NCBI GenBank assembly: GCA_021810045.1
Contig: JAJZJR010000001.1
Span: 186,001 to 250,000 of the forward strand
DNA length: 64,000 nt
Direction: 5' to 3'
DNA from: Thermoplasmata archaeon
GTDB taxonomy: Archaea; Thermoplasmatota; Thermoplasmata; Thermoplasmatales; Thermoplasmataceae
Shown here: piece by piece, positions 1 to 64,000 of the stretch
How positions within the stretch are numbered: the first letter of the stretch is position 1
How the letters are laid out: every line of letters begins with the position of its first letter
Program-made: the position numbers and the translations under genes
Notes under the pieces: model-generated
The model's input: the letters and a program-made list of their open reading frames with translations, nothing else
The model's database searches: none
What the model was told of the DNA's origin: nothing

Positions 1-69
1 ATAGACCAGAATGCAAAAGTCACTATTGTAGGGAGAGAAGATCTTCTATTAGTGGTAAGGAAATCGTGA
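1..69 (+). CDS. C-terminal end of an NfeD-like membrane protein (partial)
   Basis: An open frame enters from the left edge and stops at TGA 67-69, giving 22 residues that include KVTIVGRED and LLLVVRKS. Short beta-rich tails of this kind end NfeD-type proteins, in which an OB-fold follows membrane helices. Only the tail is visible, so the family is a guess and everything upstream is missing. Confidence 0.4.
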   Translation: MDQNAKVTIVGREDLLLVVRKS

Positions 70-167
70 TGCCTTTCTACTGAAATATGTTTTCAAAAAT
101 GTAATAATTAAAAAAATAGCGTTCTCCATGTGTATTCTTTATATGTTTTCTTAAAATCAAGTAGTAT

Positions 168-1136
168 ATGCCCAAATACATCCTGGGTTTTGATGTTGGA
201 GGAACAAAGATATCTGTAGTTCTTGGTGACGATTCAGGCAAAATACTGGGATCCCAGAGAAAACCTACAGTGAGGCATCTTGGAAGCAAAAGACTTGCAG
301 AAGACCTTGTTAACATGGGACGTTCATTGCTTGACAAATTCGGGCTGAAAAAACCGGATGCTATTGGAGTTATCTTTGCAGGACTTGTAGACTCTGACAG
401 GGGTGTTGTACTTACATCACCAAATATACTTGGATTGAGGAATTTCCCCATAAGCAAGGTTCTTGAGGATGAGTTTGGGACCAAAGTGTATCTGGAGAAT
501 GATGCCACTGCTGCAACCATTGCAGAGAAGATCTTCGGAAATGGCAAGAATCTTGTAAATTTCGTCTACCTCACACTTAGCACCGGTATAGGGGGTGGAG
601 CCTTCGTAGACGGGAAACTGTACCGTGGAGCCCATGGAATGGCTGGAGAATTTGGCCACATGGTAGTAATGTCAAACGGACCTATATGCGGGTGCGGGAG
701 AAGAGGCTGCCTTGAAGCCATCGCAAGTGGAAAGGGCATTGCGAGAAGGGTTGCAGAGAATGTTACTGCAGTGAAAGAATCGGAGCTTTATTCAAAAATA
801 CGCCCCTCGGACATTGATGCCAAGAAAGTTTTCGATTTCAAGAAAAAGGGAGACATGTTTTCCCAGCTTATCATTGAGGAAACAATATATTACCTGGCAG
901 TGGGCATAGTAAACATAATTGACATATTTGACCCAGAAGCAGTGATTATTGGAGGGGGCATTGCAAACGCCGGGGATGAACTGTTCAAGCCTTTGAGGGT
1001 AGCAGTCCAGGAAGAATTCAAGACCATGCAGAGGCCTGTGAAAATTCTTAAGGGGTTGAAGAACGGGCATGATCTGAGCACCATTGCATTGCCCATTTAC
1101 CGCGAATCTCATGAAGTTTCAGCCGGATACAACTGA
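168..1136 (+). CDS. ROK-family sugar kinase, probably ATP-dependent glucokinase
   Basis: This 322-residue protein has the ROK layout. An N-terminal phosphate-binding DVGGTKI lies near residue 10, a LENDATAA segment near 110 carries the catalytic Asp, and the zinc motif CGCGRRGCLE lies near 171-180, followed by an IGGGIAN nucleotide-binding loop near 260. ROK kinases phosphorylate glucose or related hexoses; archaeal members often serve as glucokinases. The ATG start at 168 fits the family length. The sugar specificity cannot be read from the sequence. It stands alone, followed in the same direction by an MFS transporter 56 bases downstream, which could be cotranscribed. Confidence 0.88.
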   Translation: MPKYILGFDVGGTKISVVLGDDSGKILGSQRKPTVRHLGSKRLAEDLVNMGRSLLDKFGLKKPDAIGVIFAGLVDSDRGVVLTSPNILGLRNFPISKVLEDEFGTKVYLENDATAATIAEKIFGNGKNLVNFVYLTLSTGIGGGAFVDGKLYRGAHGMAGEFGHMVVMSNGPICGCGRRGCLEAIASGKGIARRVAENVTAVKESELYSKIRPSDIDAKKVFDFKKKGDMFSQLIIEETIYYLAVGIVNIIDIFDPEAVIIGGGIANAGDELFKPLRVAVQEEFKTMQRPVKILKGLKNGHDLSTIALPIYRESHEVSAGYN

Positions 1137-1192
1137 CTTTTTACAGTTTGTAAACCCAAAACCTTTAGAAATAACATGAAAACAGGTAATTA

Positions 1193-2380
1193 TTGAGCTT
1201 ATGGCATAACAGAAATTTCCTGCTTTACTGTGCCAAAATATCGGCCACTAATCTTGGTTATACACTTTATGTTATCACAGTTCCTGCCTACGCATTCCTG
1301 GTAAGCAGGAGCATTCTCTTCACCGGGATTGTCCTTTTCATTGAGTATGGAATCTATTCGTTGACATTCTTTGCGGGCCCTTTGGTAGACAGGGTTCATG
1401 ACAAGAGATTCATAATTTCGGCTTCTGAAATTGGTATTGGGCTAACTGCCCTGTTTCTTGGGTTAGAAATGCGTTTTGGTCATGGAAACCACTACATCTT
1501 CCTTTTTCTTGTTGGGGTAATAGCGGTGCTTTGGGATATTGCCTGGACTGCAGACCATGCTGTACTACCGTTGATTGTTGGTGATACAGAAATTGGGAAA
1601 GCAAATGGACTTGTCAGCGCACTGGGAAACGGGCATGTAGCTGCAGGACTGGCAATCGGTGGTTTCCTGTTTGCAATCCTTGATCCATTCTATTCTATTG
1701 TTATATATTCTATCTGTCTTTTCTTCACCGGAGCAATAGTGCTTGCCATACCTATGATTGCTGAAACTGGAATTGACAGAAAGAGGACCGGTTTCAAGGA
1801 AGGATGGAGGTATCTGATAGATGAACAGAAGCCCATGGTAGCTCTCTCTGTTGTTATCGCTATCTTTTCAGTGTTTTCTGCCGCCCCTGTTATTGCAGTC
1901 TCGTACCTTTACGCAGCCAGTTCTCCTTTTACATATTCCCTTCTTTTCTCCTTCTATTACATAGGTTCCATGTTTGCCGGACTGGTAATTGCCAGGAAAT
2001 TCCCGGGAAAAAGTGCTGGAATAGTGATATTTGTTTCCTACCTCGTTGCAGGCATTCTGCTATCCATTTCAGTATCAACATTGCTTCCAACATTGATCCT
2101 GATTGTCGTTTGGGCAGTTTTGGGATTCATGTATTCAGTGCATACTCCTATTTTCTCAACCTACCTGCAATCAAAGTCAAGTAAGGGTATGCTGGGAAGG
2201 GTTTCGTCTGACCTGTACACATTCAGGGGAACCGCATCCACTGCCGGAACAATAGTTATTCCACTCCTTGTGACAGTCTACGGGATCCAGGTGTCGTATG
2301 TGTCGTTTGGGATCTTCATGGCAATAATGTCTGTTTGTGCAATGGTTCTCTTGCCGGCGATCAGAACCCTCGCACTTTGA
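1193..2380 (+). CDS. MFS transporter
   Basis: A 395-residue membrane protein with about 12 hydrophobic segments and the charged loop GPLVDRVHDKR near residues 62-72, matching the loop 2-3 signature of major facilitator proteins. The start is TTG at 1193; no nearby ATG preserves the first helix. The substrate is unknown. Its position after a sugar kinase hints at sugar or metabolite transport, but this is only context. Confidence 0.8.
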   Translation: MSLWHNRNFLLYCAKISATNLGYTLYVITVPAYAFLVSRSILFTGIVLFIEYGIYSLTFFAGPLVDRVHDKRFIISASEIGIGLTALFLGLEMRFGHGNHYIFLFLVGVIAVLWDIAWTADHAVLPLIVGDTEIGKANGLVSALGNGHVAAGLAIGGFLFAILDPFYSIVIYSICLFFTGAIVLAIPMIAETGIDRKRTGFKEGWRYLIDEQKPMVALSVVIAIFSVFSAAPVIAVSYLYAASSPFTYSLLFSFYYIGSMFAGLVIARKFPGKSAGIVIFVSYLVAGILLSISVSTLLPTLILIVVWAVLGFMYSVHTPIFSTYLQSKSSKGMLGRVSSDLYTFRGTASTAGTIVIPLLVTVYGIQVSYVSFGIFMAIMSVCAMVLLPAIRTLAL

Positions 2381-2413
2381 GAAGTGACAGGACTACGGGT
2401 TGGAGGAGATATT

Positions 2414-3004
2414 TCATTTGTCCCGGTCGTCGCCCATAAGCTTCCTTATATGCTCATCCTCACTTTTCCTTTTTCTGCCTCTTAAAAAGCCAACAATAAC
2501 CATAACTGCACCCACAGGTATCATTACAGCACCCAGGAATACACCATAAATCGCCGATCCAGTGCTCTGGACACCTGCCGCACCATGATACAGAATATAA
2601 CTGAGCTGGGGTGTACTGTTGTGGAAGGTTACAATGTCATATTGCCCGCTTATGTTTGCATAAAGAGTCGCATTATCTCCGGCAGATACATGGTAAACCG
2701 AAAGGTTGTACTGGTTCTCTGGAGCATGCGGTATCGCAAATGTGCCAATATTTGATTCATTCACCAAACTCAAGTCGGGACTTGGAACAAGGTAGGAATT
2801 CTCTGTAGCATTCAGGTGGAGCACGATCAGGATGCTTTCCTTTCCCATGGTCAGATTGGGTGAAGAGAATTCACCATGTGACATCTGATGAAAACCTTCT
2901 GAAGTGTGGATCTGTGACGATATGGAATATGCGGCGGAGGCTGCGAAAACAACTCCTATAATGATTATCACAAGGCCGGCCATAAAAATAGGATCAGCCT
3001 TCAT
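2414..3004 (-). CDS. Exported or membrane-anchored protein with two transmembrane helices
   Basis: 196 residues from the ATG at 3004; an upstream start at 3028 is possible. An N-terminal hydrophobic helix (MAGLVIIIIGVVFAASAAY) is followed by about 120 polar residues with many N-x-S/T sites (NLT, NAT, NES, NIS, NST), then a second helix and a basic tail (GRKRKSEDE). This suggests a glycosylated outer loop held by two helices. No family is recognised. It converges with the upstream MFS gene. Confidence 0.6.
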   Translation of the reverse strand: MKADPIFMAGLVIIIIGVVFAASAAYSISSQIHTSEGFHQMSHGEFSSPNLTMGKESILIVLHLNATENSYLVPSPDLSLVNESNIGTFAIPHAPENQYNLSVYHVSAGDNATLYANISGQYDIVTFHNSTPQLSYILYHGAAGVQSTGSAIYGVFLGAVMIPVGAVMVIVGFLRGRKRKSEDEHIRKLMGDDRDK

Positions 3005-3228
3005 TTTCCCCTTCCTTTCCACAACCAATTACATGTATCAATTGATATCTTTTTTTCGGAATTCAGTCGGTGATGAAAATTTAACCGGGAAATGCGAAAC
3101 ATAGGATTTTACGAAGGAAATCATCATGTATTGCCGATATGACAGAACCTTCCCGCCCGGTTCCGGCAAAAGAGAAATAAATTAAGAGAGTAGGCAAGAA
3201 TGATTTGCGTAAAAAGGAAAGAATGTCA

Positions 3229-3302
3229 AGCCGCCGACGGGATTCGATCCCGCGACCTCGTGCTTACCAAGCACGCGCTCTACCAGGCTGAGCTACGACG
3301 GC
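3229..3302 (-). tRNA. tRNA-Thr (GGT anticodon)
   Basis: On the minus strand the sequence folds as a full cloverleaf. The acceptor GCCGTCG pairs with CGGCGGC, the D-arm contains TAGCTCAGCCTGGTAGAGC, the anticodon stem CGTGC/GCACG encloses TTGGTAA (anticodon GGT), and the T-arm contains GGGATCGAATCCC. The base after the acceptor is T, as expected for archaeal tRNA-Thr. No intron is seen. Confidence 0.93.
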
Positions 3303-3441
3303 AGCCGTAGGAGATGTCTCCATGGCTATATAATTTTTTTAGCCAATGCACTGATTGCGTTCTTTTATGGTTCATATAGATCGCAAACCAATAATTTTGC
3401 ACCCGGAGATACAACGATATACAAACCTTTGAAACTACTTT

Positions 3442-3462
3442 CTATGTACAATAGCTACATAG
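3442..3462. promoter_or_regulatory. Inverted repeat upstream of mcm
   Basis: CTATGTA and TACATAG form perfect 7-base arms around CAATAGC, about 45 bases before the MCM start. TATA-like gatataca lies near 3416. This could be an operator for a regulator of replication genes; the regulator is not in the window. Confidence 0.4.
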
Positions 3463-3504
3463 GGTAACAAATTCTTTTTTAGTCTGTGAACATGGGATAT
3501 AGCA

Positions 3505-5613
3505 ATGATTGGTTCTCTTCTTGAAGATCCCCAGAAAATACGTGAGGGATGGCTGAGGATTTTCTCCGAGTACGGATATATGGACAATATTAACAGGCTC
3601 AGCACCGTATACCCAGAGGAGAAGTCAATTTACATCAATTTCAAGGACATTTCGGAATTCGGAAGGATTAGCGGTTTTGACCAGGGCCTCGCAGAAAAGC
3701 CGGAGTTATATTTTCAGGTCGGAGAAGAAGTTCTTAGGGAACTTGTTAGACCAGAGAGAGTCCAGGTCTCAAGAATTAACATCCGGCTGATTGATGTCAG
3801 TGATGACCCCAACTTCAGGAAGGATATAAGGCAACTCAGGAGCCCTGATATAGGCAAACTTCTCAGCATAACCGGAATCATAAGGAAGAATACAGAAGTA
3901 CTTCCACGACTACAGAAAGCAGCATTTGTATGCAGCGTGTGTGGAGAACTCACTTATGTAAACCAGGAGAGAGGCAAGCTCGATGAGCCCCAGAAATGCA
4001 GCAATGACCTGGAAAGTGGTATTGACCATCAGAAAGCCAGATTCAAACTGAACCCTGACCTATCTGAATTTGTTGATATCCAGAAAGTGGAACTTCAGGA
4101 AAACCCTGAGACTCTTCAGGGTGGATCACAGCCACAGAGGATCAGTGTCATCATGGAAGACGATGTTACCGGGAAACTTTTCCCTGGGGACCGTGTAACA
4201 GTTGACGGCATTCTGAAAGCTGAACAAAAGAGATCCGGCAATGTAATGCTTACAGAATATGACATTTACTTTTACTCAGTAAACTACAAGAAAGCCAAGG
4301 AACTCGAAGAAATAAATATATCAACTGAAGATGAGCAGGAAATCATCAAGCTCTCGCAGGAGCCAAAAATTATTGACAGATTTTCATCCTCTATAGCACC
4401 GACAATTTACGGCATGGAAATGGTAAAACTTGCCCTTGTTCTGCAGATGTTTGGCGGGGTGAGGAAGTTCATGAAAGATGGCACTTCCATGAGGGGAGAC
4501 ATACATATACTCATGGTAGGAGACCCCGGTACTGCAAAATCCCAGCTTCTGAAATACATGACTGAAATTTCACCACGTGGTGTATTCGCCTTTGGGCGTG
4601 GATCAAGCGCAGCTGGACTGACCGCTGCAGCAGTTAGGGATGATTTTGGAGAAGGAAGATGGACTCTTGAAGCTGGAGCACTGGTTCTTGCTGACAACGG
4701 ATTTGCCGCTATTGATGAACTGGACAAAATGGACGAAAAGGATACAGCTGCAATGCATGAGGCCATGGAACAGCAGACCATAACAGTATCCAAGGCAGGA
4801 ATAATGGCTACCCTTAAATCAAGATGTTCAATTCTTGGAGCTGCTAACCCGAAATTTGGAAGATATGATCAGAACAGGTCCATTGTTGATCAGATAGATT
4901 TCCCTCCTCCACTTTTATCAAGGTTTGATGTGATATTCAAGATTATAGACAAGCCGGACAGAAGCAATGACGAAAGACTTGCCGAACATGTACTTAAAGC
5001 ACATAGAGTGGGAGAAATTTACAGGAGTCTCGAACTTAACGAGATTCTTGAATTTGATGTTCCGGAAGAACAGGATTTTTCTCCACCAATTGACAAGGAA
5101 ACCGTAAGGAAATACGTTTCATATGCAAGAACAAGGATATTTCCACGACTTTCAGATGATGCAATTGGGCTCCTGAAAGATGAATACGTCAAGACCAGAA
5201 ACAGCAGTGCAGATTCCATCCCAATTACTGCAAGACAGCTGGAATCCACTATCAGACTTGCGGAAGCAGCGGCACGTGCAAGACTCTCCCCTATAGTAAC
5301 AGCAGAAGATGCAATACTTGCAAAGAAAGTGGTTGACTATTATCTCAAGGATGTTTCAATGACAAACGGTGAGGTGGATATTGACATATTGTACTCAGGT
5401 ACGAGTTCCAAACAGAGAGGAGACCTTGAAATGGTCTTTGATATCATAAAGGAAATCAAGAAGGAAAGACACAATGCAGAAATTGATGAGGTAGTTGCAA
5501 TGTCAATTTCAAAAGGGCTGACACAGGAAAGGGCCCTTGAAGCCATTTCAAAACTTAAAGCTGCTGGACAGGTATACGAACCTTCCTTCAGAAAACTTGA
5601 TGTGATTAAATGA
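3505..5613 (+). CDS. mcm: Replicative DNA helicase MCM
   Basis: 702 residues, the normal archaeal MCM length, with no intein. The N-terminal DNA-binding part has a zinc-type CSVCGEL segment with further cysteines near residues 142-170. The AAA+ core has Walker A GDPGTAKSQ near 337, Walker B AAIDELDKMDEKD, sensor 1 AANPKFGRYD and the arginine-finger segment LSRFDVIF. A C-terminal winged-helix domain follows (residues about 630-702). MCM forms the hexameric replicative helicase. The stop overlaps the ATG of the next gene (ATGA), showing an operon with the DUF424 and methyltransferase genes. Confidence 0.97.
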   Translation: MIGSLLEDPQKIREGWLRIFSEYGYMDNINRLSTVYPEEKSIYINFKDISEFGRISGFDQGLAEKPELYFQVGEEVLRELVRPERVQVSRINIRLIDVSDDPNFRKDIRQLRSPDIGKLLSITGIIRKNTEVLPRLQKAAFVCSVCGELTYVNQERGKLDEPQKCSNDLESGIDHQKARFKLNPDLSEFVDIQKVELQENPETLQGGSQPQRISVIMEDDVTGKLFPGDRVTVDGILKAEQKRSGNVMLTEYDIYFYSVNYKKAKELEEINISTEDEQEIIKLSQEPKIIDRFSSSIAPTIYGMEMVKLALVLQMFGGVRKFMKDGTSMRGDIHILMVGDPGTAKSQLLKYMTEISPRGVFAFGRGSSAAGLTAAAVRDDFGEGRWTLEAGALVLADNGFAAIDELDKMDEKDTAAMHEAMEQQTITVSKAGIMATLKSRCSILGAANPKFGRYDQNRSIVDQIDFPPPLLSRFDVIFKIIDKPDRSNDERLAEHVLKAHRVGEIYRSLELNEILEFDVPEEQDFSPPIDKETVRKYVSYARTRIFPRLSDDAIGLLKDEYVKTRNSSADSIPITARQLESTIRLAEAAARARLSPIVTAEDAILAKKVVDYYLKDVSMTNGEVDIDILYSGTSSKQRGDLEMVFDIIKEIKKERHNAEIDEVVAMSISKGLTQERALEAISKLKAAGQVYEPSFRKLDVIK

Positions 5614-5918
5614 GTACAGGCATAACAATGAAAATCCAGCATATACAGGGAGAAATACTCCTTGCAGCTGCTGACACAGACTTAGTAAACAGAGATCTTC
5701 GTGAAGGAAAGTTACATCTAAAGGTTGTACCTGAGTTCTATGGAGAAACAAGTGTATCAGATGAGACTTTCCTCTCTTCCATGGGTTTGTGTACCATAGC
5801 TAATCTTGTGGGAAAACATGTTGTTGATCTGGCAATAAGGAATGACTTCATAGACCGTGATAACCTCATATATATAGACCTGGTACCTCATGCCCAGTTT
5901 GCAAGAATAACAGAGTGA
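5610..5918 (+). CDS. DUF424 family protein
   Basis: 102 residues matching the archaeal DUF424 pattern: REGKLHLKV, FYGE, the conserved core TIANLVGKHVVDLAI and the C-terminal YIDLVPHAQFA. Function is unknown; the family is widespread in archaea. ATGA overlap with mcm supports the first ATG, although an internal ATG at 5628 (MKIQH) matches the usual family start better. Confidence 0.85.
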   Translation: MSTGITMKIQHIQGEILLAAADTDLVNRDLREGKLHLKVVPEFYGETSVSDETFLSSMGLCTIANLVGKHVVDLAIRNDFIDRDNLIYIDLVPHAQFARITE

Positions 5919-5923
5919 CGCGT

Positions 5924-6610
5924 ATGACAGAATCTCCTCTAAAGAAAGAGGAAATGGTAAAACAGGTTTTCGAAAACATCCAGGACAGGTATGACCTTCT
6001 TGACAGCATTATTTCCGCTGGAATGGATCAGAGATGGAGAAGATTTGCTCTGGAGAAGCTTGATATTAATGATGCAAATGAAATCCTGGACTGCGGTGCG
6101 GGAACGGGCAAGCTCACAAGAATGATCATTGACAGCTGTCCGGGATGCCGGGTTACTTCTCTGGATATTACACAAAGCATGTTCCGACCTTCCATTTTAC
6201 CGGAAACAAGATTTATTGTGGCCAGTGCTGAAGACATGCCTCTGGAAAGTTCCTCATTCAATGCAGTTGTTTCTGCATACCTGACTCGTAATTTGGGAAA
6301 CGTGGACAATTACTTTAGGGAAGCTTTCCGTGTTCTAAAGAACGGTGGGAGATTTGTGAATCTTGATATCTATAATCCAACACTTCCGGGCTTTTCCACC
6401 CTTTTCAGGATATATTTCTACCACATTGTTCCAGTCATAGGAAATGCCGCAACCCATTCAAAATCATACACATATCTCGCCAATTCGGTGAAAAATTTCC
6501 ATTCGCAGGAAACCATAAAGGAAAAAATAGAAGCTGCAGGCTTTGTCCATACAGGATTTAAGAAAATGATGGGCGGGTCCATAGGGATCCATTGGGGAAC
6601 AAAGCCTTAA
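5924..6610 (+). CDS. UbiE/MenG-like SAM-dependent methyltransferase
   Basis: The protein shows the UbiE opening (MVKQVFENIQDRYDLLDSII then GMDQRWRR), a SAM-binding loop LDCGAGTGKLT, and the YLTRNLGNV segment that corresponds to the FGLRNV signature of menaquinone C-methyltransferases. The likely job is the last methylation of menaquinone. ATG at 5924 is preferred; an in-frame GTG at 5915 overlaps the DUF424 stop. Confidence 0.85.
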   Translation: MTESPLKKEEMVKQVFENIQDRYDLLDSIISAGMDQRWRRFALEKLDINDANEILDCGAGTGKLTRMIIDSCPGCRVTSLDITQSMFRPSILPETRFIVASAEDMPLESSSFNAVVSAYLTRNLGNVDNYFREAFRVLKNGGRFVNLDIYNPTLPGFSTLFRIYFYHIVPVIGNAATHSKSYTYLANSVKNFHSQETIKEKIEAAGFVHTGFKKMMGGSIGIHWGTKP

Positions 6611-6614
6611 GAGT

Positions 6615-6974
6615 TTATGTTAGACTTACTGTCTGGCCCTTTTCGGAAACTGGTTCCACTACTGCAGCAGTACCGTATGCCACAATCTCAGTCATTGTCT
6701 GTGCAATATCGGATGTGTCAAACTTCATGTCGAGAACAGCATTTGCACCAACTTTTGCAGCCTCTTCCTTTAATCTCTCCATTGCTAGATTCCTGGCATC
6801 ATTAAGCATAACAACATATTCCTTGATTTCTCCTCCGGCAATGCTTCTGAGTCCTGCCATGAGATTCCCTCCAAGCCCTCTGCTTCTGACAGTTATTCCC
6901 CAGATTGCTCCTTTTACCCCAGTTACTCTATGACCGGGAACATAGTTTGTTGATACCACAACTACTTCGCTCAT
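6615..6974 (-). CDS. YbjQ/UPF0145 family protein
   Basis: About 119 residues from ATG 6974. The family features VVVSTNYVPGHRV, GAIWGITVRSRGLGGN, and KVGANAVLDMKFDTS are present. Family members form pentameric rings and have been called heavy-metal-binding, but the role is not settled. It converges with the methyltransferase gene, only 4 bases apart. Confidence 0.85.
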   Translation of the reverse strand: MSEVVVVSTNYVPGHRVTGVKGAIWGITVRSRGLGGNLMAGLRSIAGGEIKEYVVMLNDARNLAMERLKEEAAKVGANAVLDMKFDTSDIAQTMTEIVAYGTAAVVEPVSEKGQTVSLT

Positions 6975-7014
6975 ACCGATGTGTATCCAACCAGTCAAAT
7001 ATTAAACTTGGTTG

Positions 7015-7082
7015 TTTACAATATTCTTAATGTCAAAATATAAACACTAATGTTTAAATAAATGCCATTAATGTAAAAATTA
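7015..7082 (+). promoter_or_regulatory. Promoter region of the trp operon
   Basis: An A/T-rich stretch with TATA-like TTTAAATAA at about 7051 sits 30 bases before the trpB ATG, so the message is probably leaderless. The box is flanked by ACTAATG and CCATTAATG, which form an imperfect inverted repeat and could bind a tryptophan-responsive repressor. That last point is inference. Confidence 0.5.
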
Positions 7083-8330
7083 ATGCTTTCAACACAGGAT
7101 TCATCCATAATACCGAATGAATGGTACAATATCGTACCCGATCTTCCAAAACAGCTACCTCCGCCAGTAGACCGTGATGAGAAGAAATCCTCGATTCAGC
7201 TCCTGAACCAGATTTTGCCAAAAGCAATCCTGAAACAGGAATTTACTTTCCAGAAATATACAAAGATTCCTGAGGAAGTTCAGGAGATATATGCACAGAT
7301 AGGCAGGCCTACGCCATTATTCAGGGCTAAGGGTCTTGAAAAGGCTCTTGACTACAACGGAAAAATTCTATTGAAATACGAGGGGGCTACTATCACCGGG
7401 TCCCATAAAATTAACACTGCCATCCCGCAGGCTTTTTACACCAGAGAAGAAGGTTCCACGGGTGTTGTCACAGAAACGGGGGCTGGACAGTGGGGTACCG
7501 CTACAACCGTCGCTGCCTCTCTTGCGGGGATTACATCCAAGATATTCATGGTTAAAATAAGCTTCAACCAGAAACCTCTCAGGAAACAGATAATTGAGCT
7601 TTACGGAGGAGAGATTGTCCCAAGTCCTTCAAGAGAAACGAAATTTGGAACAGAAATCCTGTCCAGGAATCCTGATCACCCCGGAACTCTCGGAATAGCA
7701 ATCAGCGAAGCTGTTGAGTATGCCCTTGAACATGATCTGAAATACATGCTGGGCAGTGTCTTTAACTCAGTTCTCACTCACCAGAGCGTAATAGGCCTGG
7801 AAACAGAAAAACAGCTTGAAATACTCGGAGAAGAACCTGATGTCCTTATCGGCTGTGTTGGAGGAGGAAGCAACTTTGGGGGTTTTGTCTTTCCTTTGAT
7901 GAGGAAATTCAAAGAAACAAAAATCTATGCATCCACTGCTTCAGAGGTACCTAAGTTTAGCAAAGGAGAATACAAATATGATTTTGTGGACACCGCCAAG
8001 ATACTCCCATCCATCAAGATGTATTCACTTGGGTCCGATTATGTGCCCGAAAAGATATATGCAGGCGGACTCAGGTACCATGGTGCTGCTCCTTCATTGT
8101 CAATGCTGGTGAATTCCGGAAGAATAAATTCCAGTGACATGCCGGAAGACAAAGTGATTGATGCCTTGAAGCTCTTTGCCAGAACACAGGGAATCGTAGC
8201 TGCTCCTGAATCAGGCCATGCAATTGCTACTGCAATAGATTATGTGAAAAATAACACGGATCAAAAAGAGACCATTTTGGTCAACGTAAGTGGCCATGGG
8301 CTCATGGATATGTCAATTTTCCAGAGGTGA
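7083..8330 (+). CDS. trpB: Tryptophan synthase beta chain, TrpB2 type
   Basis: 415 residues, longer than ordinary TrpB and typical of the TrpB2 class. PLP-binding Lys lies in GSHKINTA near residue 114, and the phosphate-gripping GCVGGGSNFGG is near 260. The N-terminal extension with IVPDLPKQLPPPV is TrpB2-like. It condenses indole with serine. Here it is the only trpB in the window and is directly followed by trpA, so it probably acts in the main pathway. Confidence 0.95.
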   Translation: MLSTQDSSIIPNEWYNIVPDLPKQLPPPVDRDEKKSSIQLLNQILPKAILKQEFTFQKYTKIPEEVQEIYAQIGRPTPLFRAKGLEKALDYNGKILLKYEGATITGSHKINTAIPQAFYTREEGSTGVVTETGAGQWGTATTVAASLAGITSKIFMVKISFNQKPLRKQIIELYGGEIVPSPSRETKFGTEILSRNPDHPGTLGIAISEAVEYALEHDLKYMLGSVFNSVLTHQSVIGLETEKQLEILGEEPDVLIGCVGGGSNFGGFVFPLMRKFKETKIYASTASEVPKFSKGEYKYDFVDTAKILPSIKMYSLGSDYVPEKIYAGGLRYHGAAPSLSMLVNSGRINSSDMPEDKVIDALKLFARTQGIVAAPESGHAIATAIDYVKNNTDQKETILVNVSGHGLMDMSIFQR

Positions 8331-8335
8331 ATCAA

Positions 8336-9073
8336 ATGAAACCTCTAATCCTCTATTTTACTGCCGATTTCCCTTCATATGAAATCCTGAAGAGATTTCT
8401 TGAGGAAGTGGATCCTGAAATTGTAAAATATGTTGAAATAGGAATTCCAGAGATCAATCCTCTTTATGATGGACCCACAATAAAAGCCACCCACTCAATG
8501 GCCTTGAAAAATTTCCAACGGGAACATCTCAGGCAATTTGCAGAAATCCTGATCAAGAAGGGTATCAGAGTATTTGCCCTGAGTTACTACGACCGGATAA
8601 ACAAAGAAGGAACCAATTTTATACATTATCTCAAAGACAGTAAGTTCAGTGGCATTATCATACCTGATCTTCTTACAGATTACTCAGAAGAGAGTGAACG
8701 TATTATCCCTGAAATTGAGGAAAATTTCAGTTTTATCCCGTTTTTCAACCCAGCGACACCTGACACTGTTATTCAGGAGGTCTCATCCAAGACAAGTTCG
8801 TGGATATACTATGGCCTTCAACCATCTACGGGCATAGATATCCCCTTTGACCTTAACGAGGTTTCCAGGAGGATTCTTGACCTTGTTGCAAACAGGGAAA
8901 TCAATTTTGGGTTTGGAATACGCACCATAGAACAGATAAAGGAAATCCTGGGTCTCGGCAGCAGCGGCGTTGCTATTGGAAGCCTTATGGTTCAGTATTT
9001 GAAAGATAATGATATGGAAGGTTTCAGGAATTTTCAGAATTCAGTGAGGGGGGTTTATCTCAATGCAGAGTGA
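8336..9073 (+). CDS. trpA: Tryptophan synthase alpha chain
   Basis: About 245 residues of TIM-barrel type. EIGIPEINPLYDGPTI near the N-terminus carries the catalytic Glu and the conserved Asp of TrpA, slightly altered from EIGVPFSDPLADGP. FGFGIRT and GVAIGS form the phosphate site at the C-terminus. ATG 8336 follows the GAGGTGA ribosome site that overlaps the trpB stop; a GTG at 8327 also exists. It cleaves indole-glycerol phosphate to indole. Confidence 0.93.
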   Translation: MKPLILYFTADFPSYEILKRFLEEVDPEIVKYVEIGIPEINPLYDGPTIKATHSMALKNFQREHLRQFAEILIKKGIRVFALSYYDRINKEGTNFIHYLKDSKFSGIIIPDLLTDYSEESERIIPEIEENFSFIPFFNPATPDTVIQEVSSKTSSWIYYGLQPSTGIDIPFDLNEVSRRILDLVANREINFGFGIRTIEQIKEILGLGSSGVAIGSLMVQYLKDNDMEGFRNFQNSVRGVYLNAE

Positions 9074-10040
9074 GTTCACTGAAAATAATTCCAATTTGAG
9101 GCTTGCCATAAATTCAATCCTTAATGATTCAACGGATGAACAGAAAGCGGATTTTCTGATAGCCATTAATGAAAGCGAGAATTCTTCAGAAATAGTTGCA
9201 GAACTGGCCAGCATCATAAAAAACAGAGCTAGCCTGTCTAGAATAAGCAATGTTTCCGACATAGTGGGAACAGGAGGAGACAGCAAGAACACCATAAATG
9301 TGAGCACAGCCTCTGCACTTGTTGTGAGTTCACTTGGTGTAAGAATCGCAAAACATGGGAATTTTGGAGCAACGAGCAACAAAGGAAGTGCAGATTTCCT
9401 CAGATTCCTGGGCTACAATTTTGAAATGGATCAGGCATCACTGGAGAGGAGAGTAACCGAAACTTCCTTCGCATTTATCCTTGCACCGAGATTCAATGAC
9501 AGTTTTGCAAAATTTGCCATGGCAAGGAAAATGATTGCTGTCAAGACAGCATTCAATTATCTTGGGCCCCTGACAAATCCTGCTGACCCTGATATTCTTA
9601 TGCTGGGCGTCACAAACCATAAAATTTCCAATCTGTACGTGAATTACATGCTCCTCAATGGCAAGAGAGGATGTGTCCTATATTCCGAGGATGGAATGGA
9701 TGAGATTTCACCATATTCCAGAACAAATATTACTTTCATCAGGGATAACGAGTCCACAAAAGAAATCATCAGTCCTGATGAAATCTTTGGAGAAAGAATC
9801 GGCATAGAGCAAATTTCCAGAGTAGATCCAGGCGAATCCTTCCGTCTCACAATGGATGGACTCGCTGGTCACAATAACAATGCTGCCAGATTTATTGCAC
9901 TCAACGCGGGACTATCACTCCTTATCAACGGAAGAGTGAACAATGTTTCGGAAGGTTACAGGAACGCACTGGAAGCAATAAATTCCGGTTTGGTTCACGA
10001 ACATCTTCAGAAAGTCCTGGAGGTGGCCTCCTTTGCCTGA
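9063..10040 (+). CDS. trpD: Anthranilate phosphoribosyltransferase
   Basis: 325 residues with the TrpD motifs VGTGGDSKNTINVST (PRPP loop), KHGNFGATSNKGSADFL, and KTAFNYLGPLTNP. It joins anthranilate to PRPP. It overlaps trpA by 11 bases and trpF by 8 bases, consistent with translational coupling within the operon. Confidence 0.95.
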   Translation: MQSEFTENNSNLRLAINSILNDSTDEQKADFLIAINESENSSEIVAELASIIKNRASLSRISNVSDIVGTGGDSKNTINVSTASALVVSSLGVRIAKHGNFGATSNKGSADFLRFLGYNFEMDQASLERRVTETSFAFILAPRFNDSFAKFAMARKMIAVKTAFNYLGPLTNPADPDILMLGVTNHKISNLYVNYMLLNGKRGCVLYSEDGMDEISPYSRTNITFIRDNESTKEIISPDEIFGERIGIEQISRVDPGESFRLTMDGLAGHNNNAARFIALNAGLSLLINGRVNNVSEGYRNALEAINSGLVHEHLQKVLEVASFA

Positions 10041-10641
10041 CATTCTAGTTAAGATTTGTGGAATTACAAATGTTGAAGATGCCCTCTACTCAGTTGATCA
10101 AGGGGCAGATATTGTAGGAGTGGTACTTTCAGAAAAGTCCCCCAGGCGAGGTACTCCCGATCTGATAAACAGATTGATTTCACTGGGTATACACACAGCC
10201 GGAATCTATACTGACATGGAATCCGTCAGAAATATCGCTAGCCTGGAAGAATACGTGCAGCTCCACTTCCCACATGGAAAAGAAGAGATTTCCTTCGTAA
10301 AGGAAAAGCTTGGCAGGAGGGTAATCTCAGTAGTCTTTGCATATGAAGAGAAATCACCCCTGTCAGCTGCACATAACAAGCTCATGGAAGGTTCTGATCT
10401 TGTCCTACTGGAATATGGGAAAGAAGGCTGGGCCTCCATCCATGATTCAGGAATGGAAATCGGGAAGGAACACATTGGTATTGCCGGCAAAGTCTCAGTT
10501 GAAAACCTGAAATCCTTAATCAGTTATTCCCCGTATTTCATTGATGTAAGCAGCAGTTTAGAGATGTATGCCGGCAAGAAAGATCACTCAAAGATCAGAA
10601 AGTTCATGGAGGTGTTTCGCGCTGAGGAAGCCGCTGTTTGA
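10033..10641 (+). CDS. trpF: Phosphoribosylanthranilate isomerase
   Basis: 202 residues starting DILVKICGITNVEDAL, where KICGIT is the TrpF signature with the catalytic Cys. The start is TTG at 10033, set by GGAGGTGG 8 bases upstream. The aspartate near residue 120 and the C-terminal YFIDVSSSLE correspond to the catalytic and phosphate-binding ends of the barrel, the latter somewhat altered from the common GVDVSSGVE. Confidence 0.92.
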   Translation: MPDILVKICGITNVEDALYSVDQGADIVGVVLSEKSPRRGTPDLINRLISLGIHTAGIYTDMESVRNIASLEEYVQLHFPHGKEEISFVKEKLGRRVISVVFAYEEKSPLSAAHNKLMEGSDLVLLEYGKEGWASIHDSGMEIGKEHIGIAGKVSVENLKSLISYSPYFIDVSSSLEMYAGKKDHSKIRKFMEVFRAEEAAV

Positions 10642-11809
10642 GAAAATAAAGTCACTAAAGGAAACTGGTGATGATTTTGCCTATTTCTGCAAGTTCACAG
10701 ATCAGGAAAGGTTACATGGAGATGAAGTCCTTTTTGAGACACGGGAAAGACCCTATCTTTTCAATAAAGATGTAAGATCAGCACTTGATGAAACCATCCC
10801 TGAACTTATAAGGGCATCCCATGTGGAGAAACCTCAGATCCCCATCTTTACATCATTCAGTATGATTCAGGAGACCCTTGGGATAAAATCCAGACATGAA
10901 CGCACATGGCCAATGATGGGGACCATACTCCCACAGGGAATATCCCACGGATTTTTTATAAGGGAAAATAAAACCCCTTTTAACAATGCACATTCCGCCG
11001 TTGATATCACCCGGAACGATCAGGCCAGGCTTGAACAGAATATATCAGGGATAGTTGAAAGGATCCGGGAAGGAGAAGCACTTCAGGTAGTGCTCTCCCA
11101 GCATTTTGAAGTTGAGGAGTTTGATGGAACTGATATACTTCGGTACCTTCTTCTTAATGACAGATCGAGGTACGTTTACTATTACAAATTCGGAGACAAA
11201 GAAATAATAGGGAGTTCCCCTGAAAACGTTTTCAGGAAAAAGGGGAGTACCATTACAGTAAACCCAATTGCCGGTACCAGAAAGAGATACACTGACAGCG
11301 ATGAGAATCTTATCAGTTCACTGGTCAATGAAAGCAAGGAGCTTTGCGAACATAGAATGCTTGTAGATCTTGCGAGAAATGACCTTTCGAGAATAGGCAT
11401 TCCGGGCAGTGTAAATGTAACTGGAAACATGCAGCCGGAGAAATTTTATTCTGTAATCCACCTCACTAGCAGCGTACAGGCAGAATCTGACCCTGGAAAC
11501 AGCAATTACAGCATTTTTTCATCACTGTTCCCTGCAGGTACCGTGAGCGGAGCCCCAAAGATAAGGGCAATTGAAATTATAGATGAGTACGAAACAAGGG
11601 AAAGAGGCCCATATGGTGGATCTGTTGGCGTAATTGGGGAGAATGATATGGATATGGCCCTCACAATAAGGTCAGCCTTCATGAATAAAGGAAAAGCTTA
11701 CACTCAGGCTGGAGCTGGAATAGTCAAGGACTCTGTTCCTCATAAGGAAGTGGAGGAAATAATCGCAAAAGCCGGAACAATAATGGCAGGAGGACTCGTT
11801 TGCGCGTAA
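10622..11809 (+). CDS. trpE: Anthranilate synthase component I
   Basis: About 395 residues in the chorismate-binding family: [49 protein letters not shown] and the C-terminal [12 protein letters not shown]. The frame has no ATG, GTG or TTG near the expected start. GGAGGTG at 10608-10614 lies seven bases before an in-frame CTG at 10622, so CTG initiation is the best guess. The alternative is an ATG at 10568, which would overlap trpF by 74 bases and add 18 unlikely residues. Confidence 0.93.
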
Positions 11810-12375
11810 TGCTTCTTGACAACAAGGATTCGTTCTCATACAACGTAGTACATTTGCTGAAGATATCTGGCCTGGAAGTGGAAGTCTTTGACAATGAGGT
11901 AAATCCTGAAAGTATAGATCCAGAGGACTATGAAGCCCTGATAATTTCTCCGGGACCAGGCAACCCCGTAAATCATAGAGACAGGGGAGTTGGAATGGAA
12001 CTTCTGGAAAAGGAGTTTCCGGTTGCTCTCGGAATCTGTTTTGGTAACCAGTTGCTGGGATACAGGCTTGGATGTGACATCTACAGAACGGAAAAGCTGA
12101 TGCATGGTGAAATTGACACTATGGAAAACAGAGGTACAGGGATCATGAGCGGGATTCCTGATAGGTTCATCGCTGTCAGGTACCATTCATTGGCTATAAA
12201 GCCAAGCCGAAGGGTTGTTGTGGATGCCGTTTCTGTCTCAGATGGTACAGTAATGGCTTTTCACTCAACGGATAACAGGTACTATGGTATCCAGTTTCAT
12301 CCGGAGAGTTATTATTCACAGCATGGAAAAGAAATCATCGAAAATTTCATAGGTGTAATACGTGAACACAGTTGA
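11800..12375 (+). CDS. trpG: Anthranilate synthase component II (glutamine amidotransferase)
   Basis: 191 residues with the class I amidotransferase triad. The nucleophile Cys lies in ALGICFGNQLLGY, and the His/Glu pair in GIQFHPESYY. It supplies ammonia to TrpE. Initiation is likely at TTG 11800, six bases after AGGAGGA; ATG 11809 is the alternative. It overlaps trpE and trpC. Confidence 0.95.
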   Translation: MRVMLLDNKDSFSYNVVHLLKISGLEVEVFDNEVNPESIDPEDYEALIISPGPGNPVNHRDRGVGMELLEKEFPVALGICFGNQLLGYRLGCDIYRTEKLMHGEIDTMENRGTGIMSGIPDRFIAVRYHSLAIKPSRRVVVDAVSVSDGTVMAFHSTDNRYYGIQFHPESYYSQHGKEIIENFIGVIREHS

Positions 12376-13078
12376 CACTATTTACTCCAGGAACCGTTTC
12401 AGAGAGAAAATACCTTACAATCGTACCAGAGACCCATTGAGCCTTTACAGAAACCTGGATAAGTTCAAGTCCATCGGAAAAACAGGGGTAATATCGGAAT
12501 TCAAAAGAAAGTCACCATCAGGTTTTGCTCTTGAGAAGGCTCTTGATCCCATTACATACTTCAGGCAATCGAATCTGGAAAAGATTGCAGGCATAAGCAT
12601 CCTCACTGAACCCGACTTTTTCAATGGTAGTTACTCAGATATCACAAATGTTCAGGAACTGAACCTGCCAATTCTGAACAAGGACTTTGCTTCAACTGAA
12701 ACAATGGTTGAAAACGCATTTAATGCAGGCTCAGACGTCATTCTATTTATCCTTGATTTTCTAGAACCACACCGGGTGGAAGAGCTATGTTCCTATGCTT
12801 TATCTCTTGGGATGGAAGCACTTGTAGAGTTCCATGACCCTGCCTTCATGGATGAACTGAAACCGCAGAAAGGAATCCTTTACGGATACAACAGACGCAA
12901 CCTGAGAACGCTTGAGATGGACCCTAGTGAAGATGAGATTCTAACGAAACTGGGAAGCAGGGGAGTTGACATTATTCTTGAAAGCGGGATAAATCATGCC
13001 TATTTACAGACGCACAATGTTTCGCAATATTTTGGAATGCTCATCGGGACTTCCATTCTCAATGGTGAGAACCTTTGA
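12362..13078 (+). CDS. trpC: Indole-3-glycerol phosphate synthase
   Basis: 238 residues with the TrpC lysine and substrate motifs ISEFKRKSPSG, SILTEPDFFNGS, LNKDF, and the later GYNRRNLRTLE and LESGI. It closes the indole ring. The start is GTG at 12362, overlapping trpG by 14 bases. It is the last gene of the complete operon order trpB2-A-D-F-E-G-C. Confidence 0.95.
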   Translation: MNTVDTIYSRNRFREKIPYNRTRDPLSLYRNLDKFKSIGKTGVISEFKRKSPSGFALEKALDPITYFRQSNLEKIAGISILTEPDFFNGSYSDITNVQELNLPILNKDFASTETMVENAFNAGSDVILFILDFLEPHRVEELCSYALSLGMEALVEFHDPAFMDELKPQKGILYGYNRRNLRTLEMDPSEDEILTKLGSRGVDIILESGINHAYLQTHNVSQYFGMLIGTSILNGENL

Positions 13079-13169
13079 AGAAGGTAGCGTAAGCCCTGAT
13101 CTGATTGTTCCGTCGAATACTGATAATCTGCCTGTCTCACCATTATATATTTTCACATAATATTGTATT

Positions 13170-14846
13170 GTGGCAAATACGAAGATTGTGGCAACGATCG
13201 GGCCCTCAAGCTTCCAGAGAGAGCCGCTTCTTTCCATGTATGAAAATGGTCTCTCAGTCATAAGAATTAACACTGCCCATATAGAACCTGGATACATTGC
13301 AAAAGTAGCAGATTTTGTTGATAAGCTCAATAAAGAAACCGGAAAATATGTAGGTATTATGGTTGATCTCAAGGGCCCTGAACTAAGAACAGGCCAGTTC
13401 AAGGGTGGAGAATTAAGAGTCAGACCGGGAGAGCAATTCTCACTCAGTTCTGAAAATAACGGCCCTATAACATTCTCACACCCTGAAATTTATAATATCC
13501 TTGAACCAAGAGATATGATCCTCATGAGCGACGGAAAAATCCGAATGAAGGTTGTAAGCAAGAAGTCAGGAGGAATTGTTCTGGAATCCCTTGACGATGG
13601 ATCACTCAGAGACAGGAGCAGAGTTAACATCCCTGGAAAATTCCTGCCCCTCGGAAACCTCACAGACAGAGATATCTCCTATCTTAAGGAGGGCATAAAG
13701 GCAAATGTGGACATGTTTGCACAATCTTTTGTGCAGAGAAAGGAAGATGTGGAAGAACTTCAGGAGATTATTATGAAAGAAGGGGGAGATCAGTTTGTTG
13801 TTTCTAAAATAGAGACAAAAAACGGCTTCCAGAATATCAGGGAAATAGCAAAGGTATCGGATTTCATAATGGTAGCCAGGGGAGACCTGGGAGTTGAACT
13901 CCCACTAAAGGAAGTGGCCATTGCCCAGAAGAAGATCATAGAAGAATCCCATATGCAGGGAGTCCCAACTATTGTTGCAACTCAGATGCTTGAATCCATG
14001 GTTAAGTCCAGCAGTCCCACAAGAGCAGAAGTCTCAGATGTAACCAATGCAATTATGGACAACGCAGATGCATTGATGCTTTCGGAGGAGAGTTCCATAG
14101 GTGAATACCCGGATCTTGCAGTAAAATATCTCAAGGATATTGCAGAATATGTTGAATCCAGGAATGTACACCTTGTAGAACCGGAGGAATTTCTTGGTAA
14201 CCAGGTTGCCTATTCAATAGCCCGTGCTGCAAAAATGATTTCCATAGAAATAAAAGCTGATGCCATCCTTGCATTCACCAAAACAGGAAACACTGCGAAG
14301 ATGCTGTCTGCAGTGAGACCAAATGTGCCAATCATTGCAACCGTAATATCCGGAAGGCTGGCAAGAAAACTCAACCTCTACAGAGGGGTGGAACCATTGG
14401 TAATCGACGGAGGAGATGAAAATATCGAACCTGTTGAAGCTCTTGCATATGTGGAAAGAAAGACGTTTCTCAAGCGGGGAGACAGAGTTATAATAACGTC
14501 TGGAGCTCCATATTTCCTCTTTGGTGGAACCAATGAAGTCAGAGTGGCAACAGTAGGAAAATTTATCGGCAGAGGATATTCGTCAGGGAAATCAGTCGCA
14601 GGCAAGGCGTTTACCCCCATCTCAAAAGCTGGTGATATACTCATTCTGGAGGAACCCGAAGTGCCTGAAGGAATCCAAATCAGCAAGTTGAAAGCGGTAA
14701 TTTTCATACCAAGCGTATCCACAAAACTCAAGGAAGAGATACGTGGGAAGGGCGTAACTGTTCTTAGCAATACAAAGCTTGCAGGATCAATCAAGCCTGG
14801 TGACATAGTACATATCGATGGCTCAACAGGCGTAATTACTCAGTAA
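13170..14846 (+). CDS. pyk: Pyruvate kinase with C-terminal extension
   Basis: 558 residues; about 470 is usual. The core motifs are KIVATIGPSS, VIRINTAH, VDLKGPELRTG, the catalytic VVSKIETKNG and MVARGDLGVELP, then TQMLESM with TRAEVSDVTNAI. After about residue 475 an extra domain of about 80 residues (GDILILEE ... LSNTKLAGSIKPGDIVHIDG) resembles the PEP-utilising mobile domain fused to some pyruvate kinases. The catalytic His of that domain is not seen. The start is GTG 13170, about 25 bases after ATTATATATT, giving a leaderless message. Confidence 0.95.
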   Translation: MANTKIVATIGPSSFQREPLLSMYENGLSVIRINTAHIEPGYIAKVADFVDKLNKETGKYVGIMVDLKGPELRTGQFKGGELRVRPGEQFSLSSENNGPITFSHPEIYNILEPRDMILMSDGKIRMKVVSKKSGGIVLESLDDGSLRDRSRVNIPGKFLPLGNLTDRDISYLKEGIKANVDMFAQSFVQRKEDVEELQEIIMKEGGDQFVVSKIETKNGFQNIREIAKVSDFIMVARGDLGVELPLKEVAIAQKKIIEESHMQGVPTIVATQMLESMVKSSSPTRAEVSDVTNAIMDNADALMLSEESSIGEYPDLAVKYLKDIAEYVESRNVHLVEPEEFLGNQVAYSIARAAKMISIEIKADAILAFTKTGNTAKMLSAVRPNVPIIATVISGRLARKLNLYRGVEPLVIDGGDENIEPVEALAYVERKTFLKRGDRVIITSGAPYFLFGGTNEVRVATVGKFIGRGYSSGKSVAGKAFTPISKAGDILILEEPEVPEGIQISKLKAVIFIPSVSTKLKEEIRGKGVTVLSNTKLAGSIKPGDIVHIDGSTGVITQ

Positions 14847-14849
14847 GCT

Positions 14850-16280
14850 TCAGATATAATTCTTTTCCGTCAGTTTTGACATCATTCCTTCCCAGTATTT
14901 ACTCCTGGTCACTATGAAATATATCACCAATCCAATTACGGCTGCTTCCATTGCAGCAGCAATTGGATTCAGTATGGACATAAGAACTCCACTTAACATT
15001 ATGCCACTGTAGGGTAACAGGTATATGGCCCTCTTGAGCCCAACCCGCCTGACCATGATTGCATTTTCCCAAGCCTGAGGCTGTGCTGAAACAATGCTCA
15101 AGGATGACATTATGGCAACAGCCTCCGGAGTCAGGATAAGAACGGCCAGAAGAAGAGGGAAGAGACCTGTGCCATAAATAAAACCCAATATTGCTATGAC
15201 GACGGCAAGAGGAATTTCCAATACCATTGACTGTACCATTTGTGTGAGGACCATTCTCCTGACATAAGTGTGAAAAGGCATGGACAAAGCAGAGAGCCAT
15301 AATCGTTCCACGGAAAATGTTGTGCTGTAAAGTCCCATATTGGCAACAAATGTCAGATATATTATGAGAGTAATTAACACAGGATACAGGTCGTTCACAT
15401 TAGGCAGTTTTGAATACAGTATGGCAAAGCCCGCAATGGCACTGATTCCTGCAATTACTGCCAGGACACCCTTGAGGCGGTATCTGTTTGTCACAGAAAG
15501 AACTGTGCCAGACATTCCAATGGGCCTTCCCGAGTAAAAGTGATAGAAATAATGCCTGAACATTGCCCTTGCTGGATTCAGTCCCACAAATGTAATCCTG
15601 TCCTTGAAAGTCTCCCTTTTCCTGAATGCAGTACGAGGAGGCTTGAAATAAATGTCATTGGTCAATATCCATCTTACAGCAAAAAAGGTTGTAACAATAA
15701 ATAGAGCCAGAGTTCCCATTGTTGACTGTACAAGGTTTCCGGTCAGAATAGAAAAGGGGGAATATGCAAACTTGAGAAGGAAAGAAAACAGAAAAAGAGA
15801 TACTACCGCAAACACGGGGACCCTGTACAAAAGATCAAAATCAGAAACTATCACGGACATGGAGGCCAATATAATACCAAGCATGAGGAAATCAAGGATA
15901 TAAAGTGCAGCGAGTAGCGATATATGGTAGAGTTCGAAGGAATAAGCTACTGAAAGTATTATGAAAATAAGCGAAAGAGAGATGAGTTGAACAGAGAACA
16001 GTGAAATGTTAAGAGTCTTGCCCTTAACAGATGAAGGCAGAAGGAAGTCAGCGTCAGGTTTTGTCATGCCAAGACCGTTGCCAAAGAAAATGATCATTGT
16101 AAGTATAAAATAATAGATGAAAGCGATCACATACGACCCCGACAGTGTTTGAGCAGATCTGTCCGGTGAGATGCCCGAAAATGAAATTGAAATATCCGCA
16201 AAGGCCACCAATATAAGGAAAACAAGAAAACCTTTGGTAAGCCTTGTCCTGATAAGAAGTCTAAGAATTAGAAGATACAC
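14850..16280 (-). CDS. ABC transporter permease
   Basis: 476 residues with 10 or more hydrophobic segments and no clear soluble domain, like ABC-2 type or ABC exporter permeases. The start is GTG 16280, overlapping the ATPase gene by 20 bases, which shows they act together. The substrate is unknown; drug, lipid or peptide export are all possible. Confidence 0.72.
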   Translation of the reverse strand: MYLLILRLLIRTRLTKGFLVFLILVAFADISISFSGISPDRSAQTLSGSYVIAFIYYFILTMIIFFGNGLGMTKPDADFLLPSSVKGKTLNISLFSVQLISLSLIFIILSVAYSFELYHISLLAALYILDFLMLGIILASMSVIVSDFDLLYRVPVFAVVSLFLFSFLLKFAYSPFSILTGNLVQSTMGTLALFIVTTFFAVRWILTNDIYFKPPRTAFRKRETFKDRITFVGLNPARAMFRHYFYHFYSGRPIGMSGTVLSVTNRYRLKGVLAVIAGISAIAGFAILYSKLPNVNDLYPVLITLIIYLTFVANMGLYSTTFSVERLWLSALSMPFHTYVRRMVLTQMVQSMVLEIPLAVVIAILGFIYGTGLFPLLLAVLILTPEAVAIMSSLSIVSAQPQAWENAIMVRRVGLKRAIYLLPYSGIMLSGVLMSILNPIAAAMEAAVIGLVIYFIVTRSKYWEGMMSKLTEKNYI

Positions 16281-17007
16281 TTCTCATCAACCTTGAAACA
16301 ATTTGTTCAATACTTTCCTGACCATGGCCCATATTTCTCAGGTCCTCAGTTGAACCGTTCCATATCTCCTGCCCTCTGGAAATTATGATTACGTGATCCG
16401 TCAGCTTCTCCGCTATGGACATTATGTGTGTGGAAACAAGGAAAGTTCCTTTCATTTCAGAAAACATTGAGATAAGGTTTTCCTGCGTCGGTATATCCAG
16501 GTAGTTGAGGGGTTCGTCCATCACCAATATTTCAGGCCTATGTATAAGACTCAAGGCAACAGCAACCTTCTGCCTGTTCCCTCTGGATAATGCAGAAACT
16601 CGCATTTCCATGTATTCGGACAACCCAAGTGTGCTGACAAGGTCACCTATGCGAGATCCCAGATCATCAGTTTCCCTGATCGCGCCAATATATTCCATGT
16701 TTTCCCGTACAGAAAGTGTAGGATAGGGGCTGGCATCCTCAGGAAGAAACCCGATTATTTTCTTCGCTTCTGGGGAGTTTGGTGAATGCCCCATAATCCT
16801 TACTTCACCATAATCTGGTTTCAGGATTCCACATATAATTTTCAGGGCAGTGGATTTACCGGCCCCATTTGGTCCAAGAAGTGCTACTCGTCTTCCTTCG
16901 GGAATTGAAATATTCAGGTTGGACAGAGCTTTCCTTTCCTTGAAGCTCTTTACAATACCTATAGCAGAAATAGCCTCGTTTGAGTAATTGGTTTCCAACA
17001 ACAACAT
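16261..17007 (-). CDS. ABC transporter ATP-binding protein
   Basis: 248 residues with Walker A LLGPNGAGKST near 50, a signature loop ALSRGNRQKVAVAL near 145, Walker B EILVMDEPLNYLD near 168 and the switch His in LVSTHIM. The layout is that of ABC-2 exporter ATPases (CcmA/NatA-like). It is the first gene of the two-gene exporter. Confidence 0.92.
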   Translation of the reverse strand: MLLLETNYSNEAISAIGIVKSFKERKALSNLNISIPEGRRVALLGPNGAGKSTALKIICGILKPDYGEVRIMGHSPNSPEAKKIIGFLPEDASPYPTLSVRENMEYIGAIRETDDLGSRIGDLVSTLGLSEYMEMRVSALSRGNRQKVAVALSLIHRPEILVMDEPLNYLDIPTQENLISMFSEMKGTFLVSTHIMSIAEKLTDHVIIISRGQEIWNGSTEDLRNMGHGQESIEQIVSRLMRSVSSNS

Positions 17008-17139
17008 CTTCTAATGCATATTCAGTACTAATATATTTTGGAAAGATAAATTATGGCCCCGCCCATAGTTACCTCACTTAATGATTGAATAACCTATTGA
17101 AAATAGTCAGAACAATGCATTTTAGTGACAATCTACTAC

Positions 17140-17160
17140 TTCGATATATATAAATACCTT
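17140..17160 (+). promoter_or_regulatory. TATA promoter of the FKBP gene
   Basis: CGATATATATAAATACC is a strong archaeal TATA box about 50 bases before the ATG at 17201. A short leader with no obvious Shine-Dalgarno sequence follows. Confidence 0.55.
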
Positions 17161-17200
17161 TTTGGGCTGTCGTCGCATTGCACATCTTCGGTGATAACTA

Positions 17201-18001
17201 ATGAATGACGGAGATTTTATCAAAATTAACTTCGAGATGTATGTTGGAGACGACAAGAAACTAGTTTCTACAAACAAAGAGCAGCTGGCTAAAGATAACG
17301 ATATTTATGACGAAAAGCTCCATTACAGGGAAGCAGTCCTTATAGTAGGATCAGAGGGGCTTTTTAATGATATTAATGAATCTTTTAAAAGTGCCGAAGT
17401 TGGAAAGGAATATGAAGTAACAATATCCCCCGAGAACGCGTATGGTCTTAGGGACCCAAAGAACATCAAGGTTCACACAGTCAGGGAATTTCAGAGACAT
17501 GAAATTGACCCGGTTCCTGGCCAGGAGATTACGCTTGGCAACAGGAGAGGAAGAATTATTTCAGTCACACCGGGAAGAGTCCTTGTGGATTACAACCACC
17601 AGTGGGCGGGCAAGTCTGTATATTACAAATACAACGTGATTGCCAAGGTTGATTCTGATGTGGAGAAAGTAAGGGCACTTATTGACTATAACTATAACCA
17701 GGATTCTGAGGACTTCAAGGTTGAATCAAAGGCAAAGGCTTACACAATTACAATACCTGAAGAGGCTAAATTCGATCCCGTATGGATTGAGGCAAAATAC
17801 AGGTTAATCAACGATGTGAGAAAATATCTCCCCGGGAAAGACATAAAGATCGAGGAAGTCTACAAGGGAGAGGAAGAAAAACCCAAGGAAGAACCAAAGG
17901 AAGAGACCCCAGCGGAATCTGCCGAACCAAAGAAAGAAGAAAAGAAGGAAAAAACGGCAGAAAAGGGGAACTCAGAAGTTGAACAAAAGAATACTGAGTA
18001 A
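17201..18001 (+). CDS. FKBP-type peptidyl-prolyl isomerase, long archaeal form
   Basis: 266 residues. The FKBP core (residues about 5-155) contains an inserted flap domain: VGKEYEVTISPENAYG, then VPGQEITLGNRRGRIISVTPGRVLVDYNH, a SlyD-like arrangement. A second soluble domain follows, and the end is a Lys/Glu-rich tail (EEEKPKEEPKEE). This long form assists folding in archaea. The highly charged tail is probably disordered. Confidence 0.88.
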   Translation: MNDGDFIKINFEMYVGDDKKLVSTNKEQLAKDNDIYDEKLHYREAVLIVGSEGLFNDINESFKSAEVGKEYEVTISPENAYGLRDPKNIKVHTVREFQRHEIDPVPGQEITLGNRRGRIISVTPGRVLVDYNHQWAGKSVYYKYNVIAKVDSDVEKVRALIDYNYNQDSEDFKVESKAKAYTITIPEEAKFDPVWIEAKYRLINDVRKYLPGKDIKIEEVYKGEEEKPKEEPKEETPAESAEPKKEEKKEKTAEKGNSEVEQKNTE

Positions 18002-18809
18002 AATTGAATTAAAAGAGAGGAAAGAAGATTATATTTCCTCCCTTTCTGAGGAGCTTTCCCGGCTCTCAGAGAGAATATCAGTTATTTTAGTGCATCCAAA
18101 ATACCAGGGGAATATCGGGGCAATTGCCCGCCTTATGAAAAACAATGGTCTTAATGACCTGAGGATTGTTGGAGGTCCGAGCATTGAAAATGAGGCAATA
18201 TACCGTGCAATGAGCGGGAAGGAAATCCTGGAGTCGGCCACCCATTATGATTCCTTTGAGGAAGCAGTAAAAGGATTCTCTGTTATTGCAGGAACCTCAA
18301 GTTCTCCCACATTCAGTGACAGAAAATTTCTGAGGCTCCCGGTCACCCCACAGGAATTCTGGAAAAGCCACCTAAAAGGGGACAAGAAAATTGCACTTGT
18401 TTTTGGAAGGGAAGACGATGGATTGAGAAATACGGAGATAGAAATCTGCAATGCGTTCATGTATATTCCTGCAAATCCGGAATATCCTGTTTACAACCTC
18501 TCCCATGCTGTGAGTATAATCCTTTATGAAATGCTGAACCAGATGCCAGAAAGCAGCCCTGATATTGCCGAATCAATAAGTGAGGAAAATTTCAACCTCC
18601 TGATTGAGAATGTCTTTGGAATTCTTGACCTTATAGATTATCCAGGATACAAGAGGCCGAACGCAGAAGTAATGATCAAGAAAATTGCCTCAAGAGCCAA
18701 CATTACCGAATCAGAATTTTACAAGATCATGGGCATGGCAAGGTTTCTGAAATATCTGGTTCAGGACAGCAGAAAGGATGCTTCAGATAATGCAAAGCAA
18801 GAGCAGTGA
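17979..18809 (+). CDS. SpoU/TrmJ-like tRNA 2'-O-methyltransferase
   Basis: 276 residues with SPOUT motifs. VHPKYQGNIGAIARLMKNNG carries motif 1 with its Asn and Arg, ALVFGREDDGLRNTEI is motif 2, and YNLSHAVSIILYEML is motif 3. This pattern fits TrmJ-type enzymes that methylate position 32 of tRNA. The start is TTG 17979, overlapping the FKBP gene by 23 bases. The N-terminal 20 residues are charged and may be extra. Confidence 0.88.
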   Translation: MNKRILSKIELKERKEDYISSLSEELSRLSERISVILVHPKYQGNIGAIARLMKNNGLNDLRIVGGPSIENEAIYRAMSGKEILESATHYDSFEEAVKGFSVIAGTSSSPTFSDRKFLRLPVTPQEFWKSHLKGDKKIALVFGREDDGLRNTEIEICNAFMYIPANPEYPVYNLSHAVSIILYEMLNQMPESSPDIAESISEENFNLLIENVFGILDLIDYPGYKRPNAEVMIKKIASRANITESEFYKIMGMARFLKYLVQDSRKDASDNAKQEQ

Positions 18810-18893
18810 ACGCGATCTGTAATTGGGCCTGTAATACAGGTAGAAAACTTTTATTAAGAAATCGGCATTCGGTGGTATTACCGGTCGAACATA

Positions 18894-19262
18894 ATGTCAC
18901 TTAAACCAGTTAATAAAGAAAATCCTGCCCTCAAGGAAACAATTGAGGAGCTAACTAAAATTTCAAGAGAAAACGGCACGACTTTCTGGAGAGACATTGC
19001 CGAAAGGCTAAACGGCTCCAGGAAAAACTATTCCAGCCTTAATCTCGGAAAGATTGACAGCCTTGTAAAAGATGGAGAAACAGTCGTAATCGCTGGTGCC
19101 CTTCTTGGAACAGGATACTTTGAGAAAAAGGCAACACTTTCTGCACTCAGCGTATCAAAGAGTGCACAGGAAAAAGTAGCAAAAGTGGGCAGCACATTCA
19201 AAACACTTGTTGAGCTCGCAAAGGAAAACCCTAAGGGAACCAACATAAGGATTCTCAGGTGA
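18894..19262 (+). CDS. rpl18e: Ribosomal protein L18e
   Basis: 122 residues with NPALKETIEELTKISRENG near the N-terminus, VVIAGALLGTGYFEKK in the middle and a short basic end. This matches archaeal L18e, related to bacterial L15. It is the first gene of the conserved cluster rpl18e-rpl13-rps9-rpoN. A TATA-like tttattaag is about 40 bases upstream. Confidence 0.95.
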   Translation: MSLKPVNKENPALKETIEELTKISRENGTTFWRDIAERLNGSRKNYSSLNLGKIDSLVKDGETVVIAGALLGTGYFEKKATLSALSVSKSAQEKVAKVGSTFKTLVELAKENPKGTNIRILR

Positions 19263-19267
19263 TTTCA

Positions 19268-19681
19268 ATGAAGGTTATCGATGGAAACAACCTAATTTAT
19301 GGAAGATTATCAACACACGTCGCAAAGATGCTTCTTAACGGTGAGGAGATAGTCGTTGTTAACGCAGGCAAAGTGGCAGTAACTGGTTCAAGGGAATTCC
19401 TTCTTGGAAGATTCAAGGAAAGAAGAGAAATTGGAAGCGTAAGAAAAGGTCCATATTACCCAAGAACCTCAAACCAGATTCTAAGAAGATCAATAGGCGA
19501 CATGCTGCCAAAGAAAAAGGCAAAGGGAAGCGATGCGCTGAAAAGATGCAAAGTTTACAGTGGCATCCCGCCAGAATACAAGGAAAGCCAGCTTGAAACC
19601 GTAGAGGAAGCAAAGAACGAAAAAGTCGCCAGATTTCTCACACTTGATGAAATAGCAAAAAGCCTAGGAGGCAAGTATTAA
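19268..19681 (+). CDS. rpl13: Ribosomal protein L13
   Basis: About 137 residues: VIDGNNLIYGRLSTHVAKMLL, VVNAGKVAVTG, and RRSIGDMLPKKKAKG are L13 landmarks. AGGTGA lies five bases before ATG 19268 and overlaps the L18e stop; an in-frame GTG at 19259 is less likely. Confidence 0.95.
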   Translation: MKVIDGNNLIYGRLSTHVAKMLLNGEEIVVVNAGKVAVTGSREFLLGRFKERREIGSVRKGPYYPRTSNQILRRSIGDMLPKKKAKGSDALKRCKVYSGIPPEYKESQLETVEEAKNEKVARFLTLDEIAKSLGGKY

Positions 19682-19682
19682 A

Positions 19683-20090
19683 ATGAAGAATACTGGAACA
19701 ATAATAACTTCTGGCAAGAGGAAGACAGCAACTGCCAGAGCAATTACCAGGAAAGGCAATGGCCAGGTTACGATTAACGGATACCCTGTAGAATTCCACC
19801 CTGTGGAACTTCTTAGAAACAAGATCAAGGAACCCCTGGATCTTCTCGGTGAGAAAGCTACAAGCATGAACATCGAAGTCAGAGTATCAGGCGGAGGACT
19901 TACAGGCCAGGCAGATGCCTCAAGAACCGCAATCGCCAAGGGAATCGTTGAATTCCTGAAGGACGACAGCGTAGAGGAACTGTTCAGGCAGTATGACAGG
20001 ACACTTCTTGTTAATGATATAAGGCGCAAGTTGCCAAAGAAGCCTACCGGAAACGGTGCAAGAGCCAAGAAGCAGAAATCATACAGGTGA
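19683..20090 (+). CDS. rps9: Ribosomal protein S9
   Basis: 135 residues: GKRKTATARAI near the start, VSGGGLTGQADASRTAIAKG in the middle, and a basic end KPTGNGARAKKQKSYR that reaches the decoding site. This is a complete archaeal uS9. Confidence 0.96.
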   Translation: MKNTGTIITSGKRKTATARAITRKGNGQVTINGYPVEFHPVELLRNKIKEPLDLLGEKATSMNIEVRVSGGGLTGQADASRTAIAKGIVEFLKDDSVEELFRQYDRTLLVNDIRRKLPKKPTGNGARAKKQKSYR

Positions 20091-20097
20091 TTATTGA

Positions 20098-20316
20098 ATG
20101 ATTATACCTGTCAGATGTTTCAGCTGTGGAAAAGTAGTCGCTTCCGATTACGTCAAATTCAGTGACAGAATAAAGGATATAAGATCCAACGGTAGAGAGC
20201 CCACTCCAGAAGAGATTTCCTCTACCCTGGATGACCTCAATGTCCACAGATACTGTTGCAGAAGAATGATTTTGTCCCACACTGACCTCATCGACGAAGT
20301 CTTACCCTTTTCTTAA
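20098..20316 (+). CDS. rpoN: RNA polymerase subunit N
   Basis: 72 residues with the zinc motif PVRCFSCGKVV at the start and HRYCCRRMILSHTDLID near the end. This is the archaeal counterpart of eukaryotic Rpb10. The stop lies two bases before tRNA-Pro. Confidence 0.95.
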   Translation: MIIPVRCFSCGKVVASDYVKFSDRIKDIRSNGREPTPEEISSTLDDLNVHRYCCRRMILSHTDLIDEVLPFS

Positions 20317-20318
20317 AA

Positions 20319-20391
20319 GGGACCGTGGGGTAGCTTGGTATCCTACCAGCTTGGGGTGTTGGTAACTTGAGTTCAAATCTCAACGGTCCCA
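20319..20391 (+). tRNA. tRNA-Pro (GGG anticodon), integration target
   Basis: Acceptor GGGACCG pairs with CGGTCCC. The anticodon stem CCAGC/GTTGG encloses TTGGGGT (anticodon GGG). The T-arm GAGTTCAAATCTC is complete, and the base after the acceptor is A. The gene is intact. Its 3' part is the left copy of the 22-base direct repeat that bounds element 1. Confidence 0.93.
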
Positions 20392-20392
20392 T
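20371..20392 (+). repeat. attL, 22-base att core of element 1 inside tRNA-Pro
   Basis: The run beginning GTTCAAATCTCAACGGTCCC and ending AT recurs exactly at 31845-31866. A core inside the 3' half of a tRNA is the usual target of archaeal and bacterial tyrosine recombinases. Confidence 0.9.
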
Positions 20393-20402
20393 ACCATATT
20401 AG

Positions 20403-20430
20403 GTTTAGGTTCTTTTTTAGAGCCTAAATT
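20403..20430 (+). terminator. Hairpin with T-run after tRNA-Pro
   Basis: TTTAGG and CCTAAA pair around a T-rich loop (ttcttttttagag). It may end transcripts of the ribosomal-protein/tRNA unit. It lies inside the element 1 boundary, so it arrived with the element. The rest of 20431-20593 holds a weak TATA (ATTTAAATAC at 20440) and no convincing gene. Confidence 0.35.
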
Positions 20431-20593
20431 TACCTCATTCATTTAAATACTCAGAATAGAACTTCTAAACCAATCTGTAGCAATGGAAACTAAAATCAAC
20501 TCCTATTTTCTTGATGATAAACAAAAGTTGATAGAGACTGTCAATACCTAAACTAACGGAATGAATAAATTTTGTAGTAAAAACATTTGAAAA

Positions 20594-21787
20594 TTATGTG
20601 CTGATATTGGAATCGTTACTTAATTTCCCCTCGTTTCGGAATATCCCTGAAGACTCATACAGCATTTTCAGTCTAGGAACGAATAGTTGATTAAATGCAA
20701 CTTGGCTAAATATATGCCCAATCTGTGTCGTCTTTCCCTGTCTGTTACCGCCATTCACTGGAACATCACCCCTAAGATAGGCGGCAAGAAGCGGCAGTTT
20801 GTGCTGGTCGAATTCCCATTCAAAAAACAGCAGGGAATAGCCTATGAACGCAGAGTGAAATCCGAAATTTGAAACTGCACTTCTAAATCGATCTTCCCTT
20901 TCACGGTTCTTGTTTATGTTTGTTAAACCATACCCCGGTTCATCTCCAGTTTTCCCTTTTTTCTTCTGAGCATCCCGTGCCTCCTGATTCAACTGGTTAT
21001 CAAGATCATCCTTGTAACGATCCAGTATGACCTCATCCCTGTCAATCCATTTCAAGGAGTCAAGAGCCCCTTTTCCTATAGTAACACCATACAAGCCATC
21101 AGATCGTGAGGAAATCAGAATTGAATCCTGTGGTGAAAAATTGTACAAAGAACCAAGGTAAATGGATGCAAGAAAATTCCAACGGGATGCTTTTCTCTCA
21201 CTGTCTCCTCTTTCTATTTCCACCGTGGAACGAAATAATGTTCTGACCATTTCAGAATAAGAAATTTCTGTTCTAACATATGCCTGAATGGAGTATCTTA
21301 TTATATCGAAAAGTTCCAATTCTTCACTGGTGAGGGTTAAAATGAAGTTACTCGTTTTTTCGGATGAAGATATATCTCCTGGAATTTTGTAATATCTTGG
21401 CTCACCCTTGAAAATTTCTTCTATATTGGGAATTCTTGCTTCAGTAATCACTTTATTAGCACTATCCGCTAAATTCCTTCTTCCCATTGAAGATAAATAA
21501 TCGACTAATGTGGAAAAGAATTCATTACGATTTGCAGGAAGGTTAGAGAGAGCTAAACCATGATTTTTTAAAAAAGGTTCAAGTCGGGCTCGCAAAAATG
21601 AAACGTTTCTACCAGTAAGATCAATCCCTGCGTTGAGCACCATAGCTTTGAGTATATCACTAAGCTGCCAAAGTGAGTTTAGACTCCTACCGGAGTAGAG
21701 ATAGGCCTGTTGCACACTGTATAGAAGATCATAATCCTCAGTTGTGAAGGCAATTGGAATCCTTTTAGACGTGGTTTCTCCTGACAT
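20594..21787 (-). CDS. Hypothetical protein of element 1
   Basis: 397 residues, soluble and rather acidic, not recognised. It has an alpha-rich N-terminus (TTEDYDLLYSVQQAYLYSGR), a middle part with ELELFDIIRYSIQAYVRTEI, and a lysine-rich linker (ARDAQKKKGKTGDEPG). It is transcribed away from the ribbon-helix-helix gene across a palindromic operator, so the two may be controlled together. It could be a structural or partition protein, but nothing in the sequence decides this. Confidence 0.6.
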   Translation of the reverse strand: MSGETTSKRIPIAFTTEDYDLLYSVQQAYLYSGRSLNSLWQLSDILKAMVLNAGIDLTGRNVSFLRARLEPFLKNHGLALSNLPANRNEFFSTLVDYLSSMGRRNLADSANKVITEARIPNIEEIFKGEPRYYKIPGDISSSEKTSNFILTLTSEELELFDIIRYSIQAYVRTEISYSEMVRTLFRSTVEIERGDSERKASRWNFLASIYLGSLYNFSPQDSILISSRSDGLYGVTIGKGALDSLKWIDRDEVILDRYKDDLDNQLNQEARDAQKKKGKTGDEPGYGLTNINKNREREDRFRSAVSNFGFHSAFIGYSLLFFEWEFDQHKLPLLAAYLRGDVPVNGGNRQGKTTQIGHIFSQVAFNQLFVPRLKMLYESSGIFRNEGKLSNDSNIST

Positions 21788-21797
21788 AGTGATATAT

Positions 21798-21814
21798 TAT
21801 ACACAGTGTGTATA
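21798..21814. promoter_or_regulatory. Palindromic operator between divergent genes
   Basis: TATACACA and TGTGTATA form perfect 8-base arms around one G. The site is 11 bases upstream of the 397-residue gene and 56 bases before the ribbon-helix-helix gene. A related GTGTATA recurs at 21854. Ribbon-helix-helix proteins typically bind such palindromes, so autoregulation is plausible. Confidence 0.55.
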
Positions 21815-21869
21815 TTATTTTTGTCAAGGCAACAGAAGTGTTAAATAAGTCACGTGTATATTCACCTAC

Positions 21870-22010
21870 ATGGATAGCCGAACGCAAGTCTACATAAAAC
21901 CGGAGGAAAAAATTAAGATTATGCGGAAAGCCCAAAGATTGGGAATTTCTGTTTCACGACTTTTGGTGAACGGAGCCCTTCAATATGTCCCAAAGGAGGA
22001 GGGAGATTAG
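21870..22010 (+). CDS. Small ribbon-helix-helix DNA-binding protein
   Basis: 46 residues: a beta strand (RTQVYIKPEEK) followed by two helices (IKIMRKAQRLG, SVSRLLVNGAL). This is the MetJ/Arc fold pattern of CopG-like regulators common on archaeal plasmids and viruses. It heads a long plus-strand operon and probably regulates copy number or the divergent promoter. Confidence 0.72.
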   Translation: MDSRTQVYIKPEEKIKIMRKAQRLGISVSRLLVNGALQYVPKEEGD

Positions 22011-22012
22011 CA

Positions 22013-22174
22013 ATGACTGAGGTCTCCATAATTCCATTGAAAGAAAAAGCTGTGAAGTTCTCGGAACCGGTTCGAACGCTTATCCTAAGTGAACCTGACA
22101 CCATGGATGTAAAGGAATTCATTACCAAATTGGGAACTTGGGAAAAACTCCTGGGAATGAAAAACACAGAGTGA
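22013..22174 (+). CDS. Small hypothetical protein
   Basis: 53 residues (starts MTEVSIIPLKEKAVKF), two bases after the preceding stop and preceded by GGAGGAGGGAG. Unknown family. The strong ribosome site and tight spacing support it as real. Confidence 0.55.
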   Translation: MTEVSIIPLKEKAVKFSEPVRTLILSEPDTMDVKEFITKLGTWEKLLGMKNTE

Positions 22175-22183
22175 GGTAATATA

Positions 22184-22504
22184 GTGGCAGAAAAGAAAGG
22201 GAAAAAGGAAAAAGTTAGCGACAGTTTCCAAAGAGAAAATACCTCACCGAAATATAAAAGTTATGAGGAGTTTCAGTTAGAAGTTTTGACAGGGGTGCCT
22301 TCACGTTCAAAGGCACTGGAAATAGAGAGACACAAGGAGCTCATAAAAACAAAGGACCAAAGAAGAACAGCCTTAAAGTTCATAGATGAGTGTTTAAAAA
22401 GTGAGGACAACCACATATTTCGTGATGAGATCCTTAAGCTAAATTTTGAGGCCTATCTGCACGAACTAGACACCATAGACCGACTCTTGAGGATAGGAGA
22501 GTGA
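22184..22504 (+). CDS. Hypothetical protein, charged helical
   Basis: 106 residues with a basic N-terminal tail (AEKKGKKEKVSD) and then charged helices. GTG start after GAGTGAGG. It lies directly before the helicase gene and may be a replication accessory factor; that is only context. Confidence 0.6.
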   Translation: MAEKKGKKEKVSDSFQRENTSPKYKSYEEFQLEVLTGVPSRSKALEIERHKELIKTKDQRRTALKFIDECLKSEDNHIFRDEILKLNFEAYLHELDTIDRLLRIGE

Positions 22505-22510
22505 TGGGCA

Positions 22511-24772
22511 ATGGTAGAACAACAGGAAAGCCCCTTTGACCTGCTAAAGAGGCTCATAAAATCCTACGACCTTTCCGAGGTTTTACAGGATTTAAGCACA
22601 TCCAACCCTGCAATATGGGAAACGTGCCGTAACATAGCTGAACGCTACCAGTCGAAACAGACTCAACCCAATGACGAAATCAAGGAAAAGGCAAAGGAAC
22701 TGGTCATGCAGCTTTCCGCTCCCAAGGTGGAACTGAGTGGGTATTATTTTCCGGGCCCAAGGGATGTGGTAGATGCACTCAAGGAGAACAACCATTACAA
22801 AACACTACAGGAACCCAATAATCAGGGCAAATCTGAACCCATATACCAGTATGAAGAAGGAAGATACATAAGGGCTGAAGAGAGAATTAAAGAAGACGCT
22901 CACAAAGAATATATCAAGCAGTGGGAAGAGATGGTTCAGGTATGTCAGGATGAACTGAACTATCAAGGTAAAAACGTTGATAGCAAAGTCCCGGCACTTC
23001 TAAACAAACTTGACGCTGCACTGCACAGGGGCCCAAGTGCCTTCGAAATTATGGAGGCAATGGAAATGATAAGGAGGACCACATTTGTTGACCCAGAGTC
23101 AGTGAACCCTCACACTCACATACCATTCAGAAATGGACACCTAAACCTTGAAACTTGGAAACTAGAGCCATTTGACCCTGAAAGATTCTATACATATAGA
23201 ATCGAGGCGGATTACCTTGGAAGGTTTGTGAGCTTGAAGGATGCTCCACTGTTTAAGGGATATGTGAGGAGCGTCTTTCACCCTCTCGACATTCCACAAG
23301 CCCTCCAGTATCTTGGGTATTCCCTAATGCCCGGCAAGCCAAGGGATAAGGTTCTCTTCATTGTAGGGAGAGAAGGGATAGGCAAAGGTGTACTTGACAG
23401 ATTGATGGAGGGGCTTCTTGGTGAAGGAAAGGGAGCCATTGACCTAAACAAGCTTCTCACAGCAGATAGGTTCCAATTTAGTGGTTTGGATGGTAAGGTC
23501 CTTCTATCAGACCCTGAAATTGACCGGAAGTTCAGAAGAGATGCCAAGGTATCTACAAGGAATTTTAACACACTTTTTGGAAGTGATGCAGCATACACAG
23601 AGAGGAAGTTCCACGAAGGCAAGAAGCAGGTTTACCATTCCAAAGGGCTATTTTTGGGGAATCTGCCCCTGTTCAAACTGGACGATATGGCTATGTTCAG
23701 GCGTATCCTGCTCATCCAGACACTGACAGAAAGGGTTTCAAAAGATTTGGCTGATTTCCATCTGAAGATATTGGAAAGTGAGAGAGATGTGATAGCGACA
23801 CTCTTGGTCCAATATCTTCGAGTCTTGAAGTCTTGTGATTGGGTATTCCTCAATGAGCCAACAAAAGAATCTATTGCAGACCTATGGGCCCAGTTCGCTG
23901 ATCCGATTGCCGGATTTGAGGATGAGTACCTTTCGGAAATGCAAGGCAGTGAAGTCAAAGTCGATGACCTCTATAGGTTCTTTGAGGTAATTTACTGCAA
24001 GCCAAAAGGGATTACACCGCCCCGGAAGCAGACATTCACATCCAGAATTGCCCGGAATTACCCTAAAGTGAGAGGAGGACCAAAGGGAAAGCGGTTTTAC
24101 AAGTTCCAGAATCTTGAGTGTGATGGTTTGGTTCAAGATGACTCTCACAGGTTGGACACCAGTCAGATTGCTGGAGAAACCCAGAAAATAACGGTTTCCA
24201 GAGATAATAGGTACGGTGTCCAACTTTACTACAAAATAGTATCTCCGGGGGGTAGTAGGGATATAACTGGAGATATTAATACAGACATAAGATGGACACC
24301 AGTCAAAAATGATTCTCCGATGCCTGAAAATAAGGCTCCACAGAAAAATGAGATGGTGTCCAACTTGGAGAACAAACCTCCAAATGACCCAAAAGAGGGA
24401 ATTCAAAAGTTTATTGTGATCCATCCGTACAATCCCGATCTCGATCCACTCAAAAGGAATCTTTCCTGCGCTGAAGGCAACATCCTTGAATTTGACCAGG
24501 AGGATGAATTTGGAAAGCTATTGAGAAATGATGGCCATATTGTGCCTTTCAAGGAGAGTCATGGGGAAGAAACCGTCAAAAAGCTCATAGAAGTACTGGA
24601 AAAATCCAGGAAAAAACTCGGTGCTCACGAAATTTCACAGCTACTACCTGGAAGATCTCCATTCCTGGAATTGACTGAAAGCGAGATCTTCAATCGTCTT
24701 GTCAATCTTGCAGGAACACACCCGAACGTGAAAATGGCCAACATGAAATTCTTCTGGGAGGCTTCAAAATGA
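22511..24772 (+). CDS. Replication helicase, D5/SF3-like, without primase domain
   Basis: 753 residues. The middle region (about 230-440) matches the D5/P4-type SF3 helicase core: LGYSLMPGKPRDKVLFIVGREGIGKGVL with Walker A GREGIGKG, then GKVLLSDPEIDRKF (Walker B), FTER-like AAYTERKFHEGK and SKGLFLGNLPLF (motif C). A D5_N-like helical part precedes it (residues about 130-230). No prim-pol active site is seen in the N-terminal 200 residues. It probably unwinds the element's replication origin; the last 250 residues are unassigned. Confidence 0.82.
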   Translation: MVEQQESPFDLLKRLIKSYDLSEVLQDLSTSNPAIWETCRNIAERYQSKQTQPNDEIKEKAKELVMQLSAPKVELSGYYFPGPRDVVDALKENNHYKTLQEPNNQGKSEPIYQYEEGRYIRAEERIKEDAHKEYIKQWEEMVQVCQDELNYQGKNVDSKVPALLNKLDAALHRGPSAFEIMEAMEMIRRTTFVDPESVNPHTHIPFRNGHLNLETWKLEPFDPERFYTYRIEADYLGRFVSLKDAPLFKGYVRSVFHPLDIPQALQYLGYSLMPGKPRDKVLFIVGREGIGKGVLDRLMEGLLGEGKGAIDLNKLLTADRFQFSGLDGKVLLSDPEIDRKFRRDAKVSTRNFNTLFGSDAAYTERKFHEGKKQVYHSKGLFLGNLPLFKLDDMAMFRRILLIQTLTERVSKDLADFHLKILESERDVIATLLVQYLRVLKSCDWVFLNEPTKESIADLWAQFADPIAGFEDEYLSEMQGSEVKVDDLYRFFEVIYCKPKGITPPRKQTFTSRIARNYPKVRGGPKGKRFYKFQNLECDGLVQDDSHRLDTSQIAGETQKITVSRDNRYGVQLYYKIVSPGGSRDITGDINTDIRWTPVKNDSPMPENKAPQKNEMVSNLENKPPNDPKEGIQKFIVIHPYNPDLDPLKRNLSCAEGNILEFDQEDEFGKLLRNDGHIVPFKESHGEETVKKLIEVLEKSRKKLGAHEISQLLPGRSPFLELTESEIFNRLVNLAGTHPNVKMANMKFFWEASK

Positions 24773-25053
24773 ACCAGTCTACGCTTGAAACTTTCCTTGG
24801 TTCAGAGCTCACCTATAATAACCAGGCAACCCAGGTACTGGTCTCTATACTCCAGGATTTCAACGTTGCATGGAAGGACAGGAACTGGTACCTGCATGCC
24901 CAAGACCTGGTATATCTGGATGAGAAGCTTGCAGATCTCCTGGTAACCAGGAATATCGCCAGGAGAATTAATTTATCACAGTCAACGGCCCCAGGTCTAC
25001 CACACCATTTTGAAGGGGCCGATGACAGCACCTCGGTTGAGGAGGTAATCTAA
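24769..25053 (+). CDS. Hypothetical protein
   Basis: 94 residues, beginning MNQSTLETFLGSELTYNN, overlapping the helicase stop by 4 bases. It may be a small partner of the helicase. There is no recognised domain. Confidence 0.6.
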   Translation: MNQSTLETFLGSELTYNNQATQVLVSILQDFNVAWKDRNWYLHAQDLVYLDEKLADLLVTRNIARRINLSQSTAPGLPHHFEGADDSTSVEEVI

Positions 25054-25054
25054 A

Positions 25055-25219
25055 ATGTGCAGAGAACACATAAAGACATGGTATGAAGGAACTGGCCTGA
25101 ACCTTCATGCCCCAATAAAGAAGGCTAAGAGCTTGCTACAAAGCATCAGGAAATATGGCCTGACATCAACCCTTTCAATGATAACGGGGAGGTTTTCCGC
25201 ATGGTTGTCGAAATTCTGA
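25055..25219 (+). CDS. Small hypothetical protein
   Basis: 54 residues starting MCREHIKTWYEGTGLNLHAP, mostly basic and helical, one base after the preceding stop and overlapping the next gene. Function unknown. Confidence 0.5.
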   Translation: MCREHIKTWYEGTGLNLHAPIKKAKSLLQSIRKYGLTSTLSMITGRFSAWLSKF

Positions 25220-25575
25220 ACCATCCCCATAGGTTGAAGGTTTCAGTCCATCAGCTCAGGGAAAAACTGGCCATCCTGAAAGAAGAATGGACCAAGGTGG
25301 AAGTTTATGAGAATGAAACGCTGTACAGTCCCTTTGAGGTTCTGACGGAACAGGTCAAACGTGAGATAAGGGAATGTGGTTTCGCCATTGACGAGAGCCC
25401 AAATGTGAGTTCCGTAGAGAGAATGGGAGACAACAGGGTTGGGTTATGTCTCATGTATTGCTCTCCCAGGGTGCTTGTGGTTATCCACTTCAACCATGAA
25501 TCCTTGAACTTCAATGACGGAGACCAGGATGTCAGGACCACGCTTGCAGGTATTCAGGTGATGGAACTTGACTGA
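25201..25575 (+). CDS. Hypothetical protein
   Basis: 124 residues with a helical first half and a beta-rich second half (RVGLCLMYCSPRVLVVIHF). It is overlapped by the neighbouring genes on both sides. No known family was recognised. Confidence 0.6.
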   Translation: MVVEILNHPHRLKVSVHQLREKLAILKEEWTKVEVYENETLYSPFEVLTEQVKREIRECGFAIDESPNVSSVERMGDNRVGLCLMYCSPRVLVVIHFNHESLNFNDGDQDVRTTLAGIQVMELD

Positions 25576-25816
25576 TAAAACACAAAGGGAAACGGGCCAG
25601 TCAAGGAATGAAGGGGCAACCGGAAACCGTTATTCAGTGCTTGACTGCTTTTCCAAGAAAGACATCGGCAGGGCCATAACAGTAACGCTGGTCAATGGAA
25701 GATCTGAATCCGGGATCTTGAGAGACGTGGGAATGTTTGACATCAAGCTTGAACTCCCAACCAGGAGGGAACTCATTGTGTTCAAGCACGGAATCCTGAC
25801 AGTTTCGGTGATGTAA
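25568..25816 (+). CDS. LSm/Sm-like RNA-binding protein
   Basis: 82 residues. After about 25 polar residues an Sm-like fold is visible: DIGRAITVTLVNGRSESGILRDVGMFDIKLEL, then a second Sm-like part ending ELIVFKHGILTVSV. Sm1 would be VTLVNGR...GILRDVGMFDIKLEL and Sm2 the VFKHGILTV strand. Hfq and LSm proteins form rings that bind RNA. The start is TTG 25568, overlapping the previous stop. The match is by pattern only and has no invariant residue to prove it. Confidence 0.6.
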   Translation: MTDKTQRETGQSRNEGATGNRYSVLDCFSKKDIGRAITVTLVNGRSESGILRDVGMFDIKLELPTRRELIVFKHGILTVSVM

Positions 25817-25817
25817 C

Positions 25818-26294
25818 ATGCAGCTGAAGGACCTGGGAACTTTCAGGATCGAACGGACAGAGGATTATGACGAATGTCCTTTTGACAAAACATACTGTGA
25901 GCTCGTACGGGTGAAGGGGTCCAAACCTGAACCCTCCTTCCAGGTGGTATCTCATATTTACAAATACAGTGAAACCGAACTTGCTCTATACCTGAAAGAC
26001 CACAAGAACCTGTGGCGTGAACTTGGAAAGCTCCTCAATGAAGACATCGACATCTCTGATGACGAGCTCCTGTTGACATTTCCAGTGTCAAAATTCAGGG
26101 ATATTTCCAGGCTAATACCATTTGTGAAAAAGAGGGGCAAGACAGAACTGACAGAAGAAGAGAGGACTGAAAGAATAAACCGTCTAAAGTTTGCAAGAAA
26201 TAATCCCAGAAAAATTGAGCAGAATAACCCAAATTCTGTCTTAACTGATGCAGGAAGGGTAATTGCATTAGAGACCTTTGAAAGTGATGCCTGA
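25818..26294 (+). CDS. Hypothetical protein
   Basis: 158 residues, acidic, with a C-terminal polar stretch (LTEEERTERINRLKFARNNPRK). It lies one base after the LSm-like gene and shares the operon. Unknown. Confidence 0.55.
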   Translation: MQLKDLGTFRIERTEDYDECPFDKTYCELVRVKGSKPEPSFQVVSHIYKYSETELALYLKDHKNLWRELGKLLNEDIDISDDELLLTFPVSKFRDISRLIPFVKKRGKTELTEEERTERINRLKFARNNPRKIEQNNPNSVLTDAGRVIALETFESDA

Positions 26295-26467
26295 TGTTGG
26301 TGCTCAATGACCCAAACTTGTCTTTAACTTATCTCAATGCCCGGATATCGGATCCAATCCCGCTCCTCCCTGAAAGAAAACTTCCAGACGGACCATGGGA
26401 TGATGAACCTGGTATCGATGAACCATTACTTCCTGAGGATCCGGGTGAGGTCCCAGATGATGACTGA
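26294..26467 (+). CDS. Small acidic proline-rich protein
   Basis: 57 residues, Pro/Asp rich at the end (PLLPEDPGEVPDDD), starting in an ATGA-type overlap with the previous stop. Probably disordered. Function unknown. Confidence 0.45.
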   Translation: MLVLNDPNLSLTYLNARISDPIPLLPERKLPDGPWDDEPGIDEPLLPEDPGEVPDDD

Positions 26468-26717
26468 TTGCAGGACCATAACGCTGGATGATTTCATTCA
26501 CCGGCCCCTTACCAGGAGAACAGAGAAATTCCTGAAGCTGTGTGAATTCTACAGGGATATCCGGGGAAGATATCCTGAATCCGCCTACCAGGTTTATGAT
26601 TTCATCCAGGACAACAAACTTCCTTTTGAACTCAGGTCGCTAAAGCTTCTTGGCTATCCGCAGATTATTTCCGCATTCTGGAAGTGGACCAGGATAACTG
26701 GTTACCTTACAGACTGA
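26457..26717 (+). CDS. Small hypothetical protein
   Basis: 86 residues from MMTDCRTITLDDFIHRPLTR, overlapping the previous gene by 11 bases. Helical and basic; a possible DNA-binding partner (SAYQVYDFIQDNKLPFELR) but not recognised. ATG 26460 is an alternative start. Confidence 0.5.
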   Translation: MMTDCRTITLDDFIHRPLTRRTEKFLKLCEFYRDIRGRYPESAYQVYDFIQDNKLPFELRSLKLLGYPQIISAFWKWTRITGYLTD

Positions 26718-26778
26718 ACCACTTCTTTTGGCCTTATTGTAGCTGGAACCATTATTTCCAACCAGCAAATGACACTCC

Positions 26779-27198
26779 ATGGCAGGAAAAATGGACGTAG
26801 ATGAAAAACTGAAGGCCATCAGTTTGGGCGGATGCTGGTTTGCAGAGAACACCACGATGGGATACGATTCCTATGCCGAGATGAGGGAGTGGGAATACGG
26901 TCCTTACAGGTATCTATGCAGCAAGGATGTCACAATCATGGATCCCAGCAAGTATGAATTTTTCAACCTGAACACTAAGAAGGGATACCTCATTCCTGGT
27001 GGTGCTTGGTATTCGCCTTCCTCAAAGAGATCCTACGATTCCCTCGACGCTTGCAGCCAGGAGAACGAGGATTGCCAGTGTATCTGTCCAGAGGACTATA
27101 AGGAAGCTTTCAGGATTGAGGTTGAAGAACCAAACAGGAAATCAGAAGTGGCCAGGAGTAAGAGAAGAGATCTCCGGGGAAGATTCTCCGGACAGTGA
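26779..27198 (+). CDS. Cysteine-bearing hypothetical protein
   Basis: 139 residues with several cysteines, including a CSQENEDCQCICPEDY cluster near 105-120 that could hold a metal, and a basic tail (RSKRRDLRGRFSGQ). Unknown family. An A/T-rich gap precedes it. Confidence 0.55.
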   Translation: MAGKMDVDEKLKAISLGGCWFAENTTMGYDSYAEMREWEYGPYRYLCSKDVTIMDPSKYEFFNLNTKKGYLIPGGAWYSPSSKRSYDSLDACSQENEDCQCICPEDYKEAFRIEVEEPNRKSEVARSKRRDLRGRFSGQ

Positions 27199-27373
27199 TA
27201 CCATAAGCCTGTTGTGGTATCCCACAAATATTCTTTCGGATGTGGTGTTTTTGACCACAAAACCACAAAGATAACTGACGTTTTCATGTAATATATGAAT
27301 AAGAAAACGGAAAAGAGATCTTCCAGGCTAGCCTGAAGTTACCTTTATTTGTCTCGCTGATACTTATTCCTGC

Positions 27374-27832
27374 ATGGACTATAATTGGCAGCTGCTGGAA
27401 AATGGTGCGATGTTTGAAACCTTGTCCGAACTGGAAAATCACCTTGTCGAATCTGGCCATGTGAATTATGACAATGAGATGCATCCAGTACGATTCATTG
27501 GGAAAGGCCGATGGGAGAAGGTCCTATATTCTGAGATTGAAAACATACTTGGCAAAGATACCTGGTACTGTGATGAAACAACAGATGATTTCAAGGCCAG
27601 GTATGGAATGAAACCTGACCAGCAGCTGGGAGGAGAATTCTCCCTGGAAGACGCAAAGAAATATTGCAAGAGCGAACCAATATTGAGGGTTCCTGACCAG
27701 TTTGAATTTGAGAAGGGCCTCGTGAAGAAATGGCTTAAGGTTGCAGGGAAGGAAACAGGAAGAGGGAAGAATCCGAAGTCCCTTGCAAATTTGAAGCACG
27801 TCAATGATAACCTCAAAAGGGAAAGGCCTTGA
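27374..27832 (+). CDS. Hypothetical protein
   Basis: 152 residues, mixed charge, with a basic C-terminal end (KNPKSLANLKHVNDNLKRERP). It starts 24 bases after tttatttgtctcg-like A/T-rich sequence. Nothing diagnostic. Confidence 0.55.
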   Translation: MDYNWQLLENGAMFETLSELENHLVESGHVNYDNEMHPVRFIGKGRWEKVLYSEIENILGKDTWYCDETTDDFKARYGMKPDQQLGGEFSLEDAKKYCKSEPILRVPDQFEFEKGLVKKWLKVAGKETGRGKNPKSLANLKHVNDNLKRERP

Positions 27833-27929
27833 AAGTTTGTTCAAATCGATTCAGGTTATCGAAACAAATCCAGTGTTTCCAAGGGTTTTATATCGAAACA
27901 TCGAAAGGTGCTTCATGATGTCTGGAAAG

Positions 27930-28250
27930 TGTCCGATCTCATGAGTGAGGGGTATAGGGGTTTCAGATCTGGCCACATTTTTTCATGAGATCTCCGGAGT
28001 GCCACTGCGACTTTAAATACCCAGATTCCGGATCTTACTGGAACCATATGTGGCGGACACTTCTATGTTCACTACACTGCCAGTGAAAGTGCCACCGGTA
28101 TTTCTGGGGAAATGCCACAACTTCCACCCCTAAATGAAATCTCGTCGTCTCAGAGAGAGGGGTATAGGGGGTATCGGCCATGAGGAAAATTCTGGTCCGG
28201 TTCCGAGGGGTGACACTGCCTCTTTAAATACACAGGGAGAAGATCTTCCT
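27930..28250 (+). repeat. Two imperfect direct copies of a promoter-like block
   Basis: The block GAGGGGTATAGGGG is at 27945 and again at 28157 (GAGAGGGGTATAGGGG). Each copy is followed 55-65 bases later by a near-identical TATA (CTTTAAATACCCAG at 28009, CTTTAAATACACAG at 28220). This is a duplicated regulatory block, perhaps paired promoters or origin-proximal sites. The rest of 27833-27930 shows no gene. Confidence 0.5.
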
Positions 28251-28268
28251 GGCCAAGACCAGGGAGAA

Positions 28269-28841
28269 ATGAGGGTTAATTCCATCGAAGCCGCCGAAGA
28301 TCTTGCAGCTGATGCCATCAACCTCTTCATGGATGTCGTTACGGATCCTGAGAAGATGAAAGCCCTGGAAGATGACCCGGAGTTGAAGGAACAGTTCAAA
28401 CAGCTTATGAATACAGAGATACCTGCGGTCAACATAAGTAAGGTTACTGATAAAGCTTCGAGGAAGAGGAAATGGTCAAAGCAGGTCCCTGAGCTCCAGG
28501 AAGAGTCCCTGAGATTAAGGCAGATGGCATCTGATAAGAGAGAATGCGCCAACTGCGGAAAGCAACTCACGGGAAATCGGATCTATTACTGCTCCGATGA
28601 CTGCAAGGCAGAATTTTATGGAAACCACCCGACGTCGGTGCGATGGAATGATTTGAGGGCAAAGGCCCTGGAACGTGATCACAATTTATGTGTGAAATGT
28701 GGCAGGCCAGCTGAGGAAGTGGACCATATCAAGGAGATCTGGGAGGGGGGACCGGAATTTGACCTAAACAACCTGCAGTCACTGTGCCATGAATGCCACG
28801 TCCTCAAGACTAATGAAAACAGGCGCAAGAGGGAGGCATAG
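28269..28841 (+). CDS. HNH endonuclease domain protein
   Basis: About 190 residues from ATG 28269. An N-terminal zinc-type pair (ECANCGKQL, YYCSDDCKAEF) is followed by the HNH core ALERDHNLCVKCGRPAEEVDHIKEI and CHECHVLKTNENR. Such HNH proteins occur as homing nucleases or phage packaging nucleases; which applies here is not known. An upstream in-frame ATG at 28134 would run across the TATA box at 28220, so the later start is preferred. Confidence 0.85.
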   Translation: MRVNSIEAAEDLAADAINLFMDVVTDPEKMKALEDDPELKEQFKQLMNTEIPAVNISKVTDKASRKRKWSKQVPELQEESLRLRQMASDKRECANCGKQLTGNRIYYCSDDCKAEFYGNHPTSVRWNDLRAKALERDHNLCVKCGRPAEEVDHIKEIWEGGPEFDLNNLQSLCHECHVLKTNENRRKREA

Positions 28842-28923
28842 TATACCACAAGACCCCTTCTTCGGGGCTTAAATCGCATTATGGGGAGTTCGAATATTAG
28901 TCAGTATATAAGGAGGGTGAGAA

Positions 28924-29274
28924 ATGGCGGAAAAGAACTCAAAAAACAAGGGAAACGGGAGGAATAGAAACAGCAGTCAGAAACCTAAGACCTATAGCGG
29001 TGTGGTAAAGGATCCACAATCAAAGAAGATCAATGGGCGGGTATACTTAAAGGAAGATAACCAGGACAATTCGATCAAATATGGCACTATTCTTGTCATA
29101 GCGGTGCTTGCAGGTCTTGCAGCAACTTTCTCTTCAGTGGGAAACGCGATTGTTGACTTCTTCAGCTTCAACGGCATGTCAGCTTCGGGGATATGGATAA
29201 TGCTTGCGGCCATTGCGGGAACGGCAGGCTTTGTCCTCGCCATTCTGGACAAGAAAACCAAAGGAAAATATTAA
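28924..29274 (+). CDS. Two-helix membrane protein
   Basis: 116 residues. A charged, Lys/Asn-rich N-terminus is followed by two hydrophobic helices (ILVIAVLAGLAATFSSV and SGIWIMLAAIAGTAGFVLAIL). AAGGAGGGTGAG gives a strong ribosome site. Small membrane proteins of this type are common in archaeal viruses and plasmids. Confidence 0.65.
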   Translation: MAEKNSKNKGNGRNRNSSQKPKTYSGVVKDPQSKKINGRVYLKEDNQDNSIKYGTILVIAVLAGLAATFSSVGNAIVDFFSFNGMSASGIWIMLAAIAGTAGFVLAILDKKTKGKY

Positions 29275-29297
29275 TATTCGAGGTGAAATACATAAGC

Positions 29298-29408
29298 ATG
29301 GTTCGATATGTTTCAAAGAAGAAAGATGATCTCACCTGGGGGCTCCTTATCACCGGATTGGTGGGTTCGATTGTACTGTTTTTCTTCGGGCTTTCCCTGG
29401 TACTGTAA
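29298..29408 (+). CDS. Small single-helix membrane protein
   Basis: 36 residues with one C-terminal helix (TWGLLITGLVGSIVLFFFG). It is preceded by ggtgaaataca. It resembles the similar 33-residue protein at 29534. Confidence 0.45.
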   Translation: MVRYVSKKKDDLTWGLLITGLVGSIVLFFFGLSLVL

Positions 29409-29533
29409 GGGCGTCGACCGTCGAACTTTTTCTTTCCAAGAGAAATGAGATCTCTCATTAAAAACGGATATCTGTTTCACTGGAAACTTACAGCTGAGAA
29501 AAACAATAAATATCTTGGACGAATTAATTTAAC

Positions 29534-29635
29534 ATGCATTACACAAAAAGGAGAGTAAATTACGGGCTTCTTTTTGGATATTCATTGATTATTTTCGGTT
29601 CTGTTGGCCTTATTTGGATTTTCGGCATTCATTGA
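29534..29635 (+). CDS. Small single-helix membrane protein
   Basis: 33 residues: a basic N-terminus (MHYTKRRVNYG) then one helix (LLFGYSLIIFGSVGLIWIF). A TATA-like ataaatatc lies 27-30 bases upstream, so a leaderless message is likely. Together with the 36-residue protein it makes a pair of tiny membrane proteins. Confidence 0.4.
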   Translation: MHYTKRRVNYGLLFGYSLIIFGSVGLIWIFGIH

Positions 29636-29833
29636 GTTTGCAATCCCAATTCCGACTCCCCTTGGTTGTATTAACAGGAATGGTAGGGTTCATTCTCTGT
29701 CCCCAGAACTGGATCGTGTGAATCAGAGAGTAGTAACATTTATACCAGACTTTTCAATACTACAATCACGGGTAAGACCGGTTGGTCAAGTGTACCTTGA
29801 GGTGCACGTCAAACAGTACCAACCGGCACTGGA

Positions 29834-30472
29834 TTATTTTCTTGATTTCCAAAGTTCAACAAAAGTCTGAGGAAATTTCTGGAGGTCTATAAGATCCAGG
29901 TATGACGGGTCTGAGTTATTGTAATTTTGATAAATAGACCAAGCCAACAGATCAGCGATCTGGATTCCACTGAAGTTCTCGGAATTACTGTGGAATATTC
30001 TGACCTTTCCTATAGTGGAACCAATTCTTAGCTTCTTCTCAAAATAAGAATTGAAATCCTCTCGGAGCAGGGATTTCCCCTTCGACTTGTCGATCCTCAC
30101 TTCCACGTTGTCGGAATCAACGAGTATGGCACTTGCAAGAGAACCAGCCACATAATTGTACAACTTATTCTTGTCATTTTTCAAGTATTTGCTGTACACC
30201 TTCCCCTTGTCAAGGATACAATGAACCCCTTGGATTCCATCAATTTCGTTCAGCCTCTTTATCAAGTACATTTTGAGTTCAGGGCTTGACTTGTTAGACT
30301 TTATTTCCTTTGCCTTACTCAACTCTTTGTAAAACTTATGCCTCCTGGCATTCTTTATTGCTCGGTCTAGTGGTTCTGGAGCGTTCACAACAACAGACGA
30401 TATGACAAGTACTTTGGAGCTGCCTTCTGATAACCCAAGGTCTCCGCTCTCATCAATGTATATATACTTCAG
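29834..30472 (-). CDS. DUF3800 family protein
   Basis: About 212 residues in an open frame. The N-terminal YIDESGDLGLSEGSS matches DUF3800 (usually Y-I-D-E-S-G), and the C-terminal GIQIADLLAWSIYQNYNN matches its conserved QIAD end. The family has an RNase H-like fold and occurs in mobile and defence contexts; its role is unclear. No ATG, GTG or TTG lies upstream of YIDESGD in frame; a CTG at 30472 is the only close choice, or the gene begins at the ATG or GTG near NAPEPLDR, which would lose the motif. Confidence 0.7.
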   Translation of the reverse strand: MKYIYIDESGDLGLSEGSSKVLVISSVVVNAPEPLDRAIKNARRHKFYKELSKAKEIKSNKSSPELKMYLIKRLNEIDGIQGVHCILDKGKVYSKYLKNDKNKLYNYVAGSLASAILVDSDNVEVRIDKSKGKSLLREDFNSYFEKKLRIGSTIGKVRIFHSNSENFSGIQIADLLAWSIYQNYNNSDPSYLDLIDLQKFPQTFVELWKSRK

Positions 30473-30479
30473 GCTACCA

Positions 30480-31796
30480 CTACCCAGGAAGTTTCACAAC
30501 TGCTTTGTCTCCCTGCGGATATATCTGGATCAGTTCCCATCCTTTGTTAAGGTACGTCTCCAGTTCTCTTTCGGGTATGGTCTTGTGCTTATTACCATTG
30601 TTCAGTTCTTGGGCTTTCTGGTCCTGGAATATTTCCCCTAATCGCTTTTGCAGGTCCGCAATGTTGAGCGAGATTAGTTCTTCTTTCTGTTCATCCGTGA
30701 GTTTCATTTTAAAAGCGGTCTCCATTATAAAAATTGCAGTATCCCTCTGTATTTTGACTGAATCTTCCTCTCTTATTCCCCTCTCCTCCGTTTCAAGGAA
30801 CCTGAGAGATCTTTCATAAGAAGTCCTCATATCTTCAACAAGGTCTTCAGGCAGCATATGTTTGTTGACCGTATACCTATGTTCAATGTCCCCTTTATGC
30901 CCCATAAAGAATGCCCTGTAATCCCTCATTATCAGGCCTTTTGATTCTGCCATCAGGAGCTGAGTGTCAAAGTAAGCCCTTAACACATAAGGCCTCCAGG
31001 TGTAACCTGCTTTCCTTATTGCCTGCCTCACAATATCGCCTATATTTATGGTCCTTATGAAAGAAGTCCGGGACCTCAAACTGAATTTTGCAGGGACCAC
31101 AATTGGAGAATCCGGAGTGATCTGTTCACCTTCACTCAGTCTTTCCTCAATGTAGGCCTTGATGTAAAAGCACCCTTCGTTTCCCAGGAATGTTATATAT
31201 TGATGCCTTGCTTTGCTCAATTCGGGCCTGACAATAACCATAGCTGGAATCTTTCTGAAATTCACAGAATCTTCTAGGATCTCAAGGTCCGGGATATCCG
31301 ATACCCTGAGGCCATCTTTTCCCAGGTAATTTCCCATAACTTCAGGCCTCATTCCTGACTGGGCCATCAGAACACAAGAGGCCCTGGCCCTGGGATCCCC
31401 GGATGCAAAGATCTTCTTCAGCTCCTCAGATGTCGGGATCCTTTCATCCTTCAGGGTAGGAGCTCCGTCGGGATCCTTGATTCTGATCTTCCTGGTTAAT
31501 TTCCTGTCATTGTGGGCCAGCCAAGATTTAACAGCCTTCACAGTGGAAGAAATATAACTCCCTGCAAGGCCTCTTTTTTCCATTGATGTGATCTCATCAC
31601 TAATGAGATCAGTTATGGCCTTGTCTTCAAGTGCCAGGAGCGATTCAGGATCCTTTCCAACAGAAACACAGAATGAACCTAATCTCCTAAGGTATGTATC
31701 AGCTGTAATCCTTGAAGACCTGGACATTTCATCATACCATCGCCTAACATCCTTGCTTCCCATGAGGCTTTCATACTTCTTTACTGGGCCTGCCAT
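30480..31796 (-). CDS. Tyrosine recombinase (integrase) of element 1
   Basis: 438 residues, close to integrases of archaeal plasmids. Visible catalytic parts are the first Arg in MAQSGMRPEVMGN, the second in YTWRPYVLRAYFDTQ, the His in FMGHKGDIEHRYTV, and the Tyr in the same segment. The H-x-x-R box is YVLR here. A long alpha-helical N-terminus binds arm sites. It is adjacent to the right att copy, as expected for the element's own integrase. A TATA (CATTAAATAG) is near 31817. Confidence 0.88.
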   Translation of the reverse strand: MAGPVKKYESLMGSKDVRRWYDEMSRSSRITADTYLRRLGSFCVSVGKDPESLLALEDKAITDLISDEITSMEKRGLAGSYISSTVKAVKSWLAHNDRKLTRKIRIKDPDGAPTLKDERIPTSEELKKIFASGDPRARASCVLMAQSGMRPEVMGNYLGKDGLRVSDIPDLEILEDSVNFRKIPAMVIVRPELSKARHQYITFLGNEGCFYIKAYIEERLSEGEQITPDSPIVVPAKFSLRSRTSFIRTINIGDIVRQAIRKAGYTWRPYVLRAYFDTQLLMAESKGLIMRDYRAFFMGHKGDIEHRYTVNKHMLPEDLVEDMRTSYERSLRFLETEERGIREEDSVKIQRDTAIFIMETAFKMKLTDEQKEELISLNIADLQKRLGEIFQDQKAQELNNGNKHKTIPERELETYLNKGWELIQIYPQGDKAVVKLPG

Positions 31797-31844
31797 GCAG
31801 ATAAGAAGGCTTGAGTCTATTTAATGGTTCCTAAACCCTATATG

Positions 31845-31866
31845 GTTCAAATCTCAACGGTCCCAT
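31845..31866 (+). repeat. attR of element 1 and left att of element 2
   Basis: An exact copy of the 22-base core at 20371-20392. It ends element 1. It also lies inside the last codons of the element 2 integrase, so it is the left att of element 2 as well. Only the 3' part of a tRNA is present, so it is not a functional tRNA gene. Confidence 0.9.
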
Positions 31867-32830
31867 CATATTCATGTTCAGTCCCGAAAATTATTTGAAC
31901 ATTCATGTTCGAATCCACTCTTTTTCCCTCTAGTCGAAAAAACGTGTCCAGGTGCTCAGACGTGTGCTCCGCCACCTCCCTTTCCCTCAAGTGGGTGTAG
32001 ACCTGAGTAGAGGAAAGGGACCGGTGACCCAAATGGATTTGAACCTCGCGAATGTCAAGCCTTTGTCCCCGGGAATCCCTTTTTAACAGGGTCGTGGCAC
32101 ACCAGTGCCTTGCAGCGTGTGCATGGAATTTTGGTACTCCTGACTCCCTTGCAATGGATTTGACCATGTTTCTAGCATAATTGTAATTCAGCCTTCCAAT
32201 GGTGGTTGTGAAGAGGGCATCTTTGTCAGTCTGGGAACGGTATTTTTCAATGTATTCATGCAATCTTTCGGTCACTGACTGGGGAAGCCCTATTACTCTG
32301 GGAGCTTCCCCTTTCTCGCTCAGGACCGAGAGGAGATTGCCATCAAGGTCAGAAAGATTGAGCTTGATAAGTTCGCCTATCCTCAATCCACCTGCAAAGA
32401 GAACGTCAATTATGCACCTGTTTCTGGCAGATATCGCACGATCTCCTGACCGGCTTGCGGTTTCCCTTATCCGGTGCACCTCATCATCCGTAGGTATCCA
32501 TGGTTCTGCCCTGGCGGACTGCTTGAACCTCGGAATGATCATGGGCTGGCCGAGGAACCTTGCCCAGGCCTCAATGTCGTAAATGACATGGTTCAGGGTT
32601 TGTGGTTTCACTCCTCTTTCAGATTCGTTGACCAGCTCATCAAGGATGAACTCCATGTTCTCCTTTGGCGAGAGCATGTTGCAGACCTCCCCGAATCTCC
32701 TGATGGTCCTTACCTGTTTCGGGACCGTGGAGGTTGAGTGGTATCCACCGTAAGTCCTTGCCCAGAGCCTATAGTCCAGAAGCTTTTTTTCCAGTTCCTG
32801 GTTCTTCCTTTCTCTCATGCGTGGGGCCAT
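31847..32830 (-). CDS. Tyrosine recombinase (integrase) of element 2
   Basis: 327 residues, XerC/D-like. An N-terminal SAM-like domain is followed by the catalytic domain: AGGLRIGELIKL (first Arg), HAHAARHWCATTLL (H-x-x-R) and IQIHLGHRSLSSTQVYTHL (His and nucleophile Tyr). The last residues (EYDGTVEI) are encoded by the att core itself. Its start overlaps the stop of a short upstream frame (TTAAATGG). It is not closely related to the element 1 integrase. Confidence 0.9.
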   Translation of the reverse strand: MAPRMRERKNQELEKKLLDYRLWARTYGGYHSTSTVPKQVRTIRRFGEVCNMLSPKENMEFILDELVNESERGVKPQTLNHVIYDIEAWARFLGQPMIIPRFKQSARAEPWIPTDDEVHRIRETASRSGDRAISARNRCIIDVLFAGGLRIGELIKLNLSDLDGNLLSVLSEKGEAPRVIGLPQSVTERLHEYIEKYRSQTDKDALFTTTIGRLNYNYARNMVKSIARESGVPKFHAHAARHWCATTLLKRDSRGQRLDIREVQIHLGHRSLSSTQVYTHLREREVAEHTSEHLDTFFRLEGKRVDSNMNVQIIFGTEHEYDGTVEI

Positions 32831-33028
32831 TTAAGCTCCCCACTCCCTATCTTTTGTTAAGTACTCCATTTTTTTCACTCCTCTGCTTGATTTTGAGGCA
32901 CGGGTTCCAAAGAAGAGGCTTTCCGGAGGGCAAGCCTCCAACCTCGTTCCCTGGCGTGTCTGATTGCTGGCTTTCACTCCTCCCGCTTCTATTTTTGTGG
33001 TTTCATTAACAAGACCAGAAGCAATCAT
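32831..33028 (-). CDS. Small open frame just upstream of the element 2 integrase
   Basis: 65 residues from an ATG placed after GGAGGAGTGCTGG. The sequence contains AGGVKASNQTRQGTRLEACP and ends with KKMEYLTKDREWGA*. A tight second start, ATG 32869 after AGGAGTG, would give only the last 12 residues. Either way the stop overlaps the integrase ATG, so it can act as a translational leader. The GVKA segment recurs at 51.94 and 55.5 kb. Confidence 0.35.
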   Translation of the reverse strand: MIASGLVNETTKIEAGGVKASNQTRQGTRLEACPPESLFFGTRASKSSRGVKKMEYLTKDREWGA

Positions 33029-33159
33029 CCAGCACTCCTCCGAACGATTACAATAAGACCCTGGTTTGTTAATGAAAAGACTCTCCTGCAATTGAAAACT
33101 GCAGGATATTGCACCTGGCCCAACCGAATGCTCCAGGCACCAAACAAAAAATCGTGAAT

Positions 33160-33178
33160 AAGTCTTAAATATATAAGT
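33160..33178 (+). promoter_or_regulatory. TATA promoter of the 33194 gene
   Basis: TCTTAAATATATAAG lies about 25 bases before the ATG at 33194, so the mRNA starts at or near the start codon (leaderless). Confidence 0.6.
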
Positions 33179-33193
33179 CAAATTTGAAAAATC

Positions 33194-33499
33194 ATGTTTA
33201 ATTTCGGCAAGAAGCCCATGACCAAGAGGCAACGTAAACAGAAAATCAGCGAGTTCAGGTCTGCCCAGATGAAATCCATCAATGAAAGACGCAGGGCCGG
33301 AAAGGAGGTCAAGACTGCTAAGGACATTGGGAAGAACATCGCACTTGATCACGCTACTCACGGCCTCTACTCCAAAGGTGTCTTTTCCGTCCATGCCCTG
33401 AAGTCTGTCCAGCATTATACCGAATCCAGAAGGCAGAGAAGTGAGGCTAGCAGACTCCGGAAAGAACTCAGGAAGGACACCAAAATCCGAAAAAAATGA
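33194..33499 (+). CDS. Small basic protein
   Basis: 101 residues, strongly basic (about a quarter Lys/Arg) and helical, with a positive N-terminus (MFNFGKKPMTKRQRKQK) and tail. It looks DNA- or RNA-binding but is not recognised. It has its own leaderless promoter. Confidence 0.6.
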   Translation: MFNFGKKPMTKRQRKQKISEFRSAQMKSINERRRAGKEVKTAKDIGKNIALDHATHGLYSKGVFSVHALKSVQHYTESRRQRSEASRLRKELRKDTKIRKK

Positions 33500-33507
33500 G
33501 ATAGACT

Positions 33508-33888
33508 TCATTCCTCCCGACCCTCCACAATTATGTCATCATAGAGTGCATCTGCCCTCTGGTCTCCAAGGAAGAACTTTGCATGTATCACTGCCTCCCG
33601 GAAGTAAGCTTCCGTTATCTCATCTCTTGATCCTTTTACCAGGGCCGTAACAATTGAGCACTTTCCATCATACTCTAAATGCAGATCCTGAAATTTGCCC
33701 CTGTCAAGCTCTACCTGTTTCTTCCTCTCGTCGCTTTTTGCTTTAGATTCACCGTATTTTTCAACAAGCTTCATGACGGTGTGATCTTCAGAACCTGCGA
33801 TGCTTATGCTGAATTCGTCGGGAATTCTGCCCTCCACAAATTCGTGTTCTCCGACATTGCAGATGTAAGGGGGCTTCCTCAATTTCAT
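33508..33888 (-). CDS. Hypothetical protein
   Basis: 126 residues from MKLRKPPYICNVGEHEF. Middle charged helical part (KSDERKKQVELDRGK), C-terminal beta-rich. Upstream starts to 33924 would overlap the next gene more. Convergent with the basic protein gene. Unknown. Confidence 0.5.
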   Translation of the reverse strand: MKLRKPPYICNVGEHEFVEGRIPDEFSISIAGSEDHTVMKLVEKYGESKAKSDERKKQVELDRGKFQDLHLEYDGKCSIVTALVKGSRDEITEAYFREAVIHAKFFLGDQRADALYDDIIVEGREE

Positions 33889-33889
33889 C

Positions 33890-34084
33890 TTACTTAACCC
33901 CCTTTTTCTCATTGAATAATCCATCCTTCAGCGTTATGAGAAACAATGTAATGAGCCACCAGGTTGCCAGTGTGTCTAACAGTACCGTTATGGGCAACAC
34001 TGAGGTATCCAGGGTGACAATCAGCACGAATACCATGAGCGCTATGAAAGCCGCTGGCAGCATCCCATCTTTTGGTGAAGTCAT
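33890..34084 (-). CDS. Two-helix membrane protein
   Basis: 64 residues from MTSPKDGMLPAAF, with two helices (IALMVFVLIVTLDT and WWLITLFLITL). The ATG overlaps the preceding gene's stop (ATGA), which supports coupled translation. Confidence 0.55.
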   Translation of the reverse strand: MTSPKDGMLPAAFIALMVFVLIVTLDTSVLPITVLLDTLATWWLITLFLITLKDGLFNEKKGVK

Positions 34085-34275
34085 GCCGTATCCCCTCCTC
34101 CCTTTCTCATGGACATGGGCCCTGCCAGCAATGCGACGAGGATAGTAAGCATCAGTGTCTCGGCCAGCACAAAATGCCAGATCGGATCCGAATACATCCA
34201 ACCTAAGAATGAGGACAACGTTCCTGAGACTAAAGCAATGATGGCAGGAAAGACTGTGGCAAACGGATCGACCAT
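34081..34275 (-). CDS. Two-helix membrane protein
   Basis: 64 residues with two helices (FPAIIALVSGTLSSFLGW and FVLAETLMLTILVALL) and a basic-glycine tail. It overlaps both neighbours and forms a small membrane-protein cassette with them. Confidence 0.55.
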   Translation of the reverse strand: MVDPFATVFPAIIALVSGTLSSFLGWMYSDPIWHFVLAETLMLTILVALLAGPMSMRKGGGDTA

Positions 34276-34278
34276 TCT

Positions 34279-34593
34279 TCACGCTCTCCCCTCAAAAAAA
34301 GCAACCAGGAACACTGCTGTCCAAAACCATAGAAGTGAGACTACGGTTGCTTCGTAGATCAAGGCTATGACTGAGAGCCCGCCTATCACTCCAATGGCAA
34401 TGAGCGCAATACTAAGGGCAATCATAATCAAAGAGACCCTTTTCAGTGAATTCCTGTTGTTCTGCACTTTCGATTCAGGGAACTTAAGTCCCAGCGCATT
34501 GACTTGAAGCGCACCATCAGGGCCCGGCTTCAGCGTACATAGTTTCCTGAAAATGAACGGAACGTTCCTTGAATCAGAACCAAGATCGTTCAA
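34279..34593 (-). CDS. Membrane protein with two C-terminal helices
   Basis: 104 residues, a basic N-terminal half and two helices (VSLIMIALSIALIAIGVIGGL, ATVVSLLWFWTAVFLVAF). TTG start at 34593, overlapping the 50-residue gene; GGAGCTTGTGG precedes it. Unknown. Confidence 0.5.
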   Translation of the reverse strand: MNDLGSDSRNVPFIFRKLCTLKPGPDGALQVNALGLKFPESKVQNNRNSLKRVSLIMIALSIALIAIGVIGGLSVIALIYEATVVSLLWFWTAVFLVAFFEGRA

Positions 34594-34742
34594 ACCACAA
34601 GCTCCTGATTCTGTGAGTGCTCCTCTATGAGCGAGTTCACGACTTGGTCGAATGTATCAACCCTCAGCTCAAATTTAAGATCGTGGAGCTTATCATAGTT
34701 CCTTTCAGTAATTTTGATCACTTTTCCACGGTATTCTGCCAT
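34590..34742 (-). CDS. Small antitoxin-like protein
   Basis: 50 residues: a short beta strand (GKVIKITERNYDKL) then two helices (FDQVVNSLIEEHSQNQEL). This resembles ribbon-helix-helix antitoxins, with an R-V-D-T-F-D-Q motif. It heads the membrane-protein cassette. The call is weak. Confidence 0.45.
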   Translation of the reverse strand: MAEYRGKVIKITERNYDKLHDLKFELRVDTFDQVVNSLIEEHSQNQELVV

Positions 34743-34802
34743 GCGTATTCACCATTCGGTAATTAACTAATGACAAAGAAAAGAAGTATAATAAGTTACT
34801 CG

Positions 34803-34818
34803 TTAGTCAAACGACTAA
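34803..34818. promoter_or_regulatory. Palindromic operator upstream of the wHTH gene
   Basis: TTAGTC and GACTAA form perfect 6-base arms around AAAC. It sits next to a TATA-like gtataata at 34786 and 43 bases before ATG 34862. A related ACTAATGAC lies at 34765. It is a likely autoregulation site for the winged-helix protein. Confidence 0.5.
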
Positions 34819-34861
34819 TATAGGAATTCTCATATGTAAATTGCCATTTGACGATCAGACA

Positions 34862-35437
34862 ATGGATTCTTTAGACCTGAAATACGCTAAATCAGTCATT
34901 CAACGACTAAGTGAAAAGGAGACTTTCATGAAGTCAGAGTTGTTTGACATAGTCACGAGCAATCAGGTTTTAGATAAGCTGCTGGATGCTTTTCAGCGAG
35001 ACGGCTACATAACAAAAGGTTTGTCGACGTATGGCCGTAGGACTTACTCTATTTCATTGACTGCAAAGGGTCATGCTGTTGCAGAACAACTGAAAAGAAC
35101 ACAAGAAGTCGCCAAAGGTGAGATTACTGAAGAAGGAGCGCAATTCAAAATGCCCCCGGACTGGAGAGACAGGTTCAAGGGGCTGTCAGCGATGACCCAT
35201 CTCAATGTCCTAGACGATCACGTTGCTATACAGGAGATTGATCATTCCGGGAAAACAACAAGCGTCATCATGGTTTACGTTAAGAGAATCAACAGCCACT
35301 TTGAGTTATGGTGCGAGAAAGATGAGAGCAAGGAGTGCAGGCATGTAGACTTTGCCTGGTCACTTCCACACATGAGGGCACTGATTGAGGAATACATCAA
35401 GGAAGGGAAGATAAAGGAAGTTGGGAGGGTTGAATGA
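34862..35437 (+). CDS. Winged-helix transcriptional regulator
   Basis: 191 residues from ATG 34862. The first 75 residues form a winged helix (SVIQRLSEKETFMKSELFD, LLDAFQRDGYITKGLSTYGRRTYSI, LTAKGHAVAEQL), of the kind seen in MarR or archaeal viral regulators. The rest is an unknown sensor part. An upstream TTG at 34841 is possible. A palindrome in its promoter supports autoregulation. Confidence 0.68.
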   Translation: MDSLDLKYAKSVIQRLSEKETFMKSELFDIVTSNQVLDKLLDAFQRDGYITKGLSTYGRRTYSISLTAKGHAVAEQLKRTQEVAKGEITEEGAQFKMPPDWRDRFKGLSAMTHLNVLDDHVAIQEIDHSGKTTSVIMVYVKRINSHFELWCEKDESKECRHVDFAWSLPHMRALIEEYIKEGKIKEVGRVE

Positions 35438-35630
35438 AATTCAGTGGGTTCGGGGTCTTTGAGCAGAGAATAAAAGGGTGACCGTGAGTTAAGATATGTT
35501 AAAAAGAGTGTTTTTCTATGGTTTTAGAGTTCCAAGGCACTTCTCTGCAAAGGTCCCTGTGACCTGCAGACACCAAAATGTTAGAAGTGGCTCAAAGACT
35601 ACAACAAAATTCTCGCAAGTCTTTTCAGTC

Positions 35631-35650
35631 TGCAATTCTAAAAATAATTG
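35631..35650 (+). promoter_or_regulatory. Promoter with short inverted repeat
   Basis: GCAATT and AATTGC flank CTAAAAAT, which is also a TATA-like box about 30 bases before ATG 35673. The upstream stretch 35438-35630 has a long open frame but no clear gene. Confidence 0.4.
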
Positions 35651-35672
35651 CGTGCAACTGAAAAAGCATCTA

Positions 35673-36458
35673 ATGCTATTTATCGCAGACGAGGATGACG
35701 GCAGTGGGAGAGTAAACGGAAGACTTGTAAAGATTAGACAGGGGAAAGCAAAACGTGTCAATGTAGACATCGGAGAAGAATGGCTTGAGGAATTGATAAG
35801 ATCGAATGGGATAGAAGATGAAACCTTCGTCACAATATTCCTAAATGAAGGAGTTATGGTGGCAGAGTTTAATGGCTCAGCTTTTAAGATTTTATCAGAG
35901 GCTAATGCGACCTACTTCGATAACGTTTTGAAAGTTAATAATACCGTACTGAAGCCGCTCGCTTTGCCAGATTGGTACCGGAGACTTGTGGACTCCAAGC
36001 GCCTAGATGGGTATAGGTTCAACATAGATGACAACGACAGGCGTGTTTCAGAATTGGTCTTCGGGCAGTCATATGGCGGTTGGATGAAAAAACATCTTGG
36101 AAGGCAGAATCAGGGAGGTAAGGTGCGTATGACTCTTGAGGTTAGATTCACAGCAGAAGAGCAAAACATGTCGGAGGAAGAGTTAAACAATGCCAAAAAG
36201 GCAGTTGCAGAGGATAAGAAAAAGGGAAGAATCAAGCAAGCAGACATAATAACTGAGAATGGAATTTTTTCACTCATTTCTCCCACATTTATTAATGAAA
36301 CCATAGAATTCGATGAGGAATCAGACGAAATCCAAAATGAAATCTTCGATCAGATGGAATTCGCTTACAACAAGAGAAAGAATGACATAGAAAAAGCTGC
36401 TACCATAGAAATGCCGGAAGATAACCAAAGAGACCTAGACTTCTTTTTGGACAATTGA
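35673..36458 (+). CDS. Hypothetical protein
   Basis: 261 residues from MLFIADEDDGSGRVNG. The start is chosen by the TATA box 30 bases upstream; an open frame continues farther back to 35496. The central part has beta character (VNVDIGEEW); the C-terminus is acidic (EFDEESDEIQNE). No family recognised. Convergent with the next gene and overlapping it by 24 bases. Confidence 0.55.
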   Translation: MLFIADEDDGSGRVNGRLVKIRQGKAKRVNVDIGEEWLEELIRSNGIEDETFVTIFLNEGVMVAEFNGSAFKILSEANATYFDNVLKVNNTVLKPLALPDWYRRLVDSKRLDGYRFNIDDNDRRVSELVFGQSYGGWMKKHLGRQNQGGKVRMTLEVRFTAEEQNMSEEELNNAKKAVAEDKKKGRIKQADIITENGIFSLISPTFINETIEFDEESDEIQNEIFDQMEFAYNKRKNDIEKAATIEMPEDNQRDLDFFLDN

Positions 36459-36974
36459 TTCTTCCTCATCAGCGAAATAAGAAAATGTTAGGAAAAGGTA
36501 GTAAGATATCAGTACTAACAATGATATAGAAACCATTGAGAAAAACAGATCAAGCAGATCTATGATGAGTCGATTGACTTGGGAGAAAATACTAAAGCCA
36601 GATGAGGCGAGCCCGAGCGCAAGTGCAACCACCTCATTGATGGTCGCAAATAAGATTATGGGGCCAATAGACTTAAAAGCAGCCGCTTGCTTAATTCTCT
36701 TATCTATCACCGGAACAATTCCAATAAGGATTGAAAAAGAAGTAAAGGTTAGGCCCAGTGTTATTCCCATTAGCGTGACGAGACTTTGATTTAGATCTGT
36801 TATGGAAATGAAGTTGTAAGGTTTGGTCAAAAAAATCAGCAGGAATAGAACTACATCCACGATCATCAAATAAAACACCGGGCGATACCTTCTAAAGAAT
36901 CTCGTCAGTTTTAGGGTGGTAGAGCTAATTGGACCCACCCCTTTTAAGTCGCGATTCAGGTGGATTCTCCCCAA
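36435..36974 (-). CDS. Four-helix membrane protein
   Basis: 179 residues with about four hydrophobic segments (FYLMIVDVVLFLLIFL, SLVTLMGITLGLTF, IILFATINEVVALALGL, FSMVSISLLVLISYYLF). TTG start at 36974, six bases after GGAGG. It ends the MoxR-VWA-coiled-coil operon, so it may be the membrane anchor of that module. Unknown family. Confidence 0.6.
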   Translation of the reverse strand: MGRIHLNRDLKGVGPISSTTLKLTRFFRRYRPVFYLMIVDVVLFLLIFLTKPYNFISITDLNQSLVTLMGITLGLTFTSFSILIGIVPVIDKRIKQAAAFKSIGPIILFATINEVVALALGLASSGFSIFSQVNRLIIDLLDLFFSMVSISLLVLISYYLFLTFSYFADEEESIVQKEV

Positions 36975-38055
36975 GTAAATCCTCCGTCAGCATTTCCTGC
37001 AATGCATCAAGGTTTACTTTGAAAGCGTCCTCTTCCCCAAGGAGCTTTGCCATGCTTGAAATGTCATCAACATCCTTGTTCGCCTTGCTCTTCAGCTTCT
37101 CTATCCTCTCAAGCTTGGCACTGTTCTTGACTGCTTTCTTGAGGCTTGCCACCGTATTGTTCAGGTCAGCTAGCTTTTCCTCATATTGCGCTCTTACGCT
37201 CTCTATGATGCGGTCTTTCTGCCTGTCAATCCTCCGGGCAATTTCTTCCTCAGCAACGTTACCCTTTGCAAAGGATCTCTTCAGGCCATCCATTTCACCA
37301 AGCCAGTTCTCGAGCGATCTTATGGTGTAATCCATGGTCAGGAAGTCCGTGTCTTCAGGGATCATCCCGCCAACTTCCTTGAAGTCGATGGGAAGATCCG
37401 GGTATTTCTGCTTGAGTTCTTTGACGATCTGGTTCCAGTCCTGCCTGAGATTCTTGAAGATAACAATCCTCATTGCATCGAAGTCTTTCTTCCTCTCCTG
37501 GAACTCCTGCTCGAGCTCTGGGAGCCTGTTCTTAGGGATGACGTACTTCTTGTCAACCTTGAAGCTCTTCAGCTTCCTGAAAGTCGAGTACAGATCCTTG
37601 CGGATTCCCTGCAGCTGGTTCCTCTGTTCCTGGCTCAACCTGAACACCTTCGCCATGACCCGGTCCTCCGTATTCGACACGGCATCGAAGATTCCCCGGA
37701 ACTTCAGTTCCGTGATCATAAGGTCCTTGTAGCTCTCCCCGTCCTCTTTCTCGATTTCAGGGATCTTGAGCTTGACGTCAACCTTCCTTTTGGGCCGCCC
37801 CTTGCCCCTCTTCTTTGGGGTTTCACCATCGGAAGACTTCCCTGGCCCATTGCCGCCAGGTGAAGGATTTCCGCTGGACGAAGTGGTTTCGCCCTCATCT
37901 TCGGGACTTTCCTCTTCTTCAGAATCATCATGTTCTTTCTGGGCTCTAACGAAATCCTCCCTGGAGATCTTGATGCTCTCCTCCTGTGGTTTCCCAGATG
38001 ATTCTGATCTTGCATTCTCTTCCTGCTTTTCCAATTCTTCCTGTTGTTCCACCAT
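36925..38055 (-). CDS. Coiled-coil protein of the MoxR-VWA operon
   Basis: 376 residues from ATG 38055. The first 110 residues are acidic, disordered and Ser/Gly/Pro rich (EDEGETTSSSGNPSPGG, GKGRPKRK). Then long alpha-helical coiled coil runs almost to the end (EQEFQERKKDFDAMRIVIFKNLRQ, VASLKKAVKNSAKLERIEKLK). This shape suits an assembly scaffold or carrier protein. It overlaps the VWA stop, so it is translated with it. Confidence 0.65.
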   Translation of the reverse strand: MVEQQEELEKQEENARSESSGKPQEESIKISREDFVRAQKEHDDSEEEESPEDEGETTSSSGNPSPGGNGPGKSSDGETPKKRGKGRPKRKVDVKLKIPEIEKEDGESYKDLMITELKFRGIFDAVSNTEDRVMAKVFRLSQEQRNQLQGIRKDLYSTFRKLKSFKVDKKYVIPKNRLPELEQEFQERKKDFDAMRIVIFKNLRQDWNQIVKELKQKYPDLPIDFKEVGGMIPEDTDFLTMDYTIRSLENWLGEMDGLKRSFAKGNVAEEEIARRIDRQKDRIIESVRAQYEEKLADLNNTVASLKKAVKNSAKLERIEKLKSKANKDVDDISSMAKLLGEEDAFKVNLDALQEMLTEDLLGENPPESRLKRGGSN

Positions 38056-38057
38056 TT

Positions 38058-39422
38058 TCACACCTTCATTAAGAAATTGCCGCTGAAACCGGACACCTTC
38101 ATCACAGGGAAATACTTCTCGAGCTGTGGTGCAGAACTGTTCAGCAATATGGCCTTCAGGTCATTCTTCGCGGCTCTCCTGATGACCCCCTCGTCCTGGA
38201 TGTGGTCGATTCCATCGCTCACGATGATAACCTTGTAATCCTTGTAGTACAAGCTGTCCTCAAGCACCTTGGTAAGGTTGGTCCCATCGTTGGCCTGGAG
38301 CTTGAGGCAGGTCTTGATTATCTCAATCTTGTCGGTGATAGGGTCATAGACTGATGAGCCGAACGGCTTCATTATGAGGTTTCCTCCGTTCTTCTCGAGG
38401 TAGATGGCCATCGCTATGACACAAGCCGCGGCATAGCTGATATTCGGTACTACCTGGCCGTCAACCTCAAACCTGCCGGAATTCATGCTTCCTGAAACGT
38501 CGATGTAGACAAGGTAATCGCTCATGCTGGAGAATCTCTGCTTTACCTGCACTTTCTTGTTGATCAGCCTGTTCGAAAACAGCAATGGATTCAACATCTC
38601 ACTGAACTGGATGTCCGGTATCTCCGAAAAGGAAGCCATCCTCTTGTTGCCGATGGGAATGCCCCTCCTTGGGGATGGCTGTGCTCCATTCTTCCCGCCG
38701 TCTGTGCTCCCAAGCTTCTTGAGCACTTTCAGGAGCGCAATTATGACCCTGTTGCTCAGGGTAGCCCTCAATTCATCCGGATCCCCGAACTTGAGAATGG
38801 GAAGGCCGTAATGGGAAAAGCCCAGGGCTACCGTAGCCAGTGCTTCTGCCTCCTGTGCTGCCTGCTGTCCTGCTGCGGCAATTCCCCTCATCACGCTCGC
38901 GGCCAGGTTCTTCTGGTTGGGGTTCTGGCTCACGTTTGAAAGCTGATCGAAGAAGACTTGCAGGTTGAAAGGCTGCTGCCCGTTGCCCTGGTTTCCCTGC
39001 TGTCCTGGCTGCTGGCCGTTCTGCCCCTGCTGACCCTGGTTCTGCTGAGGGGGCTGCTGGAAGTTCTGGTTTGTGCTGGAATATTGCTGTGCCACCCCGA
39101 CAATCTTGTCAAGGTAGCTCATTGTTGCAAGCTTCGAGAGAATCCCGTCGCCAGAGACATTCTCGTTCACCCTCCTGTAATCCTGGGTCTCGTAGTACTG
39201 CTTCAGGGCCTCCGACCAGGCATTGCTGCTCTTGGGATTGAACAGTATGTTCTTCCAGTCCTCGCTGTGCATGATGTAGGAGTCTGTTGCAAACTCCCTG
39301 CTGATCATTGCAGCATCCACCTCCTTGTTGCGGTATGTTGTGGTGAGTTCGTATGCCGTGGATCTCAAGGCCGGGTCATCGTAATCCTTGATGAACGTTC
39401 TTTTCTGTTTTGACTGTAACAT
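38058..39422 (-). CDS. VWA domain protein (MoxR partner)
   Basis: 454 residues. The C-terminal third has a VWA/CoxE-like metal-ion site (YLVYIDVSGSMNSG, a DxSxS) plus later conserved Asp and Thr in LQANDGTNLTKVLEDSL and IIVSDGIDHI. The middle is Gln/Asn/Gly rich (QNQGQQGQNGQQPGQQGNQ), and the N-terminus helical. VWA partners present substrates to MoxR AAA+ chaperones. It directly follows the MoxR gene, 9 bases apart. Confidence 0.88.
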   Translation of the reverse strand: MLQSKQKRTFIKDYDDPALRSTAYELTTTYRNKEVDAAMISREFATDSYIMHSEDWKNILFNPKSSNAWSEALKQYYETQDYRRVNENVSGDGILSKLATMSYLDKIVGVAQQYSSTNQNFQQPPQQNQGQQGQNGQQPGQQGNQGNGQQPFNLQVFFDQLSNVSQNPNQKNLAASVMRGIAAAGQQAAQEAEALATVALGFSHYGLPILKFGDPDELRATLSNRVIIALLKVLKKLGSTDGGKNGAQPSPRRGIPIGNKRMASFSEIPDIQFSEMLNPLLFSNRLINKKVQVKQRFSSMSDYLVYIDVSGSMNSGRFEVDGQVVPNISYAAACVIAMAIYLEKNGGNLIMKPFGSSVYDPITDKIEIIKTCLKLQANDGTNLTKVLEDSLYYKDYKVIIVSDGIDHIQDEGVIRRAAKNDLKAILLNSSAPQLEKYFPVMKVSGFSGNFLMKV

Positions 39423-39431
39423 GGATCCACC

Positions 39432-40574
39432 TTATGCCGTGATCTCGCTCTCAAGATCCGATGTGGCCTTGTTGATTGCATTGACCAGCCTTGTAGCCCT
39501 TTCCCCGACTTCCTTGATCTCGGACCTGAACATGTCGAACTTTTCCTTGTCGCTGTCCTTTCCCACGATTTCCTTGAGCTTCTGGACTGCACTCAGGGCT
39601 TCCTCCTTGGCTGCCTTGAAATCCCCTGCCTTCCTTGCCTCGTTTGCTTTGTCCAGGGCTTCCTGTGCAGCCCTCAACTCTGGCGGGATCATTGTGTCCA
39701 GTGCCCTTTCGTAGGCATCCTTCTGGTCCTCGAAGTCATGAAGTATGTACTTCGACACTGAAATGGCAGCCTTCTTGAAGTCCGGCTGATCGAAAATGTA
39801 CCCGTAAGCAGCGGTGACGAACGGGAAGAATCTCGCTCCCACTGCCGTCCTGTCCGATATGGTCACGCCCTCCTTCTTCAAAAGCTTCACAACTGTGGCC
39901 ACGTTCCGTGCTACGTCATTGACATTCTGCCTGAGGTAGTCCCAGATCTTCTGGTTCAGTTCATCGATGTCCTTCAGGGTGTATTTCGTCCTTATTGCGG
40001 GATGGGGATTGTTGACGGTCTTCACTATGGCCTCCTCAATCCTGTCCTTGTTCATCGGCTTGACAAAATGCTTGAAGAACAGCCTGTCGTGGAATGCCTG
40101 AAGGTCGTCGCTCTGCGGCAATTCGTTTGATGCTGCAAACATCGAGTAGAGAGGGACGGGTATTTTCCTGTTGCCTGTATCCATGAACACTCTCTCATTG
40201 GTGATGTTCAGGAGGGCATTCAGCGTCTCGCTGTTCGCCTTGTAGATTTCGTCAACAAAGGCTATGTTGGCTGTTGGCAGCATTCCGTTGACGTCCCTCT
40301 GCAGCTTTCCAGCTTTCTGGAATGTAACCGGGTCAAACTCTCCGACCAGTTCGCTCGGGATCGTATACTTCGTCAGCAGGTACTTGAAATAGTTCCCGTT
40401 GACGGCTTCCGCAAGCGTGCCCAGAAGTGCACTCTTGGCTGTTCCGGGTTCCCCTATAAACACACAGTGCTGCTTCGTGACCAGGGCAAGCACTGACACT
40501 TTTGCTTCCTCTTCCCTACCAACGAACAGGTCAGACAGTTCGTTGATGAGGGCTATCGCTCCTTGTTTGTCCAT
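39432..40574 (-). CDS. MoxR-family AAA+ ATPase
   Basis: 380 residues. AAA+ parts: VFIGEPGTAKSALL (Walker A GEPGTAKS near 37), IAFVDEIYKANSETLNALLNITNERVF (Walker B), FAASNELPQSDDLQAFHDRLFF (sensor 1 and arginine finger) and a helical lid with SDRTAVGARFFPFV (sensor 2). The lid is followed by a coiled tail. MoxR ATPases act with VWA proteins to remodel or assemble complexes. It begins a four-gene minus-strand operon after AGTGTTGGAGTG. Confidence 0.93.
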   Translation of the reverse strand: MDKQGAIALINELSDLFVGREEEAKVSVLALVTKQHCVFIGEPGTAKSALLGTLAEAVNGNYFKYLLTKYTIPSELVGEFDPVTFQKAGKLQRDVNGMLPTANIAFVDEIYKANSETLNALLNITNERVFMDTGNRKIPVPLYSMFAASNELPQSDDLQAFHDRLFFKHFVKPMNKDRIEEAIVKTVNNPHPAIRTKYTLKDIDELNQKIWDYLRQNVNDVARNVATVVKLLKKEGVTISDRTAVGARFFPFVTAAYGYIFDQPDFKKAAISVSKYILHDFEDQKDAYERALDTMIPPELRAAQEALDKANEARKAGDFKAAKEEALSAVQKLKEIVGKDSDKEKFDMFRSEIKEVGERATRLVNAINKATSDLESEITA

Positions 40575-40919
40575 TTTAGACTTTCACTCCAACAATGAGA
40601 ACCCATGTATTTATTTAAATTTTTTTGGTACTACTTTCTTTTAGTGCCCGAAAAATGCTTGGCACGGTGAAATACGAGGTTTGTCAACAGTTTATAAAAC
40701 TTTATGGGGTATTTTCCATCGAATATGGGTACTGTTGTACTTTTTGTTCAGAAAATTAGACTCAATCCCGTCTTAAATTCGCACATAATTTTGGCCACTG
40801 TGCACAAAATTGGTCCGTTACTCAATAAGAGAATCTTTTTTAAGGATTGGGAATATATAATTTCCTGCATGTCGACCTGGTACGTTGAGTAGAACATATA
40901 TTTTGAAGAAGGACCTGCT
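40575..40919. other. Divergent promoter region without a gene
   Basis: This 345-base gap holds the MoxR promoter (TTTAAATAAATAC near 40605 on the minus strand) and the box GGAGTGAAAGTC before its ATG. ATTTTG and CAAAAT are short arms around GGCCACTGTGCA at 40793. ATATATAA near 40853 could be a promoter for the 40920 gene. The string GGTACTGTTGTACT at 40727 recurs at 55586. Confidence 0.45.
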
Positions 40920-41147
40920 TTGAATCTGCCTCTCCGGGAAAAATTTATACAAGAACTTGAGGCGAAAGCTATGAAAAAATGTCTGTTATTGGGGTCCAAC
41001 GTAAACTCCGAGGGAAGCGGATCAGGGCCGGGATCAGCAATGATTAAGCTGTCGTTTGAAGCTCCGAAGAAGCCTTCTAGAAAGGATTTGGAGCTTGAGA
41101 TAGATGATTGTGAATTTAATATAGAACTGTACAAAAGAGAACTGTAG
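40920..41147 (+). CDS. Small hypothetical protein
   Basis: 75 residues with TTG start at 40920, or later at the Met in MKKCLLLGSNV. Middle Ser/Gly segment (EGSGSGPGSA), acidic C-terminus. A GAAGGAC ribosome-like site precedes it. Function unknown. Confidence 0.4.
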   Translation: MNLPLREKFIQELEAKAMKKCLLLGSNVNSEGSGSGPGSAMIKLSFEAPKKPSRKDLELEIDDCEFNIELYKREL

Positions 41148-41202
41148 CGAGCATCAATTTACAGAGTTGATCTTGTTCTGCTCTTCTATTGCTTGTCATG
41201 CA

Positions 41203-41260
41203 CCCTGTAAAACGCAAAAAGGGGAACCCCAGACCGATGTGGTCCAGAGTTCCCCTTTAA
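41203..41260 (-). terminator. Hairpin terminator, twin of the one at 51183
   Basis: On the minus strand AAGGGGAAC pairs with GTTCCCCTT, with an inner GACC/GGTC stem, followed by TTTTTGCGTTTTA. The tail matches the terminator at 51183-51226 exactly. It closes the minus-strand block that runs from 51134 down to 41367. Confidence 0.7.
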
Positions 41261-41366
41261 AATTTTCAATAAATCCTCAATTTCATTCTCAAACTGTGAA
41301 GCTTTCTTGTGAGCTTTCTCAGTCTTTTCAGATATTTACCTCCTGCTTATTCAGCTACAAAAATAA

Positions 41367-41831
41367 TCAGGGTTCTCCCCTGTATCCCGCTTTGATTATT
41401 GCACCTGAGACCCCGCCGCCATCTTCTTCCAGCAGGGCCACTTCTTCACCCTCACCTTCTGTCCAGGCATATCCGGTTCCTTCTCCAGCTATGACCAACG
41501 ATTTCAGCTTCTCGATATCCGATGCAGCGTGTGATAGATATGGGGCTCTCCCATCAGCATAGTTGTCCAGCAGACAATACATCTGTTTCTTGATTTCCCC
41601 AATAACCCTGACTAACTCTATGTGATAGAAGATCCTTTCGTTATCTTCATCCACATAGTCAGAATCATCAACGCTTTTCCCCGTCGTTTCCTCGAGATAC
41701 TTCCTTGCCTCATCATATGTGTCAAAAAGTCCTGGACAGGACCATTTCGAGGGTTCGTATTCCTGCTTAAATATGGCGTAAAGTTCGCCATATCCCGATT
41801 CTCTCCTCGCGGCTTTCCAGGTTTCAGGCAT
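41367..41831 (-). CDS. Hypothetical protein
   Basis: 154 residues, acidic (WTEGEGEEVALLEEDGGG). The N-terminal ELYAIFKQEYEPSKWSCPG is distinctive but unknown. It is the last gene before the terminator at 41203. GTTTTGAACGGAATATT precedes it, after a GNRA hairpin. Confidence 0.55.
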   Translation of the reverse strand: MPETWKAARRESGYGELYAIFKQEYEPSKWSCPGLFDTYDEARKYLEETTGKSVDDSDYVDEDNERIFYHIELVRVIGEIKKQMYCLLDNYADGRAPYLSHAASDIEKLKSLVIAGEGTGYAWTEGEGEEVALLEEDGGGVSGAIIKAGYRGEP

Positions 41832-41894
41832 ATGTTCTATTCCGTCATAATATTCCGTTCAAAACTCCCCTGGCTCTTTCGAGCACGACAAAAA

Positions 41895-42044
41895 TTATCC
41901 CGGTATCCCGTCGTCCAAGAACCTTTCCCGGGAACCGAGCAGTTTTGCTATCTGAACCAGCGCATACTGTTTGTGGTGTGCACCATCAATGTATGCGTAC
42001 AGTTCCGCAATTTCTCTTGCCTTTGTTATTTTTTCCTCGTCCAT
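41895..42044 (-). CDS. Small hypothetical protein
   Basis: 49 residues (starts MDEEKITKAREIAELYAYID, ends LLGSRERFLDDGIPG). Alpha-helical. ATG comes one base after the T-tract box of the preceding gene. Function unknown. Confidence 0.5.
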   Translation of the reverse strand: MDEEKITKAREIAELYAYIDGAHHKQYALVQIAKLLGSRERFLDDGIPG

Positions 42045-42055
42045 GGCGACAAAAA

Positions 42056-42526
42056 TTATTTTTTGAAAAATCTTTTCTTGCGCTTCCCGGAGAGTTTCTT
42101 CAGTTCCTGCTGCGTGGAGAATCTTTCAGCAATATTCACGGCTCCGCCGATCACCGTATCCATCCTGTGATATAGGTCTGCAAGCCTGTTCAGGTCCCCC
42201 CTTGAATTGAAATCCATGTCCAGCATGAACTCCAGCTGCTCATTTGCAGTCTCCTTCATCTCAAGCAGGAAGGACTTGAGCTTTGGAACCTCTTCCAGCT
42301 GGACCGGCAGGTCGATCAGCTCATCATCGATCGCCTTTGTCAGCTTGCCGTACTTGTACCTGACTCCCTCCTCAATCTCACCTCTCCTGTCCGCGTCCGT
42401 AAGTGACCAGTCCTGCTTCACGTCCTCATAAAGACCGATCATGTACTGGATGTCCCAGTACAGCCACTGATGCGGCTCCAGAGGTCTTAATCCTGCATTT
42501 ATCCAGTTGTTTGCCCTAACTGACAT
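42056..42526 (-). CDS. Hypothetical helical protein
   Basis: 156 residues, mostly helical, with a KLSGKRKKRFFKK basic end. GAGGTAAAAG precedes the ATG. No family recognised. Confidence 0.55.
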   Translation of the reverse strand: MSVRANNWINAGLRPLEPHQWLYWDIQYMIGLYEDVKQDWSLTDADRRGEIEEGVRYKYGKLTKAIDDELIDLPVQLEEVPKLKSFLLEMKETANEQLEFMLDMDFNSRGDLNRLADLYHRMDTVIGGAVNIAERFSTQQELKKLSGKRKKRFFKK

Positions 42527-42551
42527 CTTTTACCTCACGGCAACATAAAAA

Positions 42552-42941
42552 TTAGATTAGTGACCTGTACCTTTCTTCCGGGATCTCCCTGAGGTCCGGC
42601 GCCGGGTATCCCTCGATGGCCTCTTCCCTCTCGAAATATCTCTGCTCCCCGAATACCCTTTTCCTCAGCAATACCATCCCATTGTTCCCGATGCACTCAA
42701 TCCCGAAATCCTCGAGGTCCTCATCGGTTTTTCCCAGAGATGAAACAGGCGAATAATACCTGCCGTTCTCCAGGAACCTGAACCGGAAGAGCGCTTCCGG
42801 GTGGTATATGCCGCTTTCCTTGGTAATCAGAAGCATCTCGAGGGCTTCGCCGATCACAAATGCCGGGGCATCGGTCTGGTTCGCACCCTTCAGAAGGCTG
42901 TCTTCTCCAAATCTCGTTTCTATGATCTCGTACTTTCTCAT
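42552..42941 (-). CDS. Hypothetical protein
   Basis: 129 residues with alpha/beta pattern, starting MRKYEIIETRFGEDSLLKG. ATG 42941 follows GAGGGAGCGG. Unknown. Confidence 0.55.
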   Translation of the reverse strand: MRKYEIIETRFGEDSLLKGANQTDAPAFVIGEALEMLLITKESGIYHPEALFRFRFLENGRYYSPVSSLGKTDEDLEDFGIECIGNNGMVLLRKRVFGEQRYFEREEAIEGYPAPDLREIPEERYRSLI

Positions 42942-43016
42942 CCGCTCCCTCGCTCTAGTTTAGGTGCTTATACCTGCCCGGGTTTATTTTATTTGCCCAG
43001 GGCAGCGACAAAAAAA

Positions 43017-43286
43017 TTACTTCCGGCTCCCGCGAAGTTCAAGGACGTTGTTGAAGATCTTATCCTCAATCTGTTTCAGCATCTCCCTGATTTCCTCATC
43101 CTTCAGGGGCATATGCGTCAGTATGTGCCCCATTAACGTGGACATTGCAGAAATGGCCGTATTGAAATCCGCCTTATTGTCCTTGAACCAGTGGACCAGT
43201 TTATTGGTGATCTCCTGCACTCTCCTCTCAGTCTCAGGGGATGAATGCGTGGTCACCTTGAAGTTCTCCTCTAAATTGTTTTCCAA
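43017..43286 (-). CDS. Hypothetical helical protein
   Basis: 89 residues from a TTG placed nine bases after AGGAG, behind a CCC/GGG hairpin. Starts MENNLEENFKVTTHSS. Helical C-terminal half (DEEIREMLKQIEDKIFNNVLE). Longer starts to 43349 would run back across the preceding gene's end. Confidence 0.5.
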   Translation of the reverse strand: MENNLEENFKVTTHSSPETERRVQEITNKLVHWFKDNKADFNTAISAMSTLMGHILTHMPLKDEEIREMLKQIEDKIFNNVLELRGSRK

Positions 43287-43326
43287 TCCAAAAGTCTCCT
43301 GCTCCCTTCCGGGATGCGACAAAAAT

Positions 43327-43566
43327 TTACAGCCCAAAGGCTGAATCAAGATATTTCAGCAGCTGCCCGTCCCTGAACAGGTCCATGTAAAAACCCGCTT
43401 CATCTCCCTGGATGAAGAACACACTGGTGAAGCTGCTTTCATGTTCTTTCCGGCAGACTCCGATGTACCCAAGCGTGTGATTCAATGAAATCTCAAAACT
43501 GCTTCCATTGAATTTTTGCTGGTGAACGGCGTCTGACGCTCCTGCTAATGATTCTGTGCTAATCAT
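43327..43566 (-). CDS. Hypothetical protein
   Basis: 79 residues (MISTESLAGASDAVHQQKFN). ATG is three bases after a TTTTGCA version of the box. Beta-rich (SLNHTLGYIGVCRK). Unknown. Confidence 0.5.
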   Translation of the reverse strand: MISTESLAGASDAVHQQKFNGSSFEISLNHTLGYIGVCRKEHESSFTSVFFIQGDEAGFYMDLFRDGQLLKYLDSAFGL

Positions 43567-43578
43567 TGCAAAATAAAA

Positions 43579-43836
43579 TTACTTCAGGTTCCGGACTGAA
43601 AGCAATCCCGAATAGATCTTCCGGTATTCCGGTGAAAGAGGTTCGTACTGCCACGCTGTGGCCTTGATAGCAACAGCTACAACAGTCTTGGCCAGTGCAA
43701 ACGTCCCGGGCTTTTCCCCCGATACGTCCACGCCATACTGCCTTATAGTTTTCCTAGCCTCTTTCTTCAAAAGCTCTCTCAGCTCGCTTGAGTCTATCAG
43801 TTCCTCTATGGTCTTTTCAAATTCTTCGTTATCCAT
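43579..43836 (-). CDS. Hypothetical helical protein
   Basis: 85 residues, helical, MDNEEFEKTIEELIDSSELR at the start; ATG 43836 follows GTCGCT directly. Unknown. Confidence 0.5.
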   Translation of the reverse strand: MDNEEFEKTIEELIDSSELRELLKKEARKTIRQYGVDVSGEKPGTFALAKTVVAVAIKATAWQYEPLSPEYRKIYSGLLSVRNLK

Positions 43837-43848
43837 AGCGACAAAAAA

Positions 43849-44436
43849 TTAAGCGTGAGGCTCCCACTTCTGGTATCTGGAAGGGTCCTCAAAAACGAAA
43901 TCCCGCGATCTGTTCTCATATTCTTTCTCGGGGACCAAGAGATAGTGCTCGTCAGAATCAGAATACTTCCTGTCTTCAGCCTTTGAACCAATGACTGCGC
44001 ACACTCCAACCATGCCTTCCGGCACGGTCTTATGCCAGTCTCCCCAGGCTGCAATTCCAAGAAGCTTGTCCTTATTACTTTTGTAGAATATGGCATCATC
44101 CCTCGTCCACGATTCCCCCTCTTTCAGCTTCACGCCAAAGAATTTCTCATATTCATCAGGAAACCAGTTCCTGAATGTGTTCCTGGCACTCTCCACGTCT
44201 TTGGGCTCAAACTTATCTGGGAACGCCATCGCCACTATTGACCATTCACAGTCCTCTTCATACCATCCACCGGCGCGCCTCATGTACTCCGGGATCTTCA
44301 AGTTCAGTTCCCGTGATACCTTGAAACCGCCGTGTCCTGGTGTTGAATAGAACATTATGCCCTCTGAATGGATCATCTTGGTGTCTGGTTGTCCCCAGGG
44401 TGTATAAACCCTCTCCTTCACGTATTGTGTTTCCAC
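43849..44436 (-). CDS. Hypothetical protein
   Basis: 195 residues; GTG start after CCAGGAGTGGCATAA, behind the 7-base GGAA hairpin at 44451. Contains WYEEDCEWSIVAMAFPDK and many aromatic residues. Unknown; possibly a small-molecule or nucleic-acid binding protein. Confidence 0.5.
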   Translation of the reverse strand: METQYVKERVYTPWGQPDTKMIHSEGIMFYSTPGHGGFKVSRELNLKIPEYMRRAGGWYEEDCEWSIVAMAFPDKFEPKDVESARNTFRNWFPDEYEKFFGVKLKEGESWTRDDAIFYKSNKDKLLGIAAWGDWHKTVPEGMVGVCAVIGSKAEDRKYSDSDEHYLLVPEKEYENRSRDFVFEDPSRYQKWEPHA

Positions 44437-44480
44437 TTATGCCACTCCTGGTTCTCCTTCCGGAGAACGCAACAAAAAAT

Positions 44481-44792
44481 TCACCACCAGCCAAAGATTA
44501 GCGAATGGAACTCTGCCAGTGCCTGTTCATAATCTGAATCCAGTACGTTCCTGTACTGCCATCCTCTGTCAAAAAGTGCATACTGTGGCTCCTCCCCTAA
44601 CCCTTCCTTGATGGCCTTATACAATTCCCAGAATTTATGTTCGTCCTGATCCGCTTCCCAGAGGTTCCTGAACCACTCTTCATTTTCCAGAAGCTTATCC
44701 CAGGATTCCTTGCTGTACCCGAAAAAAGCCTTCTGGAAGTCGGTATAGTCGATCCTCTGGATTGCCATTACGCTCTCAATTCTGCTCTCCAT
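44481..44792 (-). CDS. Hypothetical protein
   Basis: 103 residues rich in Trp and Asp/Glu (DKLLENEEWFRNLWEADQDEH). ATG 44792 follows GTTGCC. Its stop is TGA, unlike most neighbours. Unknown. Confidence 0.5.
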   Translation of the reverse strand: MESRIESVMAIQRIDYTDFQKAFFGYSKESWDKLLENEEWFRNLWEADQDEHKFWELYKAIKEGLGEEPQYALFDRGWQYRNVLDSDYEQALAEFHSLIFGWW

Positions 44793-44805
44793 GGCAACAA
44801 AAAAA

Positions 44806-45030
44806 TTACTTGAGCAGTTTCATCAGGTTTTCCCTGCTCAAGCCAACCGATTTCATCAGGGAGTTCAATGTTCCTTTGTCAAGTTCGCTGTGATTGGGCA
44901 CAGATACAGACAAAGCATCTTCGGGACGTCTCAGAATTATGTGACTCCCTGTTTGATGTTCTTCCCTGAAGCCAATCTTTTTCAGAACTTTGATGAAATC
45001 CTTCCCGGAGATAATAGGAAGCTTAGGCAT
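44806..45030 (-). CDS. HicA-like mRNA interferase (toxin), copy 1
   Basis: 74 residues with the HicA double-stranded-RNA-binding-like fold: LPIISGKDFIKVLKKIGF, then GSHIILRRPE (the catalytic His lies in GSH) and a SVPNHSELDKGTLNSLMK end. It is expected to cleave mRNA and to be neutralised by the HicB partner, whose gene overlaps it by 8 bases. Order is antitoxin then toxin. Confidence 0.85.
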   Translation of the reverse strand: MPKLPIISGKDFIKVLKKIGFREEHQTGSHIILRRPEDALSVSVPNHSELDKGTLNSLMKSVGLSRENLMKLLK

Positions 45031-45292
45031 TTACCTCAATTTCCGTTTCTTCAGGAATTGGATCTCCATACTTTTTCTTGACCTCAAGAATGCCTTCCAG
45101 AGCCTCCCTAATGTTCTTCAATGCCTCTTCCCTGGTTTTCCCTTGGGAAACGCAACCCTTGACAGCCGGAACCGTGGCTACGATCCATCCATCTTCGCCG
45201 GGTTCCAGAACCACTCTGTACTTCAAGGTCATTGACTCTCCATTTCTATCTGCATATATACTCTTTTCCATTGTTTCGTTTTCCCGATTCAT
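45023..45292 (-). CDS. HicB-like antitoxin, copy 1
   Basis: 89 residues. The conserved HicB part (LKYRVVLEPGEDGWIVATVP, CVSQGKTREEALKNIREAL) begins at Met 45232; the first 20 residues (MNRENETMEKSIYADRNGES) include a TATA-like GAGTATATAT, so a shorter leaderless protein from 45232 is plausible. The pair looks complete. Very similar to copy 2 at 47881. Confidence 0.82.
   Translation of the reverse strand: MNRENETMEKSIYADRNGESMTLKYRVVLEPGEDGWIVATVPAVKGCVSQGKTREEALKNIREALEGILEVKKKYGDPIPEETEIEVNA
45244..45262 (-). promoter_or_regulatory. Internal promoter of hicB copy 1
   Basis: GAGTATATATGCAGATAG lies about 25 bases before the ATG at 45232. It resembles the promoter at 48104 (TATATATCCAGATAG) and those at 51976 and 53548. 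It would allow antitoxin production independent of the operon. Confidence 0.5.
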
Positions 45293-45305
45293 GGCAACAA
45301 AAAAA

Positions 45306-46253
45306 TTACTGCTCCATCCTTGGAGCTAATAGAAATTTAATTTCAGGCCGTTCATCCGCCATCTTGTCGGATGCCAGCTTGAATTCCGCAGTAAGCGGAT
45401 AATCGTTCTTGAAACTGGTCTTCACCTCATCCACGGTCTTCATTGCCTTGAACAATTTCAGGAGGTATTCCAGCGGGTAGCTGCTTCTTATGGGCTCATC
45501 GTCAGCACACACAATCTCCTTGATCATGTCTTTCGGGAAGTCAGCCTTGAATTCCCTGCTGTCGGCTATTGATTTCATTGTCAGTCCGTTTCTTGTAAGC
45601 TCGAAACGGATTGAATCTGAAACGTCTTCAGCACCCTTGAAAGACTCCCTCATTTCATAATGGCCCATTGTGAAACTGTTATTCGCCTCAATCTTCGGGA
45701 TCCTTGGCATTGTCACAACCGAAGGGTCCAGAAGCGTGTATTCCTTTACGAAAGGCCCGACGGATACAACTACCCTGTCCTTTGACCTTTCCAATGTAAC
45801 CAGGTCGTTCTTTGAACCTTTTGGGATGCTCTTTTTCCAGTCCTCCACGTCGAAGGCCCAGGTTGAAAGTTCGCCATCAAAGTGGTACTCTGAAAAGGCT
45901 GATTTTGGCATCTTCAATGCCAGCATAGCCACGTGTGCAGGGTCCACTGCAATAGCTTCTACCCCGTCAGGCCTGAACTGCAGCTTGACCTCAGTAACAA
46001 CCGTGTTAAAGAGTTCGAGCAGCTCCTTCAGCCTTGAGTAGGGTAAGCTAATCCTCCCTGGCGCATCTCCGGTCTCCGGTTCCTTCCTGGTTTCCTGTTT
46101 TGCTTCTGGAGTTTCCCTGGGCTCGTTCTGGCCCTCCACATGGACTTCCATAGTGGGCGTCTTCTTCCCCGCGTATTCTATTTCCTCCCTGGCAAATTCC
46201 GTCAGGGGTTTCGTTCTCCAGTATTCTTCTTCTATTTCTACCATATTTTTCAT
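45306..46253 (-). CDS. PCNA-like sliding clamp, copy 1
   Basis: 315 residues from ATG 46253. After about 65 disordered residues (TPEAKQETRKEPETG) a PCNA-type two-domain fold follows: GRISLPYSRLKELLELFNTVV, RPDGVEAIAVDPAHVAMLALKMP (the P-loop-like domain 1 pattern), and EIKFLLAPRMEQ at the end, where the PCNA C-terminus usually ends in a similar APR. Clamps slide on DNA and hold polymerase and other factors. RBS CCGGAG precedes it. Only about 200 residues are clamp-like. Confidence 0.85.
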   Translation of the reverse strand: MKNMVEIEEEYWRTKPLTEFAREEIEYAGKKTPTMEVHVEGQNEPRETPEAKQETRKEPETGDAPGRISLPYSRLKELLELFNTVVTEVKLQFRPDGVEAIAVDPAHVAMLALKMPKSAFSEYHFDGELSTWAFDVEDWKKSIPKGSKNDLVTLERSKDRVVVSVGPFVKEYTLLDPSVVTMPRIPKIEANNSFTMGHYEMRESFKGAEDVSDSIRFELTRNGLTMKSIADSREFKADFPKDMIKEIVCADDEPIRSSYPLEYLLKLFKAMKTVDEVKTSFKNDYPLTAEFKLASDKMADERPEIKFLLAPRMEQ

Positions 46254-46377
46254 GGCTCCGGTTCCCCTTTGCGGGGAACACAACATAAAAATGACCGCAT
46301 TCCAGGCAGGTCTTGCCAAGAATGTTCCCGAAAATTGTAGTTGTAGATTCAATGCATCCACAAATCGCACACTTCAT
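46048..46377 (-). CDS. Zinc-ribbon-like small open frame overlapping the clamp gene
   Basis: 109 residues in an open frame. The first 40 residues carry two Cys pairs (MKCAICGC and CLECGHFY), a plausible zinc ribbon. The remaining 70 residues overlap the clamp gene in another frame and look like shadow sequence. The T-tract box at 46285 is present, but the upstream frame has no stop there, unlike every other copy. A frameshift into the clamp frame would fuse the two. Confidence 0.35.
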   Translation of the reverse strand: MKCAICGCIESTTTIFGNILGKTCLECGHFYVVFPAKGNRSHEKYGRNRRRILENETPDGICQGGNRIRGEEDAHYGSPCGGPERAQGNSRSKTGNQEGTGDRRCARED

Positions 46378-46388
46378 GCAACAAAAAA

Positions 46389-46736
46389 TTAGGACACCAT
46401 GAGTAAATGTGCCTCATCCTGGTTTATCAAGGTTCCGTCAGAGAGTCTGTACTGCCTGTCCAGCCCATAATATGTGATGGACTTGATCATCTTTGGCTCC
46501 TTTGCAAAGATTGCCTTGAAAACTTTTCCATCCTTTTCCTGCCAGACTAAAGCCTGCTCGCTCCTGTCATAGACCTGCTTCAACCATGGTACCTGGTTAA
46601 GCCTCTCAACGGTATTCAGCTCCTTTGGGAGCTCCAGTTTCCGTTCCCTGGCCTTTCTTTCCCTGTCGAGGAGAATCCCTATGCAGGGACCCTCCACAGT
46701 TACGTTTGTTATCTTCTCTTCCTCCTGCTCCCCCAA
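46389..46736 (-). CDS. Hypothetical protein
   Basis: 115 residues with a Gln/Glu N-terminus, then KIKELPKELNTVERLNQVPWLK-type segments (short pieces only) and a beta-rich end. TTG start at 46736. Unknown. Confidence 0.5.
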   Translation of the reverse strand: MGEQEEEKITNVTVEGPCIGILLDRERKARERKLELPKELNTVERLNQVPWLKQVYDRSEQALVWQEKDGKVFKAIFAKEPKMIKSITYYGLDRQYRLSDGTLINQDEAHLLMVS

Positions 46737-46759
46737 TTTCCCGGAGGTGCAACAAAAAA

Positions 46760-47251
46760 TTAGCAGTAAAAGAACTGCCCTGCATAAGTTGCCAGGGCAT
46801 CCATTTCTTCCGAGTCTGCACCGAAATATTCAGTCCAGGGTGTTCCCCAGTCCTGGTATTCAATCCGTGCCCTCTCGGGCTCGTTGTGCGAATTCAATTC
46901 ACCGACAATCCTTACCGCAGGTCCACCTGTGCATAAGAGGATCTCGAATTCCTCAGGTTTAAGTTCCTCACCCGGACTTTGCCATCCGGATCGTACCTGA
47001 ACCGTTAGAGGATCTTCTGCGATCATCCTCTCTATTGCTTCTTCATCATGGTATTCTTCCCGCTCCTCTTCCGTAACTATGGTCTTTCCTGCCTCGTAAT
47101 GCAGGTTAAGCCCGTTGCAGATTTCTTCATCGGTGATTTCACATTCCTCGCCGCCAGTGCATTCAGAAGTGTGTTCCAGTCTTTTTACCATCTCAACAAT
47201 GCCTGCAAGCTGTGCTGCAGCCTGCGATCTTGCATGTTCATTTTCTTCCAA
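46760..47251 (-). CDS. Hypothetical acidic protein
   Basis: 163 residues, acidic (EEREEYHDEEAIERM). Contains a Cys-Gly-Gly segment (TSECTGGEECEITDEEICNG). TTG start at 47251 after a hairpin GTTCC/GGAAC. Unknown. Confidence 0.5.
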   Translation of the reverse strand: MEENEHARSQAAAQLAGIVEMVKRLEHTSECTGGEECEITDEEICNGLNLHYEAGKTIVTEEEREEYHDEEAIERMIAEDPLTVQVRSGWQSPGEELKPEEFEILLCTGGPAVRIVGELNSHNEPERARIEYQDWGTPWTEYFGADSEEMDALATYAGQFFYC

Positions 47252-47316
47252 AGTCTGTATTTTCTCACGTCCTGGTTCCCCTCATTTGAGAGGAACGCAA
47301 CAAAAAATTAAAAAAA

Positions 47317-47604
47317 TCAGTTTCTGGTTTCCAGTCTTGAAAGCCTTTCCTCGATTTCAGCAAATTTTTTGGCTGAATCGACTTTAACAAGGATCAGATC
47401 AATTTTGCCCTCGAGCTGGTCGAACCTGCTGTTGGTTACTTTCTCAAGAGCCCCAATCTTGATTTCCATAGCCTCGAACCTGGTGTTCACGTTCTTTTCC
47501 AGGCTCTCCACCCCGGCATCAATGGCCCTGATTTCGCCTTTCAGTTCTCCAATCTCGGGCATAAGAATGCTCCGGATCCATTTTCCTATGTTTACCACTC
47601 TCAT
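47317..47604 (-). CDS. Coiled-coil protein
   Basis: 95 residues, almost fully a coiled coil (GELKGEIRAIDAGVESLEKN, RFDQLEGKIDLILVKVDSAK). The N-terminus reads MRVVNIGKWIRSILMPEIG. Looks like a small fibre or scaffold-type protein. Unknown. Confidence 0.55.
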   Translation of the reverse strand: MRVVNIGKWIRSILMPEIGELKGEIRAIDAGVESLEKNVNTRFEAMEIKIGALEKVTNSRFDQLEGKIDLILVKVDSAKKFAEIEERLSRLETRN

Positions 47605-47663
47605 TCACCTATTCTTTTCAATGGATAAATAATTATCCAGTGTCCTTCCAGACACAACAAAAA

Positions 47664-47888
47664 TTACTTGAGCAGTTTCATAAGCTCGGTTCTGCTCAAA
47701 CCTGCATCCTTGATAAGACCGTTCAACGTTCCCTTGTCCAGTTCCTTGTGATCCGGAACGGATAACCTGAGTCCGTCTGTTTCCCTCTTGAGAATTATGT
47801 GGCTCCCGTTCTGCGATTTCATGATGAAGCCCATTTTGGTCAGGACCTTAGCGAGGTCTCTTCCCGATATCACGGGAAGCTTAGGCAT
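47664..47888 (-). CDS. HicA-like mRNA interferase, copy 2
   Basis: 74 residues, closely similar to copy 1 (LPVISGRDLAKVLTKMGF, GSHIILKRET, TGLSRTELMKLLK-type end). The GSH histidine is kept. It overlaps hicB copy 2 by 8 bases. Confidence 0.83.
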   Translation of the reverse strand: MPKLPVISGRDLAKVLTKMGFIMKSQNGSHIILKRETDGLRLSVPDHKELDKGTLNGLIKDAGLSRTELMKLLK

Positions 47889-48150
47889 TGATCACAACTT
47901 CCGTTTCTTCCGGAATGGGATCTCCGTCCTCTTTCATGTCCTCGATAATCGCCTGAAGTGCTTCAGTTATGTTCTTCAGGGCTTCTTCCCTGGTTTTCCC
48001 CTGGGACCAGCAGCCCTTGACCGCTGGCACGTGAGCCACGATCCAGCCGTCCTCTCCCGGCTCCAGAACCACTCTGTACTTCAGGCTCATTGAATCTCCA
48101 TTCCTATCTGGATATATACTCTTTTCCATTGTTCCGTTCTCACGATTCAT
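47881..48150 (-). CDS. HicB-like antitoxin, copy 2
   Basis: 89 residues with the same two-part design as copy 1 (MNRENGTMEKSIYPDRNGDS, then LKYRVVLEPGEDGWIVAHVP and CWSQGKTREEALKNITEAL). The TATA-like TATATATCCAGATAG at 48104 favours a start at Met 48090. The two hicAB pairs are about 2.9 kb apart. Confidence 0.8.
   Translation of the reverse strand: MNRENGTMEKSIYPDRNGDSMSLKYRVVLEPGEDGWIVAHVPAVKGCWSQGKTREEALKNITEALQAIIEDMKEDGDPIPEETEVVINA
48104..48120 (-). promoter_or_regulatory. Internal promoter of hicB copy 2
   Basis: TATATATCCAGATAG lies about 25 bases before Met 48090. It belongs to a recurrent promoter type in this element (TATATAYCCAGAYAG). Confidence 0.5.
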
Positions 48151-48167
48151 GGCAACAAAAAATTAGT

Positions 48168-49352
48168 TTAAATTCTGACTTTCTTGATCACGTCAAAGGT
48201 GTTCTTCTTTGGGGGCTTCAGCAGCATGTATACAAATGTGCCTCCCTCGTAGAAGGCTATTGGAATCAGCATCAAGGCCATCCAGATGGCATACTTCCTG
48301 TTGGTGTTGAAAACACCATACTCATAAATGGCCAGGGACATAACAAGGTTGTACACGCCCCCGATTGTGTAAAACAGGGGCAGTCTGGTCCCCAGCAATG
48401 CATCGATGAACCAGAATGTCATTCCGATGATTCCGGCCCATCCAACTGCATATCTGTACAGGATAAACGCCATTGCCTTTCTGTCAAGGCCATGTATGGT
48501 TTCCCTGTTGTTCATTATGCTGTAGGTCCATCTTCTCCTCTGCCTGTAAAAGTCCACCACACTCGTTGGTGGACTGATGTACACGTAATCAGGGATGTAC
48601 CCAAAGGTATATCCCCTGGCGGGCAGGCTAATGCCCATTATGAGATCCTCAGCGCCATATCCGCCGTAATCCCATCCAATTTCATGCTCCACGTCAGCCC
48701 TGATCACCAATCCCTCTCCGTGAATCAGTTTAGGCTTCCCCTTTTCGTTAAAATTCCTGCAGTATATCTCACAGTCAGACACTCTGATCATGTCTGCCAG
48801 GGTGCTCATGAGATGTATCCCGTAACCACGCAGCCTTATGCTGCCCTGTCCGGCATGGGTTTCCATTGTTTCAACAAATCTCACATAGGACTCATTCACA
48901 ACCGAATCGTCGTCAAGGTGGACAATGTAAGTTTCACTTCCATATCCAAGCCTGTGAAGGTATTCAATCCCATACTGCAGGGCCCTCATTTTCTTGAATG
49001 ATTCATTCCTTGTCCTGTACCCGAGGGGAACGACTATCTGCTTTGCCGAGTAGGCAAACCTGTCATATTCCTCCTTGAGCACATAAAGGTCAAGCTCTGT
49101 CCTGAAGGCTCTTACTTTCTTTATAATGTCTTCAACAACTTCCGGGTTCTGGCCGTTGGTAACAATCTCCACCAGGACTCTCCGTCCATCTGGCCTCTGT
49201 TTCCCAGGTTTGTTGAACCTGTGTACCCTTGCCTTAATCATGGCATATAAACTGAATGTTGTTATGGGGAAGTACATCACCATAAACATTCCCACTAATA
49301 TTTCTGCTAAATACGCAAAAATTCCTCCTGGCCGCTCTTCACGGCGCGACAA
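48168..49352 (-). CDS. Membrane glycosyltransferase, GT2 family
   Basis: 394 residues. A GT-A core has IVTNGQNPEVVEDIIKKVR, the DDD metal motif IVHLDDDSVVNESY, the acceptor site DYGGYGAEDLIMG, and the RQRRRW (QxxRW) end of processive GT2 enzymes. One N-terminal and about four C-terminal transmembrane helices follow. It probably builds a polysaccharide or glycoprotein glycan at the membrane. The precise start is unclear: AGGAGG precedes an in-frame ATT; TTG 49352 lies inside the T-tract box. Confidence 0.85.
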   Translation of the reverse strand: MSRREERPGGIFAYLAEILVGMFMVMYFPITTFSLYAMIKARVHRFNKPGKQRPDGRRVLVEIVTNGQNPEVVEDIIKKVRAFRTELDLYVLKEEYDRFAYSAKQIVVPLGYRTRNESFKKMRALQYGIEYLHRLGYGSETYIVHLDDDSVVNESYVRFVETMETHAGQGSIRLRGYGIHLMSTLADMIRVSDCEIYCRNFNEKGKPKLIHGEGLVIRADVEHEIGWDYGGYGAEDLIMGISLPARGYTFGYIPDYVYISPPTSVVDFYRQRRRWTYSIMNNRETIHGLDRKAMAFILYRYAVGWAGIIGMTFWFIDALLGTRLPLFYTIGGVYNLVMSLAIYEYGVFNTNRKYAIWMALMLIPIAFYEGGTFVYMLLKPPKKNTFDVIKKVRI

Positions 49353-49356
49353 AAAA

Positions 49357-49746
49357 TTACATCCTGTTCACGCGGCCCTTTTCCACCTCAAAGAAGTGGA
49401 AAGGCATGTTGCTGTAAACTTCCTCAAAAATGTCTTCCATCTTCACCCATTGGCCGTCTCCGTAGTCCGGAAGAAAAACAAATGCTTCCCCGGGATCCGT
49501 TGAGATTATCTCCTTGATGTTGGGGTATTCGTCAAATCCCCTGGAAGATATTTTCCTGGAATTCTTTTCCCACCTGTTCATCCGTGCGTGATCAAAGGAT
49601 GCCGCTGTACGTTTGGGAAACCTGTCGTCGAAGCTGAATTCAGCATCCGTTTCAGCAAATTTTCTCGGCTTCCTGAATGCAGTCTGCCCCGACTGTCTCT
49701 TCCTGGCTTCCTCTTCTTTCTTTTCCTGAATGGTTATTTCTCCCAT
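49357..49746 (-). CDS. Hypothetical protein
   Basis: 129 residues, charged, starting MGEITIQEKKEEEARKRQSG; ATG 49746 two bases after GTCGC. Unknown. Confidence 0.5.
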   Translation of the reverse strand: MGEITIQEKKEEEARKRQSGQTAFRKPRKFAETDAEFSFDDRFPKRTAASFDHARMNRWEKNSRKISSRGFDEYPNIKEIISTDPGEAFVFLPDYGDGQWVKMEDIFEEVYSNMPFHFFEVEKGRVNRM

Positions 49747-49758
49747 TGCGACAAAAAA

Positions 49759-50070
49759 TTACAATTCATGTGTTGGCGTATTTGTTGTCAGGATCTCCCT
49801 GCTTGCAGGGATCATGTGTTCGTTCAGTATGTGCTCGTCCCAGTCCTCTACGGGAAAGACCTTCTCACAATCCGTGTCAAATACATAGGCTCCGTCCGGG
49901 ACTCCCATCAGTGTAGCCCCAAGCAGCCTGTATTCATCATCGAAGATCTCATAGTTTTCAGGGGAGAATTCCTTGAATCTCACCCTTGATTTCTGGCGTC
50001 GCCTGTGATCCCACTTGCCAACCCTTGTCTTCTTTATGTTTGCATCAAAATCAAACCCGGTGTCTTCCAT
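49759..50070 (-). CDS. Hypothetical protein
   Basis: 103 residues with N-terminal MEDTGFDFDANIKKTRVGKW and a C-terminal proline/threonine part. ATG 50070 after GTTGCGGTGAATAA. Unknown. Confidence 0.5.
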   Translation of the reverse strand: MEDTGFDFDANIKKTRVGKWDHRRRQKSRVRFKEFSPENYEIFDDEYRLLGATLMGVPDGAYVFDTDCEKVFPVEDWDEHILNEHMIPASREILTTNTPTHEL

Positions 50071-50099
50071 TTATTCACCGCAACAAAAAATTAAAAAAT

Positions 50100-50909
50100 T
50101 TAGTTTGGGACTTTCGGACTTACGAGGTAATACCCCTTTATCCTGTATTCGTGCTGCCTGTTCTTTACCGGCAGCCTTACGCTCATCTTCATGGGTTCGT
50201 TTGTCTTGAACCTCACCAGGAGCTCTGCATCCTGCATCAGTTTCATGGTCTTCAGCAGGAAATCAGTCTGAAACAGGGCTTCCTCGCCCTCCGGGAAAGT
50301 GTTCTTCTCCCCCGTCACTATGATTTCCTCTGTCTTGTCGTCCCTTTTCCCTGATAGCTGCAGAACCACCTGGCCTTTTGCTTTTATCGTCTTTAGGCGT
50401 ATGTCCTCTGCGTCCATGTCGTCCAGATTCTTTATGGCTGTGTACAGAGCTTTTCCATCAACTCTCATACCATAGGGCATGTTCAGCTCAGGGATGAATA
50501 TCTCATTGGGAGAATAAACCGTCCCAATCTCTTTTGTGTGTCCGTCCCCGGCTTCAACAGTGATCTTTTCCCCGGCCTTCCTGAATTTCAGCATTGCCCC
50601 CGATCCAAGGTCGTTTGTTACGCTCCTGAAATCGTCAGGGTCAATTGCAAAGGTCTGCTCCCCATCGTATTCAAAGAACTCAAGGTCTTTCTTGTTCAGG
50701 AAAAATATCCCGATTCTTGTCTTGTACTGGTCAGCTGCGTAAAACCTCACGCCGCTGCCGCTAACATTCATGATTACCTCTTCAGCGTCCATTGCATACG
50801 GGAAGAACTTCATGATCTTCCTGAGTGCAGCCTGTTCCACAACGAAGGCTGCGTTCTCTCCTGTTGCTGTCCTTTCCATTTCCGGTACTACTTCTGTAGT
50901 TTCCACCAT
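50100..50909 (-). CDS. PCNA-like sliding clamp, copy 2
   Basis: About 269 residues from ATG 50909. Clamp features: AFVVEQAALRKIMKFFPYAMDAEEVIMNVSGSG, VRFYAADQYKTRIGIFF, the inter-domain AIDPDDFRSVTNDL and a C-terminal EYRIKGYYLVSPKVPN. It differs clearly from copy 1. Two clamps on one element could act as a homo- or heteromeric ring. Confidence 0.75.
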   Translation of the reverse strand: MVETTEVVPEMERTATGENAAFVVEQAALRKIMKFFPYAMDAEEVIMNVSGSGVRFYAADQYKTRIGIFFLNKKDLEFFEYDGEQTFAIDPDDFRSVTNDLGSGAMLKFRKAGEKITVEAGDGHTKEIGTVYSPNEIFIPELNMPYGMRVDGKALYTAIKNLDDMDAEDIRLKTIKAKGQVVLQLSGKRDDKTEEIIVTGEKNTFPEGEEALFQTDFLLKTMKLMQDAELLVRFKTNEPMKMSVRLPVKNRQHEYRIKGYYLVSPKVPN

Positions 50910-50954
50910 TTTTTCAAATCCTGGCCTCCCGCTCTCCGGGAGACGCAACAAAAA

Positions 50955-51134
50955 TTACAGGTCCTCGTATGGACCGTTCTGCTCGTGTATGTATGCGGGT
51001 CTGCCCTCGTAGTCCTGAGTTCTTCCGAGGTCCATGACGTCATAATCAACCACCCTGACCTTTACTCCTGCAGGCACACTGACGATGTTGGGCATTCCGC
51101 TTTCTATTTCAATTACCACTTCGTTTTCATCCAT
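50955..51134 (-). CDS. Small hypothetical protein
   Basis: 59 residues starting MDENEVVIEIESGMPNIVSV and containing GVKVRVVDYDVMDLG, a pattern of small all-beta phage and plasmid proteins (P-V-R-V-V-D-Y-D). ATG is preceded by GGGGAGC and a GAGA-loop hairpin. Function unknown. Confidence 0.55.
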   Translation of the reverse strand: MDENEVVIEIESGMPNIVSVPAGVKVRVVDYDVMDLGRTQDYEGRPAYIHEQNGPYEDL

Positions 51135-51182
51135 GTTAATCAGCTCCCCTGTCTCCAGGGACGCAACATATTTTCGTATGTG

Positions 51183-51226
51183 CTAAAACGCAAAAAGGGC
51201 GACCCCCCTTGCGGAAGGCCGCCCTT
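51183..51226 (-). terminator. Hairpin terminator at the end of RNA stretch 1
   Basis: AAGGGCG and CGCCCTT pair around a GCAA-containing inner arm, followed by TTTTTGCGTTTTA, the same tail as at 41203. It closes the noncoding stretch above it before the clamp operon begins. Confidence 0.72.
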
Positions 51227-51610
51227 AATGCATTGGAAAGACCATTCCTCACAGGTTCCATTTGGGTTTCCCCTCCTGGTCATATCCTGCAATTCCTGAT
51301 CCCGATGGAAGATCAGATGTGCATCCATAGTGCACACATTAGAGTCTGCTTTGTGTCTCATGGTAGACGGACTCCATTAGTCCGGCCGTAACACTCCACA
51401 GGTGCGTCAGGGAACGTGAATCCCCTGATGCTAATGAAATGGAGCCTCATGCGGCTCTATTCCCTCACTTCTGCTCTTAGCGACACGGAGAGGTGCTACC
51501 TCTCCTTGCTTCTTTTTTCAGCTTATGGTTGCCTCACATGTCAGTGTTTCAATCCACACGCCACAAAAAGGCGTGACTGTTTGGTTCACATCTCAGTAAG
51601 CCCATAACGC
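51227..51610 (-). ncRNA. Structured RNA stretch 1
   Basis: About 380 bases without a convincing gene but with a row of perfect hairpins: CACGCC/GGCGTG at 51557-51575, GAGAGGT/ACCTCTC at 51488-51504, a 5-base core GAGCC/GGCTC at 51442-51457, TCAGGG/CCCTGA at 51407-51428, GGACT/AGTCC at 51369-51383. It ends at the terminator 51183. Minus orientation is inferred from the terminator and neighbours. The CRISPR-like repeat lies in it. Confidence 0.6.
51546..51577 (-). CRISPR. Solitary CRISPR-repeat-like unit, type I-C layout
   Basis: On the minus strand the 32 bases read GTCACGCC, TTTTTGT, GGCGTG, TGGATTGAAAC. That is the I-C pattern GTCRC, a short hairpin, then GTGGATTGAAAC as the 3' handle. No second repeat follows at spacer distance, and no cas gene is in the window. 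It lies inside structured RNA stretch 1, just below the T-tract box at 51610. It could be a viral solitary repeat unit (RNA anti-CRISPR) or a remnant of a mini-array. Confidence 0.65.
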
Positions 51611-51639
51611 AACATAATTATGTTCAGGCATCGGGCAAC

Positions 51640-51960
51640 TACATCCATTGTGTAGTTCAGCAGCCGTTCAGGATCGCTGTGTCGTTCTGGACTGTCCATT
51701 GCAGGCCGGAACAGTAAACCTCAGCTCTCCCAATTTCCCTTTACCAAACGGTAAAGGGCCTGCTCGCCCGTCCGAAGACAGGCTCCCTTGCAATCCGTCA
51801 AGTTCACGGACATCCTTTCGGATGAGAGTTTTATGCCCATCGTAACACTCTTCAGTGCTTCCTCCCTCGTGGCCCTCCCCACAGTTTCCTGCGAGTCCGG
51901 TGCGGGCTTTTCTCTTTGCGACATTGGGCATGCTTGCCATCAGGCTTTCACTCCCAAGCT
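51640..51960 (-). ncRNA. Structured RNA stretch 2
   Basis: A promoter (see 51976) leads into hairpins CATCC/GGATG with GAAA loop at 51811-51824, TCCGT/ACGGA at 51794-51810, a 7-pair arm with UUCG loop at 51766-51783 (a G-U pair forms only on the minus strand), CCCTTTACC/GGTAAAGGG at 51737-51758, and AACTACA/TGTAGTT at 51637-51657. Two overlapping open frames (90 and 67 codons) start here, one after GGAGTGAAAGCCTGATGG, so a short protein is not excluded. Confidence 0.55.
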
Positions 51961-51969
51961 ACATGTCAA

Positions 51970-51995
51970 CTTCCCTGTCTGGGTATATAAGTCTT
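51970..51995 (-). promoter_or_regulatory. TATA promoter of RNA stretch 2
   Basis: AAAAGACTTATATACCCAGACAG on the minus strand, split here as AAAAGACTTATATACC and CAGACAG, matches the recurrent TATATAYCCAGAYAG type. It is followed at 25 bases by sequence opening RNA stretch 2. Confidence 0.6.
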
Positions 51996-52018
51996 TTCCT
52001 CTTTTTTCCCTACAAAAA

Positions 52019-52360
52019 TTATTCTGCGAGGTATGGAACAACCAGTTCATCGTGTTTCCACTCTTTCTTTGCCACTTTCAGCTTGCTCTCCTGGTTACCT
52101 GAATCCTTGAAAACCATATTGGTTGCAACCACATACCTGTAATTGCTCCCTGGCTCTGTCAGATTGACCAGGCTCAAGAATGGCATTTCCTTGAGTGCCC
52201 TGACCTGCTTTGCGGTCAGTTTCATCCCGATGTAATGAATCTGTATTGCTTCGAATCCACCCTCTATCTCATTTATTTCGAGCTGCCACCCGGTGGCTGT
52301 TGATGCCCTTGAGGTGGCAAATGCTCTCATCTTGTTGGCAAATGCTCTTGCTCCAAACAA
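52019..52360 (-). CDS. Hypothetical protein
   Basis: 113 residues; TTG start after AAGGAGTGAAACTAA. N-terminal basic helix (MFGARAFANKMRAFATSR) then an alpha/beta part (LEINEIEGGFEAIQIHYIG). Unknown. Confidence 0.5.
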   Translation of the reverse strand: MFGARAFANKMRAFATSRASTATGWQLEINEIEGGFEAIQIHYIGMKLTAKQVRALKEMPFLSLVNLTEPGSNYRYVVATNMVFKDSGNQESKLKVAKKEWKHDELVVPYLAE

Positions 52361-52404
52361 TTAGTTTCACTCCTTATAAAGCCGGGACTTTTCAGTCCCC
52401 GCAA

Positions 52405-52671
52405 CTAAAAATTAATCTGCAGGAGCTCATAAATTCTGTCCGCTTCACAGGAATCGCTCTGTCCGAACCATTCAATCTTATGGTGTTTTGTCCCGTCCTG
52501 GTCCACGAGATCAGCTGCTACAATCCTGAGATTGTGCAATCCCGGAACCTCAATCGTTGACGGGGATCCTAAAATCTTCCTGAGTTCGTCCCAGCAGATT
52601 TCCCTTTTCAGGTTGACTCTTATGAGCTCTCTTTCCTCATTCTCTCCGATTACAAATCCTTGTATTTCCAT
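52405..52671 (-). CDS. Hypothetical protein
   Basis: 88 residues (MEIQGFVIGENEERELIRVN). ATG follows GGAGTGAAATTTTCA. Unknown; beta-rich with WFGQSDSCEADRI near the end. Confidence 0.5.
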   Translation of the reverse strand: MEIQGFVIGENEERELIRVNLKREICWDELRKILGSPSTIEVPGLHNLRIVAADLVDQDGTKHHKIEWFGQSDSCEADRIYELLQINF

Positions 52672-52689
52672 TGAAAATTTCACTCCAGA

Positions 52690-53012
52690 CGCTTATGCGT
52701 GACATTGGTGTTCATCCTTATGCCCTGACTTCCCTTGCGGGTCATTGGCAGTTCATAAGGACGGGATTGCCCTTTCGGCGCAACCCCGGAAGTTGGCTGA
52801 ATCCATCGTACAGCCAGGTGCTCTTCCTGGACAGAAGTAGTTCTCAGCTCTCCATTGGAGCATCGATAGTCTTCTGCCCGTTCCGGGCATTGCCATTAAA
52901 GGCACCACGCTCCCTTGCGGAAGCGACTTCCACTCTCTCGAGCAACAGTGGACATGTGATGGATCTCAAATCAACCTTAACTATCGGAGTTTTCTGATCG
53001 TTTTCCCTCATC
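52690..53012 (-). ncRNA. Structured RNA stretch 3
   Basis: About 320 bases between a T-tract box and the next gene. Helices: CGATAGT/ACTATCG at 52864-52870 with 52980-52986 closing a 120-base domain; CCTTATG/CATAAGG at 52716-52722 with 52754-52760; a GAAA-loop arm at 52763-52787 and GCAA-loop arms at 52732-52741 and 52908-52925; TGCCCG/CGGGCA at 52875-52889; TGCC/GGCA at 52891-52904; CCAGG/CCTGG at 52814-52830. The GNRA loops form only on the minus strand. Confidence 0.6.
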
Positions 53013-53023
53013 CACTACAAAAA

Positions 53024-53173
53024 TTATTTTGCACGAACCATTACAAATCTCACAGTTCTCCATTCCAGTGAACTGGTGATGTTGTTAAGGTCCCGCGCTA
53101 TCGATTCAGGTCTCTCCCTGAGGTCTTTTTCAGTGTAATCCGACTGAAATAGAAATTCGAATCTGTCAAACAC
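53024..53173 (-). CDS. Small hypothetical protein
   Basis: 49 residues with GTG start nine bases after GGAGTG; it contains FDRFEFLFQSDYTEKDLRER. Its stop runs into a TTTTTGTAG version of the T-tract box. Unknown. Confidence 0.45.
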   Translation of the reverse strand: MFDRFEFLFQSDYTEKDLRERPESIARDLNNITSSLEWRTVRFVMVRAK

Positions 53174-53194
53174 TTAATTTATCACTCCTTGCCT

Positions 53195-53535
53195 TGTTAG
53201 GCACTACATAAATCCCTCTTTTCCACGATAATTTTATGTTTCGACCCCCAAGAACCCATCCGCTGTTTCCAGCGTTATTAGAAGGTCGGTCCACCCGTAC
53301 GGGTTGGAGTAGTTTAAGGGCTTAATCTGGCAGGTCCATCAGGACACGGGTAGTTAAGCCCCCCGTACAAGCACAGCCCTGCGGAGATCACAGGCTGATC
53401 ATCAGGCGTATTCTTTTTGAAAGGAGATAAGGGGGTTTTCCGCCTCTTTCAAGGCATCTCCGGTCACCCCTTACCCAGCGTAACTTAATCGCAACATAGG
53501 GGCACATAGCCCCTGAAAATAGGCTTTTCCAGCAA
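53195..53535 (-). ncRNA. Structured RNA stretch 4 with predicted pseudoknot
   Basis: Downstream of the promoter at 53547. AGGGGC/GCCCCT (53498-53514) is a hairpin. GGAGAT and ATCTCC (53423-53428, 53456-53461) interleave with TTGAAA and TTTCAA (53417-53422, 53447-53452), a pseudoknot. GTACGGG/CCCGTAC (53297-53303, 53362-53368) encloses GGGCTTAA/TTAAGCCC (53318-53325, 53354-53361), which encloses GTCC/GGAC. CGCTG/CAGCG at 53261-53274 has a GAAA loop on the minus strand. No known RNA class was recognised. Confidence 0.62.
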
Positions 53536-53546
53536 ATATATGTCTC

Positions 53547-53564
53547 TGTCTGGGTATATAAAGG
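53547..53564 (-). promoter_or_regulatory. TATA promoter of RNA stretch 4
   Basis: CCTTTATATACCCAGACAG on the minus strand; a transcript start is expected near 53530. The same type is at 51976 and a shorter form (TCTTATACCCAGACAG) at 53803 drives the 53616 gene. Confidence 0.62.
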
Positions 53565-53615
53565 TTTTGCCAATATACCCTCTTGAACCCCTTTAATGGG
53601 GCATCTGCGACGAAA

Positions 53616-53792
53616 TTATACACGGTAATCGATGGAATGGCCCTGGTGTTTGGCCTCAAAATCCATCAAATCCGTTATTGAATAACTCTTTTTGGTGCCC
53701 TTGCAGGTATTGCAATAAGCAAACCTCAGTTTAGGTTGTATTTTTCCTCTGGCTTCAAGCATCTGAAGCTTCAAAAGGTATTGTGAACCCAT
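53616..53792 (-). CDS. Small zinc-finger-like protein
   Basis: 58 residues: MGSQYLLKLQMLEARGK, then CNTC and after about 17 residues H-x-x-H (HQGH). This C2H2-like spacing suits a small DNA-binding zinc finger. ATG lies about 25 bases after CTTATACCCAGACAG, so it is leaderless. Its stop is followed by TTTCGTCGC. Confidence 0.55.
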   Translation of the reverse strand: MGSQYLLKLQMLEARGKIQPKLRFAYCNTCKGTKKSYSITDLMDFEAKHQGHSIDYRV

Positions 53793-53945
53793 AAGTCAAC
53801 CGTTCTGTCTGGGTATAAGAATGTTGCTTTTCCATGAACCGGGAAATTGGAACTAATGACTTAATTTGTCTAATGAAATGGCCGAAGCAACTGAGCCGGA
53901 GTGCGGAATACAATTAAGTATAGTTTTGCACCTAACATATTAGGT
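53793..53945. other. Divergent promoter region
   Basis: The minus-strand promoter TCTTATACCCAGACAG at 53803 serves the zinc-finger gene. A plus-strand TATA-like AATTAAGTATAG at 53910 lies about 30 bases before ATG 53946. Confidence 0.45.
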
Positions 53946-54356
53946 ATGATGAGCCCTGGGATTTTTGCCCGAACCCTTGAAGACCAACTTAGACGAGTGA
54001 AAATACAATTTAGTGAAATGACCGGATCATCCAAGTATTTTGACATAAGTCCTGAGGAATTACTTAACAATGCCAAGGTTTGGTTCCTAAGAACAATATT
54101 AAATGCTGAACTCATGGAAGACGACATGGTGGTGTCAGCCATTGATTATGTTTCCAATGCAGCCATTGAAAGGATAAAGACTCAGCCTTACAATTTGAGG
54201 TTTCCCGCAGTTGCGTGGATAACTTGCAGCCTCGATAAGGAGCAGATAGATTCAATTTTTGGATTCACATTTTTTAACAAGATTTCCGAAGTGGCTAGGC
54301 AATTCAATCTAATGGACCAAGGTAGTACTTTTTTCCCTGAAAAAAGGAGGAGATGA
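53946..54356 (+). CDS. Hypothetical protein
   Basis: 136 residues from MMSPGIFARTLEDQLRRVKI, helical. Probably leaderless. Overlaps the next gene by 4 bases. Unknown. Confidence 0.55.
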   Translation: MMSPGIFARTLEDQLRRVKIQFSEMTGSSKYFDISPEELLNNAKVWFLRTILNAELMEDDMVVSAIDYVSNAAIERIKTQPYNLRFPAVAWITCSLDKEQIDSIFGFTFFNKISEVARQFNLMDQGSTFFPEKRRR

Positions 54357-55327
54357 CGTTGTTTAGCTTTGAGACATTGAACTCTTGTTCTGTCATAAAA
54401 ATAAGTGATTTGCTTCCAAGGAAATTCCATACATCGAGATCAGGCTCTGACCTTAGAGACAGTTTTCTCTTTCTTTCTCGAACTGAATCTAAGCTTTTGG
54501 TACATCAAAATCTTGGATTTGAACCTACAGATGCTGATGTTCGGAATCTGAAGGAATTCGTGCGTACTTGGGGAGGAGGAGAAGGAATTGAAGTTCAGAA
54601 TGGTGTTCTAGAAATGGAGTTGCCATCCTTCCTTCTACCGTTTGAGAATGAGATTGACTCGATACCAGGCTGCAGGATTTCCCCGAACCTGTTACGCATC
54701 AAAGGTGATGTGTACATTGCGGTGGAATATCATGACACTGTTAGTGAAAGGGTTGGGAAAACATTGATGAATTTCATTTCCAAAAATCATATTTTCAAGA
54801 AGGAACTTGTCTATACCGGGAAACAAACGCATGGTGTTCCTTACATTCTGGGATTATACCGCGACAATGGGAACAGCCTTGATAACTTATTCATGATCTC
54901 AACTGTCTGGGAGTTCAAGGGGGATCAAATCGTTCACCAAAATCAGGGCGTTTTCCAGAATACGGGCAATTACGTCCCAAAATGTTTTGTCAATGGTAAG
55001 AAGGATAAACTGATCTTTAAGACAGAAAACCCTGGAGTGTTGGGAAACTTAGAATATGATAGTGTTGATGAAAATGAACACCTAGTGGAAATCAACGTCT
55101 CATCAAGATTTTTTTCTGATTTCTACAATGAGGTTATAAGGAAATATTCTGGGCCAATTTTTTGCCAGATGGAAGTTTCTAAGACAAGACAAACTTCGTA
55201 TTACATCGTAGAAATGAGCCATCAGACTCTTTTTTTGACCGGTCTTCTGAACAACTGGAAGAAGGAAGCCAGAGCAGATCATGTGAATTACATAGATTTT
55301 TTGGGTAAGCTCACCGATTTCATTTGA
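54353..55327 (+). CDS. Hypothetical protein
   Basis: 324 residues with alternating beta and helix pattern (YIAVEYHDTV, GVPYILGLYRDN, LFLTGLLNNWKKEARADH). It shares an operon with the preceding gene and nothing else. Unknown. Confidence 0.55.
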   Translation: MTLFSFETLNSCSVIKISDLLPRKFHTSRSGSDLRDSFLFLSRTESKLLVHQNLGFEPTDADVRNLKEFVRTWGGGEGIEVQNGVLEMELPSFLLPFENEIDSIPGCRISPNLLRIKGDVYIAVEYHDTVSERVGKTLMNFISKNHIFKKELVYTGKQTHGVPYILGLYRDNGNSLDNLFMISTVWEFKGDQIVHQNQGVFQNTGNYVPKCFVNGKKDKLIFKTENPGVLGNLEYDSVDENEHLVEINVSSRFFSDFYNEVIRKYSGPIFCQMEVSKTRQTSYYIVEMSHQTLFLTGLLNNWKKEARADHVNYIDFLGKLTDFI

Positions 55328-55617
55328 TCCTGACCAATAGGATCTTTAACCCTTTCCTTCGGTATCTTCAAATGGAAGCATTTTTCTTTCTTCTCAAATT
55401 TTTCCCTGAATGGGCAATGTCAAATTCCCGTTGAAGGAACTGCCCCTTATTGCATTCAAAAACTTATTACCAAGCATGTAAATACTCCTTGGGGGCGGGC
55501 ATGTTTGCCATTAGGCTTTCACTCCAAAGCTTTTGGCTTTCACTCCTCCCGCCCCTGCGTTCTTTGTTTTAGAATTTCCTGATTTTTGGTACTGTTGTAC
55601 TCGTTTCAAAGGAAAAA
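55328..55617. repeat. Gene-free stretch with two inverted repeats and the GVKA box
   Basis: CCTGATTTTT/AAAAATCAGG (10-base arms, 55571-55618) overlaps the stop of the DUF1643 gene and may terminate it. GGGGCGGG/CCCGCCCC (about 55489-55560) encloses two copies of GGAGTGAAAGCC. The box recurs at 32955, 51945 and, as GGAGTGAAAGTC, at 40563. GGTACTGTTGTACT at 55586 is the copy of 40727. Confidence 0.5.
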
Positions 55618-56115
55618 TCAGGAGATTGGTTTTATTGGAACCGGCTTCAGCCCCGAATTCAGGTATAAGGGATGACCAGGTTGTCCATCTTTAGTCTGGA
55701 CAAGGCATTTGGCTCCCGGAATTAACTCGAGAACTTCTTTTCCCCTGTCCAGATGCTCACCATGGAAACCCCATGCAGCAATGGTCAGGTCTGCCTTGTG
55801 ATAGATATCCAATATGGCCTGGTTATTGTCCGGGCCAATTGGGTCTTCCACAGTGTATAAGAGAGAAGGATCTGTGCTCTTGAGTGCAAATATATTACCA
55901 ACTTCAAGAGTCCCGTATCCCCATCTTTTAGCATAGTCGATGCACCTTCTGACAGTTGCATCAAGGATCCGGGAATCTGCCTTTGAGGGATTCAACATTA
56001 TGAAAGCCAGAACTGGCTTATCTGCATCCCACATTCTCCACAGCCTGTAGCGGTACCTCTTGTCTGGGCTGAAGATGGCTCCTGCCCTGTTATCGAATTG
56101 CTGGAGGTCAAACAT
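55618..56115 (-). CDS. DUF1643 family protein
   Basis: 165 residues matching DUF1643: RYRYRLWRMWDADKPVLAFIMLNPSKAD, DATVRRCIDYAKRWGYGTLEVGNIFAL and LTIAAWGFHG. Members appear in phages and bacteria with no known activity. Confidence 0.85.
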   Translation of the reverse strand: MFDLQQFDNRAGAIFSPDKRYRYRLWRMWDADKPVLAFIMLNPSKADSRILDATVRRCIDYAKRWGYGTLEVGNIFALKSTDPSLLYTVEDPIGPDNNQAILDIYHKADLTIAAWGFHGEHLDRGKEVLELIPGAKCLVQTKDGQPGHPLYLNSGLKPVPIKPIS

Positions 56116-56116
56116 C

Positions 56117-56347
56117 TCAGTGAATACCGGTCCAGAGCAAGAGGCCGCGGACGTCTATGGCAATGAGAATGAGGTTGATTCCAAGTATTGGATACAATTT
56201 AAGGATGATTCCGTAAACTACCCAGATCAGGGATCCTATGATTGCAGCTACCCATCCAAGGTAGCTGGAATTTCCGAGGATGAGGAGTGAAATGGCGGTG
56301 AAGGCCATTCCGGTGTATCCAATCATGTCCGTCCTTTTGAAATTCAC
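56117..56347 (-). CDS. Small three-helix membrane protein
   Basis: 76 residues with three hydrophobic segments (MIGYTGMAFTAISLLIL, WVAAIIGSLIWVVYGIIL, INLILIAIDVRGLLLW). It resembles SemiSWEET-like sugar transporters only in length and helix number. Membrane role otherwise unknown. Confidence 0.5.
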   Translation of the reverse strand: MNFKRTDMIGYTGMAFTAISLLILGNSSYLGWVAAIIGSLIWVVYGIILKLYPILGINLILIAIDVRGLLLWTGIH

Positions 56348-56361
56348 TTCATCCGCTCCAT

Positions 56362-56514
56362 TCAGTTTTCCTCCTGGGATTCTGCCATAACAAAATCATA
56401 CAGGATCTTCCCTGTTTCATCAATAAGATCACCTATAATTTTCTGGTTGGACTTGACACCCAACAGTTCATTCGGGGATACTATGTTCCGGTATTTTGCC
56501 ATTTCAGTCCTCAT
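56362..56514 (-). CDS. Small hypothetical protein
   Basis: 50 residues (MRTEMAKYRNIVSPNELLGV), with a second possible start at 56502. AGGGAGG precedes. Unknown. Confidence 0.4.
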   Translation of the reverse strand: MRTEMAKYRNIVSPNELLGVKSNQKIIGDLIDETGKILYDFVMAESQEEN

Positions 56515-56611
56515 TCCTCCCTCTCATCAATTCATCAATAAAGCCAGCTACTTCCCTCAAACAGCCCGCATGCCAGATCGTATCAGAAAGTGGCTGCAAG
56601 GTATATTTTCT

Positions 56612-56737
56612 TTAGGGTCCATGCCATCTGATTGTGGCAATGTGAACCCCTGTCAGCCTGTTCTTGACTTCGTAAACACTAGTCTTTGGCAGTTCTTTCA
56701 GGAGATTGAAGACCAGGTAGTTCTCCGGCTTTTTCAA
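56612..56737 (-). CDS. Small hypothetical protein
   Basis: 41 residues: TTG start overlapping the stop of the upstream winged-helix gene, after AGGAGG. Ends with VHIATIRWHGP. A longer frame to 56902 exists, but the tail is the part that fits coupling. Confidence 0.4.
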   Translation of the reverse strand: MKKPENYLVFNLLKELPKTSVYEVKNRLTGVHIATIRWHGP

Positions 56738-57030
56738 GACACGAGCCTCCTGTCCTCTTTCCTCACGTACTGGTACTGGATTATCCTGCCAGCCCGTCCT
56801 TTTCCTTCGATCAGAATCGGTTTCAGGATGCCATAATCTGCCATTTTCCTCAGGTGCTTGCCTATTCTCACCTTGTTCTTTTCTTTGAACTTCCTGGCAC
56901 ACTGGTCAATAGTAAACCTCTGTGCAGAACTCGCATATCTTTCAAGCCTTTCCTGAAAATCGTCTTCCACAAAGTCAAAGACATATCCTCTGAGGGATTC
57001 GCTGACGCTGATAGAGGCACGTTCAACCAT
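56734..57030 (-). CDS. Winged-helix-like DNA-binding protein
   Basis: 98 residues. The middle has SAQRFTIDQCARKF and KVRIGKHLRKMADYGILKP, a helix-turn-helix with a wing rich in Arg (EGKGRAGRIIQYQYV). Likely a transcription factor of the operon. Confidence 0.6.
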   Translation of the reverse strand: MVERASISVSESLRGYVFDFVEDDFQERLERYASSAQRFTIDQCARKFKEKNKVRIGKHLRKMADYGILKPILIEGKGRAGRIIQYQYVRKEDRRLVS

Positions 57031-57371
57031 CAGTTCACTTCCTTGAGGACTTGAGAATTGCTCTGTTCAAACTCCGACCTTGATGGCCACCATCTTACTT
57101 TGACAGAACCTATCGTATACTCTGAAGCTGGCCTGTTACTGCCCCATCCCCCGACCTTGATGCTCTTGACGATGCACAGGTGATCCCTTGGCCTGGTGAT
57201 GGGAAAGTCGATGTACCCGTCTGCGAATTTAAGGTGCAGGGAACCGCCGCTGACTACGGTCAATTCTCCCTCCCTGAACTGTGATTTCAGGTCCTCAATG
57301 CCCTTTACGTTTGGGAGCCGTTCTCTTAGGCGAAGCATAAGGTGTTCAGAACCAACCACGTCCACAATCAT
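57030..57371 (-). CDS. Hypothetical protein
   Basis: 113 residues from MIVDVVGSEHLMLRLRERLP. Its ATG overlaps the stop of the next upstream gene (ATGA). Beta-rich end. Unknown. Confidence 0.5.
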   Translation of the reverse strand: MIVDVVGSEHLMLRLRERLPNVKGIEDLKSQFREGELTVVSGGSLHLKFADGYIDFPITRPRDHLCIVKSIKVGGWGSNRPASEYTIGSVKVRWWPSRSEFEQSNSQVLKEVN

Positions 57372-57766
57372 GCAGAACTGGCCCCTTTGAGGGGTTTTTC
57401 CCCGTAGAGCAGGATTCCTATGTCCAGGTACAATAGCATGTGTTCCTTGCATATCACTCCCTTTTCCCCGAAGGTATGCCCTTCGTTCGCGCATCCAGCA
57501 ACCCCGCAAATCTGCTCGTTTTGGGAGTCTTTCCCGGTCTGGGCAAGATCATTGAGGCTGGAGAGCTGCTTCCGGATCTCATCCTTCAGGTCCTCAACTC
57601 TCTGCCTGACCGGCATAAGGTATGGATCTGCTTCATTTTCCCAGTTCTTGGTCTTACGCAACGGATTGAGAATGTTTCCCGGAATGGTTGTTTTCCAAAA
57701 TCTGTTGGAATAAGAGAGCATGCGGTTGAGCCACCGGTCAAGATATCTGTGTTTCATTGGATTCAT
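57368..57766 (-). CDS. Hypothetical protein with Cys pair
   Basis: 132 residues, basic helical N-terminus (MKHRYLDRWLNRMLSYSNRF), later a CGVAGCANEGHTFGEKGVICKEH cysteine-histidine cluster (in pieces under 20: CGVAGCANEG, HTFGEKGVICKEH) that could bind zinc. ATG overlaps the exonuclease stop. Confidence 0.5.
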   Translation of the reverse strand: MNPMKHRYLDRWLNRMLSYSNRFWKTTIPGNILNPLRKTKNWENEADPYLMPVRQRVEDLKDEIRKQLSSLNDLAQTGKDSQNEQICGVAGCANEGHTFGEKGVICKEHMLLYLDIGILLYGEKPLKGASSA

Positions 57767-58305
57767 CAGAATTCCTCCAGCAGTATCTTGAGACACTGTG
57801 CCGTCTTCCTTGCGCCGTTGAGTGCGTTGTGCGGATAGGTTTCCGGCTTTACCCCGAGGTATTCGCAGACTCCTCTCAGTCCAGTCCCCTGTCCTCGCTT
57901 TCCTACCTTAGCCACAAATACCGAATATAGGTCAAGATAGTGGAAGTCAAAATTGGGAATGGTTGTCCTGTCTATCTTTGCTTTCTCATATGACCAGTTG
58001 ATGAAGCCGGCATCAAAATGCGTGTTAAATCCTCCCAGATAATGCCTCGGGGAGTAATTTTCTGCCAGCAGGATCCAGCTGTTGAAGTGTCTCATGGCGT
58101 CATAGGTTGAGGTCTCGATATGCTGCAGATACTCTCTTGTGTAGCCATTGACTTCCAGTGCCTGATCCGATATCTCTGCCCCATCTGCGGGCTGCATCTC
58201 TATGTAGAAATCCTTTTCCTGGTCTTCATACAGGACAGCCCCTATGCTTACAAGGGCATGCCTGTATGGCTCCAGTCCTGTTGTTTCACAATCAATTATT
58301 ATCAA
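57766..58305 (-). CDS. DnaQ-like 3'-5' exonuclease
   Basis: 179 residues of the DEDDh family: ExoI IIIDCETTGLEPYRH (Asp and Glu), ExoII FNTHFDAGFI (Asp), ExoIII HNALNGARKTAQC. At the last position the family has H-x-A-x-x-D; here the residue after HNALN is Gly, so the fourth metal ligand seems missing. TTG start after AAAAGGAGTGAAATAA. Might proofread or degrade host DNA; may be weak or inactive. Confidence 0.82.
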   Translation of the reverse strand: MIIIDCETTGLEPYRHALVSIGAVLYEDQEKDFYIEMQPADGAEISDQALEVNGYTREYLQHIETSTYDAMRHFNSWILLAENYSPRHYLGGFNTHFDAGFINWSYEKAKIDRTTIPNFDFHYLDLYSVFVAKVGKRGQGTGLRGVCEYLGVKPETYPHNALNGARKTAQCLKILLEEF

Positions 58306-58311
58306 ATTATT

Positions 58312-58839
58312 TCACTCCTTTTTTAGGGCCTTTGTGCAGCCCTCTATCATCTCATTTGCCTGGTCAAATGACAGCTTCTTCAGCTCTTCATCGGTCAAGC
58401 GGTGGGTTTTCCTGATGCGAAGAGCCTTCAGGTGGTTTAACTGGCTCTGCTGTATGGGTCCTGAAAAGGCTGGCATCTTGGCAGGTTCCTGTTCCGGTTC
58501 CTTTTGGTTTTCAAGTTCAGATGCCTTTTCTGAAGTTGGGGGATCGGTTGCCTCCTTAGCTTCTGCCAGGGGCTTGTGGAACTCTGCCCTCTTCACTTCA
58601 GTGCTTTCAGATACCACATACCTGGCCTTCATGTCACTGCCCATTCGCACAAGGTTGATCACCACAGTAACGTCATTTAGGCCATCAAGCAAGCCCTGGA
58701 CTTCAATGCTTGAATAGTTCCCAACAGGGCTGAACATGATTGTTTCTGCCCTCCTGACATTGAATTTCCTGTCCGTTTCAAGGAAATGGCCCTCAACGAT
58801 CTTCACCACGTCACTAAAGGATACGCCAGTGGGATTCAT
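58312..58839 (-). CDS. Hypothetical protein
   Basis: 175 residues from ATG 58839, with a two-part shape: an alpha/beta N-terminus (MNPTGVSFSDVVKIVEGHFL), a disordered middle (EPEQEPAKMPAFSGPIQQ) and a C-terminal helical part (HRLTDEELKKLSFDQANEM). Its end AAAAAGGAGTGA is the ribosome site of the exonuclease gene. Confidence 0.5.
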   Translation of the reverse strand: MNPTGVSFSDVVKIVEGHFLETDRKFNVRRAETIMFSPVGNYSSIEVQGLLDGLNDVTVVINLVRMGSDMKARYVVSESTEVKRAEFHKPLAEAKEATDPPTSEKASELENQKEPEQEPAKMPAFSGPIQQSQLNHLKALRIRKTHRLTDEELKKLSFDQANEMIEGCTKALKKE

Positions 58840-59051
58840 CCGGTGACCTCCGCGATGTTTGCGGCTATGAACCTGTAAACCGTATAGAGCAGAAGTCCAA
58901 TGAAAATCTCCCAAAGAACAGGATCAATCTGAACGTATGGTGCAGATTGTACCGATGACAGAAGCCAGTTCAAGGCATTAGCGGCAAGGATGAGGCCTAC
59001 TATGAGGTAAAGCCTGGACAGTTTGATTTTGGGCTTATTGATGGCGATCAT
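58836..59051 (-). CDS. Small two-helix membrane protein
   Basis: 71 residues with helices LYLIVGLILAANALNWLL and LWEIFIGLLLYTVYRFIAA. Overlaps both neighbouring genes. Unknown. Confidence 0.5.
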   Translation of the reverse strand: MIAINKPKIKLSRLYLIVGLILAANALNWLLSSVQSAPYVQIDPVLWEIFIGLLLYTVYRFIAANIAEVTG

Positions 59052-59244
59052 TGAACCTCACTCCGGCCATTGCCTGCTCAAAACTCATCATGCCCTTGCG
59101 TTTTGGCAGCCTAATCCTCACAATTCTCCAATATGGCTCCCAAGCCTGAACCCTGTCGTTCTTCACCATGTTCCTGTAGTCTCTTGCGCTTCTGCGGATT
59201 TCCCTCGGACTCAATGAGCACCTTTTCATGGTGAAGACAGTCAT
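59035..59244 (-). CDS. Small basic protein
   Basis: 69 residues, Arg-rich (SLSPREIRRSARDYRNMVKN), ending in a 17-base overlap with the next gene. Unknown. Confidence 0.45.
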   Translation of the reverse strand: MTVFTMKRCSLSPREIRRSARDYRNMVKNDRVQAWEPYWRIVRIRLPKRKGMMSFEQAMAGVRFNDRHQ

Positions 59245-59426
59245 TTTGTATCCCTTTCCTTGTGTTCAGAATCTATTAGTGGTTCAGGATTAGGGCAGGC
59301 CATCGAAACCACCACTGAAGGATGGTAATATTTCTTCTCCCTGCGGTCCCACAGTATTCCTATATTGTCAAACCTGCAAAGGTCAGGGTTGCTGTTCAAC
59401 CAATCTCCCTCCTGACAGCTTGGCAA
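59241..59426 (-). CDS. Small hypothetical protein
   Basis: 61 residues (MPSCQEGDWLNSNPDLCRF) with two cysteines. Overlaps the next gene. Unknown. Confidence 0.4.
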   Translation of the reverse strand: MPSCQEGDWLNSNPDLCRFDNIGILWDRREKKYYHPSVVVSMACPNPEPLIDSEHKERDTK

Positions 59427-59730
59427 GTTCGGCTTCCCTGTGAATTGTGTGTATGCTGACCTTAAAGCCCGTAATTGCTTCGAGCCCCCATTCTCCCTGG
59501 TGGGTAAAATTCCTCATTAGCACCACACTGTCACGATCTATGGCAATTTCATCAGCGATTATGTGGCCTCCATTGACATAAACCTTTCTTGGCCCGCCAA
59601 TGCAGAATCTTGTGGTCCTCCTGGCTATGCCTTCCTTTCTTACCAACCCCTTTGCAGGGTCTTCATCGAACAATTTGAGAAGACCCAGTATCTTCTCGTA
59701 GTTCTCCCTTGATTTCACTCCAACTATCAA
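59383..59730 (-). CDS. Hypothetical protein
   Basis: 115 residues from TTG 59730, placed after AAAAGGAGTGAAAAAA; the upstream GTG would lie inside the ribosome site. Contains EGIARRTTRFCIGGPRKVYV. Unknown. Confidence 0.45.
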   Translation of the reverse strand: MIVGVKSRENYEKILGLLKLFDEDPAKGLVRKEGIARRTTRFCIGGPRKVYVNGGHIIADEIAIDRDSVVLMRNFTHQGEWGLEAITGFKVSIHTIHREAELAKLSGGRLVEQQP

Positions 59731-59753
59731 TTTTTTCACTCCTTTTGTTTAAA

Positions 59754-60140
59754 TTACCTATCATAGGCTTTGTGTATACTGCCGCCGCAGTAGTATGTCC
59801 CATACTCGCTGTTGTATTGGGCCGTTTCTCCGCACCAACACTTCTTTTGCTGTGGGATTGAGTCACGAATGTACTCCTGCATCCTGACTCTCTTGGTGTT
59901 AGTGCCAGTCTTATCCCAGTCCTTTGAGTAGGGTGGAAAATCAAATTTCAGTTCTTTCTTGGGGATGTGCCAGGACACCTGACCTTGTGGCAAGTCAATG
60001 TATAGAATGGGCCACTCAGGATCATCTTTGATTCCTACTGAAAATCCCAACTGCAATGCCATAACACCCATTGCCTGTGCCGCCTGATTCCTGTCGTAAT
60101 AGGCTTCGTCGGCAACAGATTCTGTTCTTCTGCCGCTCAT
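59754..60140 (-). CDS. Zinc-ribbon-tailed hypothetical protein
   Basis: 128 residues. The middle has LYIDLPQGQVSWHIPKKEL, common in phage-type small proteins, and the end carries CWCGETAQYNSEYGTYYCGG, a possible metal site. Unknown. Confidence 0.5.
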   Translation of the reverse strand: MSGRRTESVADEAYYDRNQAAQAMGVMALQLGFSVGIKDDPEWPILYIDLPQGQVSWHIPKKELKFDFPPYSKDWDKTGTNTKRVRMQEYIRDSIPQQKKCWCGETAQYNSEYGTYYCGGSIHKAYDR

Positions 60141-60655
60141 AGTTCCTCCAGTGCCATTTCAGCGTTAAGTGCTTTGTTGAACTCCCTCTCAAAGGCAGGA
60201 CTGTAGCGAAACCTGTCCACTCCATCTTCTACCCTTAACTCGAACTTGTGACGGGTGGAGAAAATCTTGTCGTTCGCACTGTTTACCTCTGAAGAAACCT
60301 GTTCATAAAGGTGGTTAACCAGGTAGCCGTGCAGATCTTCCACCCTGTATCCTTCTGGCATCGACCATTTGTTTTCAAGCCTGGAGAAAATTTCATCAGC
60401 CGACAGCCACACGCTGTTGGCTTCCCCTAATGGGAACCTGAATTCCTCCCTTCCCCAATGGGCAATCTTCTCCATCATGTCATCCAAGTCGCCTGGCAGC
60501 TCCAAAGGCCATTTGTACCCATCCAGCTCGTTCCTGAATCTGCGGTGATCTGATAGCAAACCTTCCAGGGCTTCCTCAGTGTTCCCATTGTGCCAGGTGT
60601 TGGCAATGGCTTTTACAATTGCCTTCTGGTCCCTGTTTACTTTAAGGTATGGCAT
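60137..60655 (-). CDS. Hypothetical protein
   Basis: 172 residues, helical, starting MPYLKVNRDQKAIVKAIANT. Overlaps neighbours by 4 bases or abuts. Unknown. Confidence 0.5.
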   Translation of the reverse strand: MPYLKVNRDQKAIVKAIANTWHNGNTEEALEGLLSDHRRFRNELDGYKWPLELPGDLDDMMEKIAHWGREEFRFPLGEANSVWLSADEIFSRLENKWSMPEGYRVEDLHGYLVNHLYEQVSSEVNSANDKIFSTRHKFELRVEDGVDRFRYSPAFEREFNKALNAEMALEEL

Positions 60656-60924
60656 TATTGTGCCTCCACGACTGACCTGGCGACTTTTATGGCCTCCACG
60701 AAGTCATATTCCACGTCTGTGGTGCAGAAACCATTGCAGGGAACCTTCATGCTGCCTCTTCCGCCGATAATGTTAGCTGTTCCCTCGACGTCGTAGACTG
60801 TGACGTCACCGATCTTCTCGGCCTTGGTGACCTTAAGATCGGATATCCAGTACTCACCGTTGGACCACATCTTCTTGTGCTTGATCCAGTCGCCTACTTT
60901 GAGATCTTCAGGAATTTTAGGCAT
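60655..60924 (-). CDS. Hypothetical protein
   Basis: 89 residues from MPKIPEDLKVGDWIKHKKMW, chosen by ATGC overlap with the upstream stop. Small beta-rich fold. Unknown. Confidence 0.5.
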   Translation of the reverse strand: MPKIPEDLKVGDWIKHKKMWSNGEYWISDLKVTKAEKIGDVTVYDVEGTANIIGGRGSMKVPCNGFCTTDVEYDFVEAIKVARSVVEAQ

Positions 60925-61219
60925 CCTTGCCGCTCTCCGTCTTGATTCCCAGGCTCTCCTCGAACTTGCGGATCCTGGCTTCATAGGCATCGTACTGCAC
61001 CTTTCTGGAATCATACTTCTCCCGGGTTATAAGATAAACCTGGGTTCCGAATGCCTGGGTGACCTGCAGGCAGCTGTCGTCATCAAATTTGTAATAAAAC
61101 GAAGCCCTGAGGATGAATTTCTCCGATAGATGCACGACAGTCTCCTCCCTCAGTGTGTTGTCTCCGTCTGCAAGGGCGTGCAGTGCCTTTTCAGCCCATG
61201 TTCCCTGGCGTTCAGGCAT
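60917..61219 (-). CDS. Hypothetical protein
   Basis: 100 residues starting MPERQGTWAEKALHALADGD; C-terminal coiled-coil-like (YEARIRKFEESLGIKTES). Unknown. Confidence 0.5.
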   Translation of the reverse strand: MPERQGTWAEKALHALADGDNTLREETVVHLSEKFILRASFYYKFDDDSCLQVTQAFGTQVYLITREKYDSRKVQYDAYEARIRKFEESLGIKTESGKDA

Positions 61220-61598
61220 TGGGCATCACCTGGTGTATCCCATTGGAATAGGCAAGCCTCCAGCCATCCCTGATGCATTCTTCAATCCTGTCAAGCATCG
61301 TCCGGGGTGCAGGGCTGTAGACATACTTGGAGTAGTCCCTGGGTTTCCGGCCTTCATTTTCTGCCTGCTCTTTCAGCCTCTCAACAATCACCTGTTCGGT
61401 GCCCCATTTCAGGCCACCGTAAGATGGGAACTTCTCGTTGGAATACTCGACCTTGTCCACTACCACGTCCTTGATGTAGAAATTGTTGAATGGAGTGGCT
61501 CCGAACCAGCAGTATTCCTGGAACTCCTGATTCCAGGGCTTGTAGGAATCTCCGAACATCATTACGTGCCCGTTCCTGAGCGTAATCCTGACAATCAT
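61212..61598 (-). CDS. Hypothetical protein
   Basis: 128 residues (MIVRITLRNGHVMMFGDSYK). Aromatic-rich middle. Overlaps the next gene by 8 bases. Unknown. Confidence 0.5.
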   Translation of the reverse strand: MIVRITLRNGHVMMFGDSYKPWNQEFQEYCWFGATPFNNFYIKDVVVDKVEYSNEKFPSYGGLKWGTEQVIVERLKEQAENEGRKPRDYSKYVYSPAPRTMLDRIEECIRDGWRLAYSNGIHQVMPNA

Positions 61599-61601
61599 CG
61601 G

Positions 61602-62018
61602 TCAGTACGCCTCCCTGGCTCTCTTGATGAGGATGACCTTTCCCGTTTCGGGATCGAACCCGTCAATCCAGTATTCAATGGGCGTTCCCATTATCCTGAA
61701 CATTATGCCCGCATGCTGGTCTATGGATACTGAAGGGACTATTTCCTCCGTCTCGCCCTCTGCTTTCGGGGCGGATTTCATGAGGAACATCAGGAAATGG
61801 GTCTCATGGTCTTCACCAGTCGAAGTGTCCTTCATTCCCCTGGTCTTGATGGTCACCGATTCGACCACTGCAGCGGCATAGATTCCCCTGCTGTAGAAAA
61901 CAGTGTTCTTCCCTGCAACAAGATCACGTATGACTTCCAGGGGAACTATGCCTGTTTCTACCCTCTTTCCAAGGATTTCCCCCGAGGAGGCATCAATCTT
62001 GATTTCAGGCCAGCTCAT
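61602..62018 (-). CDS. Hypothetical protein
   Basis: 138 residues with SWPEIKIDASSGEILGKRVE and a beta-rich pattern resembling a PilZ- or OB-like shape only loosely. Unknown. Confidence 0.5.
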   Translation of the reverse strand: MSWPEIKIDASSGEILGKRVETGIVPLEVIRDLVAGKNTVFYSRGIYAAAVVESVTIKTRGMKDTSTGEDHETHFLMFLMKSAPKAEGETEEIVPSVSIDQHAGIMFRIMGTPIEYWIDGFDPETGKVILIKRAREAY

Positions 62019-62086
62019 TGACTGGTTTCCCCCTTGCTTGCAATTCCACTAATTACGTCCGTGATGGACTGCTCTCTTTTCTCCAA
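62015..62086 (-). CDS. Very small open frame
   Basis: 23 residues with TTG start after GGAGTGAAATAAA; its stop overlaps the next ATG. Possibly a translated leader of the following gene. Confidence 0.3.
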   Translation of the reverse strand: MEKREQSITDVISGIASKGETSQ

Positions 62087-62087
62087 T

Positions 62088-62420
62088 TTATTTCACTCCT
62101 TTTTCTTTCAATCTTCCCTTTTCAATGGCCTTCAGCACAGTGTTAATCCTGTAAGTGGAATATGGCCGGACAATCCATTCACCCGGTTTTATGTCGTTTG
62201 GCCTGTATTTCTTCCTGGCGAACGACTTGTCAGCCTTGCAGCCCTCCTTTATGGCCCGAATGAAAATTTTCCAGTCCCTGTCAAGCTCATACCTGCGCTC
62301 CACTTCCCGTATGAACTCTTCGGGATACCTGTGAGCAAGGTCCATAAAATTGTCTGCGAATGAGAATAACGATGCTGTCTGCGGCAATGGAATCACGCTG
62401 TTGCGGCTGAATCCTTCCAC
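62088..62420 (-). CDS. Hypothetical protein
   Basis: 110 residues. Contains HRYPEEFIREVERRYELDRDWK. Overlaps the neighbouring gene's start. Unknown. Confidence 0.5.
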   Translation of the reverse strand: MEGFSRNSVIPLPQTASLFSFADNFMDLAHRYPEEFIREVERRYELDRDWKIFIRAIKEGCKADKSFARKKYRPNDIKPGEWIVRPYSTYRINTVLKAIEKGRLKEKGVK

Positions 62421-62650
62421 TGAATGGACCTTATGGCTTTCAGCTTGGAACGGTCATCAGGTGCTGCAGCAATCGCGGCAATGAGCTCCGAATGCTCCAT
62501 GCACACTTCCTTCTCGATGACTTCCATCTTTGGCAGCCCAAATCTCCCCCTTGTGGTGATAGAATAAGCTATGGTTGCTTCAGAGAGCTTGGGACAATTC
62601 TTTTCCTGGCACTGTTCGTGGTCAGGTCTCCTTTCCTCTTTCAACTCCAT
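62393..62650 (-). CDS. Hypothetical protein with Cys pairs
   Basis: 85 residues with CQEKNCPKL and a CMEH motif, possibly zinc-binding. It ends inside the following gene by 28 bases. Unknown. Confidence 0.5.
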   Translation of the reverse strand: MELKEERRPDHEQCQEKNCPKLSEATIAYSITTRGRFGLPKMEVIEKEVCMEHSELIAAIAAAPDDRSKLKAIRSIQWKDSAATA

Positions 62651-62837
62651 TTTGTTTTTTCACTCCTTTGGTTATGCGGCTTATTTCGGATGCGGGGACT
62701 CTGCGGTAACCATTAGGCAGCCTTATGCAGTGGATTTTTCCAGTGCGATCCCACCTCCTGATGGTTTCCTTGGACACCCTCAAAAACTCTGCGGCTTCAT
62801 CGAGGGTATAGAGTCTATCCGTTTCGTCCATAAGCAT
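62622..62837 (-). CDS. Excisionase/MerR-like DNA-binding protein
   Basis: 71 residues from ATG 62837. YTLDEAAEFLRVSKETIRRWDRTGKIHCIRLPNGYRRVP is a winged-helix of MerR/Xis type (given in pieces: YTLDEAAEFLRVSKETIRRW, then DRTGKIHCIRLPNGYRRVP). CTTATACAC lies about 25 bases before the start, so it is leaderless and probably heads the minus-strand operon that runs to 56362. Could also direct excision of the element. Confidence 0.78.
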   Translation of the reverse strand: MLMDETDRLYTLDEAAEFLRVSKETIRRWDRTGKIHCIRLPNGYRRVPASEISRITKGVKKQNGVERGKET

Positions 62838-62948
62838 GAGATAGAATGTATAGGAGTGTATAAGGTTTGTGGAGGTTGGCCATAGTAACATACGCTTGTT
62901 AAGTTATCCCCATAGAATTGACTGGTTTGTTTATATATCTCCTGTCCA

Positions 62949-62998
62949 TGATTTCAGTGTCCGAAAAGGAAATCTTTTTTGGACAGATTTAAATCGAT
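62949..62998 (+). promoter_or_regulatory. Promoter and imperfect inverted repeat of the 63016 gene
   Basis: GTCCGAAAAG and CTTTTTTGGAC are near-complementary arms at about 62959-62984, followed by GATTTAAATCG, a TATA-like box about 25 bases before ATG 63016. Leaderless expression is likely. Confidence 0.45.
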
Positions 62999-63015
62999 TG
63001 TTGTATTGAAATTCC

Positions 63016-63903
63016 ATGGCTCTTGACCTTGCCAGAAGCAAATACATGAACGATTTGGTTGGAATATTATGCAGCTGGTTGCCTGGGTCCAATCCTCCAT
63101 TTTCAAAACAATATACTTTTGGGGATGCCGCTGCCGAATATCGGCTTCACTGGAAGGGTGGAAGTAAATTGCCAGCTATTCAAAGTCTCTTAGAGGAAAG
63201 CGAGCAACAAGGGGTTTTCCCTAAGGTAGTTCTCAAAATAATAAGTGAAGGGTTGAAATACCGTTCGAAAGGGACAAATGCTGTAACAAGAGGTGAACTA
63301 GAAACCATTAATTCTCTTATGGGCAAACTGGGGTACAAGATCCTAGAACTTCATGATGAAATGTTTCTGTCTTCCTTTTCAGAATTAGATGGTAAGAGCA
63401 TATCAGTGGATAAAGTCAAATTAGCTGGTCTTGGCAACGAATACAGGAACATGAAAACAAATCCTGACATACAAGCCAGAGGTTATGAATTTCAAACATT
63501 TCTTGAGAATCTTTTCAAATTGTGGACATTGAATCCAAGAAGCGCTTTCAGGACAATTGGTGAGGAAATAGATGGCTCTTTCGAACTTGACAATGAAATA
63601 TACTTACTTGAAGCTAAATGGAGAAAAAAGCCAGCGGAAAAGAGTGACCTCGTAATATTCTCTTCAAAAATAGGTAGCAAAAGCGAGTGGACAAGAGGAA
63701 TATTAATTTCCGTGAACGGATTCATGGATTCTGCTATAGAAAATTTTACCATGGGTAGAAAGTTGAATATGATTGCAATGAACGGAAACGAAATAGAGCT
63801 TGTAATATCGGGCAAAGAAGATTTAGTAAATTTGTTGAGAAAAAAAGTTAGAAAGTCAGCAGAAGAGGGAAAACTCTACTTTCAAAACACCACGCCGACA
63901 TAA
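63016..63903 (+). CDS. PD-(D/E)XK nuclease-like protein
   Basis: 295 residues. The second half shows a Mrr-like core: ARGYEFQTFLENLFKLWTL, then an Asp in EEIDGSFEL and LLEAKW (E-x-K) plus the later GRILISVNGF-like segment. This is the PD-(D/E)XK restriction endonuclease fold. N-terminal half is a helical domain of unknown role. It could be a defence nuclease carried by the element or flanking host DNA. The remaining 63904-64000 holds nothing recognisable. Confidence 0.65.
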   Translation: MALDLARSKYMNDLVGILCSWLPGSNPPFSKQYTFGDAAAEYRLHWKGGSKLPAIQSLLEESEQQGVFPKVVLKIISEGLKYRSKGTNAVTRGELETINSLMGKLGYKILELHDEMFLSSFSELDGKSISVDKVKLAGLGNEYRNMKTNPDIQARGYEFQTFLENLFKLWTLNPRSAFRTIGEEIDGSFELDNEIYLLEAKWRKKPAEKSDLVIFSSKIGSKSEWTRGILISVNGFMDSAIENFTMGRKLNMIAMNGNEIELVISGKEDLVNLLRKKVRKSAEEGKLYFQNTTPT

Positions 63904-64000
63904 TTTTTCCCTTATTTATCCTCGTAAGCACAAATCTGACGATTCCTTGTTCTTTAAATATTGTATACTTTGGCAGTGCTGTGGCCAGAAATATGACCTA

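Follow-up and report, generated by a model that had tools for sequence, protein, structure and literature searches.

What is a single CRISPR repeat, set apart from any array and any cas gene, doing in an archaeal mobile element, and is it a CRISPR repeat at all? The sequence in question is a 32-mer in the window, that is, in the whole 64,000-nucleotide stretch of Thermoplasmata DNA analysed here.

A lone repeat of type I-C form

The minus strand at 51546-51577 reads exactly GTCACGCCTTTTTGTGGCGTGTGGATTGAAAC, 32 nt that begin with GTCRC, form a central hairpin and end in GTGGATTGAAAC, the layout of a type I-C repeat. The sequence-only reading that drew attention to the site was thus right about its exact sequence and also about its likeness to type I-C, since length, GTCRC, hairpin and handle are all as in the I-C arrays of relatives. 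The repeat and its parts are:

51546-51577, minus strand: solitary type I-C-form CRISPR repeat, 32 nt (exact sequence; form shared with I-C array repeats of relatives and other species)
51557-51577, minus strand: the first 21 nt of the repeat, which form its stem-loop with CACGCC/GGCGTG as stem and TTTTTGT as loop (the 32-mer folds at -10.2 kcal/mol)
51546-51556, minus strand: 11-nt handle UGGAUUGAAAC (sequence; 11-nt 5' handle of Cas5d in type I-C, PMC5965380)

In type I-C, Cas5d leaves an 11-nt 5' handle and a 21-nt 3' handle (PMC5965380), and the 32-mer, which splits into 21 + 11 nt with its stem-loop ending at nucleotide 21, has this very cleavage geometry. Its loop, TTTTTGT, fails to extend the stem, unlike the loops of most true arrays.

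With up to three mismatches permitted, GTCACGCCTTTTTGTGGCGTGTGGATTGAAAC is found at this one site only, both in the window and in the whole host genome (G000; 2,258,164 bases or 2.26 Mb, 99.9% complete). Neither 100-nt flank holds a second decayed repeat (best local identity 50%) or any trace of a spacer boundary, no leader-like sequence was recognised at the repeat and no cas genes were found in the window, so that its description as solitary and without cas genes can stand. The site is therefore neither a type I-C array, which has two or more repeats with spacers, nor a mini-CRISPR array with one or two spacers between repeats; a host-array remnant with neighbouring repeats was also considered and set aside, as the flanks hold none. 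What the locus does share with published solitary repeat units (SRUs) is its place on a mobile element, an intergenic position (no convincing gene runs over it), an identity of at least 90% to a known repeat over at least 90% of its length and flanks free of partial repeats. The best-matching known repeat, from JAGGAD010000036 (L064), is 90.6% identical over its full length of 32 nt; the match amounts to 40.1 bits when scored against the repeats collected here, compared with a cut-off of at least 41.1 that SRUFinder sets for its own library of 17,823 repeats.

Type I-C arrays are present in the same archaeal family, namely in G013 (57 copies of the 32-nt repeat GTCGCATCCCGCAGGGATGCGTGGATTGAAAC), G015 (21 copies of the 32-nt GTCGCACCCTTCACGGGTGCGTGGATTGAAAC) and G072 (two exact copies of the 32-nt GTCACATCCCGTAGGGATGTGTGGATTGAAAC). 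In G015 the type I-C operon is complete (Cas1c, Cas4, Cas7c, Cas8c, Cas5c, Cas3), with Cas5c at L016:5867-6592, and G013 matches I-C Cas1c, Cas7c and Cas8c; single or degenerate I-C repeat copies occur in G034 and G052. The search for I-C arrays in related genomes that had been proposed for this site was thus successful, cas operons included, and the objection that relatives might have no I-C-like repeat falls. The arrays of G013, G015 and G072 resemble our 32-mer in length, GTCRC start, hairpin and GTGGATTGAAAC handle, but they have up to 57 repeats, and cas operons in G013 and G015, where our site has one repeat and no cas genes, and the stem sequence differs (at best 23/32 identical). Among 84,980 species genomes, GTCACGCC-N4-10-GGCGTGTGGATTGAAAC picks out 32 stretches, most of them multi-copy arrays with repeats of mostly 32 nt, and in IMG/VR the same pattern is found on three contigs, solitary on L095 and in two copies each on L094 and L096.

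Some of these sites merit a remark of their own. L095 (IMGVR_UViG_3300037882_001495) carries, near 219-250, one I-C repeat with a stem of this form, which is likely a solitary repeat unit; the pairs of I-C repeats on viral contigs L094 (near 6902) and L096 (near 10562) are likely mini-arrays. At L025:3322-3353 (G034:C93) a single I-C-form repeat, GTCACATCCCATAGGGATGTGTGGATTGAAAC, lies near a resolvase gene and may be either a remnant or a solitary repeat unit; no Cas1 or Cas8c was detected in G034.

The RNA and the element around the repeat

The 32-mer lies within about 790 nt without convincing genes (51176-51966), and the features of this stretch and of the element around it are:

51176-51966, minus strand, 5' end approximate: ncRNA-1, ~790-nt conserved structured noncoding RNA containing the repeat (fold z-score, G021 homologue, covariation)
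51975-51990, minus strand: promoter motif TTATATACCCAGACAG of ncRNA-1, TATA-type, with A-rich GGAAAAGA just upstream (exact motif in the window only before ncRNA-1 and ncRNA-3)
51184-51228, minus strand: terminator hairpin and T-run of ncRNA-1 (sequence; conserved in G021)
51602-51607, minus strand: UUAUGG, 5' half of the stem that supports the repeat arm; it reads CUGUGG in G021 (two compensatory changes against G021)
51523-51528, minus strand: CCAUAA, 3' half of the same stem; it reads CCACAG in G021 (two compensatory changes against G021)
52690-53010, minus strand: ncRNA-2, a noncoding stretch that lies between the other two RNAs (conserved in G001 and G021)
53228-53545, minus strand: ncRNA-3, second conserved structured RNA (homologues 91% identical in G001, 80% in G021; TTATATACCCAGACAG promoter motif at 53546-53561)
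31847-62891, no strand, extent approximate and right end not fixed: integrative element carrying the RNAs (integrase left, HTH right, synteny, att-like repeat)

ncRNA-1 has a fold z-score of -5.1 against shuffles and a homologue in the related genome G021 that is 68% identical over ~670 nt. The consensus fold of the two comprises 172 pairs, 29 of them compensatory (1-8 when partners are slid, 14.1 +/- 2.8 in column shuffles), at an energy of -179.3 against -113.5 +/- 6.4 in column shuffles. The promoter motif TTATATACCCAGACAG, with up to two mismatches, has four matches in the window, two of them exact, where 0.08 are expected; the core of the motif precedes both RNAs in G021 as well, and ncRNA-3 in G001. 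At the 3' end of ncRNA-1 the hairpin is followed by TTTTTGCGTTTT. Rfam covariance models gave no match at E up to 1 in 50000-54000 or in the G021 homologue, so that at this threshold the RNA belongs to none of GOLLD, ROOL, OLE or the other Rfam families, and alignment to a known RNA family, by which the segment might have been explained away, was not seen. Fold, covariation, promoter motif, terminator and lack of an Rfam match, taken together, make it very probable that ncRNA-1 is a noncoding RNA in its own right, dedicated and conserved. The sequence-only reading had placed the repeat in an RNA stretch between a T-tract box and a terminator; promoter, terminator and RNA stretch are real features, and what has to be revised is the nature of the transcript, as the repeat is predicted to be one arm of a ~790-nt structured RNA rather than a free small RNA.

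Further homologues of ncRNA-1 were sought widely, and G021 is the only one among 200 relatives (BLAST); a covariance model of the 3' domain found none beyond it in 117 genomes of the order, and DNA patterns in IMG/VR and distant BLAST in phages and plasmids returned none, nor was ncRNA-1 detectable in the IMG/VR relative L097. Matches to GAGTGTTACGATGGG in IMG/VR were discarded as relatives since those read are coding coincidences, and weak covariance-model matches at G000:C19 and L043:995-1116 turned out to be similar terminators. A terminator style, stem-CCCTTTTTGCRTT, is in fact common to window 51184-51206, L043:987-1009 and L114:270-305, and is also found on another host contig. ncRNA-2 and ncRNA-3 are structured-RNA-like and have no Rfam match either; each of the three seems to be a conserved structured RNA not described before.

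How the repeat is held in ncRNA-1 can be judged from G021. The stem under the repeat arm covaries between the two homologues and the stretch GGGCTTACTGAGATGTGA, just inside its 5' side, is identical in both; on top of this shared stem sits the 32-mer in G000 and, in G021, a hairpin that is shorter and unrelated. We infer that the repeat caps a conserved arm and is specific to this lineage, in the way an added module would be. The G001 copy, the third one of the element, lies on a contig that stops about 700 bp short of ncRNA-1. The idea that the G021 RNA might likewise hold a copy of G021's own CRISPR repeat was dropped, its array repeat being different and without any resemblance found. In a fold of the 94-nt arm the repeat stem is ~95% formed; in longer single-sequence folds this drops to 15-30%, with much of the handle paired. 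These longer folds also break the covarying stem and are therefore unreliable at the repeat arm, and access to the repeat within folded ncRNA-1, as far as such models tell, is in doubt.

The element itself begins with an integrase (31847-32830), encodes a MoxR-type ATPase, PCNA (45306-46370), HicB-like antitoxins, a glycosyltransferase and an exonuclease and has a MerR/excisionase-like HTH gene at its right end. Synteny links its genes at 41367-50951 to G021 (about 35-66% identity) and its genes at 55618-62891 to G001, where identity is mostly 73-95%; a 22-nt att-like repeat lies at 31845-31866. For one conserved protein (46760-47251) IMG/VR offers a 56% relative, on a contig where a terminase and a portal-like protein are encoded as well. 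The element had been called viral-type: an integrative mobile element it is, but no capsid, portal or terminase genes were seen among the element proteins scanned, and it may be a virus or a plasmid. A padloc scan of ten proteins returned no known defence family (anti-CRISPR proteins are outside its scope), and spacers from the arrays of relatives gave no convincing protospacer in the element. Next to it, 20319-31866 carries D5-type primase and HNH genes between two copies (20371-20392, 31845-31866) of a 22-nt segment from the tRNA-Pro 3' end and is taken to be a second integrated element adjoining the one studied.

Probable CRISPR origin and possible role

The 32-mer could in principle be an ordinary peripheral hairpin and bulge of ncRNA-1, unconnected to CRISPR. 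Several observations are in keeping with this: the arm differs between homologues and G021 lacks the motif, type I-C is absent from the host, and the motif was picked by a reader out of a long sequence. Moreover, an ncRNA-2 hairpin at 52904-52927 on the minus strand (GTCGCTTCCGCAAGGGAGCGTGG) aligns with the 5' part of I-C repeats at a score of 14, the same score that the I-C repeats of relatives reach against ncRNA-1. The latter exceeds the maximum of 13 in 300 dinucleotide shuffles, and the score of the ncRNA-2 hairpin was reached in 3/300. This hairpin is conserved in three elements, including those of G001 and G021 (GTCAC/GTGTGG in G021), and lacks the ATTGAAAC handle. It follows that these RNAs can give rise to hairpins that look like the 5' portion of an I-C repeat and that a hairpin alone is weak evidence; it is the exact handle that carries the case. 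The ncRNA-2 hairpin may reflect chance or a second mimic of the I-C repeat.

Against coincidence, GTCRC-N15-GTGGATTGAAAC is expected in only 1.7e-5 copies in the window (both strands, dinucleotide model) even before a stem is demanded, a figure that holds per window and, like our other chance estimates, weakens if the window was picked after many had been read. Furthermore, the 12-mer GTGGATTGAAAC was read at 23 sites outside arrays in related genomes, never with GTCRC at the right distance, and both the 32-nt frame and the 21/11 split are exact. Dinucleotide model, shuffles and 12-mer background thus make chance unlikely as the whole explanation; we regard coincidence as improbable, though not negligible, and the 32-mer as likely CRISPR-derived.

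Its present host, on the other hand, has no detectable I-C system. Cas8c is absent from G000, from G021 and from the genus (two of 77 family genomes have it), Cas3 gave nothing above cut-off in G000, and the sole Cas1 of G000 belongs to a casposon-like locus about 38 kb outside the window. A match to a local host repeat, from which support had been hoped for, was hence not to be had: a host lacking I-C offers no repeat for the 32-mer to match, and a host of the cognate subtype, usual for Racr although not strictly required, is missing here. It also means that the repeat, if it acts, acts in other hosts. The casposon-like locus (G000:C41:142000-150000; L013:7622-14807) comprises, besides Cas1 (413 aa), one HTH and one HNH gene and a protein of 883 aa that has no Pfam match and by eye has the look of a family B DNA polymerase.

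For such other hosts we tentatively prefer, at somewhat less than even confidence, that the 32-mer is also acting as a decoy. By analogy with RacrIC1 and RacrIF1, the solitary I-C repeat on a large element RNA would work like an RNA anti-CRISPR and engage Cas5c of I-C hosts. A lone I-C repeat, RacrIC1, can inhibit I-C and protect phage, and most of the effect of RacrIF1 is owed to its stem-loop on the upstream side of the cut (PMC10651486). In a cell with an I-C system, ncRNA-1 would be made from its own promoter and bound by Cas5c, which would probably cut after repeat nucleotide 21. This would yield a ~400-nt 5' piece ending in a Cas5c-bound hairpin and a ~380-nt 3' piece with a correct crRNA handle at its start and no useful spacer, and Cas proteins would be pulled into non-productive complexes, as with RNA anti-CRISPRs; transcription, binding, cutting and inhibition are all inferred. 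In favour of a decoy, the repeat has I-C form, is solitary, lies in a structured conserved RNA with a promoter and is missing from the G021 homologue, and I-C occurs in related hosts. Its weak points are the single instance, the host without I-C, a score (40.1 bits) just below the 41.1 set for another library and the diverged loop. A wider version, in which ncRNA-1 is a scaffold with an exchangeable arm that in some lineages mimics the CRISPR repeat of hosts met by the element, making it a large RNA anti-CRISPR with further roles for its other arms, strikes us as rather doubtful.

A passive origin is less probable still. The repeat might be a piece of a host I-C array or viral mini-array, gained by recombination and left without its spacers, and with a host now lacking I-C, a diverged loop and lone or decayed I-C repeats in G034 and G052 as well, such decay is conceivable. 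Neither flank, however, has a traceable second repeat or spacer boundary, a search of 100 relatives gave no other match to the 34 nt that come after the repeat, and the repeat sits exactly on a conserved arm of a structured RNA. We see little prospect that the element instead exploits Cas5c of I-C hosts as a processing enzyme, splitting ncRNA-1 into two working pieces with no inhibition of CRISPR: Cas5d geometry fits (PMC5965380) and the predicted cut after 51557 falls near the middle of ncRNA-1, within one arm, but ncRNA-1 must be able to fulfil its basic role uncut, as the element is maintained in G000, which lacks I-C, and the G021 homologue has no site. Most improbable of all is a spacer trap, at which host Cas1-Cas2 inserts spacers, or a guide against another element, since in spite of the mini-arrays and stand-alone repeats of archaeal viruses (PMC6858448) and the two-copy arrays on IMG/VR contigs, the site has no recognised leader-like sequence and no second repeat, and its 34-nt pseudo-spacer finds no other match in 100 relatives.

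Relation to known repeats and large RNAs

Returning to the decoy, its closest published counterparts are SRUs and Racr, especially RacrIC1 (PMC10651486), which likewise combine a lone intergenic repeat on a mobile element with a promoter, no cas genes and, for RacrIC1, subtype I-C. As solitary repeats acting as RNA anti-CRISPRs are thus already in print, the locus is not an undescribed system as such, contrary to what the sequence-only reading proposed. Published RacrIF1 is a small RNA and RacrIC1 the partner of an acr gene, 11 nt downstream (PMC10651486); here, by contrast, the repeat, a putative decoy, is an arm of a ~790-nt conserved structured RNA, on an archaeal element and in a host without I-C. 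Stand-alone repeats and mini-arrays of archaeal viruses (PMC6858448) also place CRISPR repeats without cas genes on archaeal mobile elements; that system is from Sulfolobales and not I-C, and its mini-arrays have one or two spacers, with leaders in SPV1 and SPV2, where we see one repeat, no spacer and no recognised leader. As to the RNA, GOLLD and ROOL (PMC12286853) are, like ncRNA-1, long and elaborately folded noncoding RNAs of mobile elements whose function is unknown. ncRNA-1 differs in being archaeal and, compared by Rfam models only, has no detectable homology to them at E up to 1. We found no report in the literature of a lone repeat inside a large RNA; the kind (lone repeats on mobile elements) is known, and the setting seems new.

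Lone phage CRISPR repeats have recently been shown to act as RNA anti-CRISPRs, and GOLLD and ROOL are without known function. If the decoy reading is true, an RNA that joins both kinds would open the function of at least one large RNA to direct testing. It would also hint that RNA anti-CRISPRs aimed at type I-C exist in archaea, and it would give reason to look through other large element RNAs for embedded repeat mimics.

A minor observation concerns the start of ncRNA-1, near which a 35-nt element, GGAGTGAAAGCCTRATGGCAARCATGCCC, lies at 51926-51960 on the minus strand. It is found again, 91% identical, at an intergenic site of the element (55497-55531, minus strand) and is listed also at G001:C17:32378-32412.
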